Shown here: positions 1-64,000 of the stretch, piece by piece | How the letters are laid out: each line of letters begins with the position of its first letter | Numbering within the stretch: position 1 is the first letter of the stretch | Source: Amphiplicatus metriothermophilus | GTDB taxonomy: Bacteria; Pseudomonadota; Alphaproteobacteria; Caulobacterales; Parvularculaceae | Direction: 5' to 3' | Length of the DNA stretch: 64,000 nucleotides | Assembly: GCF_900199215.1 (NCBI RefSeq) | Contig: NZ_FZQA01000001.1 | Location: 248,001 to 312,000 of the forward strand | Position numbers and translations under genes: made by a program | Notes under the pieces: model-generated | What the model was told of the DNA's origin: nothing | The model's input: only the letters and a program-made list of their open reading frames with translations | Database searches by the model: none

Positions 1-149
1 TTGCCGTTTCGCCTGATGATGCCCATTCGCTTCTCCGGGCTGTCTTTCCGGTCTGTTAACCCTGTCCTTTATAGGGTCAGGGCGAGGCTAGGAGCAGGCC
101 GTCCCGCCCTGGCAGGGCCGGCGCGGCCTCACGAACGAAATTGACAGCA

Positions 150-1394
150 ATGCCCCGCCGCCGCTTCAAACCGCCGGTGCTCGGCCGTCTCGCCTGGGCG
201 TGGCTCGGCTTCGCCGCCGGCGCCGTCCTGCTTGGCGCGTATGCGCTCGCCTTGGGCGCGAAAATCGACGCGCCGACACGGGTCGCGCTGCCGGTAGGCG
301 CGCTTGAACGCATGGCGCCGCCGCAGACCGTCTCGGTTCTCAACGCTGCGGAATCCCAGAGCCGTCCCGCTCTGCGCGAGGGCGACGACCCGGACGCCGC
401 GCACGCAGGCGAACTTTTCGCCCAATCGCCGGTCGAAATCCTGAGGCAGCCGTCCGACGATCCTTATGCCGACGATTCCGCCGACGCACCGCTCGCATTC
501 GATGAGCGCGACATCGTCATCACGATCGACGGAAAGCCTGCGGCGCCCCCAAGCGCTCAGCCGGCGACAGCTGCGGCCCTGGCGCGCCCTGCCTTTCGCA
601 TACCCGATCCGGATCCGGCGCTGCTCGCCGCGACCGCCTTCGGCCAGCGCCCGAAAATATCCGCCGACGGCCGGCGCGCCGCGCGCCATTACGCCCGCCC
701 CTTCGCGAGCGACGCCGGCGCGCCGCGCGCCGCGCTGATCGTCGCCGGACTCGGCCTCAATCGGGCGCTCACCGAACGCGCGATTGATGAATTGCCGCCT
801 GAGATCACGCTCGCCTTCGCGCCTTACGCGAAGGATCTGGATTACTGGACGGCGCGCGCGCGGGAGGCCGGCCACGAAATCATGATCGAGCTGCCGATGG
901 AGACGCGTGCCGGCGCCGACGCGCTCGGCCCCGCGGCGCTCTCGACCGAAAGGACGCAAGCGGAGAATCTCCAGCGGCTCGACTGGCTGATGTCGCGTTT
1001 CGGCGGCTATTTCGGCGCGACGAATTATCTCGGCGGAAAATTCTCCGCCGATCGCGAGGCGATTCGGCCGGTGCTGACGCGCCTGGCCCAGGCCGGCGTC
1101 GCCTATGTGGACGACACCGGCGCGACCCGCGCTCTCGGGCTCGACGGCGGACCGGTCGCGGTCGTCGACCGCATGATCGCCGCCGGAACCCTCGGCGAGG
1201 ACGTCGGCGCCGCACGCCGCGATCTTAGAGCTCTCGCCGCCGTCGCCGAACGCAATGGGCACGCCCTCGGCAAAGCCTACGCCTATGACGCGGTGATCGA
1301 CGCCGTCATCGAATGGAGCGAGGCCCTCGCAGCGGATGGGATCGCGCTGGCGCCTGCCTCGGCCGTCGTCCATGCGCGCGCCGGCGCCCTGTGA
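150..1394 (+). CDS. Divergent polysaccharide deacetylase family protein (YibQ/COG2861-like)
   Basis: About 414 residues. An N-terminal membrane anchor or signal (WLGFAAGAVLLGAYALAL) is followed by a low-complexity linker. A C-terminal divergent deacetylase domain starts near AALIVAGLGLNRALTERAI and continues through the family-typical FAPYAKDLDYW and HEIMIELPMET segments. Members of this family are predicted envelope proteins, often near murein hydrolase and peptidase genes. Their carbohydrate substrate is not established and metal ligands are poorly conserved. I chose the ATG at 150; a TTG at 141 would add three residues. It precedes rppH by 85 bp in the same direction, a common alphaproteobacterial arrangement. 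The 149 bp to its left hold no gene I can support. Confidence 0.8.
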   Translation: MPRRRFKPPVLGRLAWAWLGFAAGAVLLGAYALALGAKIDAPTRVALPVGALERMAPPQTVSVLNAAESQSRPALREGDDPDAAHAGELFAQSPVEILRQPSDDPYADDSADAPLAFDERDIVITIDGKPAAPPSAQPATAAALARPAFRIPDPDPALLAATAFGQRPKISADGRRAARHYARPFASDAGAPRAALIVAGLGLNRALTERAIDELPPEITLAFAPYAKDLDYWTARAREAGHEIMIELPMETRAGADALGPAALSTERTQAENLQRLDWLMSRFGGYFGATNYLGGKFSADREAIRPVLTRLAQAGVAYVDDTGATRALGLDGGPVAVVDRMIAAGTLGEDVGAARRDLRALAAVAERNGHALGKAYAYDAVIDAVIEWSEALAADGIALAPASAVVHARAGAL

Positions 1395-1479
1395 GCTCTC
1401 CGCCCGCCGGTGGACTTCCGCCGCGCAAGTCGCGATAGAGAACCGATCTGATTAGGAAGCGCCAGCGCGCGGCCCGCCC

Positions 1480-1989
1480 ATGTCGATCGAAGACCATCTA
1501 AGTCATTACCGGCCGAATGTCGGCGTCGCCCTGTTCAATCGCGACGGGCGCGTGTGGATCGGCCGGCGCGTCGCAGACTTCGCCGATCTCGGCGAAGAGC
1601 GCGAGCGCTGGCGTTGGCAGATGCCGCAAGGCGGGATCGACCCCGGCGAGCGCATCGAAGAAGCCGCCTTCCGCGAGCTCAAGGAGGAGACCGGCGTCGT
1701 GTCGGTGCGGCTTCTGGCGCTCACGCCCGGGTGGCTCGCCTATGACTTTCCGCCCGGTTACAAAAAGAAGGACTGGCGCGGCCAGCGCCAGAAATGGGCG
1801 GCCATGCTGTTCGAGGGCGAGGAGAGCGAGATCGACCTCGCCGCCGACGACAAACAGGAGTTCGACGCCTGGCGCTGGGCGGAGCTCGAAGAGACCCCTG
1901 GCCTGATCGTGCCGTTCAAGCGCAAGGTGTATGAGGAGCTCGCCCGCGGCTTCGCCCCGCTGCGGGACTTCATCCGTATGCGCGCCTGA
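1480..1989 (+). CDS. rppH: RNA 5'-pyrophosphohydrolase RppH (Nudix hydrolase)
   Basis: At 169 residues it has the usual RppH length. The Nudix box occupies residues 51-73 (GGIDPGE...REL.EETGV) with the catalytic glutamates in REL.EE. It is preceded by the RppH-typical YRPNVGVALFN start and WRWQMPQGG. RppH removes pyrophosphate from triphosphorylated 5' ends of mRNA and so triggers RNase E-dependent decay; in some relatives it also cleaves dinucleoside polyphosphates. It is cytoplasmic. The gene lies 85 bp after the deacetylase gene and may share its transcript. Its stop is only 3 bp from the convergent amidohydrolase stop. Confidence 0.95.
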   Translation: MSIEDHLSHYRPNVGVALFNRDGRVWIGRRVADFADLGEERERWRWQMPQGGIDPGERIEEAAFRELKEETGVVSVRLLALTPGWLAYDFPPGYKKKDWRGQRQKWAAMLFEGEESEIDLAADDKQEFDAWRWAELEETPGLIVPFKRKVYEELARGFAPLRDFIRMRA

Positions 1990-1992
1990 AGG

Positions 1993-3498
1993 CTATTTCC
2001 GGCCGGCGCGGGCCGACAACGCCGCGCGGGGGAACGCTTCGCCGTCGACGATGATCATGTCTATCGCGTCGTAGGCGGATGGATCTTCCAGAGGATTCTT
2101 CTCCAGAACGAGGAGATCGGCTTGCTTGCCTTCTTCGACCGTCCCGATTTCGCCGTCGAGCCCGAAGAATTCCGCATTCCCGATCGTCGCGGCGCGGAAC
2201 GTCCGGGCCGGATCGACCCCCGCCTCGATCCAGCGCTGCAATTCGACGCGTCCGTTGAGCCCCGGCGGGTTGGCGTAGGTCGGCGCGCTCGGCGTGTCGG
2301 ATCCGAAGAGGAGGCGGCCGCCGCGCGCGGCGAGACGGCCCAGCGCCGCCTCCACGCGCGCGATGGGGGCGGCGTCGATCTCCGCCCAACGGCCGTCATC
2401 AATGAACCCGGCCACATACGGGCTGGCGGCCAGGCGCGTTCGGAACCAACGGCCGTCCTCAGTTCCGTACCAATCGATCAGGCTTTGCGGCAGCGCATCC
2501 TTCAACGCCGCGCTGGCGAGATAGGCAGGATCGAAAAGGTCGCGCTCCCCGTAAAGAACCTGAATGGTCGGCTGCCAGCCCGTCCCGCGCGCCGCGATAG
2601 CGTCGAGAAGCGCGGCGACATCGTCCGTCAGCGCCGTCGCCGCGCCGTCGGCCCATGTCCACAGTCCGTGCGCCATCGCATCGACGCCGGCGGCGAGCCC
2701 GAAAGCCTGCGCTTCCTGCGCGTTGGCGTGCAAAAGGACCTTCATGCCGCGCGCATGGGCGGCGGCGACAAGCGCGCGGACGGTCTCGATCGAGGGAACC
2801 GGCAGGCTGGCGTCATCGCCGAAGCCGTCCTCGTAAAAGGTTTTGACGCAGATCGCCCCGTCTTCGCTCATGCGCGCGACGACAGCTTCAGGAGAATGCC
2901 CGGTCGGATCGTATCCTTCTGGAAAATCGCCGGCGCGCTCCGGATCGAACAGAAAATAGGGCATGAGCTGATAGCGCAGCGGTTTGGGCGCATAGCTTGT
3001 GGGATAGCCGTCAACGATCGGCGCGCCGCCGCAGAAATAGGCGTGCGGGCGGGTCGTCTGCGCATTCCACTCGGCGATGCGCGCCGGCGTCGAATTGAGG
3101 TCGATCACGGTGGTGAAGCCGTAAAAGAGATAGCTGCGGGGGATCTGGCCGCGGGCGGCGGCGGCGATTTCCGCATACGCCTCCTCGTGGCGCGGGAGCA
3201 TGCCCGGAACCCCGTCAAGATGGACATGTCCGTCGATTAGGCCCGGCGCGAGATATTTTCCGGCCGCGTCGATGACCGTCGCCGCCGCGCGCGCTTTGCG
3301 GGACGGCCGCCGCGCGATTTCGGCGATGCGGCCTTCGCTGATGTAAACGCTGACCGGACGCGAGGGCTTGTCGCGCTCTGGCGAGACGACGACAGCATTC
3401 GTAATCAGCATGTCGCCGGCATAAGCCGCAGAAAGGCCGGCGGCCAGCGCGGCGCCCGCCGCCGCACAGCCTCTCCGGAACGCGCAGGTTCGCGTCAT
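1993..3498 (-). CDS. Secreted amidohydrolase family protein
   Basis: Using the ATG at 3498 (GGAGGGG Shine-Dalgarno just upstream) the protein is 501 residues and begins with a Sec signal peptide (CAAAGAALAAGLSAAYA). The metal-dependent amidohydrolase fold is shown by GLIDGHVHLDG (HxH ligands), a central VLLHANAQE histidine, a later MAHG histidine, LLFGSDTP with the catalytic aspartate, and the C-terminal GTVEEGKQADLLVLE strand typical of dihydroorotase/imidazolonepropionase-like enzymes. The substrate cannot be told; exported members often hydrolyse dipeptides or cyclic amides. The reading frame stays open upstream to 3846, but that extension only mirrors the opposite-strand pseudouridine synthase gene. 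No operon partner. Confidence 0.85.
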   Translation of the reverse strand: MTRTCAFRRGCAAAGAALAAGLSAAYAGDMLITNAVVVSPERDKPSRPVSVYISEGRIAEIARRPSRKARAAATVIDAAGKYLAPGLIDGHVHLDGVPGMLPRHEEAYAEIAAAARGQIPRSYLFYGFTTVIDLNSTPARIAEWNAQTTRPHAYFCGGAPIVDGYPTSYAPKPLRYQLMPYFLFDPERAGDFPEGYDPTGHSPEAVVARMSEDGAICVKTFYEDGFGDDASLPVPSIETVRALVAAAHARGMKVLLHANAQEAQAFGLAAGVDAMAHGLWTWADGAATALTDDVAALLDAIAARGTGWQPTIQVLYGERDLFDPAYLASAALKDALPQSLIDWYGTEDGRWFRTRLAASPYVAGFIDDGRWAEIDAAPIARVEAALGRLAARGGRLLFGSDTPSAPTYANPPGLNGRVELQRWIEAGVDPARTFRAATIGNAEFFGLDGEIGTVEEGKQADLLVLEKNPLEDPSAYDAIDMIIVDGEAFPRAALSARAGRK

Positions 3499-3615
3499 CG
3501 CTTCCCCTCCGTCTATACGATCGTCAATTGTCGGCGCTCGACCGCATGCGGTACAGGACGATATCTTCGCGCGCAACCCGCCGCGCGGCGGGACGCAGGC
3601 GAAAACGGTCCGCGC

Positions 3616-4290
3616 ATGAATCTCCTCGACCGCGTGCTCTATCGGGACGGGCTGATGCTGGTGATCGACAAGCCGGCCGGAATCCCCGTGCACGCAGGAC
3701 CGGGAGGCGGGGACAATCTCGAGAATTATTTCGACCAGTTGCGGTTCGGCCTGCCGCGCGCCCCCGCCCTGGCCCATCGGCTCGACCGCGACACGTCGGG
3801 TTGTCTCGTGCTCGGCCGGCACCCCAAGGCGCTGAGAAAGCTGCATCGGCTGTTTTCAGAAGGACGCATCCGGAAGAGCTATTGGGCGATCTGCCAGGGC
3901 GTCCCGGAACAGCCGTCAGGAACGATCGACGCGCCCTTGAAGAAGAAGAGCCGCGGAACCGGCTGGCGGGTCGAGATAGCCGCCGACGGTCAGGAGGCGA
4001 TCACCGCCTATCGCGTCATCGCCGCGAAGGACGGTCTTTCATTCATCGAAGCAAAGCCGAAAACGGGACGCACGCACCAGCTCCGCGTTCACCTCGCCCA
4101 TATCGGCGCGCCGATTCTGGGCGATCCTCAGTATGGGGATTTATCGCCTCAAGACCGCGCATGGCCGATGATGCTGCACGCGCGCAGGGTCGTCATCCCG
4201 ATCTCGGCGAACAAGAATCCCGTAACGGTCGAGGCCGCCCCGCCCGAGGCGATGGCGGCGGCGATTCAGCGAATGGCGAATGGCGAATAG
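3616..4290 (+). CDS. RluA-family RNA pseudouridine synthase
   Basis: 224 residues with the RluA-family catalytic motif HRLDRDTSGCL (residues 54-64; Asp57 is the expected nucleophile). The second conserved block is KTGRTHQLRVHLAHIGAPILGD. No S4 domain is present, so it resembles the short RluA/TruC-type enzymes. It converts uridine to pseudouridine in rRNA or tRNA; the target site cannot be read from sequence. It is divergent from the amidohydrolase gene over 117 bp. Its last codons (MANGE and stop) lie inside a GCGAATGGC-type repeat shared with the atp region, so the C-terminal tail was probably written or altered by that repeat. Confidence 0.88.
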   Translation: MNLLDRVLYRDGLMLVIDKPAGIPVHAGPGGGDNLENYFDQLRFGLPRAPALAHRLDRDTSGCLVLGRHPKALRKLHRLFSEGRIRKSYWAICQGVPEQPSGTIDAPLKKKSRGTGWRVEIAADGQEAITAYRVIAAKDGLSFIEAKPKTGRTHQLRVHLAHIGAPILGDPQYGDLSPQDRAWPMMLHARRVVIPISANKNPVTVEAAPPEAMAAAIQRMANGE

Positions 4291-4361
4291 CGAATTGGCA
4301 AAGGGCGGCGTTCGCCTTTAGGCGATGATCCCGCTCGCCGTTTGCGATTTCGCCATTCGCC
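4275..4361. repeat. GCGAATGGC-type inverted repeat at the rluA-like/atpC junction
   Basis: The left part carries head-to-tail copies of GCGAATGGC/GCGAATAGC (4271-4296). The 13-mer GGCGAATGGCGAA at 4275-4287 has an exact reverse complement at 4349-4361, ending one base before the atpC stop codon. Transcripts from either side could fold into this hairpin between the convergent genes. A related element lies at 5386-5479. It could be a terminator or a small dispersed repeat; no T-run supports an intrinsic terminator. Confidence 0.7.
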
Positions 4362-4760
4362 CTACAACGCCGCCTGCATCTCCTTGAGATGCCGCAGTTC
4401 CTGCTCCGCCTGGCGCCGGGTTTCGGCCGTGACGTCCTCGTCGGCGAGATCCTCCTCGCACTCCCTGATGCGCCGGGCGATGGCCTCGGCGTCGAGCTCC
4501 TCGACCGGGACCGCCTCCTCGGCGAGAACCGAAAGCCCCGCGGGCGTGACTTCCGCGAAGCCGCCGCGCACGAAGATTCGCTTCTCGGCGCCGGCGTTCT
4601 TCACCGTCAGCACGCCAGGCGCCAGCGTCGCCATGAACGGCGCGTGATCGGGGAGCACGCCGAACACGCCTTCCGCCCCCGGGACGTCGACCTGATCGAC
4701 CTCTTCCGACATCAGCCGGCGTTCCGGCGAAACGAGATCGAAGTGAAGTTTGTCCGCCAT
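4362..4760 (-). CDS. atpC: F1F0 ATP synthase epsilon subunit
   Basis: 132 residues. The N-terminal beta-sandwich is recognisable from LHFDLVSPERRLMSEEVDQVDVPGAEG, split by the usual GVLPDHAPFMATL segment and GGFAEVTPAGLSVLAE, followed by a C-terminal helical hairpin (RRIRECEEDLADEDV...). Epsilon is part of the central stalk, couples F1 to the c-ring and can inhibit ATP hydrolysis. It is the last gene of the minus-strand atp operon, but an unrelated gene of about 600 bp separates it from atpD, which is unusual. The gene ends one base from an inverted repeat. Confidence 0.95.
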   Translation of the reverse strand: MADKLHFDLVSPERRLMSEEVDQVDVPGAEGVFGVLPDHAPFMATLAPGVLTVKNAGAEKRIFVRGGFAEVTPAGLSVLAEEAVPVEELDAEAIARRIRECEEDLADEDVTAETRRQAEQELRHLKEMQAAL

Positions 4761-4769
4761 AATCGCTTC

Positions 4770-5369
4770 CTATTGCGTGAACTGTTCTGCGCCGTAGTCC
4801 GGACACCGCCTAACCGGCTCTGGCTCGAAAATGGCGTCCCTCCGGCTTGTGTCAACGAGCCAGCAGGAATCAAAAACTGAGCAATAACAGGCCTCAACCC
4901 GCAAACGCGAGTGCGCTGAATTAATCGCCGCCGCAGCATCCCCCCGAACTGTCACCATCTCGATCATTTCGCCCGGCCTGATGACGCGGCCGCTAATGGA
5001 GCCGGTCACCACCGGGATGTTCCTGTCGCCGGTAAGAGCCGCAACCGCCTCTTTCCAAGTCTTTTGCGAGGCGCCGTCGACAGTAACGCGAAATGCCGCG
5101 ATGCGGGCCGGGCCGATGCCGGAATTCAGCGCCACCCGTTGAAAAATCTCGGCGCCCGTCTCCAAGTCTAAATCCATGCTGCCAATTCCGACATACGGCC
5201 ACACCGCCGCTTGCTGCTGCTTCCGCACAGCATCCGCCTCGTTGAGCGCCGCGTACAGGGCGACGCTGCCGGTGAACACGCCCGCGACCGCAAGAACGGT
5301 CTGCAGCGCCGAAATGCGGACGAAAATCCGCTCTGCATGTGTCAGTTGAGGCTTCTTCTCGTCCGCCAT
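4770..5369 (-). CDS. Hypothetical single-pass membrane protein inserted between atpD and atpC
   Basis: 199 residues. After a charged N-terminus there is one membrane helix (about residues 18-42, LQTVLAVAGVFTGSVALYAA), a short helix with KQQQAAVWPYVGIG, then a mainly beta soluble domain containing LNSGIGPARIAAF and a tail with several cysteines (EACYCSVFDSCW). Proteins with this helix plus WPY...N.G.GPA layout are widespread uncharacterised membrane proteins; I know of no function. It is read in the same direction as the atp genes, 108 bp after atpD and 9 bp before atpC, so it is probably co-transcribed. The repeat-rich spacer upstream suggests later insertion. It is not a known ATP synthase subunit. 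Confidence 0.75.
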   Translation of the reverse strand: MADEKKPQLTHAERIFVRISALQTVLAVAGVFTGSVALYAALNEADAVRKQQQAAVWPYVGIGSMDLDLETGAEIFQRVALNSGIGPARIAAFRVTVDGASQKTWKEAVAALTGDRNIPVVTGSISGRVIRPGEMIEMVTVRGDAAAAINSAHSRLRVEACYCSVFDSCWLVDTSRRDAIFEPEPVRRCPDYGAEQFTQ

Positions 5370-5385
5370 CCCGTTACCTCGGGCA

Positions 5386-5477
5386 GGCGAATGGCGAATG
5401 GCAAGTAGCGAATGGATCGATTTCTTCTGGCTGTTGCGCAGTCATCTATTGGCTATTCGCTGCTTCCTATTCGCTCA

Positions 5478-5479
<2 letters not shown>
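5386..5479. repeat. Second GCGAATGGC-type imperfect inverted repeat, between atpD and the inserted gene
   Basis: The left arm (5386-5415) has tandem GGCGAATGGCGAATGG followed by AGTAGCGAATGG. The right arm (about 5450-5475) reads GGCTATTCGCTGCTTCC then TATTCGC, which pairs with the left arm over roughly 20 positions with a few mismatches or G-U pairs. It fills nearly the whole 108-bp spacer after atpD and uses the same short unit as the element at 4275-4361. In the atp transcript it would form a large stem-loop that could affect termination, processing or stability. Confidence 0.65.
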
Positions 5480-7819
<2,340 letters not shown>

Positions 7820-7854
7820 CGCGCACCCCGGCGGCAGCGCCGCGCATTCTTAGA

Positions 7855-9384
7855 TCAGGCGAATTTTTTGACGAACTCGTCCAGCACGCCGGCGAGCTTC
7901 TTCTCCGTCTCCTCGGACAGCGCCTTCTCCTCGCGGATGGTTTTGAGGATGTCGGCGTGATCGGCGTGGAGATGACGCAGAAATTCGCGTTCGAAATGGC
8001 CGACCTGTTTCATCGGGATCTTGTCGAGATAGCCGCGCACGCCGGCGAAGATGACGCAGACCTGCTCCTCGACCTGCAGGGGCGAGTACTGGTCCTGCTT
8101 CATGAGCTCGGTCAGGCGGTCGCCGCGATTGAGGATCCGCTGCGTCGTGGCGTCGAGATCGGAGCCGAACTGGGCGAAGGCCGCAAGCTCGCGATACTGG
8201 GCGAGCTCGCCCTTGATCTTGCCGGCGACCTGCTTCATCGCCTTGACCTGAGCGGCCGAGCCGACGCGCGAAACCGAAAGCCCCACATTCACCGCAGGGC
8301 GCACGCCCTGATAGAAAAGGTCCGTCTCAAGAAAGATCTGGCCGTCGGTGATAGAGATGACGTTGGTCGGAATATAGGCCGACACGTCGTTGGCCTGGGT
8401 CTCGATGATCGGCAGCGCGGTGAGCGAGCCGGACCCATGCTTTTCGTTGAGCTTGGCCGCCCGTTCGAGCAGGCGCGAATGCAGATAAAAGACGTCGCCA
8501 GGATAGGCCTCGCGTCCCGGCGGCCGGCGCAGAAGGAGCGACATCTGGCGATAGGCGACGGCCTGCTTCGACAGATCGTCGTAGATAATGAGCGCATGCA
8601 TGCCGTTGTCGCGGAAATACTCGCCCATGGCGCAGCCGGCGAAGGGGGCGAGAAACTGCAGCGGCGCGGGCTCCGACGCCGTCGCCGCGACGACGATGGA
8701 GTATTCCATCGCCCCGTTGTCTTCCAGCGTCTTGACGATCTGGGCCACGGTCGAGCGCTTCTGGCCGATGGCGACATAGACGCAGTAGAGTTTCTTCGAC
8801 TCGTCGCCGCTCGCGTTCACTTCCTTCTGGTTGAGGATGGCGTCGACGCAGATCGCGGTCTTGCCGGTCTGACGGTCGCCGATGACGAGCTCGCGCTGGC
8901 CGCGCCCGATCGGAATCATGGCGTCGATCGCCTTGATGCCCGTCTGCATCGGTTCATGTACGGAGCGCCGCGGCAGGATGCCCGGCGCCTTCACGTCGAC
9001 GACCCGGCGCTCGCTCGCCTCGATCGGGCCCTTGCCGTCGATCGGCTCGCCGAGCGGATCGACGACGCGGCCGAGAAGGCCCTTGCCCACCGGCACGTCG
9101 ACGATCGACTTGGTGCGCTTGACCGTGTCGCCTTCCTTGATGTCGCGGTCTTCGCCGAAGATCACGACGCCGACATTGTCGGTCTCGAGGTTCAGCGCCA
9201 TGCCTTTGACGCCGTTGGCGAACTCGACCATCTCGCCGGCCTGGACGTTGTCGAGGCCGTAGACGCGGGCGATGCCGTCGCCGACGGAAAGCACCTGGCC
9301 GATCTCGGAAATTTCGGCGTCCCTGCCGAAATTCTTGATCTGGCTCTTCAGGATCGAGGAGATTTCAGCGGCGTTAAGCTCCAT
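7855..9384 (-). CDS. atpA: F1F0 ATP synthase alpha subunit
   Basis: 509 residues. The P-loop is GDRQTGKT (169-176), the form typical of alpha rather than beta. Other alpha signatures are the N-terminal [30 protein letters not shown] and the ATP-synthase alpha/beta signature [17 protein letters not shown]. It is the non-catalytic nucleotide-binding subunit of the F1 head. It starts 4 bp after the atpH stop, consistent with coupled translation. Confidence 0.98.
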
Positions 9385-9388
9385 GGCG

Positions 9389-9967
9389 TCAGGCCTCTTT
9401 CATCACGGATTTTAAACGGTTGAGCTTCGTCTTGAGCGAGGAGTCGATCATCGTCGAGCCGACCTTTACGACGAGCCCGCCCAACAGTTCCGGGTCGACA
9501 CGGACCGACAGGTTGACCGCCCGGCCGACCATCGCTTCGAGCTCATGGCGCAGGCGCTTGATCTGTTCGTCGTTCAGCGGGACCGCGGCGATCGCGTCGG
9601 CGGCGACCTCGCCGCGATGGGCCGCCAGCCGCGCAGCGAAGGCCGCCAGGATCGCAGGCAGCGCGAACAGGCGGCGATTTTTTGCGACGAGCGCCAAAAA
9701 GTTGCGCATCAGCGGCGCGAATCCCGCCTTCTCCGCCAGCGCCGCCATGGCGCGGGTCTGTTCCTCGACGCCGTAGACCGGATTTTTGAGGAAGACGCGC
9801 AGATCCTCCGATTCGGCGACAGCTGCGCGCAAGGCGGCGACGTCGACCTCTATGGCTTCGAGCGCGCCTTCTTCAAGCGCCAGCTCGAACAACGCCTCGG
9901 CGTAACGCGCGGCGACGCCGGCGACAGGTCCTGCGGCGAGTTGCGCTGCGGCGGCTCCAGCAGACAT
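9389..9967 (-). CDS. atpH: F1F0 ATP synthase delta subunit (OSCP)
   Basis: 192 residues, usual length. It has the N-terminal [20 protein letters not shown] helix and the C-terminal strand region [32 protein letters not shown] typical of delta/OSCP. Delta caps the F1 head and joins it to the peripheral stalk. This is the first gene of the operon, so the promoter should lie in the 192-bp spacer before the pagL-like gene; I see no confident promoter boxes there. F0 genes (atpBEF) are not in the window, as expected in alphaproteobacteria, where F1 and F0 are separate operons. Confidence 0.96.
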
Positions 9968-10159
9968 CAGGACGATCGACTCCTGTCCGGAAGAACGCCC
10001 GGATGGGGCGCCTAATCATTTGATTTTACTGCAAGTTTAAGAGCGTCGGACAGCGCGCCGCCCGACCCCCGACCGCGAGTTCGGCGCGCCATAGCACGCC
10101 CCCTCGCGCGAGGCAACAAGTCCCGCTGAGGCGGAATGGCGGCGCGGGGAGGGCTTCAT

Positions 10160-10714
10160 TCAGAACCGATAGCCCAGACGGAACCCGAGGGCGTCGAGGC
10201 CCTCGTTGGGCGAGCAGAGCCCTGCGTTCGACAGGTGGCTGAGATGGACGGACAGGCTGAGCCGCTCGCTCAGCCGATAGCCGACATCGCCGGCCAGACG
10301 CGCAACCAGCCGACAGCCGAGATAAGCCGATTCCGGCCGGATCGGTTCGCCGGAATCGAGACCGGTCTCCCCGTCATGGACCGCGAAGCCCGCCGCGGCG
10401 CTGACGAAGAAGCGCCGACCGATGGACTGATCCCAGGCGAGGCCGGCATAGGCGTAACTCGTGGCGCCCCCGGCGGTCGCGACAGAAACGCCCGCCTGCG
10501 GCCGGGGACGGCCCAGAAAAGCGAGCGCTTCGGGCGAGTCGAACAGAACCTCGGCCGACAGGGCCGCGCCTTTCTCCTTGTTATCTGCGAAGGGGCCCGT
10601 GTCCTGCAGCGCCGCGCCGACCCGGATCTCGTCGATGGAAGACGCCGCCGCGCGCCCGATGAGCAGGATCGTCGCCGCCATCAGCGCGCCTGTGATCGCC
10701 GCCTGCCTCGCCAA
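10160..10714 (-). CDS. pagL: Lipid A deacylase, PagL family (outer-membrane acyloxyacyl hydrolase)
   Basis: The chosen TTG at 10714 follows a GAGGGG Shine-Dalgarno by 6 nt and yields 184 residues with a signal peptide (ITGALMAATILLIGRAAA). An ATG at 10681 would truncate that signal. The body is an alternating beta-barrel ending in aromatic RF, as outer-membrane proteins do. The PagL catalytic segment is HLSNAGLCSPNEGLD (His160, Ser162), with Asp174 at the place where Pseudomonas PagL has its catalytic Glu140. PagL removes the 3-O acyl chain of lipid A. An open frame continues far upstream (to 11227) but overlaps the divergent methyltransferase gene and is not real. Confidence 0.75.
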   Translation of the reverse strand: MARQAAITGALMAATILLIGRAAASSIDEIRVGAALQDTGPFADNKEKGAALSAEVLFDSPEALAFLGRPRPQAGVSVATAGGATSYAYAGLAWDQSIGRRFFVSAAAGFAVHDGETGLDSGEPIRPESAYLGCRLVARLAGDVGYRLSERLSLSVHLSHLSNAGLCSPNEGLDALGFRLGYRF

Positions 10715-10831
10715 AGCCAGCCCCTCAAGATTTCTTTCTTCAAGCGCTATGCCGGTTCGCGCGCCGTCGCAATGCATGAGCGGGGCGCGACATTCATTCC
10801 CTTCCGGCCAGGCAACGCTTAGGCTCGCGCC

Positions 10832-11704
10832 ATGTCGAGCCCGCCCCCTTCCGGCGCGCCGCCGCGCATATTCGACCGCGCCCTCGCAGCGCGCCGGCGC
10901 GCGCGGGCGAGCGCCCGCTTCGCTGCTTTCGACTTCCTGCATCGACGAGTCATGGCTGATATCGTGGACCGGCTCGAATCGGTGACGCGCGATTTTCCGC
11001 AGGCTCTCGTCTACGGCGCGAGCGGGCTTGAGAGTCTCATCACGCCCGCCTGCGGCGTCGGCGATATCCTGCGCGCCGATCTGGCGGCGGAGCGACTCGC
11101 CGGACCGGGCCCGGCGCTCGTTTTCGACGAGGAGCGCAACCCCTTCGCGCCGGCCCGATTCGACCTGATCGTCAGCGTGCTGAGCCTGCACGCCGTCAAC
11201 GACCTCGTAGGCGCGCTCATCCAGCATCGCGCCGCGCTCAAGCCCGACGGGCTGTTCGTCGCCGCGCTGTTCGGCGAGGAGACTCTATCCTCCTTGCGCG
11301 CGGCGCTGTACGCCGCCGAGTGCGCGATCCGCGGCGGAGCGAGCCCGCGCGTGGCGCCGTTCGCCGATGTTCGCAGCCTCGGCGCGACTCTGCAGCGGGC
11401 CGGTTTCGCCATGCCGGTCGCCGACATCGATTCCATCCGCGTGCGGTATGAAAATCCGATAAGACTCCTGCGCGACCTGCGCGGCATGGGCGAGGCCAAC
11501 GCTCTCGCCGAGCGCCCGCGCCCGCTCACGCGCGCCATCGCGGCGGACGCGCTCGCCCGCTTCTCGGCGCAAGGCGGAGAGGCGCGCTTCGACATCGTCT
11601 ATCTTACAGGGTGGGCGCCGGCGGAGGACCAGCCGAAACCGCTCAGGCCAGGCTCGGCTACCCATTCGCTTGCCGATGCGGTGCGCGCGCAACGGCGCAG
11701 ATGA
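10832..11704 (+). CDS. SAM-dependent methyltransferase (BioC/NDUFAF5-like)
   Basis: 290 residues. Family features are the N-terminal IFDRALAARRRARA, the LVYGASGLESLI SAM-binding region with a degraded glycine motif, the FDLIVSVLSLHAVNDL post-motif, and LKPDGLFVAALFGEETL. This pattern matches the alphaproteobacterial group related to BioC and the mitochondrial complex I assembly factor NDUFAF5, which is an arginine hydroxylase. Whether the bacterial enzyme methylates malonyl-ACP, hydroxylates a complex I subunit or acts elsewhere cannot be decided here. It is divergent from the pagL-like gene and convergent with the Flp pilin gene. Confidence 0.75.
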   Translation: MSSPPPSGAPPRIFDRALAARRRARASARFAAFDFLHRRVMADIVDRLESVTRDFPQALVYGASGLESLITPACGVGDILRADLAAERLAGPGPALVFDEERNPFAPARFDLIVSVLSLHAVNDLVGALIQHRAALKPDGLFVAALFGEETLSSLRAALYAAECAIRGGASPRVAPFADVRSLGATLQRAGFAMPVADIDSIRVRYENPIRLLRDLRGMGEANALAERPRPLTRAIAADALARFSAQGGEARFDIVYLTGWAPAEDQPKPLRPGSATHSLADAVRAQRRR

Positions 11705-11743
11705 AGCAGGAAATTACATGCCGCGAACGCGGCGACGACGAGA

Positions 11744-11926
11744 TCACTCCATCGCGTTGGAGATCGTATTGTACATATTCCGCGTGGAGTCCGTATAGTT
11801 GGTGATCGCCGCCACGACCGCCAGAAAGATCAGCGCGACGATGAGGCCATACTCGATCGCCGTCGCGCCGGATTCGTCCGCTGCGAAGCGGCGCGCGAGC
11901 GCGGTGAAGTCGCCGGTCGCCGTCAT
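11744..11926 (-). CDS. Flp/Fap-type pilin subunit
   Basis: 60 residues, a typical Flp prepilin. A short charged leader ends at Gly20, with Glu25-Tyr26 at the canonical E5/Y6 positions of the mature protein (SGATAIEYGLIV), followed by a single hydrophobic helix (IVALIFLAVVAAI) and a short polar tail. Prepilin peptidase would cleave after Gly20 and the Tad machinery would assemble the pilus, but no tad/cpa genes are in the window. The ATG overlaps the mutT stop as ATGA, so its translation is likely coupled to mutT. The long in-frame extension upstream lies wholly inside mutT. Confidence 0.88.
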   Translation of the reverse strand: MTATGDFTALARRFAADESGATAIEYGLIVALIFLAVVAAITNYTDSTRNMYNTISNAME

Positions 11927-12324
11927 AACAAATCCCTCAGCTGCGCCGCGAGCGGCCGATCCGCCGGCGGCATGTCGTAGCTCATGAGCTCGCCCGGCCG
12001 CACCCAGGCGAGCGCAGCGGCTTCCAGCGGTTTCGGTCGACCGGACCATTTCCGGCAGACGAATAAGGGCATCAAAAGATGAAACTCCCCTGAATCATGC
12101 GAGGCGAAGGCGATCGGAGAGAGGCAGGCGGGCGTCACGTCCACGTCGAGCTCCTCCCTGAGCTCGCGCGCGAGCGCGGCTTCCGGCGTCTCGCCGTCGG
12201 CGATCTTGCCGCCTGGGAACTCCCACAAGCCGCCCATCGGCTTTCCCTCCGGCCGCTGCGCCAGCAGCACGCGCCCGTCGGCATCGATCAGCGCGCAGGC
12301 CGCCGCCAGAAGCAGCTTCGACAT
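11923..12324 (-). CDS. mutT: (Deoxy)nucleoside triphosphate pyrophosphohydrolase MutT-like
   Basis: 133 residues with a complete Nudix box (GGKIADGETPEAALARELRE then ELDV) just after LWEFPGG. The N-terminus LLLAAACALIDADGRVLLAQRPEGK matches MutT/8-oxo-dGTP diphosphatases, which clear oxidised guanine nucleotides from the pool. The closing PADRPLA..L..LL is also usual for alphaproteobacterial MutT. It is read on the minus strand, 67 bp after the parvulin gene, and overlaps the Flp pilin start by 4 nt. Confidence 0.88.
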   Translation of the reverse strand: MSKLLLAAACALIDADGRVLLAQRPEGKPMGGLWEFPGGKIADGETPEAALARELREELDVDVTPACLSPIAFASHDSGEFHLLMPLFVCRKWSGRPKPLEAAALAWVRPGELMSYDMPPADRPLAAQLRDLL

Positions 12325-12391
12325 CCTTTCTCTCCGATTGTTAAGGAACGGTTCTTAGCGACCTGTGACGCGGATCGGTAAAATTTTACGG

Positions 12392-13618
12392 TCATTGCCG
12401 CAACGTCGGCCGTACGGCGTCCTCGGGCGCGGCTTCGGTCTTGAGCGCTTCGTCCGCGTCTTCCGGCGGGTAATAGACCACCTCGTGAGCTTCCTTGAGC
12501 CGGGCGAGGGTCCGTTCGATCGTGCGCAGGGTCAGAAAACGACGGATGTTGTCGCGCACGGCGGCCAGCGGGACGCCCTGGGTCGGACGGCGGTCGAGCA
12601 CCTCGAGGACATGCCAGCCGAATTCCGTCCGGAAGGGCGCCGCCATCTCGCCCGGCGGCGTGGAAAACGCCGCCGCCGCCAGGGCCGGAGCCATCATGTC
12701 GCGGGTGAACCAGCCGATCTCGCCGCCATAGGGCGCCGTCGCCCGGTCGAGAGAGCGCGCGCGGGCGAGCGCGGCGAAATCCGCGCCGCCCTCAAGTTCG
12801 GCGAGCAGGGTTTCAGCCTCCTCGCCGGTCTCCACCACGATGTGGCGCGCGCGCACCTCGTCGCCGAGCCGCGTCACGTCGGCCTGGGCGGCGTAAAGCC
12901 GCCGGATCGCCTCCTCGGTCACGGCCTCCTCAATGCGCGCCTGCATATAGTCCGCCGCGAGAATGCGCTCGCGGGCCGCGACCAGCCGGCGGGCCGTTTC
13001 GGGCGTCCTATGCAGACCCGCCTCCAGCGCCGCGCGGGCGAGCAGGCGCTGTTCGACATAAGCCTGCACCAGCTCGCGGCTATGGGCGGCCTGCGGGGTC
13101 AGGCTTTCGTCGTCCCGGAGCGCGCCTGAAGCGCGGGCGAACGCTTCGACCTCCGACAGGCGAACGTAACGACCTTCGATGCGAGCGAGGATCGGATCGT
13201 CCGGATCGACCGGCGCGCGCTCCTGGCCTTGCGGCGCCTGTCGGGCGCCGTCCGCGCGCAGCTCGTCGATGATCCATAGCCCCGCGACGATCAGGATCAC
13301 GCCCGCGACCGCGCTATAGGCCCGCCCGGCCTGCGTCGGCAACCAGCGGATCAGATCCGTCAGGGCGCCCGCCGCCACTTTCGCCACCAACGCAAGCGCG
13401 CCCCACAAGGTCAGCGCGACGAGTTTCGCGCCGCGCCACAACGCTGCGTCGAGCGCCCCGGCCAGACGCCAGACGGTGACGATCAGCTTGGCCGCGAGCC
13501 GCGCGAGGGCGCGCACGCCGCGCGCGCCTGCGCGGCCGGCGGTCATCAGACCGGCGCGCGCCGCGCGGCCGGCGCCGCCAAGCGTCCCTGTTTCGTCTCT
13601 GCCCGAGCCTTTCGCCAT
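12392..13618 (-). CDS. Membrane-anchored peptidylprolyl isomerase (parvulin/PpiC-SurA type)
   Basis: 408 residues. The N-terminal 90 residues are Arg/Ala-rich with a weak hydrophobic stretch (64-86), then a clear membrane helix (about 102-119, [18 protein letters not shown]) anchors a periplasmic part. A SurA-N-like helical chaperone region precedes the PPIC domain (about 250-345): [42 protein letters not shown] and [13 protein letters not shown]. It should catalyse prolyl isomerisation or chaperone exported proteins. It is divergent from secA over 171 bp, which fits a role in handling Sec substrates. Gene end is followed by a small palindrome (GTAAAATTTTAC at 12378-12389). Confidence 0.85.
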
Positions 13619-13789
13619 CAGCCGTCGCTGCTCCGCGCGCCGCGTTTGCGTTCCGTAGGCTTCGTTGACAGCCTAGAGCCCCCTGCTTATCTCTCAGGCG
13701 CGCCCGAAGGGCGCTTTTCCCGTCTCAGCAGGCGCCCCTCGCATCCTGGTCGGCGACCCTGGGATTCACGTCAGCAAGGTTTGCCGTTC

Positions 13790-16660
13790 ATGGCGCTTCT
13801 CGGCATCGCAAAAAAACTTTTCGGCTCCGCCAACGATCGTCGCCTGAAGCCATTATGGCGCCGCGTCCAAGCGATCAATGCGCTCGAAGACGAAATCGCG
13901 CAGCTCAGCGACGAAGCCCTGAAGGCCAGGACCGACGCCTTGCGCCGGCGCCATCAGGCGGGCGAGAGCCTCGACGCCCTTCTGGTCGAAGCCTTCGCCA
14001 CGGTGCGCGAGGCCGCCAAGCGCGCCCTCGGCCAGCGCCATTACGACGTGCAGCTTCTGGGCGGCATGATCCTGCACGAAGGCGCGATCGCCGAGATGAA
14101 GACCGGCGAGGGCAAGACCCTGGTCGCGACCTTGCCCGTCTATCTCAACGCGCTGACCGGCCGCGGGGTTCACGTCGTCACCGTCAACGACTACCTCGCC
14201 AAGCGCGACGCGGAATGGATGGGCCGCGTCTATGAGCGGCTCGGCATGACGGTCGGCTGCATCGTCCACGGACTGACCGACGCCGAGCGCCGCCAGGCAT
14301 ACGCCGCCGACATCACCTACGGCACGAACAACGAGTTCGGCTTCGACTATCTGCGCGACAATCTCAAAGGCTCGCTCGAAGAGATGGTCCAGCGCGGCCA
14401 TCACTACGCCATCGTCGACGAGGTCGATTCGATTCTCATCGACGAAGCGAGGACCCCGCTCATCATTTCCGGGCCCACGGACGACAAGTCCGAGCTCTAC
14501 ATGACCATCGACGGGTTCATCCCGCAGCTCGAAGAGAGCGATTACGAGATCGACGAAAAGGCGCGTTCGGTCGTGCTCACCGAGGAAGGCAACGAGAAGA
14601 TCGAACAGCTTCTGCGCGAAGCAGACCTTCTGGAAGGCGACAGCCTCTATGACGCGGTCAACATCTCCGTCGTTCATCACGTCAATCAGGCTCTCAAGGC
14701 GCACAAGATCTTTCAGCGCGACAAGGACTATATCGTCCGCAACGGGAAGGTCGTCATAATTGACGAATTCACCGGCCGCATGATGGAGGGCCGGCGCTGG
14801 TCGGACGGTCTGCACCAGGCCGTAGAGGCGAAGGAAAAGGTCGCCATTCAGCCTGAGAACCAGACCCTCGCCTCGATCACCTTCCAGAATTATTTCCGGC
14901 TTTACGAAAAGCTCGCGGGCATGACCGGCACCGCTCTGACCGAAGCCGCCGAATTTAGCGACATCTATAAGCTCGACGTCGTCGAGATCCCCACCAACAG
15001 GCCGGTTGCCCGAATCGACATGGACGACGAACTCTACATGACGGCGGAGGAGAAATACAAAGCGATCGCCGTACAGATCGCCGAGTGCCATCGCCGCGGC
15101 CAGCCGGTGCTCGTCGGCACGGTCTCGATCGAGAAATCCGAGCGCCTTTCCGAGCTTCTGTCAGACAGGAAATTCTTCCGCAACGTCGCCAAAAGCCTGC
15201 GGGCGCGCGCCGGCGAGCTCAAAGCCAAGGAGAGCGACCTCAAGGAAGAGCTTGAAGACAAAGCCGCTTATCTCGAAGAGCTCGCCGCTAGGAAAACGCC
15301 GATCCTGCACAACGTGCTCAACGCGCGCTACCACGAGCAGGAAGCGGAGATCATCGCCGGGGCCGGCGCGCCCGGCGCCGTAACCATCGCCACCAACATG
15401 GCCGGACGCGGCACCGACATCCAGCTCGGCGGCTCGATCGACATGCAGTTGATGAAGTCTCTCGAAGAGGGCGATACGCCGGAGACCATCGCGAGAAAAC
15501 GAGCCGAGATCGAAGCGCGCGTCGCCGAAGCCAAGAAAAAGGCGCTGGAAGCGGGCGGCTTGTTCGTTCTTGGTACGGAACGTCACGAGAGCAGGCGCAT
15601 CGACAACCAGCTTCGCGGTCGATCCGGTCGGCAAGGCGACCCCGGCGCGACGAAGTTCTTCCTGTCGCTTGAAGACGACTTGATGCGCATCTTCGGCACG
15701 GGCATGGAGAAGATGCTCAAGCGCTTCGGCATTCAGCCCGACGAGTCGATCGAGCATCCCTGGTTCACCAAGGCCGTCGAGACCGCCCAGAAGAAGGTCG
15801 AACAGCGCAACTTCGACATCCGCAAGAACCTTCTCAAGTTCGACGACGTCATCAACGACCAGAGAAAGGCGATCTTCGAGCAGCGCCGCGAATTCATGTC
15901 GGCTGAGACCGTCGACGACATTATCGCAGACATGCGCGCCCAGCTCGTCAATGACCTCGTCGCCAAGCATATTCCGCCGAAAAGCTACGCCGAAAAATGG
16001 GACGTCGAGGGGCTGGAGAAGGCCGTGGAGGAGATTTTCGGCGCGAGCCTGCCGATTTCCGAATGGGCCAAGCAGGAGGGCGTCGCCGACACCGAGATCG
16101 CCGACCAGCTTCTCGAGGAGGCCAATCGCCTCGCCGCCCAGCGCGCCGCCGAGATCGGCCCCGACATCATGCGTCGAGTGGAGAAAGCCTTCCTGTTGCA
16201 CGCGCTCGATTCCAACTGGAGAGAGCATCTCCAGCAGCTCGACCATCTGCGGTCGGTCGTGTGGATGCGCGGGCACGCCCAGCGCGACCCGGTCAACGAA
16301 TTCAAGACCGAAGCCTTCGCCCTGTTCGAGGCGCTGCTCGATAATCTGCGGCGCGACGTCATCCGGATGCTGATGAACGTTCAGGTGCGCGCGCCCGAGG
16401 AAGCCGCGCCCAGGCCCCAGTCCTTGCCCATGCGGGAGATCCACGCCGACCCGCGCACCGGCGAGAACGAGATGGAGCTCGCCGGCGCCGGCGCCAGGAT
16501 CGCGCGCGGCGCCTCGGCCGGGGTCGGCACGCTCGCCGCCGCGCGCCGGACGCAGTCGGTCGATCCCGCCAATCCAGACACCTGGGGGCGCACGCCGCGC
16601 AACGCGCCCTGCCCCTGCGGCTCGGGCCGCAAGTTCAAGCACTGCCACGGAACGATTTGA
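13790..16660 (+). CDS. secA: Preprotein translocase ATPase SecA
   Basis: 956 residues from the ATG at 13790; the open frame to 13646 has no SecA-like sequence. Walker A is MKTGEGKT (103-110), followed by the [16 protein letters not shown] and [18 protein letters not shown] blocks, [12 protein letters not shown] in the second nucleotide-binding fold, and the C-terminal zinc motif [14 protein letters not shown]. SecA drives unfolded preproteins through SecYEG. A charged, coiled-coil-like stretch of about 44 residues (roughly 459-502) replaces the short loop usually found between LSELL and the [13 protein letters not shown] motif, which explains much of the extra length compared with E. coli SecA. 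Confidence 0.97.
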
Positions 16661-16672
16661 CGGACGCTCCCC

Positions 16673-18244
16673 CTATTCCCGGTCCGGCGCCGTCCAGCGC
16701 AGGATAGGCGCGCGCGCCGCCGCGGTCTCGTCAAGGCGTCGGCGCGGGGCGTGATGCGGCGCGCTCTTCAGCGCAGGATCGCCCGCCTTCGCCCGGCGCG
16801 CGATCGACAGGAGCGCGTCGCAAAACAGATCGAGCTCCTGCCTAGATTCCGATTCCGTCGGCTCGATCAGCATCGCGCCGCGCACGACCAGCGGGAAATA
16901 GGTCGTCATCGGATGATAACCCTCGTCGATCATCGCCTTGGCGAAATCGATGGTCTCGACGCCCGTTCCTTTCATGAACCGGTCGTCGAAAAGCGCCTCG
17001 TGCATGCAATAGCCCTCGAAGGCCGGCGTCATCTCAGTCTTGAGGCGCGCAAGGACGTAGTTGGCGTTGAGGACCGCATCTTCGGCCGCCTGACGAATCC
17101 CGTCCAACCCATGGCTTAGCATATAGGAGAGGGCGCGCACGAACATGCCCATCTGACCGTGAAAGGCGGTAAGCCGCCCGCCCGCATGCCCTTCCCCTTC
17201 GGCCTCGGCCGCGCGACGGGTCTCGACGAGATGATAGCCGCCGTTCTCCTTGACGACGTAAGGGACCGGCGCGAACGGGGCGAGCGCCTCAGACAGGACG
17301 ACCGGCCCCGAGCCCGGTCCGCCGCCGCCATGGGGCGTCGAAAAGGTTTTGTGCAGATTGATGTGCATGGCGTCGACGCCGAGATCGCCCGGGCGGACCT
17401 TGCCGGCGATGGCGTTGAAGTTCGCTCCGTCGCAATAGAAATAGCCTCCAGCTTCGTGCACCGCCTCGGCGATCGCCATGACGTCGCGCTCGAACAGCCC
17501 GCAGGTGTTGGGGTTCGTGACCATGATCGCAGCGACGTCAGGACCGAGCTTCTCCTTCAGCGCAGCCAGATCGACGCGGCCGGACCTGTCGGCGGGAATC
17601 GAGTCGACCCTGAAGCCGCATTGGGCGGCGGTCGCCGGATTCGTTCCGTGTGCGGATTCCGGCGCCAGGACGCGCTTGCGCGTTTGCGCCTCGCCGCGCG
17701 CTTCGAGCGCGGCCTTGATCGCCATCATGCCGCAAAGCTCGCCATGGGCTCCGGCCTTGGGGGACATGGCGACGGCCGGCATGCCGGTGAGCGCGATCAG
17801 CCATTCCGCCAGTTCGTGGATGAGCGCGAGCGCGCCCTGCACGGTCGATTGCGGCTGCAGGGGATGAATGTCTGCGAAGCCCGGCAGGCGCGCCATTTTC
17901 TCGTTGAGCCGCGGGTTGTGCTTCATCGTGCACGAGCCGAGCGGGAACGGCCCCATGTCGATGGCGTAGTTTTTCTGCGACAGGCGCACGAAGTGGCGCA
18001 TCGTCTCCGGTTCGGAAAGGCCCGGCAGGCCGATGGCGCCGTCGCGCGCATGAGCGCCTAGGCGGCTTGTCCCTTTCGGCTCAGGCAGATCGACGCCGGT
18101 CTTGTCGAAGGCGTCCTTCTCGAAGATGAGGGACTCCTCGATCTGCAGCGCGCGATTGCCTGTGAAGGTCGTCGGCGCGCGCTGCGCCGCAGCCGCCTGG
18201 GTCACCTCGGCGCGGGTCGGACGGCCCTGAGCGTTCATCGCCAT
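16673..18244 (-). CDS. gcvPB: Glycine dehydrogenase (decarboxylating) subunit 2
   Basis: 523 residues. The PLP lysine is Lys299 in HINLHKTFSTPHGG, preceded by FYCDGANFNAIAGKVRPGD. Other family blocks are PLGSCTMKHNP and ESAHGTNPATAAQCGF. With GcvPA it forms the P-protein, which decarboxylates glycine and passes the aminomethyl group to the lipoyl arm of GcvH. It begins 2 bp after the gcvPA stop and is the last gene of gcvT-H-PA-PB, so it should be controlled by the upstream glycine riboswitch. The end lies 12 bp from the convergent secA stop. Confidence 0.97.
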   Translation of the reverse strand: MAMNAQGRPTRAEVTQAAAAQRAPTTFTGNRALQIEESLIFEKDAFDKTGVDLPEPKGTSRLGAHARDGAIGLPGLSEPETMRHFVRLSQKNYAIDMGPFPLGSCTMKHNPRLNEKMARLPGFADIHPLQPQSTVQGALALIHELAEWLIALTGMPAVAMSPKAGAHGELCGMMAIKAALEARGEAQTRKRVLAPESAHGTNPATAAQCGFRVDSIPADRSGRVDLAALKEKLGPDVAAIMVTNPNTCGLFERDVMAIAEAVHEAGGYFYCDGANFNAIAGKVRPGDLGVDAMHINLHKTFSTPHGGGGPGSGPVVLSEALAPFAPVPYVVKENGGYHLVETRRAAEAEGEGHAGGRLTAFHGQMGMFVRALSYMLSHGLDGIRQAAEDAVLNANYVLARLKTEMTPAFEGYCMHEALFDDRFMKGTGVETIDFAKAMIDEGYHPMTTYFPLVVRGAMLIEPTESESRQELDLFCDALLSIARRAKAGDPALKSAPHHAPRRRLDETAAARAPILRWTAPDRE

Positions 18245-18246
18245 GG

Positions 18247-19587
18247 CTAGAGCACCTCTTCAAGCGCGCGCGCGACGGCGGCGATGTCCTGATCCGTAGT
18301 CATTTCAGTGGCTGCGACGACGAGAAGATCATGCGTAGACGGATCGTGCGGCCAGAGCCGTCCACCCGGCACGCCGGCGAGCACGCCTTTCGCGGCGAGC
18401 GCGTTGACGACTTCCGACGCGTTCGTCGGCAGGCGGATGGTGAACTCGTTGAAAAACGTCTCCGTCTCGATCTTGACCCCCGGGACTTTGGCGAGCGCGT
18501 CCGCGGTCTTGCACGCGGCTTCGTGGCTGAGCATCGCCACTCGTCTGAGGCCCTTTTCGCCGAGCAAGGTCATGTGCACGGTGAAGGCGAGCGCGCAGAG
18601 ACCGGAATTGGTGCAGATGTTCGATGTCGCCTTGTCGCGGCGGATGTGCTGCTCGCGAGTCGAGAGCGTCAGTACGAAGCCGCGCTTGCCGTCGGCGTCG
18701 ACAGTCTGGCCGCAAAGCCGACCGGGCATCTGACGCACATATTTCTGGCGCGTCGCGAACAGCCCCACATAAGGCCCGCCGAAATTGAGCGCGTTGCCGA
18801 TCGATTGGCCTTCGCCGGCGACGATGTCGGCGCCCATTTCTCCGGGGCTCCTGACCGCGCCGAGCGAGACGGCCTCCGTCACGACGGCGATCAAGAGCGC
18901 CCCTTTTTCTCGGCAGGCCGCAGCAAGCGGAGACAAATCGCGCAGATTGCCGAAAACGTCCGGGTTCTGAACGACGACGCAAGAGGTGTTCGCATCGATC
19001 AGCGCAGCGAGATTTTCCGTCCCCCCAGGGTCGAGCGGAACGGCGGCGACTTTCGCCCCGACGAGATCGAGATTGGTGCGCGCGACCGCCGCGTAATGGG
19101 GATGTAACCCGCCGGAAAGCACGACGCGATCGCGCTTCGTCACCCGCCCGGCCATCAGCACCGCCTCGGCGCAGGCGGTCGAGCCGTCATACATGGAGGC
19201 GTTGGCGACCTCCATGCCGGTCAGCGCCGCGACCTGGGTCTGGAACTCGAACAGATATTGCAGCGTCCCTTGCGCGATTTCCGGCTGGTAGGGCGTATAG
19301 GCGGTCAGAAACTCCGAGCGCTGAATGATATGATCGACTGTCGCCGGCACGTGGTGGCGATAGGCCCCGCAGCCGACGAAGAACGGTCCCGCCCCGGCCG
19401 CGCGATTCTTCGCCGCCATGGCCGACAGGATGCGCTCGACCTCAAGCTCGCTCTTATGCAGAGGCAGGTCGATCTTCGGGTTCAGCGCCGCGGCCGGAAC
19501 GTCGCGAAAGAGATCGTCGACCTCGCGAACGCCGATGACGTCCATCATCGCACGGCGATCGGCGGCGGTGAGGGGCAGGTAGCGCAC
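18247..19587 (-). CDS. gcvPA: Glycine dehydrogenase (decarboxylating) subunit 1
   Basis: 446 residues. It starts with a GTG immediately after the gcvH TAG stop; the encoded [16 protein letters not shown] is the normal GcvPA N-terminus. Recognisable blocks include [40 protein letters not shown] and [15 protein letters not shown]. It is the partner subunit of GcvPB in the split P-protein. The zero-gap junction with gcvH and 2-bp gap to gcvPB indicate one tightly coupled operon. Confidence 0.97.
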
Positions 19588-19959
19588 CTATGCGTTCTCC
19601 AGCAGTTTCTTGTACGCTGCTTCATCCATCAGCGAGTCAAGCGCGCTTGCGTCGGCGGGCTTCATCTTCACGAACCACGCCGCGCCTTCGGGGTCCTCGT
19701 TGACCTTGGCCGGCTCGTCCACGATGGCCTGGTTGACATCGACGATCTCGCCGGCGATCGGCGCATAGACGTCGGATGCGGCCTTGACCGATTCGACCAC
19801 CGCCATGTCGTCGCCCTGGCCGAACGCCCTGCCGGTTTCGGGAAGCTCGACGAACACCACGTCTCCGAGCTGCTCGGCGGCGTGCTTCGTGATTCCGACG
19901 ACGGCGACATCGCCTTCCATGCGCACCCATTCGTGATCTTTGGTGTATCTGACCGTCAT
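19588..19959 (-). CDS. gcvH: Glycine cleavage system H protein
   Basis: 123 residues from the ATG at 19959, which has a GGAGG Shine-Dalgarno. The lipoyl attachment lysine is Lys59 in [12 protein letters not shown]. The start [20 protein letters not shown] and the end [12 protein letters not shown] are typical. GcvH carries the aminomethyl group between the P, T and L proteins. Any longer frame upstream overlaps gcvT. Spacing to gcvT is 22 bp. Confidence 0.97.
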
Positions 19960-19981
19960 TTCGCCCTCCTGGCCCCTTCCG

Positions 19982-21145
19982 TCAGCCCCGAAAATATCTG
20001 TGCGGCGCGAACGGCATGGCGACGACGCGCGCCGCAAGCGCCTTGCCGCGCACGATGAGGTTGAGCGCCGTTCCCGGCGCGGCGAAATCAGCCGCGACAT
20101 AGCCCATCGCCACGGGTCCGTTCACGCTCGGCCCGAAGCCGCCGGACGTGACGACGCCGATGCGCACGCCGTCCGTAGTCTGAATTTCCGTCCCCTCGCG
20201 CGCCGGCGCGCGGCCCTCGGGCCGTATGCCGACCCGCTTGCGTTTGGGACTTTCAGCGAGCTCCTTCAGAATGCGCGCCGCGCCCGGAAAGCCGCCTTCC
20301 TCGCGCCGGCGCTTGCCGATAGCGAAAGCGAGGTCGGCCTCGACCGGCGAGGTCGTCTCGTCGATGTCATGCCCGTAAAGGCACAGCCCAGCTTCGAGGC
20401 GCAGGCTGTCGCGCGCGCCAAGTCCGGCCGGCGCGACGTCCGGATGGTCGAGCAGCGCGCGGGCGAGGTCCCCCGCATGGGTATCGGGAACGGAGATCTC
20501 GAACCCGTCTTCGCCGGTGTAACCGCAGCGGCTCACGAAGACTTCGACGCCGTTCCATGCGCGCGCCCGCATCGTCATGAATCCTTGCGCGCCCGAACCG
20601 GGCAGGAGCGCTTCGACGACGCCGGCCGCCTTCGGTCCCTGAATCGCAAGGAGACTGCGGCTTTCGAGGATTTCAAGCGTCGTCCGGCCGCTGAGTTTTT
20701 CCTTGAGGAGGTCGAAATCCCGATCCTTCACCGCGGCGTTGACGACGAGAAAGAGCGCGCCCTGACGCGCGTCCTCCTCGGGGCGCGTGATCATCAGGTC
20801 GTCCAGAATGCCGCCTTGGTCGTTCAGAAACACCGAATAGCGCAGGCCGCCTTTCTTCAGCTTGCGGATTTCGCCGGGGACCAGCGTTTCGATCGCGTCG
20901 GCGACTGCGCGATGGGCCTCCTCGCTTCCGATCGGCGTCTCAGTCGTCCGCAGGAACGCCTGCCCCATATGGGAGACATCGAACAGACCCGCTTTCTCGC
21001 GCGTGTGCAGATGCTCTTTCAGGACGCCGTCAGGATACTGAACAGGCATCGCATAGCCCGCGAAGGGAACCATCTTCGCGCCGAGCTCGAGATGAAGCTC
21101 ATGAAGAGCGGTGCGTTTAAGGTCTGAGAGCGATTCAATCGTCAT
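19982..21145 (-). CDS. gcvT: Aminomethyltransferase (glycine cleavage T protein)
   Basis: 387 residues. Family sequences include [44 protein letters not shown] and the C-terminal [20 protein letters not shown]. GcvT transfers the methylene group from GcvH to tetrahydrofolate, releasing ammonia. It is the first gene of the operon. Its start codon lies about 45 nt downstream of the second glycine aptamer, so riboswitch control of translation or early elongation is expected. Confidence 0.96.
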
Positions 21146-21189
21146 ACCGGTTCCATGCGCGTGGTCCGCCCGATCGGGACGGAACCCCG

Positions 21190-21392
21190 GCTGTCATGGA
21201 ACCTGAGAGATTTCGCGGGAACCGCGCCAGAAGCGCGTCCGCTTACTCCTTCGGTGGGGATCCCGCATGACGCGAAACCCCGCTTTCCAGCCTTAACCCG
21301 CGCGCGGTCCTTTTGCCTGAGAGTTTCCGGGGCGGTTGCTCCTTCGGCGCCCTCCTGCGCCCGTCAGGGCGAGTGAAGGTCTCTCCCGCAAA
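21190..21392 (-). promoter_or_regulatory. Tandem glycine riboswitch upstream of gcvT
   Basis: On the minus strand two glycine aptamers follow one another. The first has GGGAGAGACC near 21381-21390, GCCGAAGGAGCAACCGCCCC, and ACTCTCAGGCAAAAGGACC. The second has CACCGAAGGAGTAAGC and AAATCTCTCAGGTTCCATGACAG-like end sequence near 21193-21215. These are the hallmark GCCGAAGGAGCAA and CTCTCAGG boxes of the gcvT motif. Glycine binding normally turns the gcv operon on. I see no strong intrinsic terminator between the second aptamer and gcvT, so translational control is plausible. Confidence 0.93.
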
Positions 21393-21543
21393 CGCGGCGC
21401 CGCGCGCCGAACGCGCGGTCCGCCCGACAATAGGATTCGCCGCGTGGGAGTCAATGATTCGCGAAGCGAGAGAGCGCCAGAGAGGCAAGGCGATTTTCGC
21501 GCGGGACGGTTTTTTCCGCTCTGTCAGCTCGCCTTGTCTTTCG

Positions 21544-22002
21544 TCAGCTCGGCGCTGCGCAATTGCGACAGTAGCCGCGCACTTCGAGTCGGGCGGTGCG
21601 CATGTCGAAGCCGGTGCGATTGAGCGCCGGTCCGACGCCCGCCGCCACGCCGTCGATCTCGATCTCGGTCACGGTGGCGCAGCGTTCGCAGACAAGAAAC
21701 GCCTGGACGTCGTGCATCCCGTCCTGATTGCACAAGACGAAGGCGTTGAGTCCGTCGAGCTTGTGGATCGCGCCTTTTTCCTCCAGCCCGTCAAGCGCGC
21801 GATAGACCGTCATCGGGGCGCGCACCCCCCGCTCTTTCAGCCGATCGAGAATCTCGTAAGCTTTGAGCGGCTCGCCTGCCGCGGCCAGCGCGTTCCAGAC
21901 GAGCCTTTCGTTCTTCGTGAGCCCGTGCGGCGGCTCGCTCGCCTCCAGAGAACGCCGATGCGGCCGGGAATTCTTCCCGCTCCTGGCGGTCGTCCCGCTC
22001 AT
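21544..22002 (-). CDS. zur: Fur-family transcriptional regulator, Zur-like
   Basis: 152 residues. A winged-helix region (LTKNERLVWNALAAAGEPLK, VRAPMTVYRALDGLEEKGAI) precedes a dimerisation part with His80, Cys91 and His97 and two CxxC pairs, CERC (105-108) and CRNC (145-148), which hold the structural zinc. The HKLDGLNAFVLC segment is characteristic of Zur rather than Fur or Irr. Zur represses zinc uptake genes when zinc is plentiful. The promoter region holds two copies of GTTATATCA 11 bp apart (22032-22051), a possible autoregulatory site. It lies next to an iron transporter, so specificity remains an inference. Confidence 0.75.
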   Translation of the reverse strand: MSGTTARSGKNSRPHRRSLEASEPPHGLTKNERLVWNALAAAGEPLKAYEILDRLKERGVRAPMTVYRALDGLEEKGAIHKLDGLNAFVLCNQDGMHDVQAFLVCERCATVTEIEIDGVAAGVGPALNRTGFDMRTARLEVRGYCRNCAAPS

Positions 22003-22073
22003 ACGCGCCTCGCAACATGCATTACAGGCGCGTTATATCATTGTTATATCAACCGGGGAAGCCGGATTTCCCA

Positions 22074-23183
22074 TTACGGCCAGCCGACCCGATCGAAGAT
22101 TCGCACCGCCTCGGCCTGATTGCGGCCATAGGCGGAAACGTTGAGCGAATCGGCGCGGAACGCGCCGAAGCTTGCAATCGGCCCCTCGACCGGAACGCCC
22201 TCGACCACCGGATATTCATTGTTGCCGCCTGCGAAGGCGAGCTGTGATTCATCGCGCAACAGGAAACCGATCAGCCTTTCGGCGTTCTCAGGATTCGGCG
22301 CGTGACGCGTCACGCCGGCGCCGGAGATATTCACATGGGCGCCGCGATCCGCCTGATTCGGGAACAGCACGCCGATTTTTTCGCCGATGGCCGCGCGGGC
22401 CGGATCGTCGGACCCTATGAACCGCGCGACATAATAGCTGTTGACGATGGCGAGCCGGCACAGCCCCGCCGCGACCGCCTCGATCTGGGAGGTGTCGTTG
22501 CCCTGGGGTTTGCGCGCGAAGTTGGCGACGACGCCGCGCGCCCAATCCTCGGCCGCTTCGGGCCCGTGATGGGCGATCAGCGAGGCGAGGAGCGACTGGT
22601 TATAGACATTGGTCGAGGAGCGCACGCAGATCATGCCGCGATAGGCGGGATCGGCAAGGTCTTCATACGTGTCAAGCCCTTCGGGCAGACCCTGGTCCTT
22701 ATTGAAGATGATGATTCGCGCGCGCTTCGACAATCCGACCCACAGCCCGTCGGGATGGCGGTATTGCGCCGGTACGCGCGCGAGGATCGCTTCATCCGCG
22801 ATCGGCCGGAACAGGCCGCGTTCCTCGGCCCGCCACAGCACGCCTGCGTCGGCGGTCATGAAGATATCCGCCGGACTCGCCCCGCCCTCGCGCGCCAGGC
22901 GCTCTATCAGGGCGTCGCCCCCGGCTTCGATCAGATTGACCTTGATCCCCGTTTCCGCCGTGAAGGCGTCGAACAGCGCGACGTCGGAATCGTAATGCCG
23001 ACCGGAATAAACGTTGACCTCGCCTGCGTCTGCTGATGATGGCGACGTCATCCCGTCATCGGCGGCAGGCGCGCCGGCGCCGGGGCCGCAGGCGGCGAGC
23101 AGCGCCAGCGCGCCGGCGAACAAAAAGCCTCTCAACGCTCTTGCGACGAACCCTAACGGCCAGGATTTCAGGAGGTTCGACAT
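22074..23183 (-). CDS. fbpA: Ferric iron ABC transporter substrate-binding lipoprotein (FbpA/FutA-like)
   Basis: 369 residues. The signal ends in a lipobox, LALLAAC with Cys32, so the protein should be a membrane-tethered periplasmic lipoprotein. Family motifs are VNVYSGRHYDSD, FTAETGIKVNLIEAGGDALI, RSSTNVYNQSLLASLI and the tyrosine pair in LAIVNSYYVARF used to bind Fe(III). It delivers ferric iron to the FbpB permease. It is read on the minus strand after fbpC but has its own likely promoter, with a Fur box 14 bp upstream of the start codon. Confidence 0.93.
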   Translation of the reverse strand: MSNLLKSWPLGFVARALRGFLFAGALALLAACGPGAGAPAADDGMTSPSSADAGEVNVYSGRHYDSDVALFDAFTAETGIKVNLIEAGGDALIERLAREGGASPADIFMTADAGVLWRAEERGLFRPIADEAILARVPAQYRHPDGLWVGLSKRARIIIFNKDQGLPEGLDTYEDLADPAYRGMICVRSSTNVYNQSLLASLIAHHGPEAAEDWARGVVANFARKPQGNDTSQIEAVAAGLCRLAIVNSYYVARFIGSDDPARAAIGEKIGVLFPNQADRGAHVNISGAGVTRHAPNPENAERLIGFLLRDESQLAFAGGNNEYPVVEGVPVEGPIASFGAFRADSLNVSAYGRNQAEAVRIFDRVGWP

Positions 23184-23196
23184 GAGATCCCCTTAA

Positions 23197-23211
23197 TGAG
23201 AATAATTCTTA
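23197..23211. promoter_or_regulatory. Fur box upstream of fbpA
   Basis: TGAGAATAATTCTTA at 23197-23211 matches the 7-1-7 Fur consensus TGATAATNATTATCA at 11 of 14 defined positions. It lies 14 bp upstream of the fbpA start codon in the 65-bp fbpC-fbpA spacer. Iron-loaded Fur (or Irr, whose sites look similar) bound here would block fbpA expression. Confidence 0.75.
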
Positions 23212-23248
23212 CTTTCATATCAACGCCTATCTCCACCGACCCGCCGGG

Positions 23249-24277
23249 TCAAGCAGGGCGCGGGAAAATCCGCGCGCGCGCCGGATCGAACCGCACCGCA
23301 AAGCGCGCCCCTGGCGCCGCGCAATCCGACGCGACGACAACGATCTCCGCCGCCGGATCAGAGACCGCACGCAGCCGCGCGCGCCAGTCCGGCCCGGCGA
23401 AGCGGCAGTCGACGACGACGCCGGTCCCGGCGGGGTCTTCCACGCCGCGCGCGCCGCCCGCCTGTACGACCGCAAGCGCCGGCCCGTCAGGCAGGCCAGG
23501 CGCCGTTACTGCGCCGAACGGCGTGGTGAGCATCCCCCCCGCAGCAATTCCGAAAAGCTGCTGCGCGCCGGGAAACAGGCTCGCGCCTTCCGGGGTCTTC
23601 GCGGCTTCGAACAACGCGCGCGGACTTGCAGCCTCGACGATGCGGCCCGCTTTCATCACCGCGATGCGGTCGCCGAGAGCGAGGGCTTCTTCCGGATCGT
23701 GCGTGACCAGCAGCGTCGCCGCGCCGCGCTCTTTCAGCATGCGGCGGATTTCGTCGCGCAGCCTGCGGCGCAGCACCGCGTCGATGCTGGAGAAAGGCTC
23801 GTCGAGGAACACCGCCCGCGGCCCGCGGGCGAACGCCCGCGCGAGCGCCACGCGCTGTTGTTGCCCCCCCGACAGCTCGTGGGGATAGCGCCCGCCGAGA
23901 CCGTCGAGGCCGACGCGCGCGAGTTCTTCTTCAGCCCGCGCGCGGCGGGCCTTTCGGGGCAGGACGTTCAGCGCGAAGGCGACGTTCTCGATCGCCGTCA
24001 GATGGGGAAACAACACGTAATCCTGAAAGACGAAGCCGATCGGCCGGCGCTCGGCCGGCGTATCGAGCCCGTTCCCAGCCAGCAACGCCCCGTCGAGCGC
24101 CACCCGCCCCGCCTGCAACCGCTCGAGGCCCGCCGCCAACCTCAGCAGCGTCGTCTTGCCGCAGCCCGACGGGCCGAACAGGCATACGATTTCTCCCCGC
24201 TCGGCTTCAAGGCTGACCCTGTCCACCGCCAGAGTCCGGCCGTAGCGGTGGACGATGTCGGCAAGAACAAGGCTCAT
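23249..24277 (-). CDS. fbpC: Ferric iron ABC transporter ATP-binding protein (FbpC-like)
   Basis: 342 residues. Walker A GPSGCGKT (35-42), signature LSGGQ (135-139), Walker B AVFLDE (155-160) and the H-loop in LLVTHDPEEALALGDRI. A C-terminal regulatory beta domain of about 110 residues follows, as in FbpC/PotA-type ATPases. It powers iron import with FbpA and FbpB. It is divergent from fbpB (72 bp between their start codons) and upstream of fbpA on the same strand. Confidence 0.93.
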   Translation of the reverse strand: MSLVLADIVHRYGRTLAVDRVSLEAERGEIVCLFGPSGCGKTTLLRLAAGLERLQAGRVALDGALLAGNGLDTPAERRPIGFVFQDYVLFPHLTAIENVAFALNVLPRKARRARAEEELARVGLDGLGGRYPHELSGGQQQRVALARAFARGPRAVFLDEPFSSIDAVLRRRLRDEIRRMLKERGAATLLVTHDPEEALALGDRIAVMKAGRIVEAASPRALFEAAKTPEGASLFPGAQQLFGIAAGGMLTTPFGAVTAPGLPDGPALAVVQAGGARGVEDPAGTGVVVDCRFAGPDWRARLRAVSDPAAEIVVVASDCAAPGARFAVRFDPARARIFPRPA

Positions 24278-24348
24278 TCGACTGTCCCGACGACTGCGCC
24301 TGACGTGCCTGTCGCGCTGGCGCGTTGCGAATGATAGCTAGTGGCGCC

Positions 24349-25965
24349 ATGGCCTTCCCTACGCAAGCCGCGTCCGCACAGCGAAGAATGAGCCGCCCCG
24401 CCAGGCGGGCCGGCTGGCTTGCGCCGGCGACCATCGCCGTCCTTGTCCTGGCGCCGGTCGGGTTCGTCCTGACGAGCCTCGCGAGCGGCTTCGGCGAGGC
24501 GCAGACTCATGTGTGGACGACCACCGGCCCGCGTTATCTCGCCGGAACCCTCATGCTGTGCGCCATCGTCGGCGCCGCAAGCGCGATTGTCGGCGCAGGC
24601 GCGGCCGCGCTGATCGCTCTGGCCGAGTTTCCGGGCCGGCGACTCTTCGCGCCGGCGCTCGTCCTGCCATTCGCCGTTCCGGCCTATATCTCGGCCTACG
24701 CTTGGGCCGATCTGTTCGATCCCTTCGGACCGCTGGCGGCGGCGGGCGGATCGGTCGCGATCCGCTCGTTGCCGGGCGCGGCGTTCATCCTGACTCTGGC
24801 GACCTATCCTTACGTCTATCTCGCGATGCGCGCGTCGCTGGAGGCGCGCAGCGGCGCCTATCTCGACGCCGCGCGCAGCCTTGGCGCGCACCCGCTTGAC
24901 GCCGTCCTGCGGGTGTTCCTGCCCGCCGGCCGGGCCGCGCTCGCGGGCGGCGTCGCGCTCGCCCTGATGGAGACGGCGGCCGATTTCGGCGTCGCGGACT
25001 ATTTCGGCGTGGCGACGCTCAGCGTCGGAATCTTCCGCACCTGGTACGGGCTGGGGGATCTTCTTGCGGCTTCGCAGATCGCGGCGGGACTGTTTTTCGT
25101 TACGCTCTTGCTCATCCTGATCGAAGAGACGGCGCGCCGGGGCCTCGGCGCGGAGACGCTCGGCGCGCAAGCGCCCCGGACCCGTCTGCGGCTGAAAGGC
25201 GCGGCGGCGGCTGGCGCCGTCATATTCTGCGCCGCGCCGGTCGCGCTCGGCTTTGTCGTTCCGGTCGGCGCGCTTGCGGCCCTCGCTTTCGCCGGCGCGC
25301 CGGAACACGGCGCGCGCGGCCTTGCGCAGGCGGCCGCGAACACCGGCCTTGTCGCGGCGCTTGGGGCGGCGCTCGCCATGACCCTGGCGATCGCGCTCGC
25401 CTACGCTGCGCGGGCGGCCCGCAGCCCGAAGACGCGGGCGCTCATCCGGATCGCCTCGATGGGCTACGCCGTGCCGGGCGCAGTGCTCGCCATCGGCGTC
25501 CTTGCGCTCGCCGCAGCCGGTCAGGCCTTGACCGGCCTTACGGTCGGCGGCGTCGGGCTCCTCGTATATGCTTACGCTGCGCGGTTTCTGACCGTCGGCT
25601 ATAATGCGGCCGCGGCCGGCCTCGCTCAACTTCATCCGCAGACGGACGAGGCTGCGCAAACGCTCGGCGCCGGTCCCTCCCGCATCATTCTGCGGGTGCA
25701 TGCGCCGCTCGCGCGGCCCGCGCTGGCCGCGGGGGTGCTCATCGTCGTCATAGACATCGCCAAGGAGCTGCCGGCGACCCTGCTCCTGCGTCCGTTCAAT
25801 TTCGAGACGTTAGCGACGCATGTCTATCGTCTCGCCTCCGACGAACGCCTTGCGCAAGCCGCGCCGGCGGCGCTGGCGCTCATCGGGTTGAGCCTGATCC
25901 CGACCTTCCTGGCGAGCGCTTTGGCCATGTCGCGCAAGACTCAGCGCGTTCTGTCGATGCAATAA
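24349..25965 (+). CDS. fbpB: Ferric iron ABC transporter permease (FbpB-like, duplicated domain)
   Basis: About 538 residues with two homologous permease halves, as in FbpB/SfuB. Each has an EAA-type loop: ARSLGAHPLDAVLRVFLPAG in the first and AQTLGAGPSRIILRVHAPLA in the second. About 12 membrane helices are apparent. The start is uncertain: ATG at 24349 is chosen, but TTG 24325, ATG 24331 and a later ATG at 24388 are also open and none has a clear Shine-Dalgarno. It completes the Fbp importer but is transcribed away from fbpC-fbpA. Its last 25 bp overlap the 3' end of the convergent aminotransferase gene. Confidence 0.9.
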   Translation: MAFPTQAASAQRRMSRPARRAGWLAPATIAVLVLAPVGFVLTSLASGFGEAQTHVWTTTGPRYLAGTLMLCAIVGAASAIVGAGAAALIALAEFPGRRLFAPALVLPFAVPAYISAYAWADLFDPFGPLAAAGGSVAIRSLPGAAFILTLATYPYVYLAMRASLEARSGAYLDAARSLGAHPLDAVLRVFLPAGRAALAGGVALALMETAADFGVADYFGVATLSVGIFRTWYGLGDLLAASQIAAGLFFVTLLLILIEETARRGLGAETLGAQAPRTRLRLKGAAAAGAVIFCAAPVALGFVVPVGALAALAFAGAPEHGARGLAQAAANTGLVAALGAALAMTLAIALAYAARAARSPKTRALIRIASMGYAVPGAVLAIGVLALAAAGQALTGLTVGGVGLLVYAYAARFLTVGYNAAAAGLAQLHPQTDEAAQTLGAGPSRIILRVHAPLARPALAAGVLIVVIDIAKELPATLLLRPFNFETLATHVYRLASDERLAQAAPAALALIGLSLIPTFLASALAMSRKTQRVLSMQ

Positions 25966-27113
25966 AGCGTCGCTTCGCAAATATAATCGACCTGCGCGGG
26001 CGTCAGATATGGGTGCATCGGCAGGGAGAAGATCTCCCGCGCCAAGCCTTCCGTGACGGGAAGACCGCCAGCCGGCGCGAAGGCTTCGAAAGCGGGCATC
26101 ATGTGCAGCGGCGTTTCATAATAGATCGCCGTAGGCACGCCCATCTCCTTCAGCATGGCGACGATGGCGTCGCGGCCAGGCGCGCAGAGCGAATAATAGC
26201 TGCGTCCGGATTGCGCGCCTGGGACAAGGGCCTGAAGACGCGCCGCGCCTGACAGCCTAGCATCATAGGCCGCCGCGATGCGCGCGCGGGCGTCTTGTTC
26301 TTCGTCGAAGATGGCGAGCTTTTCGAGCAGCACCGCCGCCTGGAAACTGTCCATCCGACCGTTGAAGCCTACGCATACGGATATTTTGCGCGAAGCGTCC
26401 GTGCCGTGCCAGCGAATCGATCGCCATGCTTCGAGCGCGCTCTCATCCTGCGTGAAGACCGCGCCGGCGTCGCCATAGGCGCCAAGCGCCTTGCCCGGAA
26501 AGAAGCTCGTCGCCGTCGCGGTCGCCAGATCGCCGACCCAACGCCCATGAAGCCGGGCGCCGAAACTCTGCGCGCCGTCGGCGAGAAGGAACAGACCTTC
26601 CCGCTCGGCGATCTTGGATATGGCGGGATAATCGGCGGGCGCGCCGAAAAGATCCACGGGTATCGCCGCGCGCGGCCGCAGCCGACCCTCGCGTCTCACG
26701 ACCTCGATACGGCGCTCGAGGTCCGCGGGGTCCATATTGAAGGTATCGGGATCGACATCGACGAAAACCGGCGTCGCGCCCGTCAGCAGAATTGCGTTGA
26801 CCGTGGCGTTGTAGGTGAAGGAAGGCGCGAACACGGCGTCGCCGACATCGACGCCTTGCGCAAGCATCGGGATGATGAGCGCCGCCGTACCGCTCGCGCA
26901 GGCGACGGCGCCCTTCGCGCCCGTGCGGGCCGCGAGCGCTTCTTCAAGCTCTTCGACCTCGGGGCCGGCGATATATTTGCCGTGATCGAGCACGCGCTTC
27001 AGCCGCGACTCTATCCGTTCACGGATGATCCGTTGCTGGGCTTTCAGATCGATGAACGCGATTTCGCCGACGCGAGTCGTTCCGGCGAGAGGAAGATTGG
27101 CGACGCCGTTCAT
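25941..27113 (-). CDS. DegT/DnrJ/EryC1/StrS sugar aminotransferase
   Basis: 390 residues from the ATG at 27113. The fold-type I PLP enzyme is shown by ACASGTAALI, FAPSFTYNATVNAILLTGAT, LLADGAQSFGA and SFFPGKALGAYGDAGA with the PLP lysine. Such enzymes aminate nucleotide-linked keto sugars for O-antigen or capsule synthesis. The start codon overlaps the stop of the oxidoreductase gene as ATGA, so the two act as a pair, resembling WbpB/WbpE (WlbA/WlbC), which make UDP-3-amino-GlcNAc uronic acid. That identity is inference; the acetyltransferase and other partners are not next to it. Confidence 0.85.
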   Translation of the reverse strand: MNGVANLPLAGTTRVGEIAFIDLKAQQRIIRERIESRLKRVLDHGKYIAGPEVEELEEALAARTGAKGAVACASGTAALIIPMLAQGVDVGDAVFAPSFTYNATVNAILLTGATPVFVDVDPDTFNMDPADLERRIEVVRREGRLRPRAAIPVDLFGAPADYPAISKIAEREGLFLLADGAQSFGARLHGRWVGDLATATATSFFPGKALGAYGDAGAVFTQDESALEAWRSIRWHGTDASRKISVCVGFNGRMDSFQAAVLLEKLAIFDEEQDARARIAAAYDARLSGAARLQALVPGAQSGRSYYSLCAPGRDAIVAMLKEMGVPTAIYYETPLHMMPAFEAFAPAGGLPVTEGLAREIFSLPMHPYLTPAQVDYICEATLYCIDRTR

Positions 27114-28033
27114 GGGGTGGCCTTTCGCAACGCGCCCGGCGCGCTCTTGACGAGCGCGGCCTCGATCATCGTCGCCCATTCGAGCGCGGCGCGTCCCGCC
27201 TCGCCCGGAATTTCGGGCGGGCCGCCGCGGGCCGCCGCTTGTACGAACCGTTCGACCCCATAGCCGAGCGGATCGGCGAGCGCCGGCGAGTCCTGGTCGA
27301 ACCCGCCCGCCAGCGCCGGCGCGCCAGATAAGCTGCGTCGAGCGAAATCGATTTCAATCAATCCGTCCTCGTAGAGAAGGCGCATGCGCCGATCCGGCGC
27401 GCCTGCGATCCGGCTCGCGGTCAGCATCGCCGTTGCCCCCGAGTCGAAGAGCAGCTCGGCCGTCGCCTCGTCACGGCCGCCTGAGGCCGAAACCGCAGCC
27501 AGCGCGCCAAAATCGAGCCGGCGGATCAAATCCAGATCATGGATCATGAGGTCGAACACGACGGAAACGTCCCCGCCGCGACCCGAGGGCGGATTGCGCC
27601 GCGCGCACCAGACCCTTTGCGGGCGCGGGCGCGCGAAGAGGCCTAGGGCTTCGGCGACGAAGCGCTCCTGGTGACCGACCTGAAGGACGAGCCCCCGGCG
27701 CGCGGCGAGCGCAATCAGCTCGTCGGCGTGGGCGAGATCAAGCGCCAGAGGCTTCTCTACAAGCACGCTCTTGCCGGCGACGAGCGCCTGGCGGGCGAGC
27801 TCGAAATGGGCGGAGGCCGGCGCCGCGACGGTCAGAACGTCTACGGCGCCGAGAAAAGCCGCATAGTCGGCGAAAGGCTCCGCGCCATGAAGGCGGGCGA
27901 GCGCCGCGGAGCGCGCCGGGTCGACGTCGTAGACAGCCGCAAGCCTGACGCCGTCGAGGCCTGCGTATTTCTGCGCGTGATAGCCGCCGAAAACGCCGGC
28001 GCCGGCGACCCCTGCGAGAATTTTCCCGTCCAA
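27110..28033 (-). CDS. Gfo/Idh/MocA-family NAD-dependent oxidoreductase
   Basis: The chosen TTG at 28033 follows GGAG by 8 nt and gives 307 residues starting MDGKILAGVAGAGVFGGYHA, the usual N-terminal Rossmann strand with GAGVFG. A GTG at 28126 would add 31 residues of unlike composition. SVLVEKPLALDLAHADEL holds the conserved EKP catalytic lysine, and VFDLMIHDLDLIRRL holds the sugar-dehydrogenase histidine. It probably oxidises a nucleotide sugar at C3 so that the overlapping aminotransferase can act on the ketone. Substrate unknown. It is 151 bp downstream of the DAHP synthase gene, same strand. Confidence 0.8.
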   Translation of the reverse strand: MDGKILAGVAGAGVFGGYHAQKYAGLDGVRLAAVYDVDPARSAALARLHGAEPFADYAAFLGAVDVLTVAAPASAHFELARQALVAGKSVLVEKPLALDLAHADELIALAARRGLVLQVGHQERFVAEALGLFARPRPQRVWCARRNPPSGRGGDVSVVFDLMIHDLDLIRRLDFGALAAVSASGGRDEATAELLFDSGATAMLTASRIAGAPDRRMRLLYEDGLIEIDFARRSLSGAPALAGGFDQDSPALADPLGYGVERFVQAAARGGPPEIPGEAGRAALEWATMIEAALVKSAPGALRKATP

Positions 28034-28184
28034 CTCGAACGCTCCAGTACTGGCCGCCTCGAACCGGCTCTCGACCGGGGAAAACCATACGCGCGGTTTG
28101 TGGCGGTTAAAGGCCGCCCCGCGCACGGCGTACGCCCGCGTCGGTCAAACTATGTTTCGCGCTGTTTCACTCCGCCGTAAATCC

Positions 28185-29567
28185 TCACGCCGGGCTCCCG
28201 ATGGCCCTTGCCGCGCCGTTCCTCCGAGCGGCCTTCAGGCGGTCGGCCATGATGAAGGCGAGCTCCAGCGCCTGGCTGGCGTTGAGGCGCGGATCGCAGT
28301 GGGTGTGATAACGCGAACCGAGCTCCTGCTCGGAGATGGCGTGAGCCCCGCCCAGGCATTCGGTGACGTTCTGGCCGGTCATCTCGAAATGCACCCCGCC
28401 GGGATAGACCCCTTCGGCGCGGCAGATATCGAAAAACTGAACGGTCTCGCTCAGCACGTCCTCGAAGCGGCGCGTTTTGAAGCCCGATGCGGTCTTGATG
28501 GTGTTGCCGTGCATGGGATCGCACGACCAGACCACGTTCGCGCCGAGCTTTTTGACCAGGCGAATCAACGACGGCAGCCCTTCGGCGATCTTGCCCGCCC
28601 CGAAGCGCGCGATCAGCACGAGGCGGCCCGCCTCGTTCCCGGGGTTCAGAATTTCGAGAAGCTGCGCGAGATCGTCCCCCGACAGGGACGGCCCGCATTT
28701 GAGGCCGATCGGGTTTTCGACGCCGCGGCAGAACTCCACATGGGCGCCGTCGGGCTGGCGCGTGCGGTCGCCGATCCAGATGAGATGAGCCGAGGTGTCG
28801 TACCAGAGCCCCGACGTCGAATCGACGCGGGTCATCGCCTGCTCGAAAGGAAGGTGCAGCGCCTCGTGGCTTGTATAGAAATCCACTTCGCGCAGCGCCC
28901 GCACCTCCTCGCCGGTGACGCCGCAGGCCTCCATGAAGGTCAGCGATTCCGAAATGCGGTCGGCGAGCTCGCGATAGCGATGGCCCTGAGGGTTGTCCGC
29001 TACGAACTCCAGATTCCAGCGGTGGACGTTGTGCAGGTCTGCATAACCCCCCGAAGCGAAGGCGCGAATGAGGTTGAGCGTAGCCGCAGCCTGGCCGTAG
29101 GCGCGGATGAGGCGTTGCGGATCGGGCGTGCGGGCGGCCCGATCGAACTCCATGCCGTTGATGTTGTCGCCGCGATAGCTCGGCAGCGTCACGCCGTCGC
29201 GGGTTTCTGTCGGCTCCGAACGCGGCTTGGCGTACTGGCCGGCGATGCGTCCGACCTTCACCACCGGGGCCGAAGCTCCGAAAGTGAGCGCCACCGACAT
29301 CTGCAACAGCACCCGGAAGGTGTCTCGGATATTATTGGGGTGGAACTCCTTGAAGCTCTCCGCGCAGTCGCCGCCCTGAAGGAGGAATGCTTCGCCGCGC
29401 GCCACTTGGGCGAGCGCCTTGCGCAGCCGGCGCACTTCGCCCGCGAAGACGAGCGGCGGATAGCTCTTGAGCTCCGCCTCGACCGCAGCGAGCGCGGCCG
29501 GATCGGGATAGTCGGTCGGCAAATGCCGGGCCGGCCTCTCCCGCCAGGAATCGGGACGCCAGGACAT
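28185..29567 (-). CDS. aroG: Class II 3-deoxy-7-phosphoheptulonate (DAHP) synthase
   Basis: 460 residues, length of plant-type (AroAII) DAHP synthases. Blocks include the start [34 protein letters not shown] (conserved cysteine metal ligand), [39 protein letters not shown] and [19 protein letters not shown]. It condenses PEP and erythrose 4-phosphate as the first step of the shikimate pathway. It is divergent from the metallo-hydrolase gene. No aromatic pathway partner is nearby. Confidence 0.96.
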
Positions 29568-29716
29568 GCAACGCTCCGCGCAAACCTGCTTTTCTTAAAC
29601 GCGCGCTAGGTGCGGCGCAACATGAGACCGATCCGCGCGCCCCCGCCCAGGTTTGATTTCAGCCCGCCTGCAGGATTTGCTAACCAGAGCGCAAGCGCTT
29701 TCTAAAGGGGGTCGCC

Positions 29717-30619
29717 ATGCCGCCGTTTCGCGCCGGTTTCTTCGCCGCGTTCGCCGCTTCCGCGCTGATCGCGAGCGGCGCCGTCGCCCAGCGCGACTTT
29801 TCCGCCGTCGAGATCAAAACGCAGGAAGTCGCCGAAGGCGTCTACATGCTTGTCGGCGCGGGCGGGAACATCGGCCTGTCGGTCGGCGCGGACGGCGCGT
29901 TTCTCATCGACGACCAGTTCGCGCCGCTGTCGGACAAGATCCTCGCCGCCATCCGGAAGGTCACCGACGAAGATGTCGCCTTCGTGCTCAACACCCACTG
30001 GCACGGCGACCATACCGGCGGCAACGAGCCGTTCGGCGCGCTGGGCGCGCACATCGTCGCGCACGACAACGTCCGCGCCCGGCTCAAGGACGGGCTGATG
30101 CGCGAGAGCGGATCGACGACGCCGCCCGCCCCGCCGGGCGCGCTGCCTGTCGTCACTTTCGACGAGACGATCACCTTTCACTGGAACGGGCAGGAGATTC
30201 ACGCCTTCCACCCCGACCCGGCGCATACGGACGGCGACGCCATCGTTCATATCCGCAATCGCGACGTCATCCATATGGGCGACGTTTTCTTCAATGGAGC
30301 CTATCCTTACGTGGATCTCGAAAGCGGCGGCGACCTCGACGGCTATATCGCCGCGCAGGAGCGCGCCCTAGCGCTCGCCGGTCCTGAAACGAAGATCATT
30401 CCCGGTCACGGGCCGCTTGCGGGCCGGGCCGATCTCGAACGCAGTCTCGCCATGCTGCGCGATGTACGCGCGCGCATCCTCGCGCTGATCGAACGCGGGC
30501 TCGATGAAGACGCGACCGTCGCCGCCGATCCGCTCGCCGACCTCAATCCAACCTGGGGGCAGGGCTTCATCGACGGCGAGCGCATGACGCGCATCGCCTA
30601 TCGCTCGCTCAAGCGCTGA
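29717..30619 (+). CDS. Exported MBL-fold metallo-hydrolase
   Basis: 300 residues with a Sec signal peptide (AAFAASALIASGAVAQ). The zinc motif is HWHGDH (94-99: His94, His96, Asp98, His99). Further ligands lie in HPDPAHTDGDAIVH and IIPGHGPLAGRADLE. The layout is that of subclass B3-like or general periplasmic beta-lactamase-fold hydrolases; nothing proves beta-lactamase activity. A GGGG Shine-Dalgarno precedes the ATG. It is monocistronic and convergent with a small secreted protein gene. Confidence 0.85.
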   Translation: MPPFRAGFFAAFAASALIASGAVAQRDFSAVEIKTQEVAEGVYMLVGAGGNIGLSVGADGAFLIDDQFAPLSDKILAAIRKVTDEDVAFVLNTHWHGDHTGGNEPFGALGAHIVAHDNVRARLKDGLMRESGSTTPPAPPGALPVVTFDETITFHWNGQEIHAFHPDPAHTDGDAIVHIRNRDVIHMGDVFFNGAYPYVDLESGGDLDGYIAAQERALALAGPETKIIPGHGPLAGRADLERSLAMLRDVRARILALIERGLDEDATVAADPLADLNPTWGQGFIDGERMTRIAYRSLKR

Positions 30620-30634
30620 ACCGGAGCGTGGCGC

Positions 30635-30661
30635 AAAAAGCGCCCGCCGGCAGGCGGGCGC
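30635..30661 (-). terminator. Intrinsic terminator for the minus-strand gene at 30704-30994
   Basis: A perfect 9-bp GC stem (GCGCCCGCC at 30640-30648 paired with GGCGGGCGC at 30653-30661, 4-nt loop) is followed on the minus strand by five T (AAAAA at 30635-30639 on the plus strand). It lies 43 bp beyond the minus-strand stop codon and also separates it from the convergent metallo-hydrolase gene. Confidence 0.75.
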
Positions 30662-30703
30662 GAGTTATCCTTCCGGGGCGGAAGAAACAGGACTCAGGCG
30701 AAG

Positions 30704-30994
30704 TCAGGCCTTTACGGACACGTCGGTGACCGCGCCGCGTTTGATCTTGCATTCGGCGATGATCGACTCGCCCTCGCCTAGCGGGATCATTTTCACCCGG
30801 ACGGTCTTGGCGGCGCCGCCGCGCGATTTCACAAATCGGGCGCGATAGGCGTCGGACGCCGCAATCCCTTCAGCGTCAAGGGCGGCGGCGCACAGCGACA
30901 CCTGTTCGTCGACGCTCGTCGCCAGCGCTGGCGCGGCGAGGCCGAGCGCGGCGGCGAACAGGAAAGCGACGAGGGGTCCCGCGATGGCTCTCAT
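30704..30994 (-). CDS. Small secreted protein of unknown function
   Basis: 96 residues from the ATG at 30994, which follows AGGAG by 9 nt. A signal peptide (GPLVAFLFAAALGLAAPALA) leaves a mature part of about 75 residues with two cysteines (VSLCAAAL and IIAECKI) that could form a disulphide. I do not recognise the family. It is divergent from the HxlR-type regulator gene, with an AT-rich spacer of 188 bp between them, so it may be under that regulator. An intrinsic terminator follows. Confidence 0.7.
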   Translation of the reverse strand: MRAIAGPLVAFLFAAALGLAAPALATSVDEQVSLCAAALDAEGIAASDAYRARFVKSRGGAAKTVRVKMIPLGEGESIIAECKIKRGAVTDVSVKA

Positions 30995-31182
30995 GAGGAT
31001 TCTCCTAAGGATCGGCCGTAAAGGGCGCTTTGGCTGGTGCACGAGGAAGTTTACTATCGCTTTTTAAAGTGTCAATTATATTTTTATCGCGCCGGAGTTG
31101 TTATATCATATATTGTCAAGCAGCCGTAAGCACACCGCGAAAGAGGCGCGCGACGGCGGGGAGGCGCCCTGGAAAGGCTTTG

Positions 31183-31899
31183 ATGTCAAGGACTTACAAT
31201 CAGGATTGCGTGCTGGCTTACGCCCTCGACCTGCTCGGCGAGCGCTGGACGATGCTCATCATCCGCGAGCTGTTTTTGGGGCCGCGCCGTTTCGGCGACC
31301 TGCATGCAGCGCTGCCTGGCATCGGCACCAACCTTCTGAGCAAACGTCTTAAAGAGCTGGAGGAGGCAGGCCTGATCGTCGGGCCCGGCCCCGGCGAGGC
31401 GCGGGGCTCTTATCGCCTCAGCGAGGAGGGAGAGAATCTGCGTCCCACGGTTCACGCGCTCATGTACTGGTCGATCGAGTATTTCATGAACCGCGCCGAA
31501 CCCTCCCCGCCGCGCGAGTGCATCTATTCGAACGACCTGCAGCCCGATTCCGTCGCGCTCGCCATCGAGCTGTTCGTCAACAAATGCGCGACGCCGTTTT
31601 CGAATTACGTGCTGCACCTGTATATCGACGAAAATCCCTATACCTTCTATTTCATGAACGGCGTGGCGACCGCCCGCCGCGGCGCCGACGCGCCGGCGGT
31701 CGCGCGCATCGACGCGGATGTGGCGACCCTGATGCAGGCGATGCGCAGCGAGATCTATCTGCCGCAGATCCGCGAGCGCGCGAAGCTGTCAGGCGACGAA
31801 ACCGTGCTCAATCATTTTTTGACGAGCCTTTCGCCAGGGGCGGCCGTCGCGGAGGAAGTCGCCCGCCAGATTCGCGCCCGCGCCTCGCAGCACGCCTGA
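31183..31899 (+). CDS. HxlR-family winged-helix regulator with C-terminal SCP2-like domain
   Basis: 238 residues from the ATG at 31183 (GGAAAGG upstream). Residues 1-105 are an HxlR winged helix: CVLAYALDLLGERWTMLIIR, FLGPRRFGDLHAALPGIGTN, LLSKRLKELEEAGLI, YRLSEEG. The last 120 residues resemble SCP2/sterol-transfer folds, as in many actinobacterial and alphaproteobacterial HxlR proteins, and may bind a hydrophobic ligand. Targets are unknown; the divergent small secreted protein gene is a candidate. The upstream open frame to 31030 runs through AT-rich regulatory DNA and is not protein-like. Confidence 0.85.
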   Translation: MSRTYNQDCVLAYALDLLGERWTMLIIRELFLGPRRFGDLHAALPGIGTNLLSKRLKELEEAGLIVGPGPGEARGSYRLSEEGENLRPTVHALMYWSIEYFMNRAEPSPPRECIYSNDLQPDSVALAIELFVNKCATPFSNYVLHLYIDENPYTFYFMNGVATARRGADAPAVARIDADVATLMQAMRSEIYLPQIRERAKLSGDETVLNHFLTSLSPGAAVAEEVARQIRARASQHA

Positions 31900-31909
31900 C
31901 GCCGCACAG

Positions 31910-32653
31910 TTATTTTTCAGGAATCGGCGGCAGCTTCTCCGCACGCGCATCATCGAGATAACGCGCCGCGCGCGGAGCCGTCGATCCGCGCGCGAACTCG
32001 AACAGAAGCGGATTGCCGGTGGGAATCTCCACCTCGACGATGTCGGAATCCGACACGTCAAGGAGCAGCTTGACGAGCGCCCTAAGAGAATTGCCATGAG
32101 CGGCTATGATGAGCGATTCCCCGCGCGCCGCGCGCGGCGCAATCTCCTCGCGCCAGTATGGCTCGACGCGCTGAAGCGTCGTCTTCAGCGATTCCGCGCG
32201 CGGAATCTCCGATGGCGCAAGATCGCGATAGCGCGGATCGCGCGCGGGATCATACGGGCTGTCTTCCGGCATGGGCGGGGGCGGCGTGTCGAAACTGCGC
32301 CGCCAGATCTTCACCTGTTCGGCGCCGTGCTTTTCCGCCGTCTCCTTCTTGTCGAGGCCGGTAAGCGCGCCGTAGTGACGCTCGTTCAGCCGCCAGCACT
32401 TGATCGTAGGCAGCCACATCCGGTCCATCTCGTCGAGCGCGATCCACAGCGTGCGGATCGCGCGCTTCTGCACCGAAGTGTAGCAGCCGACGAAGTCGAC
32501 CCCGGTCGCGTTCAGAAGACCGCCAGCCTCGCGGGCTTCCTCCCGGCCTTTGTCCGTCAGATCGACGTCGACCCAGCCGGTGAACCGGTTCTGGAGATTC
32601 CATTCGCTCTGGCCATGCCGCACCAGCGCCAGGAAGGTCGCAGCCTCGCTCAT
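31910..32653 (-). CDS. gpmA: 2,3-bisphosphoglycerate-dependent phosphoglycerate mutase
   Basis: 247 residues. The phosphohistidine motif is [20 protein letters not shown] (His13), followed by [16 protein letters not shown] with the active-site glutamate and [17 protein letters not shown] with the second histidine. It interconverts 3- and 2-phosphoglycerate in glycolysis and gluconeogenesis. The C-terminus [11 protein letters not shown] is usual for this family. It is convergent with the HxlR gene (10 bp) and divergent from the asparaginase-like gene. Confidence 0.96.
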
Positions 32654-32871
32654 CAGAAAATCCGTCGCCTTTCCTTTTCGCAGCGCAAGATAATCATCGC
32701 GTGTAGATAACGGCTGACGTCCGCTTTGACCAGCGCGAGGCGAGACCCTGTGCGGGGAAGGGAGAATCGATCTTGTTTCCGCCGACGCCGGCGCGTCCTA
32801 TATCGTATGACAAGGCAAGGCGCATCTGGCAGGACGGCCCGGGAACGCGCCCCGCCGGGAAGGAGAGATTC

Positions 32872-33780
32872 ATGGCGAAAGCCTCGCCCATCGCGCTGGC
32901 GCTTCATGGCGGCGCCGGCGCGCGCGCCGGCCGAGACTACTCGAAGACCGAGGCGCATCTCGCCGAACTCTGCGCGCGCGGCGAGAGCCTGCTCAAGGAA
33001 GGCGCGCCCGCCGTCGACGTAGTCGAAACGCTGGTCGCCGAGATGGAGGCCTCGGGTCTATACATCGCCGGGCGCGGCGCGCCGCCCAACAAGGCCGGCT
33101 ACGCCGAACTCGACGCCTCGATCATGGAGGGCGGCGTCGTCAGCGAAACCGAGAGCCTCACCCGAAAGGCAGGCGCCATCGCCGCAGTCGCCCATATCAA
33201 GCATCCCGTGCGCGCCGCGCGCGCGGTGATGGACGAAACCCAGCACATCATGCTCGCGGGCCGGGGGGCGGAGAATTTTTGCCGCAGCCGCGGCTTCGAG
33301 TTCGTCGAGGATCCGGACGGCTATTATCTTTTACCTGTGGGCGTGAACGCCGACGAACTGCAGGATGAAGCGATCCGTCACGGCACGGTCGGCGCGGTCG
33401 CGCTCGACTCTCACGGCCGTCTTGCGGCCGCGACCTCGACCGGCGGCGTGTTCGGCAAGCTCGAAGGCCGGGTCGGCGACACGCCGCTCATCGGCGCAGG
33501 GACGTGGGCGGACGAATATGTCGCAGCCTCCTGCACCGGGCTCGGAGAGTATTTCATCCTCGCCGGCGGCGCCCAGGATGTGGCGAGCCGGGTGCGCTAT
33601 CAGGGCGCCGACCTTTCCCAGGCGACGGCGGGCCTCATCAAGGACGTCGCGCGGCTCGGCGGCGACGGCGGCGTCATCGCTGTATCGCGCGAGGGCGAGA
33701 TCGCCTTCGCCTGGAACTCGGAAGGCATGAAGCGCGCCGGAGTCGGCCCCGATCGGCCGCTTTTTTCGGCGACCTTCTGA
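32872..33780 (+). CDS. iaaA: Isoaspartyl peptidase / plant-type L-asparaginase (Ntn hydrolase)
   Basis: 302 residues from the ATG at 32872, which has a GGAAGGAG Shine-Dalgarno. The precursor should cleave itself before Thr172 in [11 protein letters not shown], making that threonine the nucleophile. Other family blocks are [50 protein letters not shown] and [19 protein letters not shown]. The enzyme removes N-terminal isoaspartyl residues from damaged peptides and hydrolyses asparagine. No signal peptide, so cytoplasmic. Confidence 0.92.
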
Positions 33781-33794
33781 AAACGGCGCCAAGC

Positions 33795-35045
33795 CTATTC
33801 CGTTACGATGGCGAGATCGCGCCAGACGAGACGATGGTCGGAACTTTCCACCGGATAGCCCGGCCCCACGAGATCATAATGCGCCGCGCCCGGCGCCGGC
33901 CAGAACACGCCGCCCCCGGCGTCGCGAAAACCGGTTTTGGAGAACAGCACGTAATCGAGACGCAGATTGCCCGGCCCCGTTTCAGAATCGTCGCCGAAGT
34001 CGGCGGTGTCGGCCGCCGGATCGCCGCGATGGATGCGGTTGATCCCGCCCTGACGCGCGGCCTGCGCCGCGCCGCCGATGCTGGTCGGGGCCTGCGCAGG
34101 CGCGAGCGACGGGTGATCGAGAAGCTGCGCGATCGCGCCGGCGACGGCTCCGCCGTCATGAGGATCGGCGTTCAGATCGCCCATCACGACGAAACGCGCG
34201 CCGGGCTCAAGCCCGCCGAAAACGCCTTCATCGTCATAAATGTAACCTGACCCCTCGGAGACATAGTCCGCCCAGAAACGAATTTCGTCATGGTTTCGCT
34301 TTCCGTTCCGGTCTTCCCCGCCGTCGAACGTCGGCGGCGTCGGATGGCTCGCCAGCACATGCACGGTCTCGCCATTGACGATCACCGGCACGTCCCAGTG
34401 GCTTTTGGACGACAGACGAAAGTCATTGAGCGATTCTTCGTCGTACCAGTCTCCCGGTTCGGGCGTCGCCGGATCGTCCGGCAGCAGGGCGCCGGGCATG
34501 TCTTTCCAGAGAAACGTCTGGAACGTTCGCGCGCGCGCCCCGTCGATCGGATATTTCGACAGGATCGCCATGGCGTACTGGCCGGGAAACGCGCCGTAGC
34601 CGAACGCGTCCCCGCCATAATCGCGCGAGCCTGGCTCCGTCGCGACGGCGCCGTCGCGGTCGAGATCATGGCCCGAAGCGACCCCCGTATTGGACGGGGC
34701 AAGGAAAACATATGGATAAACGGCGGGCGGCGCGCCGTTCCAGCCGACTTCGAGATAGTTCTGGCGAAAGCGCTTTAACCCTTCCCCGGCCGGATCGTAA
34801 TCGAACTCGTTCAGCAACAGGATGTCGGGCGCGACGCGCTGGATGATCTCCGCGACCTTGCGCGCCTGGACGTCCCCCGAGGTCGCAAGATCGCTGGCCA
34901 ACTGTCCCTGGATTGGACGGTTGAGATAGGCGTTGAACGTTGCGAAGCGAACCGTGCTTGCGGCAGGTCGGGCGGCGGGGCCTGCTTCCCAAGCGCACCC
35001 GGCAAGACCGGCGAGCATCGCCGCTGACAGACACAGGCGCCGCAC
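33795..35045 (-). CDS. Endonuclease/exonuclease/phosphatase-family lipoprotein
   Basis: 416 residues with a GTG start after GGAGAGGGC. The signal ends in LAGLAGC (lipobox), so the mature protein is probably membrane-anchored. The EEP fold shows as VRFATFNAYLNRP, ILLLNEFDYD (metal-binding Glu), HVLASHPTPP, RFVVMGDLNADPHDGG and a closing SSDHRLVWRDL. An exported member of this family may degrade extracellular nucleic acids or phosphodiesters; the substrate is unknown. It is the last of three minus-strand genes after the ECF sigma gene, 21 bp after the DUF6768 gene, so may be co-transcribed. Confidence 0.85.
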   Translation of the reverse strand: MRRLCLSAAMLAGLAGCAWEAGPAARPAASTVRFATFNAYLNRPIQGQLASDLATSGDVQARKVAEIIQRVAPDILLLNEFDYDPAGEGLKRFRQNYLEVGWNGAPPAVYPYVFLAPSNTGVASGHDLDRDGAVATEPGSRDYGGDAFGYGAFPGQYAMAILSKYPIDGARARTFQTFLWKDMPGALLPDDPATPEPGDWYDEESLNDFRLSSKSHWDVPVIVNGETVHVLASHPTPPTFDGGEDRNGKRNHDEIRFWADYVSEGSGYIYDDEGVFGGLEPGARFVVMGDLNADPHDGGAVAGAIAQLLDHPSLAPAQAPTSIGGAAQAARQGGINRIHRGDPAADTADFGDDSETGPGNLRLDYVLFSKTGFRDAGGGVFWPAPGAAHYDLVGPGYPVESSDHRLVWRDLAIVTE

Positions 35046-35066
35046 GCCCTCTCCTCGCTCGCCCCA

Positions 35067-35441
35067 TCAGGCGGCCTGTTTGCCCTGCATCCGCGCCAAT
35101 TGCAATTCCACGCGCTTGATCTCGCGCAGGATGCGGTTCGCCTCCATGCGCAGCCAGAACCAGACTTTCATGAACGCCACCATAATCATAAACAGGAGCG
35201 TCGCGCCGCCCCAACGCAACGCAGCAAGGGCGTCCTGCGCGCGAATGAATTGGATCGCCGAATAGACCGCCGCCCCGAACATCGCGAATATTATGACGGT
35301 CGCAAGCGCCGCAACCCAGGCCTGACGGCCGCGATAGACGCTGAGCCCCTGAGCCAACAGGTTCTGTTCGCTGAACTTTTCAAGTAGCGCGCGATCTTCT
35401 TCTTCAAGCGCCTCTTCAATCATGCGATCAATATCAGTCAT
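35067..35441 (-). CDS. DUF6768-like two-helix membrane protein
   Basis: 124 residues from the ATG at 35441 (GGAGGA upstream). The acidic N-terminus MTDIDRMIEEALEEEDRALL is followed by two membrane helices (about 42-64 and 78-97) and a C-terminal amphipathic coiled coil (NRILREIKRVELQLARMQ). The sequence matches my memory of DUF6768 proteins, which often sit next to ECF sigma factors. It overlaps the sigma gene by 8 nt, so it could act as its membrane partner or anti-sigma factor. That is inference; no zinc-binding anti-sigma motif is present. Confidence 0.8.
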   Translation of the reverse strand: MTDIDRMIEEALEEEDRALLEKFSEQNLLAQGLSVYRGRQAWVAALATVIIFAMFGAAVYSAIQFIRAQDALAALRWGGATLLFMIMVAFMKVWFWLRMEANRILREIKRVELQLARMQGKQAA

Positions 35442-36009
35442 TGTATTTTCCTCCTTCTGGACAAACCTCAAGCGCGTCGCGCAGCTTGCGGCGCGCGTGC
35501 ATCAGGCGAGTCTTGACTGTGCCTGCCGGAACCGCGAGCGCCGCAGCGATCTCCGCGACGCTCAAATCCTCCAGATAAAAGAGCGCGACCGTCGCGCGCT
35601 GTTCGGCCGGGAGCGCGGCGAGCGCGCGAACCAGCGGCGCGCCGTCCGCTCTCGCCTCGATCGCGTGCGCGCCGCGATCGGGGGACTCCGGTTCGCGCGC
35701 GAGGGCCTCCCACGCACGCCGCTCCCGGCCGCCGCGACGAATTCCGTCCGCGCAGCGCCGCGTGACGATGCGCAGCGCCCAGGCTGGAAACAGCGCCGCG
35801 TCCTCAAGTCGGGAAAGTCCGCGCGCGATGTCGGCCCAGCCCTCCTGCGCGGCGTCTTCGGCCGCCTCCGCGTCGCCCAAAAGCCGGCAGGCGTGGCGGT
35901 AAAGCCGGGGCGCCCAGCGCGCGGCCAAGCGATCGAACGCGGCCCGGTCCCCGGCGCGCGCTGCAGCGACGAGATATTCGTCGAACACGCGCGCTGCGTC
36001 GCGGCGCAT
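35434..36009 (-). CDS. ECF-type RNA polymerase sigma factor
   Basis: 191 residues from the ATG at 36009 (GGAGG 6 nt upstream). Sigma region 2 covers about residues 25-90 (YRHACRLLGDAEAAEDAAQE, FPAWALRIVTRRCAD) and region 4 about 125-178 (LPAEQRATVALFYLEDLSVA then EIAAALAVPAGTVKTRLMHA). It directs RNA polymerase to a small regulon, commonly an envelope or stress response. The first gene of a sigma, DUF6768, EEP-lipoprotein series with overlapping or short junctions. It is divergent from the QEGLA gene over 111 bp. Confidence 0.9.
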   Translation of the reverse strand: MRRDAARVFDEYLVAAARAGDRAAFDRLAARWAPRLYRHACRLLGDAEAAEDAAQEGWADIARGLSRLEDAALFPAWALRIVTRRCADGIRRGGRERRAWEALAREPESPDRGAHAIEARADGAPLVRALAALPAEQRATVALFYLEDLSVAEIAAALAVPAGTVKTRLMHARRKLRDALEVCPEGGKYND

Positions 36010-36120
36010 GGGACCTCCTGTCCGGGACTTCCGCCCGGCGATCGCATCCTTCACAGTATAGGTCGTTCGCGCGGGCGAAACGGTTCATCGCGCCCGCCCG
36101 CTTGAGAGATCGGCTCCGGC

Positions 36121-37395
36121 ATGGCGAAAGCGTTTTCGGACAAAGAACTCGATCGCCTGAAGGAGGCCGCGCGGCTGCTCTACGAGGCGGAGGACCGCCT
36201 GCCCGTGCTGCGCACGCTTTCCTGGGACCGGGCGCTGGCCGAGATATTCTTTGAAAGCGGCTGCAAGACGCCGCCCCGGCCCGAATATCCCGAAATCGAC
36301 GACGCGCCCTCTCTTGAACGCATCGCCGCGGCGCGCGCCCTCATCGACGGGTCGAGCCCCGTGCACGCCTGGCTCAGGCGCTTCGCCGACATCACGGAGG
36401 AAACCGCCGCCCTGTTGACGAGCGTGGGCTCGCCGCTCTTTTACGGCCATTCCTGCGCGCTGTACGGCTCGCCCACTGCGCCTATCGCCGACAGGGACAG
36501 CACCGCCCTCGACCTCGCCCAGCGTCTCGACGCGCTCTTGTCCGAGTTCGACGACGCCGGACGCCGGCTCGAGCCGCCCGCGACTCTTTCGGCGGAGGAC
36601 GTGAAAGCCCGGCTCGAAGCGGTCCTGCCCGAGCACTTCGGCGGTGAGGCGCCGCGCGTCGAGATCGCGCGCGAGGTTTCGGCAAAGGCGGTCGCGGGCC
36701 GCGACTACGTCAAGCTGCGCGCGGACGCGGCCTTCTCCGACCTCGACGTCGAACAGCTTCTCCAGCATGAGGCGCTCGTCCATATCGCCACAGGCAAGAA
36801 CGGACTCGCTCAGCCGCATTTCCCGATCCTCGCCGAGAGCTATCCCGGCAATGCGCGCACGCAGGAAGGGCTTGCCGTGTTCGCCGAGTTCATCTCGGGC
36901 GCGCTCGATCCGCGGCGTTTCAAGCGCCTCGCCGACCGGGTCATCGCCATCGAGATGTCGGCCGAAGGGGCGGACTTCATCGAGCTCTTCGAGTTTTTCC
37001 AGGAGCGGAGCGAGGACGACGCCCCGTTCGAGGCGTTCGAGAGCGCAAGACGCGTGGTGCGCGGCGGGCTCGTCAACGGCGGCGCGCCGTTCACCAAGGA
37101 TTCCGTCTATCTTCAGGGTCTTCTGGAGGTGCACAACTATCTGCGCACGGCCGTTCGCGCAGGAGACGCCTCGTTCATCCGTATGTTGTTCGTCGGCAAG
37201 ATCGACCTCGCCGATCTCGAGGCGATGAAAATGCTGAAGGAAGCCGGGCTGATCGCCGAGCCGCGCTTCCTGCCGCCCTGGGCGCGGGATCTGCGCTATC
37301 TTCTCTCCTATCTCGCCTATTCCACCTTTCTCAACGAAATCAACCTCGCCAAGGTCGCCGCGCGCTATGAGACTCTGCTCTCTCCGCACGTCTGA
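36121..37395 (+). CDS. QEGLA-motif protein (DUF1704; flavohemoglobin expression-modulating family)
   Basis: 424 residues. NARTQEGLAVFAEFISG carries the defining QEGLA motif, and LLQHEALVHIATGKNG provides an HExxH-like HEALVH element expected for a zinc metallopeptidase. The eukaryotic relatives (MATCAP) are tubulin or peptide carboxypeptidases; the bacterial function is unknown. The name comes from association with flavohemoglobin expression. It is cytoplasmic and 30 bp upstream of the MFS transporter gene in the same direction. Confidence 0.85.
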   Translation: MAKAFSDKELDRLKEAARLLYEAEDRLPVLRTLSWDRALAEIFFESGCKTPPRPEYPEIDDAPSLERIAAARALIDGSSPVHAWLRRFADITEETAALLTSVGSPLFYGHSCALYGSPTAPIADRDSTALDLAQRLDALLSEFDDAGRRLEPPATLSAEDVKARLEAVLPEHFGGEAPRVEIAREVSAKAVAGRDYVKLRADAAFSDLDVEQLLQHEALVHIATGKNGLAQPHFPILAESYPGNARTQEGLAVFAEFISGALDPRRFKRLADRVIAIEMSAEGADFIELFEFFQERSEDDAPFEAFESARRVVRGGLVNGGAPFTKDSVYLQGLLEVHNYLRTAVRAGDASFIRMLFVGKIDLADLEAMKMLKEAGLIAEPRFLPPWARDLRYLLSYLAYSTFLNEINLAKVAARYETLLSPHV

Positions 37396-37425
37396 CCCGG
37401 CGCCGCATTTTCAGGACCCATCCAT

Positions 37426-38796
37426 ATGACTCAGCCGCTCTTTTTTCAGCGCCGGTTTCTGCCGATGTGGACGGCGCTGTGCCTCGGCGCCTTCGCCGAC
37501 AATATGCTGCGCCAGGCGCTCATCATCGGCATCGCCTTCGGCGCAGTCCCCATGGGCGGCTTCGGAACACCTGACGACGCGATCCCGATCGTCGGCTCGC
37601 TGTTCGCCGTCGCGGTGCTGGTCTTTTCCTCGATTTCCGGCCAGGTCGCCGAGCGTTACGAGACGGCCATGCTGTTCCGACGCCTGAAATTCATTGAGGT
37701 CGTGCTGATGGCGCTCGCCGCCGCCGGCTTCCTCCTCAATTCCGGATGGCTGCTCGTCGGCGTTCTCTTCGCCATGGGCGCGCAGTCCGCTTTCTTCAGC
37801 CCGGCCCGCGTCGGCGCCATGCCAAAGTATCTTTATACGGATGAGCTCGTCCGCGGAAACGGATTCTGCAACGCCGGGCTTTATGTCTCGATTCTCGTTG
37901 GGCTATTCGTGGGCGGACTGTTGATCGCCGCGCCAGGCGGCGGGATCAAGGTTGGAGGAGTTCTCTTCGCCGCTTCTTTGCTTGGCTGGCTCGCCGTGTT
38001 GTTCGCGCCGGCTGCGGCGGCGGACGCCCCGGATCTCAAACTCGACTGGAATCCGTTCCGCCAATCGGGGCGCATCTTCGGTTACGCGCTTGGCGCGCCG
38101 GGCGTGGCGCGCCCGCTTATGGCTGTTGCGCTATTCTACTACATCTCCACCATGGTCACGGTGCTCGCGCCGCTTTATGCGCGCGGGCCCCTCGGCGCCG
38201 ACGAAGCGGTCGCGACCGCGATCATGGGCCTTTTCGCCGTCGGGATCGGAACCGGCGCGCTCGCCGCGGCCGGCCTCGCCAAGGGGCGCAGCGGGCTGGG
38301 ATTCTCCGCCCTTGGCGTTTGTCTCGCCGGCGTCTGCTCGTTTCTTGTCTATGCCCTCACCCTCGCGCTGCCGCCCGGCGAAGCCCGGCGGTCATTCGAA
38401 CTATTCGTCGAGACCCCGCAGGGAATAGCGCTGGGCGCCGTCCTCGTCGTGTCCGCAATCGCCATGGGCCTTTACGTGGTGCCGCTGCAGGCGGCCATGC
38501 AGCGCCGCGCGCCCGCCGAACAGCGCTCGCGGATCATGGCCGCCGGCAACATGGCTAATGCGATGGCGGCGATCGCCGGCTCGCTGTCCGTGCTCTTCGT
38601 GACACGCACCGCTCTTGAGCCTCATCAAGCGTTTCTCGTCATCGGCGCCTTGCAGGCGGCCATTGCGGCCTACATGCTGCGTCGGCGTGCGCGGGTCCCA
38701 AGCGGCCTATACGATGAAATGCTGACAGGCGCCGCCAAGCCCGGCCCGCGCCCCGCTCGCCCCTCCTCGCCCTCCGCTGTTGAAAATCAGCCCTGA
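37426..38796 (+). CDS. MFS transporter (LplT/enterobactin-exporter-like)
   Basis: 456 residues with about 12 membrane helices. The start RRFLPMWTALCLGAFADNML and GAQSAFFSPARVGAMPKYL resemble MFS proteins related to the lysophospholipid flippase LplT. In larger relatives this domain is fused to acyltransferases; here it stands alone. Substrate unknown. It follows the QEGLA gene closely and ends just before a strong hairpin. Confidence 0.8.
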   Translation: MTQPLFFQRRFLPMWTALCLGAFADNMLRQALIIGIAFGAVPMGGFGTPDDAIPIVGSLFAVAVLVFSSISGQVAERYETAMLFRRLKFIEVVLMALAAAGFLLNSGWLLVGVLFAMGAQSAFFSPARVGAMPKYLYTDELVRGNGFCNAGLYVSILVGLFVGGLLIAAPGGGIKVGGVLFAASLLGWLAVLFAPAAAADAPDLKLDWNPFRQSGRIFGYALGAPGVARPLMAVALFYYISTMVTVLAPLYARGPLGADEAVATAIMGLFAVGIGTGALAAAGLAKGRSGLGFSALGVCLAGVCSFLVYALTLALPPGEARRSFELFVETPQGIALGAVLVVSAIAMGLYVVPLQAAMQRRAPAEQRSRIMAAGNMANAMAAIAGSLSVLFVTRTALEPHQAFLVIGALQAAIAAYMLRRRARVPSGLYDEMLTGAAKPGPRPARPSSPSAVENQP

Positions 38797-38797
38797 G

Positions 38798-38833
38798 GGC
38801 GGCCGGCGCACGCCTTCCCGCGCGCCGGCCGCC
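38798..38833 (+). terminator. Hairpin terminator after the MFS gene
   Basis: A perfect 12-bp GC-rich inverted repeat, GGCGGCCGGCGC (38798-38809) and GCGCCGGCCGCC (38822-38833) with a 12-nt loop, begins 1 bp after the stop codon. No T-run follows (TTGCTAGG), so termination may be imperfect or the hairpin may protect the 3' end. Confidence 0.55.
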
Positions 38834-39004
38834 TTGCTAGGCTCGCATCAGTCGCGGGGGAGCCCCGGGAGACGAAGCTTGGTCATCGTCGCGCCGCCGC
38901 AAGGATCGCACGCGTTGCATGAATCTTGCTATTTTTGACAACGGTTCCGCTAGGGCGCGCCATCGTTTAACGGCGCGGCAAGGTCGAAACGCTAGGGTTT
39001 CAAT

Positions 39005-39538
39005 ATGGGACTGTCGTTTTTCATCATCGCGACCTGTCTCGCATTCGGCGCCGTCGCCGCGATCGGCGCGGAACGGCCCGACCTGATGCGCAGCCTGCTT
39101 CCCGGTCTGGGCGAAAGCCTGCGCGCGGCTCAGTTCAAGCGGTTCTCGCCGCGCAAGACCCTGTTTCTCTTCGGCCCATCGGCGAATCATCCCGCCTGCC
39201 GCCTGCAGCGTCGTCTTCTGAAGCCCGCGATCGCCGCCTTTATCCGCGAGGACGTCGCCGTCATAGAGGCGTACGGCCAGGACATGCCGCGCCGAAACGG
39301 CCAGCCTATCGACTGGCTCGACCCGGCCCTTTTGCGGCACGCGATGGATGCGGAAGCCGGCTTCGCCCTCATCTATGTGGATGAGGCGGGCAAGACGGCG
39401 CTGCGCTCGGACGCGCCCATGGTGACGGCGGACATTCTCGCGCGCGCCGGGCTCGCAATTGAGCGGTCGCATCATGCCGGCTACGCCGGCGCGGCGCGCC
39501 GACGTTCGCCGATCCTCAAACGTCTGCGCGCGGCCTGA
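39005..39538 (+). CDS. Membrane-anchored DUF4174-like protein
   Basis: 177 residues. One N-terminal membrane helix (FFIIATCLAFGAVAAIG) is followed by a thioredoxin-like layout with KTLFLFGPSANHPACRLQ, EDVAVIEAYGQDM and FALIYVDEAGKTAL, resembling DUF4174 proteins. The Cys-xx-Cys active site of thioredoxins is absent, so redox activity is doubtful. The preceding 208 bp contain only the MFS terminator hairpin. It lies 52 bp upstream of corA. Confidence 0.65.
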   Translation: MGLSFFIIATCLAFGAVAAIGAERPDLMRSLLPGLGESLRAAQFKRFSPRKTLFLFGPSANHPACRLQRRLLKPAIAAFIREDVAVIEAYGQDMPRRNGQPIDWLDPALLRHAMDAEAGFALIYVDEAGKTALRSDAPMVTADILARAGLAIERSHHAGYAGAARRRSPILKRLRAA

Positions 39539-39590
39539 CAAAATCTGAGAATAATGGCATGAGAACGGCGCGCCTATAAGGAGGCCGCCG

Positions 39591-40562
39591 ATGATCACAG
39601 GCTACGCCGTCGCCGACGGAAAGATCCGTGTACTGGGCGATGTCATAAGCGAAAAGGACGCCGCCGTCTGGATCGACATGCTGCGCCCCTCTCCTGAGGA
39701 GGAAAAGGCGCTCGAGGCCGCGCTGACCGTCGACATGCCGACCCGGGAGGAAATGAGCGAGATCGAGATCTCGAGCCGACTCTATGCAGAGAACGGCGCT
39801 GTCTATATGACGGCGCTCATTCTGTCCCGCACCGACGGGGATGACCCGACTATCGCGCCGGCGACTTTCGTGCTCGCCGGTTCGCGGCTCATCACCATCC
39901 GCTATGAAGAGCCGCGCGTGTTCGAACTCTTCGCGGCGCGCGCACAGAAAGCGCAAATCGGTTGCGTTTCCGCCGAAACCATTCTCGTCGGCCTGCTTGA
40001 AGCGATCATTGACCGCCTCGCCGACGTTCTCGAGCGCGCCGCGCAGGATACGGAACGACTGTCGAGAGAGATTTTCCAGCTGGGCGCCGAGGCGAAAACA
40101 AAGAGCCGCGATTTCCGCCGACTCGTGGTCGAGCTCGGCCGCAAAGGCGACCTCGGTTCGAAAATCCGAGACAGCGTCGTCACGCTGAATCGCCTCTTCG
40201 GCTTTCTCGCCCTTCATATTTCGCAGAGCGCTGGCGACAAAGAACTGAAAGCCCGCCTCAAAACACTGTCGCGCGACGCGGCTTCGCTGGCCGACCACCT
40301 GTCGTATCTGTCGCAGAAAATAACCTTCCTGCTCGACGCCACATTAGGCATGATAAACATCGAGCAGAACCAGATCATCAAAATATTCTCGGTGGCGGCC
40401 GTTTGCTTCCTTCCGCCGACTCTGATTGCGTCCGTATACGGTATGAACTTCGAATTCATGCCCGAGCTTTCCTCGCCATATGGCTATCCAATCGTAATCG
40501 CGGCGATGATTCTTTCCGCAGTGCTGCCTCTTTTCTATTTCAAGCGTCGCGGTTGGCTATAA
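39591..40562 (+). CDS. corA: CorA-family magnesium/divalent-cation channel
   Basis: 323 residues with an AAGGAGG Shine-Dalgarno. The selectivity motif GMN is at 284-286 (YGMNFEF), between two C-terminal membrane helices, and is followed by MPEL, the usual continuation. The long N-terminal cytosolic funnel and helical region (residues 1-255) match CorA. It forms a pentameric channel for magnesium and possibly cobalt or nickel. ZntB-like zinc transport is a less likely alternative because ZntB lacks typical gating residues not resolvable here. Confidence 0.92.
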   Translation: MITGYAVADGKIRVLGDVISEKDAAVWIDMLRPSPEEEKALEAALTVDMPTREEMSEIEISSRLYAENGAVYMTALILSRTDGDDPTIAPATFVLAGSRLITIRYEEPRVFELFAARAQKAQIGCVSAETILVGLLEAIIDRLADVLERAAQDTERLSREIFQLGAEAKTKSRDFRRLVVELGRKGDLGSKIRDSVVTLNRLFGFLALHISQSAGDKELKARLKTLSRDAASLADHLSYLSQKITFLLDATLGMINIEQNQIIKIFSVAAVCFLPPTLIASVYGMNFEFMPELSSPYGYPIVIAAMILSAVLPLFYFKRRGWL

Positions 40563-40637
40563 GGGGGCGATCAGCCTCGACGCGGCGCCGTCTACGGCGA
40601 CAATCGCACCAACCCTCGCCGAAGGGCGCGCACGACG

Positions 40638-41963
40638 TCACTCGGCCGCGAAGGACGAATCGGCTCGACCGATAGAGTGGTATTTGACGCCATGCGCCGC
40701 CATATAGGCAGGCCGGTAGATGTTTCTGAGGTCGATCATCACAGGAGACCTCATCAATCCCTTTAGGCGTTCCAGATCGATCGCGCGGAATTCATCCCAC
40801 TCAGTGATAATCGTCACCGCATCGGCGCCATCGAGGGTCTCGTAGACGCCTTTGCAGAATTCCACGCCGTCGAGCAGCTTCGCCGCCTCCTTCATGCCGG
40901 CTGGATCAAAAGCGCGCACGCGCGCGCCCGCTTTCTGAAGCGCGGGAATGATGTCGAGCGACGGCGCTTCGCGCATGTCGTCCGTATTCGGCTTGAAGGT
41001 GAGGCCGAGAACGGCGATCGTTTTTCCTTCAACCACGCCGCCGCATGCCGCGATGACGCGCGAGGCCATGCTCTTTTTGCGCCGGTCGTTGACGTCGACG
41101 ACGGCTTCGACGATGCGGGTCGGCGCGCCGGCCTTCTCGGCCGTCTTTACGAGGGCGAGCGTATCCTTTGGAAAGCACGAACCGCCATAACCAGGCCCGG
41201 CGTGCAGGAATTTTCCGCCGATCCGCCGATCCAGGCCGATGCCGCGGGCGACCTCCTGAACGTTGGCGCCGACTCTCTCGCAAATGTCCGCCATCTCGTT
41301 GATGAAGGTGATCTTCGTCGCAAGAAAGGCGTTGGCGGCGTATTTGATGAGCTCTGATGTCATACGGTTCGTGAAAACGATCGGCGTCTCGTTGAGATAA
41401 AGCGGACGATAGATTTCGCGCATGATTTCGCGGGCCCGATCGTCTTCGGTCCCGACGACGACGCGGTCAGGACGTTTGAAATCCTCAATAGCCGCTCCCT
41501 CCCGCAGGAACTCCGGGTTGGACACGACGGAGAAATCCGCATCCGGCCGCGCGCGGCGAATGATCGCTTCGACCTCCGCGCCCGTGCCGACCGGCACGGT
41601 CGATTTGGTGACGATCACCGTATAGCCGTCCAGGGCGGCGGCGATCTCTTCGGCCGCGGCGTACACATATGACAAGTCCGCAAAGCCGTCGCCGCGGCGG
41701 GACGGCGTGCCGACCGCGATGAACACGGCATCCGCCTCTGGAACCGCAGAGGAGAGATCGGTTGAGAAAGAGAGCCGGCCGGCCTCGACATTTTCAGCCA
41801 CAAGCGCGTCCAGGCCGGGTTCGAATATCGGTATCTCTCCCCTTTGCAGCCGCTCGATTTTGCCTGCGTCCTTATCAATACACGCCACGTCATGACCGAA
41901 ATCGGCGAAACAGGCTCCGGACACCAGGCCCACATACCCTGTCCCGATCATTGCGACGCGCAT
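40638..41963 (-). CDS. ugd: UDP-glucose/GDP-mannose 6-dehydrogenase family protein
   Basis: 441 residues. N-terminal Rossmann MRVAMIGTGYVGLVSGACFA, VNPEFLREG-like SNPEFLREGAAIEDF, the catalytic cysteine in GPGYGGSCFPKDT and the C-terminal LGLTFKPNTDDMREAPSL identify the UDP-glucose dehydrogenase group. It makes UDP-glucuronate, a precursor for acidic exopolysaccharide. It lies 54 bp downstream of the undecaprenyl-phosphate sugar transferase gene, same strand, and so probably serves the same polymer. GDP-mannose dehydrogenase is a less likely reading. Confidence 0.92.
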   Translation of the reverse strand: MRVAMIGTGYVGLVSGACFADFGHDVACIDKDAGKIERLQRGEIPIFEPGLDALVAENVEAGRLSFSTDLSSAVPEADAVFIAVGTPSRRGDGFADLSYVYAAAEEIAAALDGYTVIVTKSTVPVGTGAEVEAIIRRARPDADFSVVSNPEFLREGAAIEDFKRPDRVVVGTEDDRAREIMREIYRPLYLNETPIVFTNRMTSELIKYAANAFLATKITFINEMADICERVGANVQEVARGIGLDRRIGGKFLHAGPGYGGSCFPKDTLALVKTAEKAGAPTRIVEAVVDVNDRRKKSMASRVIAACGGVVEGKTIAVLGLTFKPNTDDMREAPSLDIIPALQKAGARVRAFDPAGMKEAAKLLDGVEFCKGVYETLDGADAVTIITEWDEFRAIDLERLKGLMRSPVMIDLRNIYRPAYMAAHGVKYHSIGRADSSFAAE

Positions 41964-42017
41964 GGCTGCACCCTTTCAACCCAAACCGCCGCGCAGGACC
42001 CTTGCTGCAAGGGAGTC

Positions 42018-43511
42018 TCAGTGCGCGTTTTTAGGGAATAACACCGCGAATACGGTGAGCGACAATATCTTCAGATCGAACCACAGCGACCAGTTGTCAA
42101 TATAGGCGAGGTCGTAACGCACCCGCGCTTCCATAAGCTCGTTTTCCGAGGTCTCGCCGCGGCACCCGTTGACCTGGGCCCAACCGGTGATGCCGGGCTT
42201 GACCTTGTGGCGACCGGAATAGTTCTCGATGATTTGGGCGTAGGCGTGATTGTGGGCGAGTGCGTGAGGCCGCGGCCCTACAAGCGACATTTCGCCTTTC
42301 AGAACGTTAATCAGCTGCGGCAGCTCGTCGAGGCTGTAACGCCGCAGGAATCGGCCGATCGGGGTGATCCGCGGATCGCCCGGATGCGCCTGCACGATCC
42401 TGTCGCCGTCTTCGGCGACCGTCATGGTGCGAAACTTATAGATGCGAAAAACAGAATGATTGAAGCCGTGACGCTTCTGCGCGAACAGGACCGGCCCGCC
42501 GTCCTGCAGCTTGATGGCCGCGGCGATCGCCGCCATCAGCGGCAGCGCGAGAACAAACAGCGCGCCGCCGAGGGCCATGTCCTCAAGCGACTTGAGAAGG
42601 CCTCCCCATCCTTCCAGCGGCCGCCGATAGAGATTGAGCACCGGCGCGCCGCCGATCCGCGCGAGCTCGCCGCCGGTGTGATTGAGCCAATACGCCGTGG
42701 GGCAGATGGCGATCGAAACCGGAAGCACGGACAATCGCTGCACCAGGGCGTCCATCCGCTCGGCGCTGGCGTCGGGTTCCGCGATCACGATATCGTCTAT
42801 GGCGCCGGCGCGCGCCGCGCGCGCCAGCGCTGCAAGGTCGCCGTCGACGACCGCAGCCTTTCGCGCCGACGCGCCCGCCAAATCGCTTTCAAAGACGCCC
42901 ACGATCGAGACCGCCTGCTCGGAGGCGCGCGCAAGCTCTGCGAACTTTTGCGCGGCGTCGTTGGAGCCGACGATCGCGATGCGGCGCGCGAACGCTCCGT
43001 CTTCCTTCACCGCTCGCCGCAGCACCGCGCCGGCGACGAAGCGCGTCGTCACCAGCGCCACGGCGCAGGTCGCGAACCAGGCGAACAGCCAGAACCGCGA
43101 AAAGCTCTCGGAGATTTTGAATGAAAAGGCGAAGGCGATGAGCCCGAGCACCACAAGCGCCCAGCGCGAGACGACCGCGCGCACCCCCAAAGCCGGGGAC
43201 AGGATCTGATCGAATTCGTAAAAGCCGTCGCGACGCAGAATGGCGGTGGCCCCGGTCGCGCCGAGAATGCCGGCCGCCAGATATCGCTGCAGATCGACGT
43301 CGGCGGCGATGACGAACGCATGATAGACATAGGCCGCCGCCGGCGCGGCCGCGGTGACCAGGATGAAGTCGATGAACTGAACGATATCGCCGTATATCGA
43401 TCGGGCGAAGGGCGCCCGTCGGCGGCTGCCTCCTTCCGGCGTCGTTTCCGCCTCCCCCGCTCCAGCCGCCCGTCCAAGGCCAGGCGCCGGCGTCGCATCG
43501 GAATCCGCCAT
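42018..43511 (-). CDS. Undecaprenyl-phosphate glucose (hexose) phosphotransferase, WcaJ-like
   Basis: About 497 residues from the ATG at 43511, which has GGAGG 10 nt upstream; an ATG at 43565 lacks one. Four or five N-terminal membrane helices and a CoA-binding-like middle region (RIAIVGSNDAAQKFAEL) precede the bacterial sugar-transferase domain with FAQKRHGFNHSVFRIYKFRT and YSLDELPQLINVLKGEMS followed by LVGPRP. It moves a sugar phosphate from UDP-sugar to undecaprenyl phosphate, beginning repeat-unit assembly on the inner membrane. It precedes ugd in the same transcript direction. Confidence 0.92.
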   Translation of the reverse strand: MADSDATPAPGLGRAAGAGEAETTPEGGSRRRAPFARSIYGDIVQFIDFILVTAAAPAAAYVYHAFVIAADVDLQRYLAAGILGATGATAILRRDGFYEFDQILSPALGVRAVVSRWALVVLGLIAFAFSFKISESFSRFWLFAWFATCAVALVTTRFVAGAVLRRAVKEDGAFARRIAIVGSNDAAQKFAELARASEQAVSIVGVFESDLAGASARKAAVVDGDLAALARAARAGAIDDIVIAEPDASAERMDALVQRLSVLPVSIAICPTAYWLNHTGGELARIGGAPVLNLYRRPLEGWGGLLKSLEDMALGGALFVLALPLMAAIAAAIKLQDGGPVLFAQKRHGFNHSVFRIYKFRTMTVAEDGDRIVQAHPGDPRITPIGRFLRRYSLDELPQLINVLKGEMSLVGPRPHALAHNHAYAQIIENYSGRHKVKPGITGWAQVNGCRGETSENELMEARVRYDLAYIDNWSLWFDLKILSLTVFAVLFPKNAH

Positions 43512-43744
43512 CGGCGCGGAACCTCCATCTCCCCCGCGGGGATTTACCACGTCATCGACGAACATTCAGCACCGTAGTTGTGACAACAGGCATGCGGCAT
43601 TGCAAAAAGCTTGCTCATTCCCCCGGCGGTTGCGTCGACTTTTCGCTATGGCGGGATGCGTCTAGCCTAGTCCCCCGATGGGGTGAATAGAGGGCGCCAT
43701 GCCGGATCGCCCCCCGAGGGCCGGTTCGGCGCGGAGGATGTTCC

Positions 43745-43969
43745 ATGGCGAAACAGTTTGCGTCCTTTCATGTGAGCTGGCGCGACGCCAAGCGCCGGCC
43801 CTTCGCGCCGTTCGCCGACGAGGCCGCCTATGGCCGCGCCGCCGCCCAGGCGCTTGAGGCGAAGCTCAACGATCTCGCCGCCGAAGGCTGGATTCTGGAA
43901 ACCATCATCCCCGTCGCTGGCCTCACCCCGCGCCAGACCGCCGCCTTCACCATCGTCGTATTCAAATGA
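43745..43969 (+). CDS. Small conserved hypothetical protein (DUF4177-like)
   Basis: 74 residues. The pattern of an N-terminal strand (FASFHVSWRDAK), a helix (AAQALEAKLNDLAAEGW), then strand-turn-strand (ILETIIPVAG, TAAFTIVVFK) resembles the small DUF4177 fold, whose members contain LN.L...GWE. No function is known. It is 43 bp upstream of cysQ on the same strand and may share its transcript. Confidence 0.65.
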   Translation: MAKQFASFHVSWRDAKRRPFAPFADEAAYGRAAAQALEAKLNDLAAEGWILETIIPVAGLTPRQTAAFTIVVFK

Positions 43970-44012
43970 CTGGAGGCTTTGCAGCCGCGCCGGAGAAGGC
44001 TAAGCCCCCCGC

Positions 44013-44795
44013 ATGTCGAACGATGAAGCGCTTCTGGAGGAGCTGGCCGCGCTCGCGCTTAAGGCGGGGGCCGAGATCATGCGCGTCTACGCCGAGGACT
44101 TCGCCGTAGAGGCGAAGGGCGACGCCTCTCCGGTCACCAAAGCAGACCATCTGAGCGAGAGAATCATCCTTGATGGTCTGGGAAGGATCGCGCCCGACAT
44201 TCCGGTTCTCGCCGAAGAGCGCGCCTCTGCCGGCGATATTCCGGCGCTGGGCGAAACGTTCTTTTTGGTCGACCCGTTGGACGGGACGCGGGAGTTCATC
44301 GGGCGCAATGGCGAGTTCACGGTCAACATTGCGCTCGTTCGCCATGGCCGGCCGGCGCTGGGAGTCGTCTACGCGCCGGCTTTGGGCAAACTCTATGCAG
44401 GCGCGGAAAAGGCCTTCCGACTCGCCGTCACGGGCGGAACGCCAGGCCCGCGCGAAACGATCCGCGCTCGGACGGCGCCGCCTGGCGGCCTCGTCGCCGT
44501 CGCAAGCCGCAGCCACCGCACGCCCGAAACCGACGCGTTCCTGAAAGACCGGAACGTCGCCGACTTCACCGCCGCGGGTTCGTCGCTGAAGTTCTGCCTG
44601 ATCGCCGAAGGCGCGGCGGACGTCTATCCCCGCTTCGGCCGCACCATGGAATGGGACACCGCGGCCGGACAGGCTGTCCTCGAAGCCGCCGGCGGGCGTG
44701 TTCTCGTCCATCCCGAGGAAACGCCTCTTGTCTATGGCAAGGCGTGGCGCGGTTTCGACAATCCGCATTTCGTCGCCTGGGGCGTGAAAACCTGA
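44013..44795 (+). CDS. cysQ: 3'(2'),5'-bisphosphate nucleotidase CysQ
   Basis: 260 residues. Inositol-monophosphatase-fold metal sites are the glutamates in VLAEER (66-71), DPLDGT (87-92) and the later WDTAAGQAVLEAAGG. FIGRNGEFTVNIALV is the CysQ-specific continuation. It hydrolyses PAP to AMP and so relieves inhibition by the by-product of sulphate assimilation or sulphotransfer. A run of ten C follows the stop codon, and the convergent membrane-protein gene ends 13 bp away. Confidence 0.92.
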   Translation: MSNDEALLEELAALALKAGAEIMRVYAEDFAVEAKGDASPVTKADHLSERIILDGLGRIAPDIPVLAEERASAGDIPALGETFFLVDPLDGTREFIGRNGEFTVNIALVRHGRPALGVVYAPALGKLYAGAEKAFRLAVTGGTPGPRETIRARTAPPGGLVAVASRSHRTPETDAFLKDRNVADFTAAGSSLKFCLIAEGAADVYPRFGRTMEWDTAAGQAVLEAAGGRVLVHPEETPLVYGKAWRGFDNPHFVAWGVKT

Positions 44796-44808
44796 CCCCC
44801 CCCCCGTC

Positions 44809-46449
44809 TTATTGAAGAGAATCCTGCGCGCCGCCGGAATCAGACGGGCCGACGGCGACCTCAGCCGGCAAGGTCGCGCCCCTGCGCACCCAGACGTCCC
44901 ACAAGGGCGTGGCCTCGACGAGCCTGAAATCCGTATAAAGAACCGCCTGCGAGCGGACTTTCGCCGCCGCCGTGGCGGGGTCGAGATCAAGCCTCGGAAC
45001 CAGGGCGACCGCGGCCTCGTGCGTCGCGGCCGCGCCGTCCGACGCACAAGTCCGTCGCAAGCCAAGCAGACAAGCGGCGTCCACGCCTGCGAGAATCGCC
45101 ACATCGAGCCCATATCGGGCATAGACGCGCGCTTCCTCAGCCGCCGCAAGCAGCATCGCGGCCTGATCGGCCGGCGCCAGCGGCAGCGCCTGTTGGGCCT
45201 CGCTCGCCGTGAACCGTCCTTCCCTGATCCAGCGCTCGGCGCGCGGCGCGCCTGAATGAACGAGCCCGAGCGCGACGCGCGTTTCAGCTGGCGCCAAAAC
45301 CGCAGCTTCGTGCTGCGCGATGAGCCGCTGCGCCGCGATTTGAACGAATGCGGCCGTCCCGGCGAGTACGAGACATGCAGCCAGCGCGCCCGTGGCGACG
45401 CTGGCGCGATCATGGACCCGGAAGATCCCGTCGTAAAAAGGGGAAGCCGTCGAAAAGGCGGCGATCGCGGCGCCGAAAAGAAAAGCCGGCGCGGCGTCCG
45501 CGCCGGCGGCGCGCGCCGCGACAGCCGCCAGCAAGATGAAAGCCGCGGCGGCGGCCCATCCTCTTGCATGGGCGCGCCCGCCGAAAACCGCGGCGGCGAA
45601 AACGACCAACGCGGCGATGACGGCGGCGCCGGATGACGCCGTCGCCGAGTCCGAGCGAGACGAGATGTTCGTCGAAACCGCCGCCGGGAGCGCTCCTGCG
45701 CGCTCTGCGGCGATCCCAGGCGCGATGAGTTCGGCGCTTCCCAAAATGAGCGCGAACGTGGCGACGCCCGCGACATAGCGCTGAGCGCCGGCCCGACCTG
45801 TCAGAAAAGGCGACGCTGAGAGCGCAGCCAGCCCCGCGAGCGCCGGCGCGGGCGCGCTCATCCAGCTCGCTGCTAGACAGAGTCCGCCCAGGACGCCTTC
45901 GATCCGTGCTCTCGGGGCGTCCTCACAGGCGGGCGCGGCAAGAAACGCGATCGCCGCCACGAGGAAAAACGCCAGGCCGAGTTCTCCGGCTCCGGCCTCG
46001 GGCGCGGCGACATAGCCGGCGAGGATCGCGGTCAGCCCTGCGGCGGCGACGGCCGGAAAGCGCGCCGCTGCGATCCAAGCGATGACGAGCGCAGTCAGCG
46101 CCGCGGCGAACGCCCCCGCGAAAAGCCGGACGCGGCCCGGCGCGTCGGCGAACATGTCCCCCGCGAGCAGAAACAGCATATATAACGGCGCGTGCGCCGA
46201 TTCCGCCTCGCCGGCGGCCAAGGCGCGCGCGGCGGCCACCGGCGCGAGGGTTTCGGAAAGGGGCGCAGAGCTCAATAGCGCCGGCGCGAGAGCTGGCGCG
46301 GCGACGAAGGGCGCAGCCGCGACAAGCGCGAGCGTCATCGTCGCGCGCGGACCCAACCAGGAGTACGGTATTGCGGCGAGGCGGCGCGCCAGGGGCGCCG
46401 GCGCGCGCCAGAACGCCTCATTTTGGGATTCTTCGCCCGCGCGGCTCAT
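44809..46449 (-). CDS. Polytopic membrane protein, possibly a divergent GT39-like glycosyltransferase
   Basis: 546 residues from the ATG at 46449, very alanine-rich with about ten membrane helices and a C-terminal soluble domain of about 170 residues (from about 375). The first loop after helix 1 (PLSETLAPVAAARALAAGEA then SAHAPLYMLFLLAG) has the placement of the ArnT/PMT loop, but it lacks the usual Asp-Glu catalytic pair and KPPL motif. It may be a degenerate lipid-linked sugar transferase in the polysaccharide region. Family assignment is weak. It is divergent from the FzlA-like gene. Confidence 0.55.
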   Translation of the reverse strand: MSRAGEESQNEAFWRAPAPLARRLAAIPYSWLGPRATMTLALVAAAPFVAAPALAPALLSSAPLSETLAPVAAARALAAGEAESAHAPLYMLFLLAGDMFADAPGRVRLFAGAFAAALTALVIAWIAAARFPAVAAAGLTAILAGYVAAPEAGAGELGLAFFLVAAIAFLAAPACEDAPRARIEGVLGGLCLAASWMSAPAPALAGLAALSASPFLTGRAGAQRYVAGVATFALILGSAELIAPGIAAERAGALPAAVSTNISSRSDSATASSGAAVIAALVVFAAAVFGGRAHARGWAAAAAFILLAAVAARAAGADAAPAFLFGAAIAAFSTASPFYDGIFRVHDRASVATGALAACLVLAGTAAFVQIAAQRLIAQHEAAVLAPAETRVALGLVHSGAPRAERWIREGRFTASEAQQALPLAPADQAAMLLAAAEEARVYARYGLDVAILAGVDAACLLGLRRTCASDGAAATHEAAVALVPRLDLDPATAAAKVRSQAVLYTDFRLVEATPLWDVWVRRGATLPAEVAVGPSDSGGAQDSLQ

Positions 46450-46592
46450 CCGCCGTTCCTGCCGTGACCTCGCCCATCCGCCTTCCATAGCAAAGGGTTT
46501 GCCGCGACCGCGGACGGGCCGAACGCGTCCCGCCTGTGGCCGTTGCGAACCAGTTTTCACTTTCCTCTTTCGCGCCCTATGGTGCGCCGATC

Positions 46593-47273
46593 ATGCGGAC
46601 ACTGCTGCACATGCCGTTCGACCCGCCTTCGCGGATGGTTCGCCTCGTCCTCGCCGAGAAAGGCCTCGCGGCGCGGCTCGTCGAATCCCCGCCCTGGAAG
46701 GATGATCCGTCGCTCGCCGCCGCCAATCCGGCGCGTTCCATTCCCGTGCTCCTTGACGCGCCGCCGACCGGCGGCGAGATCGCCGTATCGCCGGCGCTCG
46801 CTATCGCGGAGTATCTTGAGGAGGCTTACCCGGTCTCGCCGCTACTGCCGGCGACGTCGGCCGGACGGGCGGAGGTTCGCCGGCTTGTCTGGTGGTTCGA
46901 GATGAAATTCGAGCGCGAGGTCAACGCCGTGCTGTCGCGACAACGCATCGACGCGCGCCTCGCCGGACGGCTGCAATACGACCGCGCCGCCTGGCTCGCC
47001 GGCTGCGAAGCGATGCGCTGGCATCTTGATTATGTGAGCTGGCTTCTGGAGAACCGCGCCTGGCTCGTCGGCGAAAAGATGACCCTCGCCGACCTCGCCG
47101 CCGCCGCGCATCTGTCCGTAAACGATTACATCGGCGCCGTTCCGTGGGCGGAGTTCCCGCTCGTCAAGGACTGGTATCAAAGTATAAAATGCCGACCCGC
47201 CTTCCGCCCGCTTCTCGCAGAACGCGTCGAAGGTTTGCCCGCGCCGTCTCATTATGCAGACCTCGATTTCTGA
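46593..47273 (+). CDS. fzlA: Glutathione S-transferase family protein, FzlA-like
   Basis: 226 residues. A thioredoxin-fold N-domain ([46 protein letters not shown]) is followed by an all-helical C-domain ([20 protein letters not shown]). The start and the [13 protein letters not shown] block resemble FzlA, the alphaproteobacterial FtsZ-binding GST homologue needed for constriction, and the adjacency to queG fits that group as I recall it. A generic GST remains possible. Its end overlaps the queG start by 20 bp. Confidence 0.7.
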
Positions 47274-48414
47274 ACCAACACGCGCGCCGCTTCCGCCGCC
47301 TGCCTTGGCGGCGGAAATCAGGGCGCATGCGAAAAGTCTTGGCTTCGACGCCGTCGGCGTCGCGCCAGCCGCCGCGCCGCCCGAGCGGGAGGCGCGCCTG
47401 CGCGCCTTTGTCGAGGCGGGCCGGCATGGAGACATGGCCTGGATGGCGACCCGCCTCGTCGAGCGCGGCGCGCCGCAGGCTTTATGGCCTGACGCGAAAT
47501 CCGTCGTCATGGTCGGTCTCAATTACGGACCGGACCATGATCCGCTCGACGACGTCGCTCGCCGGCGCGAGGGCGCGATCTCGGTCTACGCGCGCGGGCG
47601 CGACTATCACGACGTGATGAAACCGCGGCTGAAACGACTGGCGCGCTGGATGGTCGAGCGGTTTGGCGGGGGCGTGAAGGTCTTCGTTGACACCGCGCCG
47701 GTGATGGAAAAGCCGCTCGCCACCGAGGCCGGCGTCGGCTGGCAGGGCAAGCACACGAATCTCGTCTCGCGCGAGTTCGGCTCGTGGCTGTTTCTCGGCG
47801 CGGTGTTCACGACGCTCGATCTTTACCCTGAAACGCCGGAGACGGATCATTGCGGACGCTGCACGCGTTGCCTCGACATCTGCCCCACCAAAGCGTTTCC
47901 CGCGCCGTATCAGCTCGACGCTCGCCGTTGCATCTCCTATCTCACCATCGAACACAAAGGTCCGATCCCCGCGGAATTTCGCGAGGCGATCGGCAACCGC
48001 ATCTATGGCTGCGACGATTGTCTGGCGGTCTGCCCGTGGAACAAATTCGCGCAGTCTGCGCGCGAGGCCGCGCTCGCCGCGCGTAAAGAGCTTTCAACCC
48101 CGCCGCTCGCCGCGCTCGCCGCGCTCGACGACGCGGCCTTTCGCGCGCTCTTCCGCGGCTCGCCGGTCAAGCGCACCGGCCGCGACCGATTCGTAAGGAA
48201 TGTGATGATCGCGATCGGAAATTCCGGCGATCCGACGCTGGCCGAGACCGCGCGCGCGCGCCTTGACGACGCCTCGCCGCTGGTGCGCGGCGCGGCGGTT
48301 TGGGCGCTCTGTCGACTGATCGGTCCGACGGCGCTGGCCGACATCCGCGCCGGGCGCGGAAATGATCCGGATCCGGATGTCGAGGCGGAGTGGCGCATGG
48401 CGCTCGCCGCCTGA
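47254..48414 (+). CDS. queG: Epoxyqueuosine reductase QueG
   Basis: 386 residues. Two 4Fe-4S clusters are shown by [16 protein letters not shown] and [14 protein letters not shown]. The cobalamin-binding and active-site region includes [20 protein letters not shown] and [23 protein letters not shown]-like tail ([20 protein letters not shown]) closes the protein. QueG reduces epoxyqueuosine to queuosine in tRNA, the last step of queuosine synthesis. Translation is probably coupled to the upstream FzlA-like gene by the 20-bp overlap. Confidence 0.95.
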
Positions 48415-48420
48415 AACGAT

Positions 48421-51400
48421 TCAGATTTCCACCGTCACCGTCACGGGCGTTTTGGTGAAATTTCCGTGCTCGTCCTCGGCCCAGTAGTAAAATGTGTCCT
48501 CGCCTTCGAAATGCGGATCGGCGTAATAGAGGATCTTGCCGTCCTCCGTGGCGACGATATGGCCGCGTCCCGCCTCGAAGCCGTCTAGCGAAATCTCATC
48601 GCCGTCAGGATCGAAGTCGTTGGCCAGGACGTCGATGACTACGAATGAGCCGGCCTTGACGCTCGCCTGGTCGGCGACCCCTACCGGCGCGGCGCTGTCG
48701 AGGTCGAGCACGCCGTTATACTCGATATCCGTGCGGAACCGCTTGCCGTAGAAGGGATCATACGGGTCGAGGGAGTAGGGAAGCTCGAAGAAGATGCCGA
48801 CCTTCTGGAGCTCGCCCGTGAGGCGGTCCGCGACGAACTCCTCGACCAGGGTCACGCGCCGGCCGTCTTCAGTCAGCCAGTAGCCGTTCTGTTCGATCGC
48901 GCCGCGAAGCTGCAGATAGCCGATCTTCGTCGGATCCCATATGAAAGAGGTCGCTATCTCGCCCAGCGAATCCGTCTTGACGCCGACCAGCTCGAGCGGC
49001 TTGTCGTTGTGGCTCGGCCCCTGGTGAATGGAGTCAAGGAAGATCGAATCATAACTTGCAGAACGCTCGATGATATCGCCGCGATTCAGAAAATGATGGG
49101 CGGAAACTTCACCGAAATGCGCATTGAAATCTGCGTGTTTCCAATTCGTCACGTTCACGTCAATGAAGAAATAGCCGAAATCCTCGATCGGTATAGCGTC
49201 GTTCGTGGCGTCGTTCAGTATTTGCACGCCGGTGACGAATCCTTCGATATTGGCGCCGTCGACCACCATGTCGAACAGGTTTCGACCATACGCGACGCCG
49301 ATCGTCCATGGTTTGACGGAGAAATTCTCCGCCGCCGTCGCGACGAAATCGAGATCGATGAAAGTATAGCGCGAGGTGTACTCGATGCTCAGGCCGTTGG
49401 CCACCTCCCACGCCGTGAAATCCTCGATTACCGACCGCGCGTCGTGGTGCTGCTGCGGGTGCAGCTTCACGACCTTAAGCCCTCCGCGCGCTGCGATGAC
49501 TTCATTTCCGGAGAATTGCGTGATGTTGGCCTTGTTGACGTCGGTTACGTCGAGATAACGCAGCTTGTCGTCCTGCGGCGCGGCGGAAGGATCAAGCGTG
49601 TGAATGAAATCAGGCGGCGCGCGGTGATGGAAGATGAATCCCTTGCCGCCCGGCATGCCGGCCGCAACGTTGTCTACCACCTCCACGAGCCGCCCCTGCA
49701 GCCAGAAGCCGTCGCCGGTGCGGCCAAGATCGAAGGCTAGAACGTCTTCGCCGTCCTTGTCGCCTCTGTTAAGGCCGATCGACTTGATGGCGATGTTATG
49801 GACCCAGCGCCCCGTTTCGGTGCCGAGCTCGGCGACGAAGGCCGCGCCGAAGACGTCATAAGCGGCGTTGTCGGCGAGGATGGCGTTCGAATCGTGATGC
49901 ACGAAGCCCCAGCCGGGCGAGCCCCAGACCGCATTGCCGACGATCATGGCCGGGTCTTCGAGATCCCCGGTTCCGGCGCGATGGATATGCAGCGGGTAGC
50001 GTCCCTTCACATTCGAATCCGGCGCGATCGCATCGAGCTCGCCGGCTTCGGTGGCCCGGTGCGCCTTGTCGGTGCGGCCGAGCTCGTAAAACTCGGCGTA
50101 ACGCACGTCTATGTCGTCGGAGTGCATGAACATGACGTGGCCGCGCTGATGCGCAGGCAAGCCGTCAGCGTTTTCCGTCTCGACGCGGATATTGCGCGTG
50201 TAATTCGCGACATAGGCCTTGAGATCGTCCCGCGCGCCTTCGTGATTGTACTGGAGCGGGCGATCCACATGCACCGTATTGCCGTCGATGGCGACGATGA
50301 CGAGTTCTTCATCTTCGGTGTCGCCGGGGTAGGGCTCGCCATATTCGGCTTCGCCATGGGGGGTCAGATGCGTGCCTGTGAGCACGAGCTTGTCGCCGAC
50401 GCGCCAGCCTTCGGGCGGAGATTCGAGCACCAGCGCGGTGTCGCCCTTCATCGGATCGACCGCAAGGCGCACAAAGGCGTCTTTCTGCGCGCCGTGGATC
50501 TCGACGGCGCCGTGGCTGATCAGCCCGCGCGAGAGCAGCATGGGATCCCAAGCGACGTCGATGGGCCCGTTGTCCGCAATCGAGATGACCGCCTGAACGT
50601 CTGGCGCGACGGGATTTTCCGTCGTGCCGATCCTCAGCGTTCCGCTCGGCGCAACCACCAACGTGTCGACCTCGAGAAAAGTGTCGCGATCGGTCGCAAA
50701 ATCAAGCTCGCCGTCGACGCGAATAGTGAAGATCGAGGCCGGGCTCTCCCCGTCGTAGGAGACGGTCACGCCCGCCGGGATGACGACCTTCGCGCCGTCG
50801 CCGGGAATCTCGCCGTTCGCCCAGGTAGCCGGATCGAACCAGGAGCCGCTCTTGATCGCCGTATGCGTCGCCTCCTCAGCCGGCACGAGATTGAGCAGTG
50901 CGATGTGTTCAGCCTGTTTGGCCGGATCGTCCGGGTGGGGATGGCCGTGCCCGTCGTCGCCGGAACCGTGGTGATCATGCCCGTCGTCGCCCTGACCGCC
51001 TTCGTCGTGATCATCGTGGCCGTCGTGGCCGTCGCCATCATGCCCTTCGCCGCCGGGTTCAGCGACGCCCGCCGCTTCGTTGTCGACGAGAATCTCGAAG
51101 CGGGCTTCACGCAGAACGCCGTCCTGATCACGATAGCTGAAGGCGATGTTCGCCGGTCCCGAATAGCCGGGGGCAGGCGTGAAGTGCACGACCGAGCCGT
51201 GCAACATGGTCGTTCCATTTTCGACTGAGAGGATCTCGACGATTTCCGCCGCGCCGGGCGCCGCGGCGAGGAGCTCGGCGACCGGTATTTCAGTCGTCGA
51301 CCCCTCGGCGACGGGATAACCCTCTCCGCTGGAAGGCGGAGGCGGCGGCGGAGGCGGCGGCGGCTCTCCGCCGCCGGGGCCGACCATATCCGGATCGCGG

Positions 51401-51597
51401 TCGCCCAGCGTCTTGCATCCCTGAATCGCCAACAAGGCGGCGACGAGGCCGGCCTCGCCGATACGCGATTTCATCGCGCGGCGGCGGGCGCGTCTGCCCG
51501 AAGGCGCGGCCGGCATGGCCGCCCCGGCCCTAGCCGCTCGCAAAAGTTCGCTGAGATCAAGTTCCGAGAACTTTGTGTCCGCCGCCAAACGCTTCAT
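48421..51597 (-). CDS. Large G8-domain surface protein with Ig/cadherin-like repeats and His/Asp-rich linker
   Basis: 1058 residues from the ATG at 51597 (AAGGGG 7 nt upstream). An unusual 45-residue basic leader precedes a hydrophobic segment and lipobox-like LLAIQGC (Cys61), then Pro-rich residues 79-88. Residues 95-173 form an Ig/cadherin-like module. A His/Asp/Gly linker (185-224) precedes the G8 domain (about 248-370, GSWFDPATWANGEIPGDGAK then VVIPAGVTVSYDG) and a long parallel-beta-helix region with HIHRAGTGDLEDPAMIVGNA. Another Ig-like module (about 975-1058, VIDVLANDFDPDGDEISL) closes it. G8 proteins of the CEMIP type bind or act on polysaccharides such as hyaluronan; here a role on the neighbouring exopolysaccharide is inferred. 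Confidence 0.85.
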   Translation of the reverse strand: MKRLAADTKFSELDLSELLRAARAGAAMPAAPSGRRARRRAMKSRIGEAGLVAALLAIQGCKTLGDRDPDMVGPGGGEPPPPPPPPPPSSGEGYPVAEGSTTEIPVAELLAAAPGAAEIVEILSVENGTTMLHGSVVHFTPAPGYSGPANIAFSYRDQDGVLREARFEILVDNEAAGVAEPGGEGHDGDGHDGHDDHDEGGQGDDGHDHHGSGDDGHGHPHPDDPAKQAEHIALLNLVPAEEATHTAIKSGSWFDPATWANGEIPGDGAKVVIPAGVTVSYDGESPASIFTIRVDGELDFATDRDTFLEVDTLVVAPSGTLRIGTTENPVAPDVQAVISIADNGPIDVAWDPMLLSRGLISHGAVEIHGAQKDAFVRLAVDPMKGDTALVLESPPEGWRVGDKLVLTGTHLTPHGEAEYGEPYPGDTEDEELVIVAIDGNTVHVDRPLQYNHEGARDDLKAYVANYTRNIRVETENADGLPAHQRGHVMFMHSDDIDVRYAEFYELGRTDKAHRATEAGELDAIAPDSNVKGRYPLHIHRAGTGDLEDPAMIVGNAVWGSPGWGFVHHDSNAILADNAAYDVFGAAFVAELGTETGRWVHNIAIKSIGLNRGDKDGEDVLAFDLGRTGDGFWLQGRLVEVVDNVAAGMPGGKGFIFHHRAPPDFIHTLDPSAAPQDDKLRYLDVTDVNKANITQFSGNEVIAARGGLKVVKLHPQQHHDARSVIEDFTAWEVANGLSIEYTSRYTFIDLDFVATAAENFSVKPWTIGVAYGRNLFDMVVDGANIEGFVTGVQILNDATNDAIPIEDFGYFFIDVNVTNWKHADFNAHFGEVSAHHFLNRGDIIERSASYDSIFLDSIHQGPSHNDKPLELVGVKTDSLGEIATSFIWDPTKIGYLQLRGAIEQNGYWLTEDGRRVTLVEEFVADRLTGELQKVGIFFELPYSLDPYDPFYGKRFRTDIEYNGVLDLDSAAPVGVADQASVKAGSFVVIDVLANDFDPDGDEISLDGFEAGRGHIVATEDGKILYYADPHFEGEDTFYYWAEDEHGNFTKTPVTVTVEI

Positions 51598-51978
51598 GGC
51601 AAACAACCCCTTAACAAAGCGTACCCGTCCGTAGACTGCGTAAAATCGCAACCTCGCGCAGCTCAGGCGCGCACATGATCGGCTGAAATTCCTTAAGCGC
51701 AGGCTACTGAGCGCCGCCTAATTGCGCCACGGCATCAAGCGCGCCTTTCCAACCTTTAAGAGGGCGTCGACGTCATCGCCGTATGCGGCGGAATGTCGAT
51801 GGGGGCGCGTCGTCACGCCGCGCCGGCATGGGCTTTATGAGAGACGCTCTTTTGGCGAAACATTCAGGAAATACAAGGCTGTTTTAGTGATCCTTGCGCG
51901 GATTACAAATCGGCAAGGCGCATGCGCGCCCGCCAGCGGCGAAGGAGCGCGTCGGGAGTTCCTTTCGATGAAATTTCA
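51598..51978. other. Intergenic region upstream of the G8 gene
   Basis: 381 bp between the G8 gene start and the 2OG oxygenase stop, both on the minus strand. It should hold a promoter for the G8 gene. A 12-bp palindrome ATGAAATTTCAT (51968-51979) overlaps the oxygenase stop codon. A plus-strand frame of 86 codons (51722-51982) is open but has a mixed composition, no family likeness and no good ribosome site; I do not call it a gene. Confidence 0.5.
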
Positions 51979-52827
51979 TTAACCTCGCGGCCGGCGCAGG
52001 CGACGTCTGACGCGGCGGACATTCCGCATGAGGATCGGGGGCAGGAGGTCATTCAGGATCTCGTCGCGCTTGACCTTCCAGTCGACTTCGTCCGGCGCTC
52101 CAGGCCGGCGACGGAACTGCGTGGTGCGTCCGCGTTTCGCTTCGTCCCAGGTGGCCGTGTAGTAGTAGAGCGCGATCGAGCGCCGCGGCGTATTTTCGGG
52201 ATGGGCGACCGGATCGGGATGTCCATGGAAGCTCGTATCGGTCGTCGAGAAGATGACGCAGCGGCCGAATTCCGGCGTCACGCGCCTCACGCAGGCGCTC
52301 ATGTCGCGGTTCCACAGCTCCAGCGCGCCGCCATACGAGTCGCGCCAGTCCCTGTTGAGATAGATGAGCACGTTGAGCCGCCGCTCGAGCCTCAGCGGAC
52401 CGTGCAGATTGAAATCGGCGTGCACGCTCAGATGCCCGCCATTCTTCGTCTGGTGGAAGCCCCCGCCGAGAAAATACGGATCGGGAATGAGCCCCCCGAT
52501 CCCTGTCAGGTTTTCGAGAAACTGCAGGAACGGGCGCGAATTGAGCGAATAGAAAAAAGCGCGCACGGGCGGCGGCAGATAATCCGGATTGAAGCTGGTT
52601 TTATAGCGCTCCTGCGCGCGATCGAAGGTCCGGCTGTCCGGATCGGGCGCTGCGGGAAAATGCTCGAGACACAGATCGAGCATCGAGGCGGGCAGAAAAT
52701 CATCGATGACGACATGCGGAAAGGGTTGGGCCGAAACGTAAGCCGCATGCAGCTCGCGCCCCTTCTCCTTCATGGCCGCCACGTCGAACAGCCCGTAGCG
52801 GGGATCGACGATCTCAAGATAGGACAT
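51979..52827 (-). CDS. 2OG-Fe(II) oxygenase superfamily protein
   Basis: 282 residues from the ATG at 52827 (AGGAG upstream). After HVVIDDFLPASMLDLCLEHF the double-stranded beta-helix shows the metal motif HADF (His and Asp), RLNVLIYLNRDW, YGGALELWN, and the distal histidine in SFHGHPDPV with the 2OG-binding arginine in PRRSIALYYYT. It resembles the 2OG-Fe(II) oxygenase 3 group found in polysaccharide clusters. It likely hydroxylates a sugar, lipid or protein during exopolysaccharide formation. It follows the hexapeptide acetyltransferase by 38 bp and ends the tight part of the operon. Confidence 0.85.
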   Translation of the reverse strand: MSYLEIVDPRYGLFDVAAMKEKGRELHAAYVSAQPFPHVVIDDFLPASMLDLCLEHFPAAPDPDSRTFDRAQERYKTSFNPDYLPPPVRAFFYSLNSRPFLQFLENLTGIGGLIPDPYFLGGGFHQTKNGGHLSVHADFNLHGPLRLERRLNVLIYLNRDWRDSYGGALELWNRDMSACVRRVTPEFGRCVIFSTTDTSFHGHPDPVAHPENTPRRSIALYYYTATWDEAKRGRTTQFRRRPGAPDEVDWKVKRDEILNDLLPPILMRNVRRVRRRLRRPRG

Positions 52828-52865
52828 GGACGTCTCCTGACGGGCGCGCCCGGCGCGATTCATAG

Positions 52866-53519
52866 TTATTCGGACGGGCGCGTTGCAATTCCCGCTCCCT
52901 GAACTCCGACGGGTTCCCCGCCGGCCGGCGGGGTCGGGCGGGCCGCGCGCGGGATGATCCGCGCCGGCACTCCCGCGGCGAGAGCGCCGGGGGGCACGTC
53001 TTCAAGCACCACCGCGTTGGCCCCGATCGTTGCATCCGCTCCGATCGTGATGTCGCCGATGATTACGGCGCCGGCGCCTATGTCGACACGGTCGCCTATG
53101 GTCGGTTTCGCGTTTGGATCGCGCCGGTCGGCGACGCCCATGGTCGTGTTCTGGCGAATCACTACGTCGTCGCCGATCCGCCGGGCGCCGACGATGATGC
53201 CGCCGAAATGCTCGATCTTAACGCGCCGGCCGACCGGCACGTTGTAAGATAGTTTCACCCCGCAGAAGATCTCAGTCGCCTTGAACATAATGCGATAGAC
53301 GGCAGTCAGCGGCGCGCGCAGCAGCTTCGAGCGCACGCTCATGCGCCAGTTGCCGAAACGGTGCCAGAACAGCGCCCAGAATCCCTGACTGAGCCAGTCG
53401 CCGTCGTGAGTGCGGAAATCCTCCGCCACCAGCGCCCAGAATCCGATATCCTTCGGGTTTTCATTACGCGCCCCGTCAGGCAACGGCGGCGCGAGCGGTC
53501 TGGCGGAGCGCTCCTTCAT
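52866..53519 (-). CDS. Serine acetyltransferase-like hexapeptide-repeat transferase
   Basis: 217 residues from the ATG at 53519, which overlaps the GT2 stop as ATGA. An N-terminal helical part (FWALVAEDFRTHDGDWLSQG) is followed by a left-handed beta helix: KIEHFGGIIVGARRIGDDVV, RQNTTMGVADRR, ATIGANAVVLEDVPPGALA, GVPARII. Serine O-acetyltransferase is the closest named family, but such proteins in exopolysaccharide clusters usually acetylate sugars. The 53567 start would add 16 residues overlapping GT2. Confidence 0.82.
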   Translation of the reverse strand: MKERSARPLAPPLPDGARNENPKDIGFWALVAEDFRTHDGDWLSQGFWALFWHRFGNWRMSVRSKLLRAPLTAVYRIMFKATEIFCGVKLSYNVPVGRRVKIEHFGGIIVGARRIGDDVVIRQNTTMGVADRRDPNAKPTIGDRVDIGAGAVIIGDITIGADATIGANAVVLEDVPPGALAAGVPARIIPRAARPTPPAGGEPVGVQGAGIATRPSE

Positions 53520-54517
53520 CGCTTGGTTTTCCGCGCCAGATCTTCCGGCATCGGCGTCATGAGGCATGATCGCACGAAGTCCTTAATGAAGCCGTCGGCG
53601 AGCCCGCTCTGGCGACCCCGCAGACGGCGGTGAGCAGTGCAGACCATCATCCCTGTCAGCCGCGCTGCTGCAGCCAGACGAGCGTAAGCCGGCCCGTGAT
53701 TCTTCGCATAATAGCGCAGCCAGGAAGCGAACCAGTAGGCCGGCATGCGGCCGGCGCGCGGCCGCCCCCCCGCCATGCCCGTCGACGCGCCCGCCGCATG
53801 GACCACCCGCGCGGCGGGCACGTGCCAGATCTCCCATCCGCGCGCGGCCGCCGCGCGCTGATAGTCGGTCTCCTCGAAATAAAGGAAATAGCCCGCGTCC
53901 ATGTCGCCGACCTCGTCGAGCAGCGCCGCACGCAGCATCATCGCCGCGCCGGAGACCCAGTCGACCCGACACGGCGCGGCCGCGCCGGCTTGCACGGTCG
54001 GCCACGCCCGCTGAAGGAAGCCGATTCCGGCCGCGCCGGCAAATTCACGGCCGGCGCTGGGAAAATGAAACGCGGCATGACGCGGCGAGCCGTCCGGGTT
54101 TTCAAGGCGCGCGCCCGCCACCCCCGCGCGCGGTTTCGCGTTCAAGAAATCCGCCAGCGCGCCGACGGCGCCGGATTGCGGCGCCGCGTCGGGATTGAGA
54201 AGCAATACGAAATCGGGACGCAGCTCTGCGCGCCGGATTTCAGCGAATGCGAGATTGTTGCCGCCTGCGAAGCCGATGTTCACTGGACTCTTGATAAGGC
54301 GCACACGGGCGCTCAACCCTTCCCCCTCTATGAAGCCGGCCAGCTTTTCTGTATCGCCGCCAGGCGATGCGTTATCGACAATATAAACCTTCGACCCTGG
54401 AAATGCTTCCAGTTCGGCCAGAAGGTCCCGCAGATTTGCGACGACAAGGTCAGCCGTGCCGTAGTTTACCGTCACAACGGCGATGCGCGGCGAGCTGGCG
54501 ACTTTCTTCGTCGTCAT
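53516..54517 (-). CDS. GT2-family glycosyltransferase (rhamnosyltransferase-like)
   Basis: 333 residues. GT-A fold elements are IAVVTVNYGTADLVVANL, VYIVDNASPGGDT, NIGFAGGNNLAF, FVLLLNPDA (the DXD-like metal site), and YFLYFEETDYQRAAAARGW with the catalytic acid, followed by a C-terminal amphipathic helix region. This is the WbbL/rhamnosyltransferase arrangement. It adds a sugar to the lipid-linked repeat unit at the cytosolic face. Both ends overlap neighbours as ATGA, so translation is coupled with the double GT2 and the acetyltransferase. Confidence 0.9.
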   Translation of the reverse strand: MTTKKVASSPRIAVVTVNYGTADLVVANLRDLLAELEAFPGSKVYIVDNASPGGDTEKLAGFIEGEGLSARVRLIKSPVNIGFAGGNNLAFAEIRRAELRPDFVLLLNPDAAPQSGAVGALADFLNAKPRAGVAGARLENPDGSPRHAAFHFPSAGREFAGAAGIGFLQRAWPTVQAGAAAPCRVDWVSGAAMMLRAALLDEVGDMDAGYFLYFEETDYQRAAAARGWEIWHVPAARVVHAAGASTGMAGGRPRAGRMPAYWFASWLRYYAKNHGPAYARLAAAARLTGMMVCTAHRRLRGRQSGLADGFIKDFVRSCLMTPMPEDLARKTKR

Positions 54518-56703
54518 TTCTCCAGCGCCTTATATTCGACCAGACGACTGCGCGCGCCGCGCATGCGATTGGCCCAATAACGAAGAATGCCGACGGTTTC
54601 AGCAAATTTACCGAGCACGGATAAACAGGAGAATACAAGTGCGTCCGCTCCGTAACGGTTTCGCCATTTCAGAGTCAGCCGCATGATTTGCGCCGGATAG
54701 ATTGTCAGAGCCGAAAGAAAAGCAGGGTGCGCAGCCGCCGATATGAACGCCGCCGGCGCGACTCCCGCCCAGACAAGCGCCCGGCGCGCCTCACGCGCCC
54801 AAATGCGCAGCGGCGCGCCGCGATGCAGATCCGAAATCTCGGCGTAGGCGTGTCCGGCCCGCACGGAACGTCGCCACCATTGCGAAAATCGGGTCATCGC
54901 GGCGTCATGCAGCGTCATCTCCGCCTCAAGGCGCCAGATTCGCCAGCCTGCCTGGCGCAAACGCAGACACAGTTCGGGCTCTTCTCCCGCGATGAGATCG
55001 TCCCGGAAGCCGCCTGCGTCTTCGAAAACCCTGCTGCGCATCAGCGCGTCGCCGCCGCAAGCGAGCGCTTCGCCCGCAGGCGTGTCCCATTCGGCGTCGC
55101 ACAAACGATTGTACACGCTCGCTTGCGGATTGCGCTCGCGTCGGCGTCCGCAAACCACGGCGACGTCGGGGCGGGCGTCGAGGAACGCCGCGGCCGAATC
55201 GACCCAGCCGTCGACGAGCGCGCAGTCGCCGTCGACAAACTGAACATAGTCTGCATCCGGCGCGACCTCCATAAGCCGCGCAAAACCGGCGTTGCGCGCG
55301 CGCGCGGCGGTGAACGGAATCGTCGGGTCGAGTCGGACCACGCTGGCGCCGGCGGCTTCGGCCGCCGCGATGCTGTCGTCGGTCGAGCCGGAATCGACAT
55401 ACACGACCGGCCCGCCGGCGCGCGCGAGCGAGTCAAGACAGGCGACGAGTCGCGCGCCCTCATTGCGGCCAATGGCCACATGACCGACCCGAGAGCCGCG
55501 CGCGGAACCGCTCATCGCTCGCCGTCCCTCCCGGCCCGCGTCCACGTCTGCGACGAGGCGCGCGCGCGCGCTATAGACCCGGAACTTGTCGAGCGCATGG
55601 CCCGCCAGGGCCGGCAGATAGGCCGGCGGCAGCGCGTCGCGCCCGAACCCGACCCAGGCCGCCGCGCTTGCGACGATAAGCGAACTCATCGCCCCGCAGC
55701 TCATGTAGAAGGGAGCCGACGCCCCGCTCCAGGCCAGCGGCGCGAGACCGACAAGGCAAAGCCCGCCGACCGCCGCCGCGAACAGCGCCAGCGGCGGAAT
55801 GAGCAGATCGAGCGCGGCCGCTGCAAGGCGCGCGTCGCGCCGGCGGGCCGCCTTCGCCAGCAGACCGGGCGCGCGGCGCCAAGCAAGGCGCAGCGAGCCA
55901 TGCTCCCAGCGCGCGCGCTGCAAGACGGCGCTGTCGTCAGCCTTGGGAAAGTCGCTCTCGACAACGGCGTCGAGAACGAGAAGCGGCGGCGCGCCCCTTT
56001 CGATCAGCGCCGCAGACAAGGCGAGATCCTCGACGATCTCGCAACTGGCGAGATCGAGCTCCGCCGCCAGCGCCCAGGGCAGCGCCATGCCGGTCCCGGT
56101 CAGGCGGGTCACGTCGAACAGACGCGCCAGCCCCGCCATCCGCACGCGGTTCATGACGAGCCAGGCGAATTCCGCGGCGCGGCGCGGCGCCGGCGCGTCG
56201 TCCGGCGCGCGCATGAGATAGAGCGCCTGCGCCGGCCGGCCGCTTGCGGCTGCGGCGGCGGCGACGCGATCGAGCGCGCCGGGCCGCAATCGGCAGTCCG
56301 CGTCGATGAACACGACGATCGACGGCGGCGCGGGCTTCAGCGCGTCGAGCGCGAATTGCAGCGCGTAGCCTTTGCCGCGACGGGCAGGCTCATTCCGTAT
56401 GAGGACTTCCGCGCCCGCTCCCGAGGCGACGGATGCGGTGTCGTCCGAGCAGTTGTCGGCGACGACGACGAGCCGGTCCTCCCGCCAAAGCTGCGCGCGT
56501 ATGTTTTCAAGGACGCCCGCCAGGCCGGCCGCTTCGTCATGGGCGGGGACGACGACGGCGAGCGGCGGGCGGGGGCCCGTCGGCGCGACGCGGGGCGGAA
56601 GAAAGGCGGCGAGCACTTCAAGCGCGTAAAAGGCTGCGAGCGCGAGCGCCGCGAGCGCCAGAACGAACAGCGCGGTTTCGAGAAGGAAGGCGAGCGCGCT
56701 CAT
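54514..56703 (-). CDS. Bifunctional membrane protein with two GT2 domains
   Basis: 729 residues. An N-terminal helix leads into GT2 domain 1 (about 46-270) with VVPAHDEAAGL, DNCSDDT (83-89), DADC (134-137), IVED (223-226) and QRARWEHG (262-269), followed by membrane helices (about 295-352). Domain 2 (about 402-625) has GHVAIGRNEGARL, VVYVDSGSTDDS (433-444), VQFVDGDC (487-494) and GEEPELCLRLRQAGW, then a C-terminal membrane helix. Both domains look catalytically complete, so one chain could add two sugars. Domain 2 is homologous to the degenerate domain of the ATPase fusion upstream. ATGA overlaps link it to the GT4 and GT2 genes. Confidence 0.88.
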   Translation of the reverse strand: MSALAFLLETALFVLALAALALAAFYALEVLAAFLPPRVAPTGPRPPLAVVVPAHDEAAGLAGVLENIRAQLWREDRLVVVADNCSDDTASVASGAGAEVLIRNEPARRGKGYALQFALDALKPAPPSIVVFIDADCRLRPGALDRVAAAAAASGRPAQALYLMRAPDDAPAPRRAAEFAWLVMNRVRMAGLARLFDVTRLTGTGMALPWALAAELDLASCEIVEDLALSAALIERGAPPLLVLDAVVESDFPKADDSAVLQRARWEHGSLRLAWRRAPGLLAKAARRRDARLAAAALDLLIPPLALFAAAVGGLCLVGLAPLAWSGASAPFYMSCGAMSSLIVASAAAWVGFGRDALPPAYLPALAGHALDKFRVYSARARLVADVDAGREGRRAMSGSARGSRVGHVAIGRNEGARLVACLDSLARAGGPVVYVDSGSTDDSIAAAEAAGASVVRLDPTIPFTAARARNAGFARLMEVAPDADYVQFVDGDCALVDGWVDSAAAFLDARPDVAVVCGRRRERNPQASVYNRLCDAEWDTPAGEALACGGDALMRSRVFEDAGGFRDDLIAGEEPELCLRLRQAGWRIWRLEAEMTLHDAAMTRFSQWWRRSVRAGHAYAEISDLHRGAPLRIWAREARRALVWAGVAPAAFISAAAHPAFLSALTIYPAQIMRLTLKWRNRYGADALVFSCLSVLGKFAETVGILRYWANRMRGARSRLVEYKALEK

Positions 56704-57938
56704 GGCGCTTTCTCCCCCCTCTGGCCCAGCGCGGCCGCGAAATGCGCCTTGAGCTTGCCCGCCTCGACGTCGATGTCATGAAACGCGCGCGCGCGCTCCT
56801 TGCCGGCCTGTCCCATCGCGACGAGCGCCGTCTCGCTCATGTCCAGCGCCGCGCGCATGGCCGAGGCGAGCGCTTCGGCGTCGCCTGCCGGCGCAAGCCA
56901 GCCGTTTTCGCCCGCGCGCACGAGTTCAGGAATCCCCGCGACATAGGTTGCGATCGCCGGCCGCGCGAGGCTGAACGCTTCCATGATCGACACGGGCAGG
57001 CCTTCCGCATAGCTCGGCAGCACGAAAACGCGCGCGCTCTCGATTTCCGCGCGCACTTCGGCCGGGGTCTTCCAGCCGGCGAACTCGATGCGATCGGCGA
57101 CGCCCTGCGCTTCTGCGGCGGCCTCGATGTCCGCGCGCATCGGCCCGTCTCCAACAAGACGTATGCGAAACGCCCGCCCTTCGCGCTTGAGCAGGGCCGC
57201 CGCCTCTACGAGCGTGAGCTGGCCTTTTTGCTCGCACAGGCGTCCGACGCTGACGAAAACCGGAACGTCGTTCGACGCACGCGCCGCTTCGCGCGCCGGG
57301 GTTTCAAAAAAGTCTTTCTCCACGCCGCAGCGCACGATGCGAATGCGCTCCCACAACGCAGGGGGAACGAGGCGGCGAAGCTGGCTCGCCCCGTAATGGG
57401 AGACCGCGACCACGAACGCCGCCGCTTCGATCTTCGCCGCGAGGCCGATGAGACCGGGCTTGTCGAACTCTTCCGGCCCGTGCACGGTCATGCTGAAGCC
57501 GACATCCGCGATGCGCGCAGCGAGCATGGCGACGGTCGCGGAATTGGTGCCGAAATGGGCGTGGACATGGCCCAGCCTCTCGCGCCTCAACCAGTCGGCG
57601 AGCGCCAGCGCCTCGATGTAATAGACGACATGGCGCAGCAGCCCGGTTTCTGAGCGCCAGCCGAGACGGAGCGCGCCCGCAAGCGCCGCAAGGGAACGGG
57701 CGGGCGCGCGGGCGGCGGCGCGCGCGACGCTGGCAATGATCGCGCCGGCGCCCGCCCCGATAATATAACGCGTGCGCGCAGCCTCATCCTCGTCCTCTTT
57801 CGCGACGATTCCATCGCGCGAAGGGCGCACGGCGAAGCGTGCGATCTCGACCCCCTGACGCTCCAGCGCCTGGATCTCGCGCCTGATGAAACTGTGGCTA
57901 ACCGCTGGATACTGGTTGACCAGATAGGCGACGCGCAT
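56700..57938 (-). CDS. GT4-family glycosyltransferase
   Basis: 412 residues from the ATG at 57938 (GGGGAGAGG just upstream; ATG 57956 is the alternative). The start MRVAYLVNQYPAVSHSFIRR is typical of GT4 enzymes in exosortase-associated and colanic-acid-like clusters. GT-B features are HVHAHFGTNSATVAMLAA, VSVGRLCEQKGQLTLVEAAA, RLVGDGPMR and the E-x7-E motif EGLPVSIME. It adds a sugar from a nucleotide donor with retention. The 23-bp gap after the ATPase fusion and ATGA overlap with the next gene place it within one operon. Confidence 0.92.
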   Translation of the reverse strand: MRVAYLVNQYPAVSHSFIRREIQALERQGVEIARFAVRPSRDGIVAKEDEDEAARTRYIIGAGAGAIIASVARAAARAPARSLAALAGALRLGWRSETGLLRHVVYYIEALALADWLRRERLGHVHAHFGTNSATVAMLAARIADVGFSMTVHGPEEFDKPGLIGLAAKIEAAAFVVAVSHYGASQLRRLVPPALWERIRIVRCGVEKDFFETPAREAARASNDVPVFVSVGRLCEQKGQLTLVEAAALLKREGRAFRIRLVGDGPMRADIEAAAEAQGVADRIEFAGWKTPAEVRAEIESARVFVLPSYAEGLPVSIMEAFSLARPAIATYVAGIPELVRAGENGWLAPAGDAEALASAMRAALDMSETALVAMGQAGKERARAFHDIDVEAGKLKAHFAAALGQRGEKAP

Positions 57939-57961
57939 CCTCTCCCCACGGATCATGAGCG

Positions 57962-60169
57962 TCAGGCTTTCGCGCGCTTCGACGGCGCGGGGAAATAGAA
58001 CCGCCAGGCCCCGGCGAATTCAGGAAACGACGCGAAGGTCGCGGCCAGCGCCGCGCGCCAGGCGGCCAACCGGCCGGGTCCGCGCCGGACTGCGATGACG
58101 ATGACGCGCGCAAGATACGTCGCCGCGCCGGCCGCAAGCGGCGCGGCCGCAGCCAAGAGCGGACTTGCCGCCGCGTCCGTTATCCGGGCCAGCGCCGCAG
58201 CCGCAAGCGCGGCGAGAATGACGAGAACAGGGATTCCCGCTCCCCAGACCAGCGTTTGCAAATGCTCGCGCACGAAAAGCCGTTCGGGCCTGCCGCCATG
58301 CAGTCGCACGCCGTGGGCGTATTCGTAGCCGGCGCGCTGCGCGTTTCGCCACCACTGCGCGAAAGAGACCGGGCGCGCCCTGCCGTCCCCCCGGATCATC
58401 TCCGTATCGAGCCGCCAGACCCGGCCGCCGCGACGACGCAAGCGGATGCACAGATCGCGCGTTTCGTTCACGGCAAGATCGCCGCGATAACCGCCCGCAG
58501 CCTCGAAAGCCTCAGCGCGCACGAAAAGATTCTCGCCCGTCGTCCGTATCTCTTCTTCCCCGCCCCCCGCGCGGCCTTCCAGCGCCGCCACCTCCGGCCG
58601 CCGCTCCATAAAGCGCGCGGCCGCCTCGAGCCAACCTGGCGCGAGGATGGCGCCGGCTTCGAGGAACTGGACGTAGCGCAGCCCGGGCCGGCGCCGCTTG
58701 AGGGAGCGATAGCCGGCGTTGCGGGCGCGCCCCAGGCTTGAGGGACTGTCGGCGACGACGACCTCCGCGCCGGCCGCGCGCGCGGCGGCCGCGTCGGCCG
58801 TTTCGGCGTCAGCCGCGACATAAATGATCGCGAAGTCCTGGCCGGGCGAGCGTATGGTCGCGTCTGCGCGCGCGCCGGCGCCGACCACTACGACGCCGAC
58901 GCGCTCACGCAACGTCTCCGTCTGCGAAGGCGCAGCGTTCAGCGGCGTTTCGGGAAAAGACGACGCCTCGGGCCGCGGCGCGGCCGCGAGCGCGTCGCTT
59001 CCGCCGCCGGCCATGGCGATCTGGCGCGGGGCGGGCTCCGCCTCGACAGCCGAACGGAACGACAACCTGTTCTCGACGGCGCGAAGCGCGGCGCCTTCCG
59101 GCGCGGACTGGAGCGCTGGCTGGGGAGCGGCCAAGGCTTGCCGACGCGCCGGCATGCGCGGCGCGTCGTGGGGCGGATCAAGCCGACGCATGGACGAAAG
59201 GACCGACGAGGAATAGCCTGCAGGGCGCGCTTCAGCCTGCTGTTCGCGTCCGCCTGCGTTATTCGGCTCTCCCTTGATGAAAGCGGTCGGTCCGTCGGCC
59301 CGACTTCTCGTACGGCTGTCTTCGGCGCCGGCCGGCGCATTGATGCGCGCAGCGTAGCCGAATACGCCGTATTCGTTCTTGTCGCGGATAACGTTGCGGA
59401 CGATCTCGACGTCGACCACGAGATCCTGCGCGGAAAAGGCGTAAACGAGCGCCGTATCGGCGATGATGTTGATGACGCGCGGCACGCCGGCGGACTGCTC
59501 CGCGATCAGCTCGACGGCGCGATCAGTGAAGATGCGCCGTTTCGCGCCGGCGATGGAAAGGCGCGTGTCGATATACGCCGCAACCTCTTCCGCCCCCAGC
59601 GCCTGAAGGTGGAAATCAGCGCCGACGCGCTGGGCGAGCTGGAGCATGTCTGGCCGGTTGAGCAGCTCCTTGAGCTGCGGCTGTCCCACCAGGATGAGCT
59701 GGAGAAGCTGGTCCTTGCCGGCGTTGATGTTGGAGAGCATGCGCAGCTCTTCCAGCATGTCGACAGAAAGGTTTTGCGCCTCGTCGATGATGAGCACGAC
59801 GCGCCGGCCCTTGGCGTATTCGCCGATGAAGAAGCTCTGGATTTGCGCGAACAGCTCGACATGGCTCTTGCCGGCGAAGGGCTGGCCGAAGCCCATCAGC
59901 ACCCAGCTCAACAGATCGCCGCGCCCCTCCTGGATGTTGGAGATAAGCGCCACCGTATGGGTGTCGGAAAGCTGGTCGAGCAGGCGGTGAATAAGCGTGG
60001 TCTTGCCGCAGCCCACCTCGCCGGTGACGATCGAAATTCCCGCCTGGTTGAGGACGCCGTATTCGAGCATGGCGTAGGCGAGCCGGTGCCCGCGCCCCCA
60101 ATAGAGAAACGCCGGGTCCGGAAGAATGGAAAACGGCTTTTCGCTTAGGCCGAAGAACTCTTCGTACAT
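57962..60169 (-). CDS. Exosortase-system AAA ATPase (ExeA/GspA-like) fused to a degenerate GT2-like domain
   Basis: 735 residues from the ATG at 60169. Residues 1-270 are an ExeA-like ATPase of the type found in PEP-CTERM/exosortase loci: YEEFFGLSEKPFSILPDPAF, Walker A GEVGCGKTT (50-58), Walker B VVLIIDEAQ (124-132), sensor LILVGQPQL, and SAGVPRVINIIAD. A disordered linker (about 270-420) joins a GT2-like domain (about 423-624) and two membrane helices. That domain aligns with the second GT2 of the 54514-56703 protein, but DSGSTDD is replaced by AADAETAD, VDGDC by LEAGA, and GEEPEL by VNETRDL. So it is probably a non-catalytic pseudo-glycosyltransferase. The ATPase may act in polysaccharide chain length or export control, as Wzc-like partners do. 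Confidence 0.88.
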   Translation of the reverse strand: MYEEFFGLSEKPFSILPDPAFLYWGRGHRLAYAMLEYGVLNQAGISIVTGEVGCGKTTLIHRLLDQLSDTHTVALISNIQEGRGDLLSWVLMGFGQPFAGKSHVELFAQIQSFFIGEYAKGRRVVLIIDEAQNLSVDMLEELRMLSNINAGKDQLLQLILVGQPQLKELLNRPDMLQLAQRVGADFHLQALGAEEVAAYIDTRLSIAGAKRRIFTDRAVELIAEQSAGVPRVINIIADTALVYAFSAQDLVVDVEIVRNVIRDKNEYGVFGYAARINAPAGAEDSRTRSRADGPTAFIKGEPNNAGGREQQAEARPAGYSSSVLSSMRRLDPPHDAPRMPARRQALAAPQPALQSAPEGAALRAVENRLSFRSAVEAEPAPRQIAMAGGGSDALAAAPRPEASSFPETPLNAAPSQTETLRERVGVVVVGAGARADATIRSPGQDFAIIYVAADAETADAAAARAAGAEVVVADSPSSLGRARNAGYRSLKRRRPGLRYVQFLEAGAILAPGWLEAAARFMERRPEVAALEGRAGGGEEEIRTTGENLFVRAEAFEAAGGYRGDLAVNETRDLCIRLRRRGGRVWRLDTEMIRGDGRARPVSFAQWWRNAQRAGYEYAHGVRLHGGRPERLFVREHLQTLVWGAGIPVLVILAALAAAALARITDAAASPLLAAAAPLAAGAATYLARVIVIAVRRGPGRLAAWRAALAATFASFPEFAGAWRFYFPAPSKRAKA

Positions 60170-60241
60170 CAAAAAATCTCCGCGGCGCGCCCGGCCTCGC
60201 GCGCCGCGAAACGACGCGCGCCGCGCATGGTCAAGACGCTC

Positions 60242-62644
60242 TCAGTTCTGCGCCAGAAGCCGCCTGGCCTCTTCGATCCATGCTCCTTGACCGCCGGCCT
60301 CCACCGCTTTTTGCAGTTCGGCGCGCGCTTTTTCGGTCTCGCCGATCGCAAGGTACGCCGCGCCCAAATGATAATGCGCCTCGCCGAAGCCGGTCGAGCC
60401 TGCGAGCGCTTTCTCCAGATTCTCGATGGCGCTTTCGTGGTCGCCCGCCCGGTGCTGCGCCCAGCCGAGCGTATCGAGAAAATAGGGATTCTCGCTGCCC
60501 TTCAGCACTTCGGCCGCCTTCAGCGCCTTGGCGCGGCTTTCCGGATCGTCGCGGAGTTCGCCGAGCAGGCTCGCATAATTATTAGACGCGAGAAGATCGC
60601 CTGGCCGACGCTCAAGGATATCGGCATACATCGCGAGCGCCTCCTCTTTACGGCCGCCCGCGAGAAGATAGTCGGCCTTGTAAATGCGCGCGCCGATATT
60701 GTCCGGAGCGGCGGCGATCGCGGCGTCGAGCATCGCTCCGGCTTCGTCGAGCCGGCCGCCGGCGACCATAAGGCGATAAAGAAGCTCGATCGCCTCGGCC
60801 CGTTCCGGCGCCCGCGCAAGCGCCTCTTTCAACGTCGCTTCCGCTTCATCGCGCCGATCGAGCGTTGCGAGCGTTCGAGCGAGCAATATTCTCGCCTCGT
60901 AATTGTCCGCATTCGACTCGATCATCGAACGCAGCATCCCGATCGCCTCTTCGCTGCGGCCGCTTTGGACATAAGCCCCCACTAGCGTCGCCAGCGGGCG
61001 GCCTGACAGCGACTTGCGGACGTTTTCCTCGCCAAGGGCGTCGATGACGCCGGCGTAGTCTTTGAGTCCCGCATAGGCCGCGGCGCGAATGCGGTTAACT
61101 ACCGGATCCTCGGCGCTCGCCTCTTCAATGCGCTTCGCCGTTTCCTCAGCTCCGCGCCAGTCCTGCCGCATGAGCCGAACCGCAGCGAGAAGCTTGAGGT
61201 TCTCCAGATCAGAAGGGTGCTTTTCGAGCGATTCGACCAGCGTTCGCTCCGCCAGCACGACATTATTGGCGCGCATCAGCAGCTTGGCGTAGGCGTTCGT
61301 GATGGTCGGATCATTTCCGCTGTCGGCGACGGCCTGGGCGAGCTGGCTCTTGGCGTACTCGATGTCGCCCTTGCGCTCGAATGCGGCGGCCATCAGCGCC
61401 TTAGCCTGAGCAGAATCGGGCTGATCCTCGAGCGCCGTACGCAGATCAAGAATCGCATCGTCGTGCTCGCCGGCGTCGATCTTGAGGCTAGCTCGCTTGA
61501 GAAGCGCTTCCGTATTCCTGTCGTCCGTAGCCAGAATTTCATCGATGATCGCGCGCGCCTCTTCCTTCTCGCCCTGAAGAAGCCGCAACGCGGCGATTTC
61601 GTTGCGCGCGCGCAAGGTCACGGCGGCGTCGCCCTTGCGGGCGGCGAGCGCTTTGAACACCGCCTCCGCGCCGGCGAGATCGCCCTGCTGTCGCAGAAAG
61701 CCCCCGAACCGGAACTGCAGCTCCAGATCGTCGGGACGAGATTCGATATAACGTCGGAAGATTTCCTTCGCGGCCTCTGCGCCGTTCAGGCGGTTTTCGA
61801 TCCGCACGACGTCAAGCACCGCATCCGCATTGCGGGGGCGCAGCCGCGCGATTTCTTCGAGCTGCGCCTTGGCGAGCGCATATTTCTTTTCGTCAAGCAA
61901 CGTTTTTACGAAAAGCTGACGATAGGCGACATTATCAGGATAAAGGGCAATCACTTCCCGATGCGCCTGGAGAAGATCCTCCGTACGTTCCATCTTCGCC
62001 AGAAGCTGAAGGCGCAGCAGATGCAGAACCGGAATGTTCGCGTCGGCCGCCAGCCCTTTTTCCACCTCGGCGAGAGCGGCTTCTTCGTCGCCCGACTTCG
62101 CGCGCTCGGCCGCGATTACGGCGACGGCTTCGGGCGTGGCCGGATCGATGGCCAGCGCCTTGCGCGCAAGCTCCGTCGCGCCCGCCATATCGTCGAGACG
62201 CAGCAGCACGGCGGCCTTGAGCGCGATCGCCTCGGCGTTCTCCGGATCAAGCGCGATCGCGGCGTCGGCGGCTTCCATCGCGGCGGTCTCGTCGCCGCCG
62301 ACCAGATAAAGCTTTCCGAGATCCACTCGCGCCTCGACCTGGCTCGGATCGAGCCGGACGACGCGCTGAAGGATCCCGAACAGATTATCGAAATCCTGCT
62401 TGCGCTCGGCGATCTCCGCGACCCCCAGCAGCGCCGGCACATGATCCTCGTTGATCTTCAGCGCGTTCTGGAACTGCACGTTCGCCTTGCCGAGGTCGCC
62501 TTCCGCCAGGAACTCCTGACCGCTCTGGGTATAACGGGCGAGTCTCTCCTCGGGCGAGGAGCACGCCGCGGTCGCCGAAATCAGGAGGACGCCCGTCAGA
62601 GCCGCCAACCGCAAGCCGCGCTTCAATCTCGCTTCGGTCCTCAT
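60242..62644 (-). CDS. prsT: PrsT-like TPR-repeat lipoprotein of exosortase/PEP-CTERM systems
   Basis: 800 residues from the ATG at 62644, chosen because AAGGGAG lies 9 nt upstream. A signal with lipobox-like SATAAC is followed by some twenty tetratricopeptide units, e.g. GKANVQFQNALKINEDHVPA, AEIAERKQDFDNLFGILQR, AIENLEKALAGSTGFGEAHY and LGAAYLAIGETEKARAEL. Length and layout match PrsT, the TPR protein of exosortase-linked polysaccharide loci. It probably forms an outer-membrane or periplasmic scaffold for polymer export. It lies between the WecG-STAS gene and the ATPase fusion. Confidence 0.88.
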   Translation of the reverse strand: MRTEARLKRGLRLAALTGVLLISATAACSSPEERLARYTQSGQEFLAEGDLGKANVQFQNALKINEDHVPALLGVAEIAERKQDFDNLFGILQRVVRLDPSQVEARVDLGKLYLVGGDETAAMEAADAAIALDPENAEAIALKAAVLLRLDDMAGATELARKALAIDPATPEAVAVIAAERAKSGDEEAALAEVEKGLAADANIPVLHLLRLQLLAKMERTEDLLQAHREVIALYPDNVAYRQLFVKTLLDEKKYALAKAQLEEIARLRPRNADAVLDVVRIENRLNGAEAAKEIFRRYIESRPDDLELQFRFGGFLRQQGDLAGAEAVFKALAARKGDAAVTLRARNEIAALRLLQGEKEEARAIIDEILATDDRNTEALLKRASLKIDAGEHDDAILDLRTALEDQPDSAQAKALMAAAFERKGDIEYAKSQLAQAVADSGNDPTITNAYAKLLMRANNVVLAERTLVESLEKHPSDLENLKLLAAVRLMRQDWRGAEETAKRIEEASAEDPVVNRIRAAAYAGLKDYAGVIDALGEENVRKSLSGRPLATLVGAYVQSGRSEEAIGMLRSMIESNADNYEARILLARTLATLDRRDEAEATLKEALARAPERAEAIELLYRLMVAGGRLDEAGAMLDAAIAAAPDNIGARIYKADYLLAGGRKEEALAMYADILERRPGDLLASNNYASLLGELRDDPESRAKALKAAEVLKGSENPYFLDTLGWAQHRAGDHESAIENLEKALAGSTGFGEAHYHLGAAYLAIGETEKARAELQKAVEAGGQGAWIEEARRLLAQN

Positions 62645-62738
62645 GAACGCCATCTCCCTTGTCGAACCTCTCGCCTCGCCTGTTCCGACCTGAACCGCTT
62701 CGCCGGCCGCAACCGCCGTCTGCAATGGTCTTGCCGCC

Positions 62739-63962
62739 TCAGGCCGAGACGGCGGCCTCAGCCGTCGCGCCGCCGCCTGCGGAGCGCCCCGCCGAGCACG
62801 GATAATTCATCGCGTTGCTTCTGAAAACCGCGCGCGCGGCGCGCGACAAGAACGCCGTCTCCAGCCGCGCGCCGCGGCGGCGCGCATGTTTTTCTAGCAT
62901 CAGCACAAGCCCCATGAAGGCGCCATCGAACCGTCCGACGGCGGCGAAATCAAGGCGGACCGCAGGGGCGTCGGACGCGGCCGCTTCGCGAAACGCGCGC
63001 CTCACGACCGCCAGATCGGGGGCCAGAAGATCGCCGGAAAGCCGGACGACCGTCGCCCCCGGCTCCCGGATCACCATGGCGTCGGCCCGCGCGCCCGAAC
63101 GCCGGGCGGCGCGCATCGCAAGAAGCTGTCCGGGCAGTCGGCGGGCTGCGAACGCAAGGAGCGTCGCTCCGTCTGTCGCATAACGCCGCCACAGGGCCGG
63201 CTCCTCGCGGATACGCCACAGCCATTCGAATCCGAACCTGCGCCAGCTTTCCGGCGCGCGCCGCACGGTTCCCGCCGTGAAGTTCACGACGGCGCCGAGA
63301 TTGGCGACGACCGGCGCGTTCAGGCGATGCTGATTGCGCGCAATCCAGGCCTGGCCTTTCGCCGCGCTCACCGAGACGACGACCATGTCCGCCTCGGCTT
63401 GATTGACGGTCTCGATGGTCGTCTCGCCGCTCATCGATTCGACATCGCCGAACCCGGGATTGAGCCAGCCGGCAGGCTCGAGCCCGCCCCGATCGAGCGC
63501 CAGCGCCGCAGCGGCTTTCGCCGCGGCTCCCTCTTCGCCGCCAAAGAAAAAAATCCGGCGACGCCGACCGGACAGGCCGGGACGCGCCCGCAACGCCTCA
63601 AACAGATCAGAGCCGGCGACACGGCCGGGAACGCGCGCGCCCAACAGCCGGGCGAGCGCCGCCAGGGGCGCCCCGTCGATGAAGCTCATATCGGCGTCGA
63701 TCGTCTGCCGGCGCGCTTCGGGATCGCGCAGAAACCGCACGAGCCAGTGCACGTTCGGGGTGATGAAAGCGAGCCGTCGCCGATCGCGCATGGCCGCCTC
63801 CACCGCGGCGGCGGCCGCGCCGAGGTCGATCAGATCCACCGGCATGCCGAAAACGCACCAGACCGGCCGGTCGAAATCGTCGCGCGGAAGCGCGCGAACG
63901 TCTCCTTTTGCGGGAAAATCCCGTCCGACCTGCACGTCCCGAGATGAGACAGACGCCGTCAT
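62739..63962 (-). CDS. WecG/TagA/CpsF-family glycosyltransferase with C-terminal STAS-like domain
   Basis: 407 residues. The GT26 domain (about 30-265) has FITPNVHWLVRFLRD, MSFIDGAPLAALARLLGARV, PGRVAGSDLFEALRA, RIFFFGGEEGAAAKA, ANLGAVVNFTAGTVRRAPES and FGFEWLWRIREEPALWRRYA. Residues about 295-385 form a STAS/anti-sigma-antagonist-like fold: ATVVRLSGDLLAPDLAVVRR, APAVRLDFAAVGRFDGAFMG, LVLMLEKHARRRGARLE. The conserved STAS serine position appears as FDGAFMG, lacking an obvious phosphorylatable Ser. The enzyme transfers N-acetylmannosamine-type or related sugars to a lipid-linked acceptor; the STAS part may link it to a regulator. First gene of the cluster in the window. Confidence 0.88.
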   Translation of the reverse strand: MTASVSSRDVQVGRDFPAKGDVRALPRDDFDRPVWCVFGMPVDLIDLGAAAAAVEAAMRDRRRLAFITPNVHWLVRFLRDPEARRQTIDADMSFIDGAPLAALARLLGARVPGRVAGSDLFEALRARPGLSGRRRRIFFFGGEEGAAAKAAAALALDRGGLEPAGWLNPGFGDVESMSGETTIETVNQAEADMVVVSVSAAKGQAWIARNQHRLNAPVVANLGAVVNFTAGTVRRAPESWRRFGFEWLWRIREEPALWRRYATDGATLLAFAARRLPGQLLAMRAARRSGARADAMVIREPGATVVRLSGDLLAPDLAVVRRAFREAAASDAPAVRLDFAAVGRFDGAFMGLVLMLEKHARRRGARLETAFLSRAARAVFRSNAMNYPCSAGRSAGGGATAEAAVSA

Positions 63963-64000
63963 GGCGCGTCGCGATCTCCCCCAACCTGCTCGACCCGAAA

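Follow-up and report, generated by a model that had tools for sequence, protein, structure and literature searches.

A gene in the window, the whole 64,000-nucleotide stretch of DNA analysed here, encodes in one frame an ExeA-like ATPase joined to a GT2-type glycosyltransferase domain whose catalytic residues are lost. The architecture and evolution of this fusion are firmly established: it is real, confined to a single clade and selectively maintained. The function of the protein is inferred, and the data suggest a dead sugar transferase that serves as membrane anchor and docking piece. The fusion clearly exemplifies a GT2 pseudoenzyme maintained under selection, and its retention across a bacterial family hints at a partner of the ATPase. 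By Rosetta-stone logic, the joining of an ATPase to a GT2 domain implies that the ATPase would work at an inner-membrane glycosyltransferase complex. No report of an ATPase-pseudo-GT2 fusion was found among the matches listed in open-licence papers.

The first-pass annotation of this DNA had described a single uninterrupted frame, which is confirmed and lies on the minus strand, a detail that the annotation did not give (Table 1). The Walker A (GEVGCGKTT) and Walker B (VVLIIDEAQ) motifs occur at the residues it had assigned to them, and G50, G55, K56, T57, D129 and E130 are invariant in 27/27 aligned fusions. A search of named genome contigs with the whole fusion protein returned 66 loci, including 41 locus copies (31 distinct) in which both domains share one frame with a complete ATPase end. 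Frames starting after ATPase residue 1 were skipped in choosing these copies, contig-end loci (L058, L059) were dropped from the fusions, and copies with cut C-termini (L051, L052) were dropped from the domain counts. The named records that carry the fusion belong to Marinicaulis, Parvularcula, Parvularculaceae or an unplaced alphaproteobacterium. Because 31 distinct fusion frames were recovered, among them that of Marinicaulis flavus SY-3-19, a named strain (locus L042), an assembly join or frameshift at the linker, raised earlier as a possible source of error, is ruled out. Of the 14 pairs with the lowest dS, 11 show a higher dN/dS for the linker (0.18-0.30) than for each of the two flanking domains. 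In the AlphaFold2 model of the full-length protein (mean pLDDT 71, pTM 0.47), it is disordered and stretches of the ATPase fall below 50, so that no domain arrangement is defined.

Table 1. Features of the fusion gene and its surroundings, in window coordinates.
Feature	Coordinates	Strand	Remarks
Whole fusion gene	57962..60169	minus	735 aa; ATG at 60169; stop codon 57962-57964; relatives full length
AAA_22/ExeA-like ATPase domain, residues 1-270	59360..60169	minus	PF13401 98.7 bits (gathering cut-off 27); both Walker motifs intact (A, 50-58; B, 124-132)
Low-complexity linker, residues 271-417	58919..59359	minus	pLDDT <50 over most of 272-417; raised dN/dS
Pseudo-GT2 domain and predicted membrane hairpin, residues 418-735	57965..58918	minus	AlphaFold2, Foldseek, motif loss; hydrophobic peaks 643-661, 676-694
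EpsU-like GT2 fused to EpsD-like GT2	54514..56703	minus	Both below NCBIfam cut-offs (names are nicknames); C-half is a motif-complete relative of the pseudo-GT domain
GT4-type glycosyltransferase, downstream of fusion	56700..57956	minus	PF13692/PF00534, EpsE-like
PrsT-like TPR protein, upstream of fusion	60242..62725	minus	TIGR02917 255 bits, cut-off 312
WecG/TagA-type glycosyltransferase with C-terminal STAS domain	62739..63962	minus	PF03808, PF13466
Further GT2 (GT2b)	53516..54517	minus	A homologue adjoins the EpsD-like enzyme in 11/12 fusion genomes with that enzyme on another contig
WcaJ-type sugar transferase	42018-43565		
Apparent UDP-glucose dehydrogenase	40638-41963		Judged from sequence alone

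The C-terminal domain (residues 416-735) aligns, as the first-pass annotation had it, with the second GT2 domain of the EpsU-like/EpsD-like neighbour (122 bits, E 7e-37, 38% over 247 columns), with a Smith-Waterman score of 359 against 69 for the highest of 1000 shuffles. Pfam places a GT2 match (PF13632) at residues 544-673 with 27.9 bits, barely above the cut-off of 27. Modelled with AlphaFold2 from 27 aligned sequences, the domain forms one confident unit (pLDDT 92.2, pTM 0.85), in which a GT-A core precedes two long hydrophobic helices and a shorter pair, and the hydropathy peaks listed in Table 1 predict a membrane hairpin. In Foldseek searches of the PDB, the best match of this model is the mannosyltransferase 6yv7 (E 1e-7, TM 0.61), in agreement with a GT-A/GT2 fold. 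There are 139 matches at E<=0.001, of which the best 50 belong to glycosyltransferases or to synthases of polysaccharides, and the matches listed include cellulose synthase, hyaluronan synthase, TarS and TarP. The structure prediction once proposed as a check thus supports GT2 ancestry for residues 420-735 or so. Sequence-profile searches of solved structures with alignments A1 and A2 (the window copy and 26 relatives, excluding L008, L012, L051 and L052) gave no matches.

Seven key positions were compared between 29 fusions (the window copy and 28 relatives) and 23 stand-alone relatives, the stand-alone sets leaving out four distant GT2 sequences (L024, L025, L026, L068) and one contig-cut copy of the fusion type (L032). 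We take the catalytic, nucleotide-binding and metal-binding roles of the NEG, VDSGS, DXD and base positions, and of the His and E-N-E-W residues discussed below, to be those of GT2 enzymes in general. Each of the seven positions is kept in 23/23 stand-alone relatives. Among the 29 fusions, the NEG Asn is kept in 3, the NEG Glu and the VDSGS Asp in 0, the next Asp in 2, the first and second Asp of DXD in 16 and 8, and the base in 1. The domain is degenerate in 29/29 fusions, none of which keeps more than three of the seven positions, and the window copy keeps 0/7, the nucleotide Asp, DXD and base all being absent. A conserved His present in 42/42 stand-alone relatives is found in 0/29 fusions; it is one of 27 columns that are near-invariant in the 42 stand-alone sequences but mostly lost in the fusions. 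The window copy has lost NEG, DSGSTDD and DGD; of the EEPE motif it lacks the second Glu and retains the first (E569) as well as the last acid (D572). The loss of DXD reported in the first-pass annotation is true of the window copy but is not general, since both Asp are present in 6/29 fusions (L034, L039, L040, L043, L046, L054) and in the contig-cut copy L032, which lies outside the count of 29.

The degenerate domain is under purifying selection. In seven close pairs, the dN/dS of the C-terminal domain is 0.058-0.152, compared with 0.121-0.212 for the EpsU-like, 0.091-0.131 for the GT4 (5 pairs) and 0.124-0.186 for the WecG-STAS glycosyltransferases of the operon, all three active, 0.092-0.151 for PrsT, 0.053-0.087 for the 2OG oxygenase (5 pairs) and 0.015-0.035 for the ATPase domain. 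Constraint on the C-terminal domain is thus similar to that on the active glycosyltransferases, and looser than that on the 2OG oxygenase and the ATPase. Comparison with the 42 stand-alone sequences further reveals 15 positions that are conserved only in the fusions, R488, R524, E526, D564, D572 and R580 among others, each in 29/29. Because selection on the domain matches that on active glycosyltransferases and these 15 positions are specific to the fusions, the pseudo-GT2 domain is, as far as its sequence tells, a maintained, neofunctionalised pseudoenzyme and not a product of decay. Degeneracy in every copy together with purifying selection also bears out the earlier proposal that the domain lost its catalytic residues and was retained as a putative non-catalytic module.

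By its PF13401 score, the ATPase domain is a member of AAA_22. The "XrtA-type" label initially given to it does not hold. Over residues 1-263, the fusion scores 273.6 bits against the XrtA/PEP-CTERM ATPase model TIGR03015, below the cut-off of 324.5, and the genome encodes a separate canonical XrtA-type ATPase that passes it (328.8-330.8 bits). In an ATPase tree of 102 rows, the 31 fusions form one clade (support 95) and join seven unfused syntenic ATPases and a Methylophilaceae homologue (L062) in one group (98), apart from a clade of 30 canonical XrtA-type ATPases (SH-aLRT 99). This tree was built by a quick method with many long branches flagged, and the branching order of L062, the seven unfused ATPases and the fusions within it is unsettled. 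No exosortase match lies near the fusion locus (C4:306-308 kb), the TIGR02602 matches of the same genome being at C4:815218 and C6:31420. A VPLPA-CTERM protein is encoded near the fusion locus. The neighbours PrsT, a TIGR03007-like Wzz and a TIGR03018-like kinase, all below cut-offs, recall XrtA-type exopolysaccharide (EPS) loci; Wzz-like and BY-kinase-like genes lie directly beyond the window edge. The ATPase thus resembles the XrtA/PEP-CTERM family in sharing its AAA_22 domain, yet falls outside it by score, by clade, by the attached pseudo-GT domain and by the lack of an exosortase match in the locus. Nor do such ATPases always stand alone, as had been supposed: relatives of the fusion ATPase are joined to deacetylase, FHA or peptidoglycan-binding domains (the last in L070). 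The deacetylase case, L142, resembles the fusion in that an ATPase of the same superfamily is fused to a polysaccharide enzyme (predicted polysaccharide deacetylase with DUF3473), but it belongs to the canonical clade and comes from one inspected locus. What the ATPases of exosortase-type EPS loci do is the subject of no paper that was found, TIGR03015 and the family names being absent among the matches listed, and a term search finds no "ATPase" in the main text of the founding PEP-CTERM paper (PMC1569441).

In the samples searched, the fusion is restricted to one bacterial family, probably Parvularculaceae to judge from named loci whose sequences are identical to others of the family. TIGR03015 matches occur in 62/62 genomes of this family (above cut-off in 34), and the C-terminal domain in 34/62: 8/9 in genus g1, 23/28 in g2, 2/3 in g4, 1/1 in g9 and 0/21 in g3, g5, g6, g7 and g8 together. 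The exception in g1 (G008) is a genome whose ATPase frame is cut at a contig end. The ATPase shares the frame of the C-terminal domain in 33/34 genomes, frame lengths being matched by eye, and G002 carries the two halves on separate contigs. Nine of the 34 domain matches hold one stop, taken as the gene's own terminal stop. Outside the family, no fusion was detected in overlapping samples of the class (385 genomes), order (398) and phylum (398), with at most five candidates scored per genome, and its occurrence elsewhere is rejected within these samples. The class sample has four strong matches from other families, in frames of 314-386 aa, and weaker ones in frames of up to 1666 aa. At E<=1e-20, all 43 matching genomes of the order sample belong to the family, and 18 genomes of the phylum sample lie outside it, with frames of 314-552 aa (the 492- and 552-aa ones judged by length only). 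Nine of the frames with weaker matches in the class sample, each of more than 600 aa and examined by BLAST (L113, L115, L119, L122, L124, L126, L130, L131, L135), showed no ATPase within loci of 3.1-3.4 kb, which cover the longer frames in part. No GT2 domain was found in the long Planctomycete ATPase frames L085, L086 and L091, three of 11 scanned.

The C-terminal domain had been regarded as a duplicate of the neighbouring EpsU-like/EpsD-like gene, a view that the GT2-domain tree contradicts. This tree of 71 domains, made by a quick method and rooted at the midpoint, with L008 and L012 flagged as long, has a branch of SH-aLRT 100 that separates the 29 fusions from the 42 stand-alone domains. 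The latter include the neighbour as well as members of other families and another phylum, and the neighbour groups with stand-alone enzymes from other genomes. Recent local duplication is thereby ruled out and, since the fusions form one clade apart from the neighbour, the event is old. In genera g3 and g8, five loci reproduce the order of the fusion operon with a homologue of WecG-STAS, then PrsT, then an ATPase that is unfused, and two further loci carry PrsT and the unfused ATPase; one unfused locus (L198) continues into GT4 and EpsU-like genes. These unfused ATPases stop where the linker starts in the fusion, or no more than about 10 residues away. The Methylophilaceae locus L062 holds an unfused set of GT4, EpsU-like, WecG-like, PrsT and ATPase genes together with a motif-complete EpsD-like enzyme. 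Because L062 and the nearest outgroups are unfused, the unfused operon is probably the earlier state, with later fission in g3 and g8 as a less likely alternative.

In the window, the fusion sits in an EPS-type operon ordered WecG-STAS, PrsT-like TPR protein, fusion, GT4, EpsU-like/EpsD-like GT2, GT2b, acetyltransferase and 2OG oxygenase. Across 27 fusion loci (L105 is listed but lies outside this examination), PrsT adjoins the fusion in 27/27, with an EpsU-like gene in 26/27, WecG-STAS in 25/27 and a GT4 homologue in 14/27; the misses of EpsU-like and WecG-STAS (both in L038, the latter also in L043) fall at contig ends, and WecG and STAS form one frame in 25/25 loci examined. By these counts, the genes that regularly accompany the fusion are EpsU-like, WecG-STAS and PrsT. 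According to the part consulted of PMC9850573, prsT is required for floc formation. The EpsD-like enzyme lies beside the fusion in 14/27 loci (L036 and L038 being contig-cut) and is therefore not a universal local partner. In the EpsD-like enzymes of the 12 fusion genomes that carry this enzyme on another contig, and in six from g3, NEG-, DGD- and GEEPE-type motifs are present in 18/18 and the VDS-type motif in 17/18. By eye, an active EpsD-like enzyme was counted in 33/34 fusion genomes and 9/28 others. This co-occurrence is not relied on as evidence of partnership because the six non-fusion genomes of g2 and g4 also lack WecG-STAS, so that the system seems to be gained and lost as a whole, and because the EpsD-like enzyme occurs in eight g3 genomes that lack the fusion. 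Since the same operon occurs in other genera without the pseudo-GT domain, the domain is not essential to every version of it.

Our preferred reading, to which we give somewhat less than an even chance, is that the fusion acts as an inner-membrane assembly or docking subunit of an EPS synthesis complex, tethering the ATPase to glycosyltransferases. Judging from the hairpin and from what is general among GT2 enzymes, both domains would lie in the cytosol. The dead GT2 core and hairpin, which keep the shape and membrane helices of active relatives, would dock onto the active glycosyltransferases of the operon, the EpsU-like GT2 and WecG-STAS being the most constant candidates, and the docked pseudo-GT2 would hold the ATPase at the membrane complex. 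ATP binding or hydrolysis could then drive assembly or remodelling of the synthesis and export complex, much as for ExeA with ExeB, which, according to the part consulted of PMC4098917, assemble the type II secretin. As described there, ExeA/GspA resembles the fusion in its AAA-type ATPase, a predicted inner-membrane tether and an envelope-export setting. It differs in having one transmembrane helix and a periplasmic peptidoglycan-binding domain where the fusion has a pseudo-GT2 and hairpin, and Pfam gave no peptidoglycan-binding match in the fusion at E<=0.001. Docking of this kind is supported by the fold, the motif loss, the constraint, the 15 fusion-only positions, the hairpin, the conserved neighbours, the operons with a free ATPase and the analogy with ExeA. 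Against it stand the absence of a peptidoglycan-binding domain such as that of ExeA, the undefined domain arrangement, the operon versions without a pseudo-GT domain and the occurrence of the active EpsD-like relative beside the fusion in no more than 14/27 loci. A broader and more doubtful proposal is that of a clade-specific, ATP-driven polysaccharide-assembly factor in which the dead GT2 recruits the ExeA-like ATPase, so that EPS synthesis and envelope export would be physically coupled. As unfused versions of the operon exist in other genera and a named host strain, M. flavus SY-3-19, is at hand, the docking idea is directly testable.

Two known systems frame the docking of a non-catalytic GT2 domain. 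EpsD/MftF-like GT2 enzymes (NF041875, TIGR03965, PF13632) share with the fusion the fold, the aRNxG motif, the C-terminal hydrophobic helices and the operon type, but the fusion lacks their catalytic and nucleotide-binding residues, is joined to an ATPase and does not reach the NCBIfam cut-offs. GtfB is itself a catalysis-deficient glycosyltransferase. In the serine-rich-repeat adhesin systems, as described in the part consulted of PMC6973325, GtfB is a chaperone that binds the acceptor and GtfA is the transferase, a works-like precedent for a non-catalytic partner. GtfB differs in being a separate protein that serves a protein acceptor.

Among other explanations, the domain could be a sensor of glycans or lipid-linked sugars, binding an acceptor (an undecaprenyl-linked chain) or a nucleotide and signalling chain status to the ATPase. 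We consider this unlikely, although the aRN motif is kept (N in 29/29, R in 25/29) along with a downstream Trp (28/29) and the C-terminal hydrophobic helices, and several Arg, Lys, Glu and Asp are found among the fusion-only conserved residues. On the other side, 29/29 copies lack the NEG Glu, the VDSGS Asp and the His, the putative ligands of nucleotide and metal, and of an E-N-E-W set found in a loop of stand-alone enzymes the four residues are kept in 3, 3, 2 and 0 of 29. The first-pass annotation had suggested glycan sensing; the case for sensing sugar nucleotides in particular is weakened, as every copy, or almost every copy, has lost the putative nucleotide-binding residues, and with them the very pocket that such a sensor would use.

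It is less probable again that the GT2 domain, lacking a specific partner, merely brings the ATPase to the membrane. The two strong hydrophobic helices and the long, loose linker would suit such a plain anchor, but the soluble part of the domain is over-conserved for this role: of 42 invariant columns in 27 sequences, 39 precede the hydrophobic helices, and 11 of the 14 pairs with the lowest dS give the soluble part a dN/dS of 0.073-0.146. An active glycosyltransferase with a non-canonical active site is improbable even in the copies that keep both DXD Asp (the 6/29 and L032) or in L049, the one copy of 29 with an acidic base position, for no copy keeps more than 3/7 key positions, and base, VDSGS Asp and conserved His are all missing from the six with both DXD Asp. 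Finally, a decaying, functionless duplicate carried along by the ATPase might be read from the free variation of former catalytic positions, from the lower identity to the window copy of the C-terminal domain (38-51%) than of the ATPase (74-87%), from a match divided over two frames in G443 and from a dN/dS of 0.47-0.65 for the soluble part in 3 of the 14 lowest-dS pairs, but it is hardly credible given purifying selection equal to that on the active glycosyltransferases of the operon and the fusion-specific conserved sites, the three high ratios all coming from distant pairs with L054, in which dS appears too low for dN, perhaps through saturation at high GC.

The dual GT2 protein encoded near the ATPase-pseudo-GT2 fusion is a fusion in its own right. 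Of the related loci, 14 showed counterparts of both its EpsU-like and its EpsD-like half, and there each half has its own frame. The same operon holds a second glycosyltransferase fusion, WecG/TagA-STAS, which is a single frame in all 25 related loci examined and perhaps has a regulatory role.

Relatives of the ATPase are fused to other partners elsewhere (see table). TIGR03015-matching frames of 790 aa and 814 aa, from sampled genomes G019 and G011, respectively, may be similar to the deacetylase fusion of locus L142. The relative in locus L070 resembles GspA/ExeA in its peptidoglycan-binding tail and also gives a weak C39-like match.

The VPLPA-CTERM protein of locus L099 adjoins a Wzz-like gene, and no exosortase match was found near it, despite its being an exosortase-type substrate. 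Many of the 27 fusion loci compared also have, downstream, a homologue of the G8/CEMIP beta-helix/Big_9 protein.

Features of the window and of related loci
Feature	Location	Strand
WecG/TagA-type glycosyltransferase with C-terminal STAS domain	window 62739-63962	-
Dual GT2 protein, EpsU-like and EpsD-like halves	window 54514-56703	-
1076-aa protein, G8, CEMIP beta-helix and Big_9 domains	window 48421-51651	-
XrtA ATPase of canonical type, in fusion with polysaccharide deacetylase and DUF3473	L142 46-2367	-
Relative of the fusion's ATPase with FHA domain	L074 9968-11317	+
Relative of the fusion's ATPase with peptidoglycan-binding tail	L070 9956-12031	+
VPLPA-CTERM protein	L099 1365-1919 (~G000:C4:312365, window's own contig, outside window)	+
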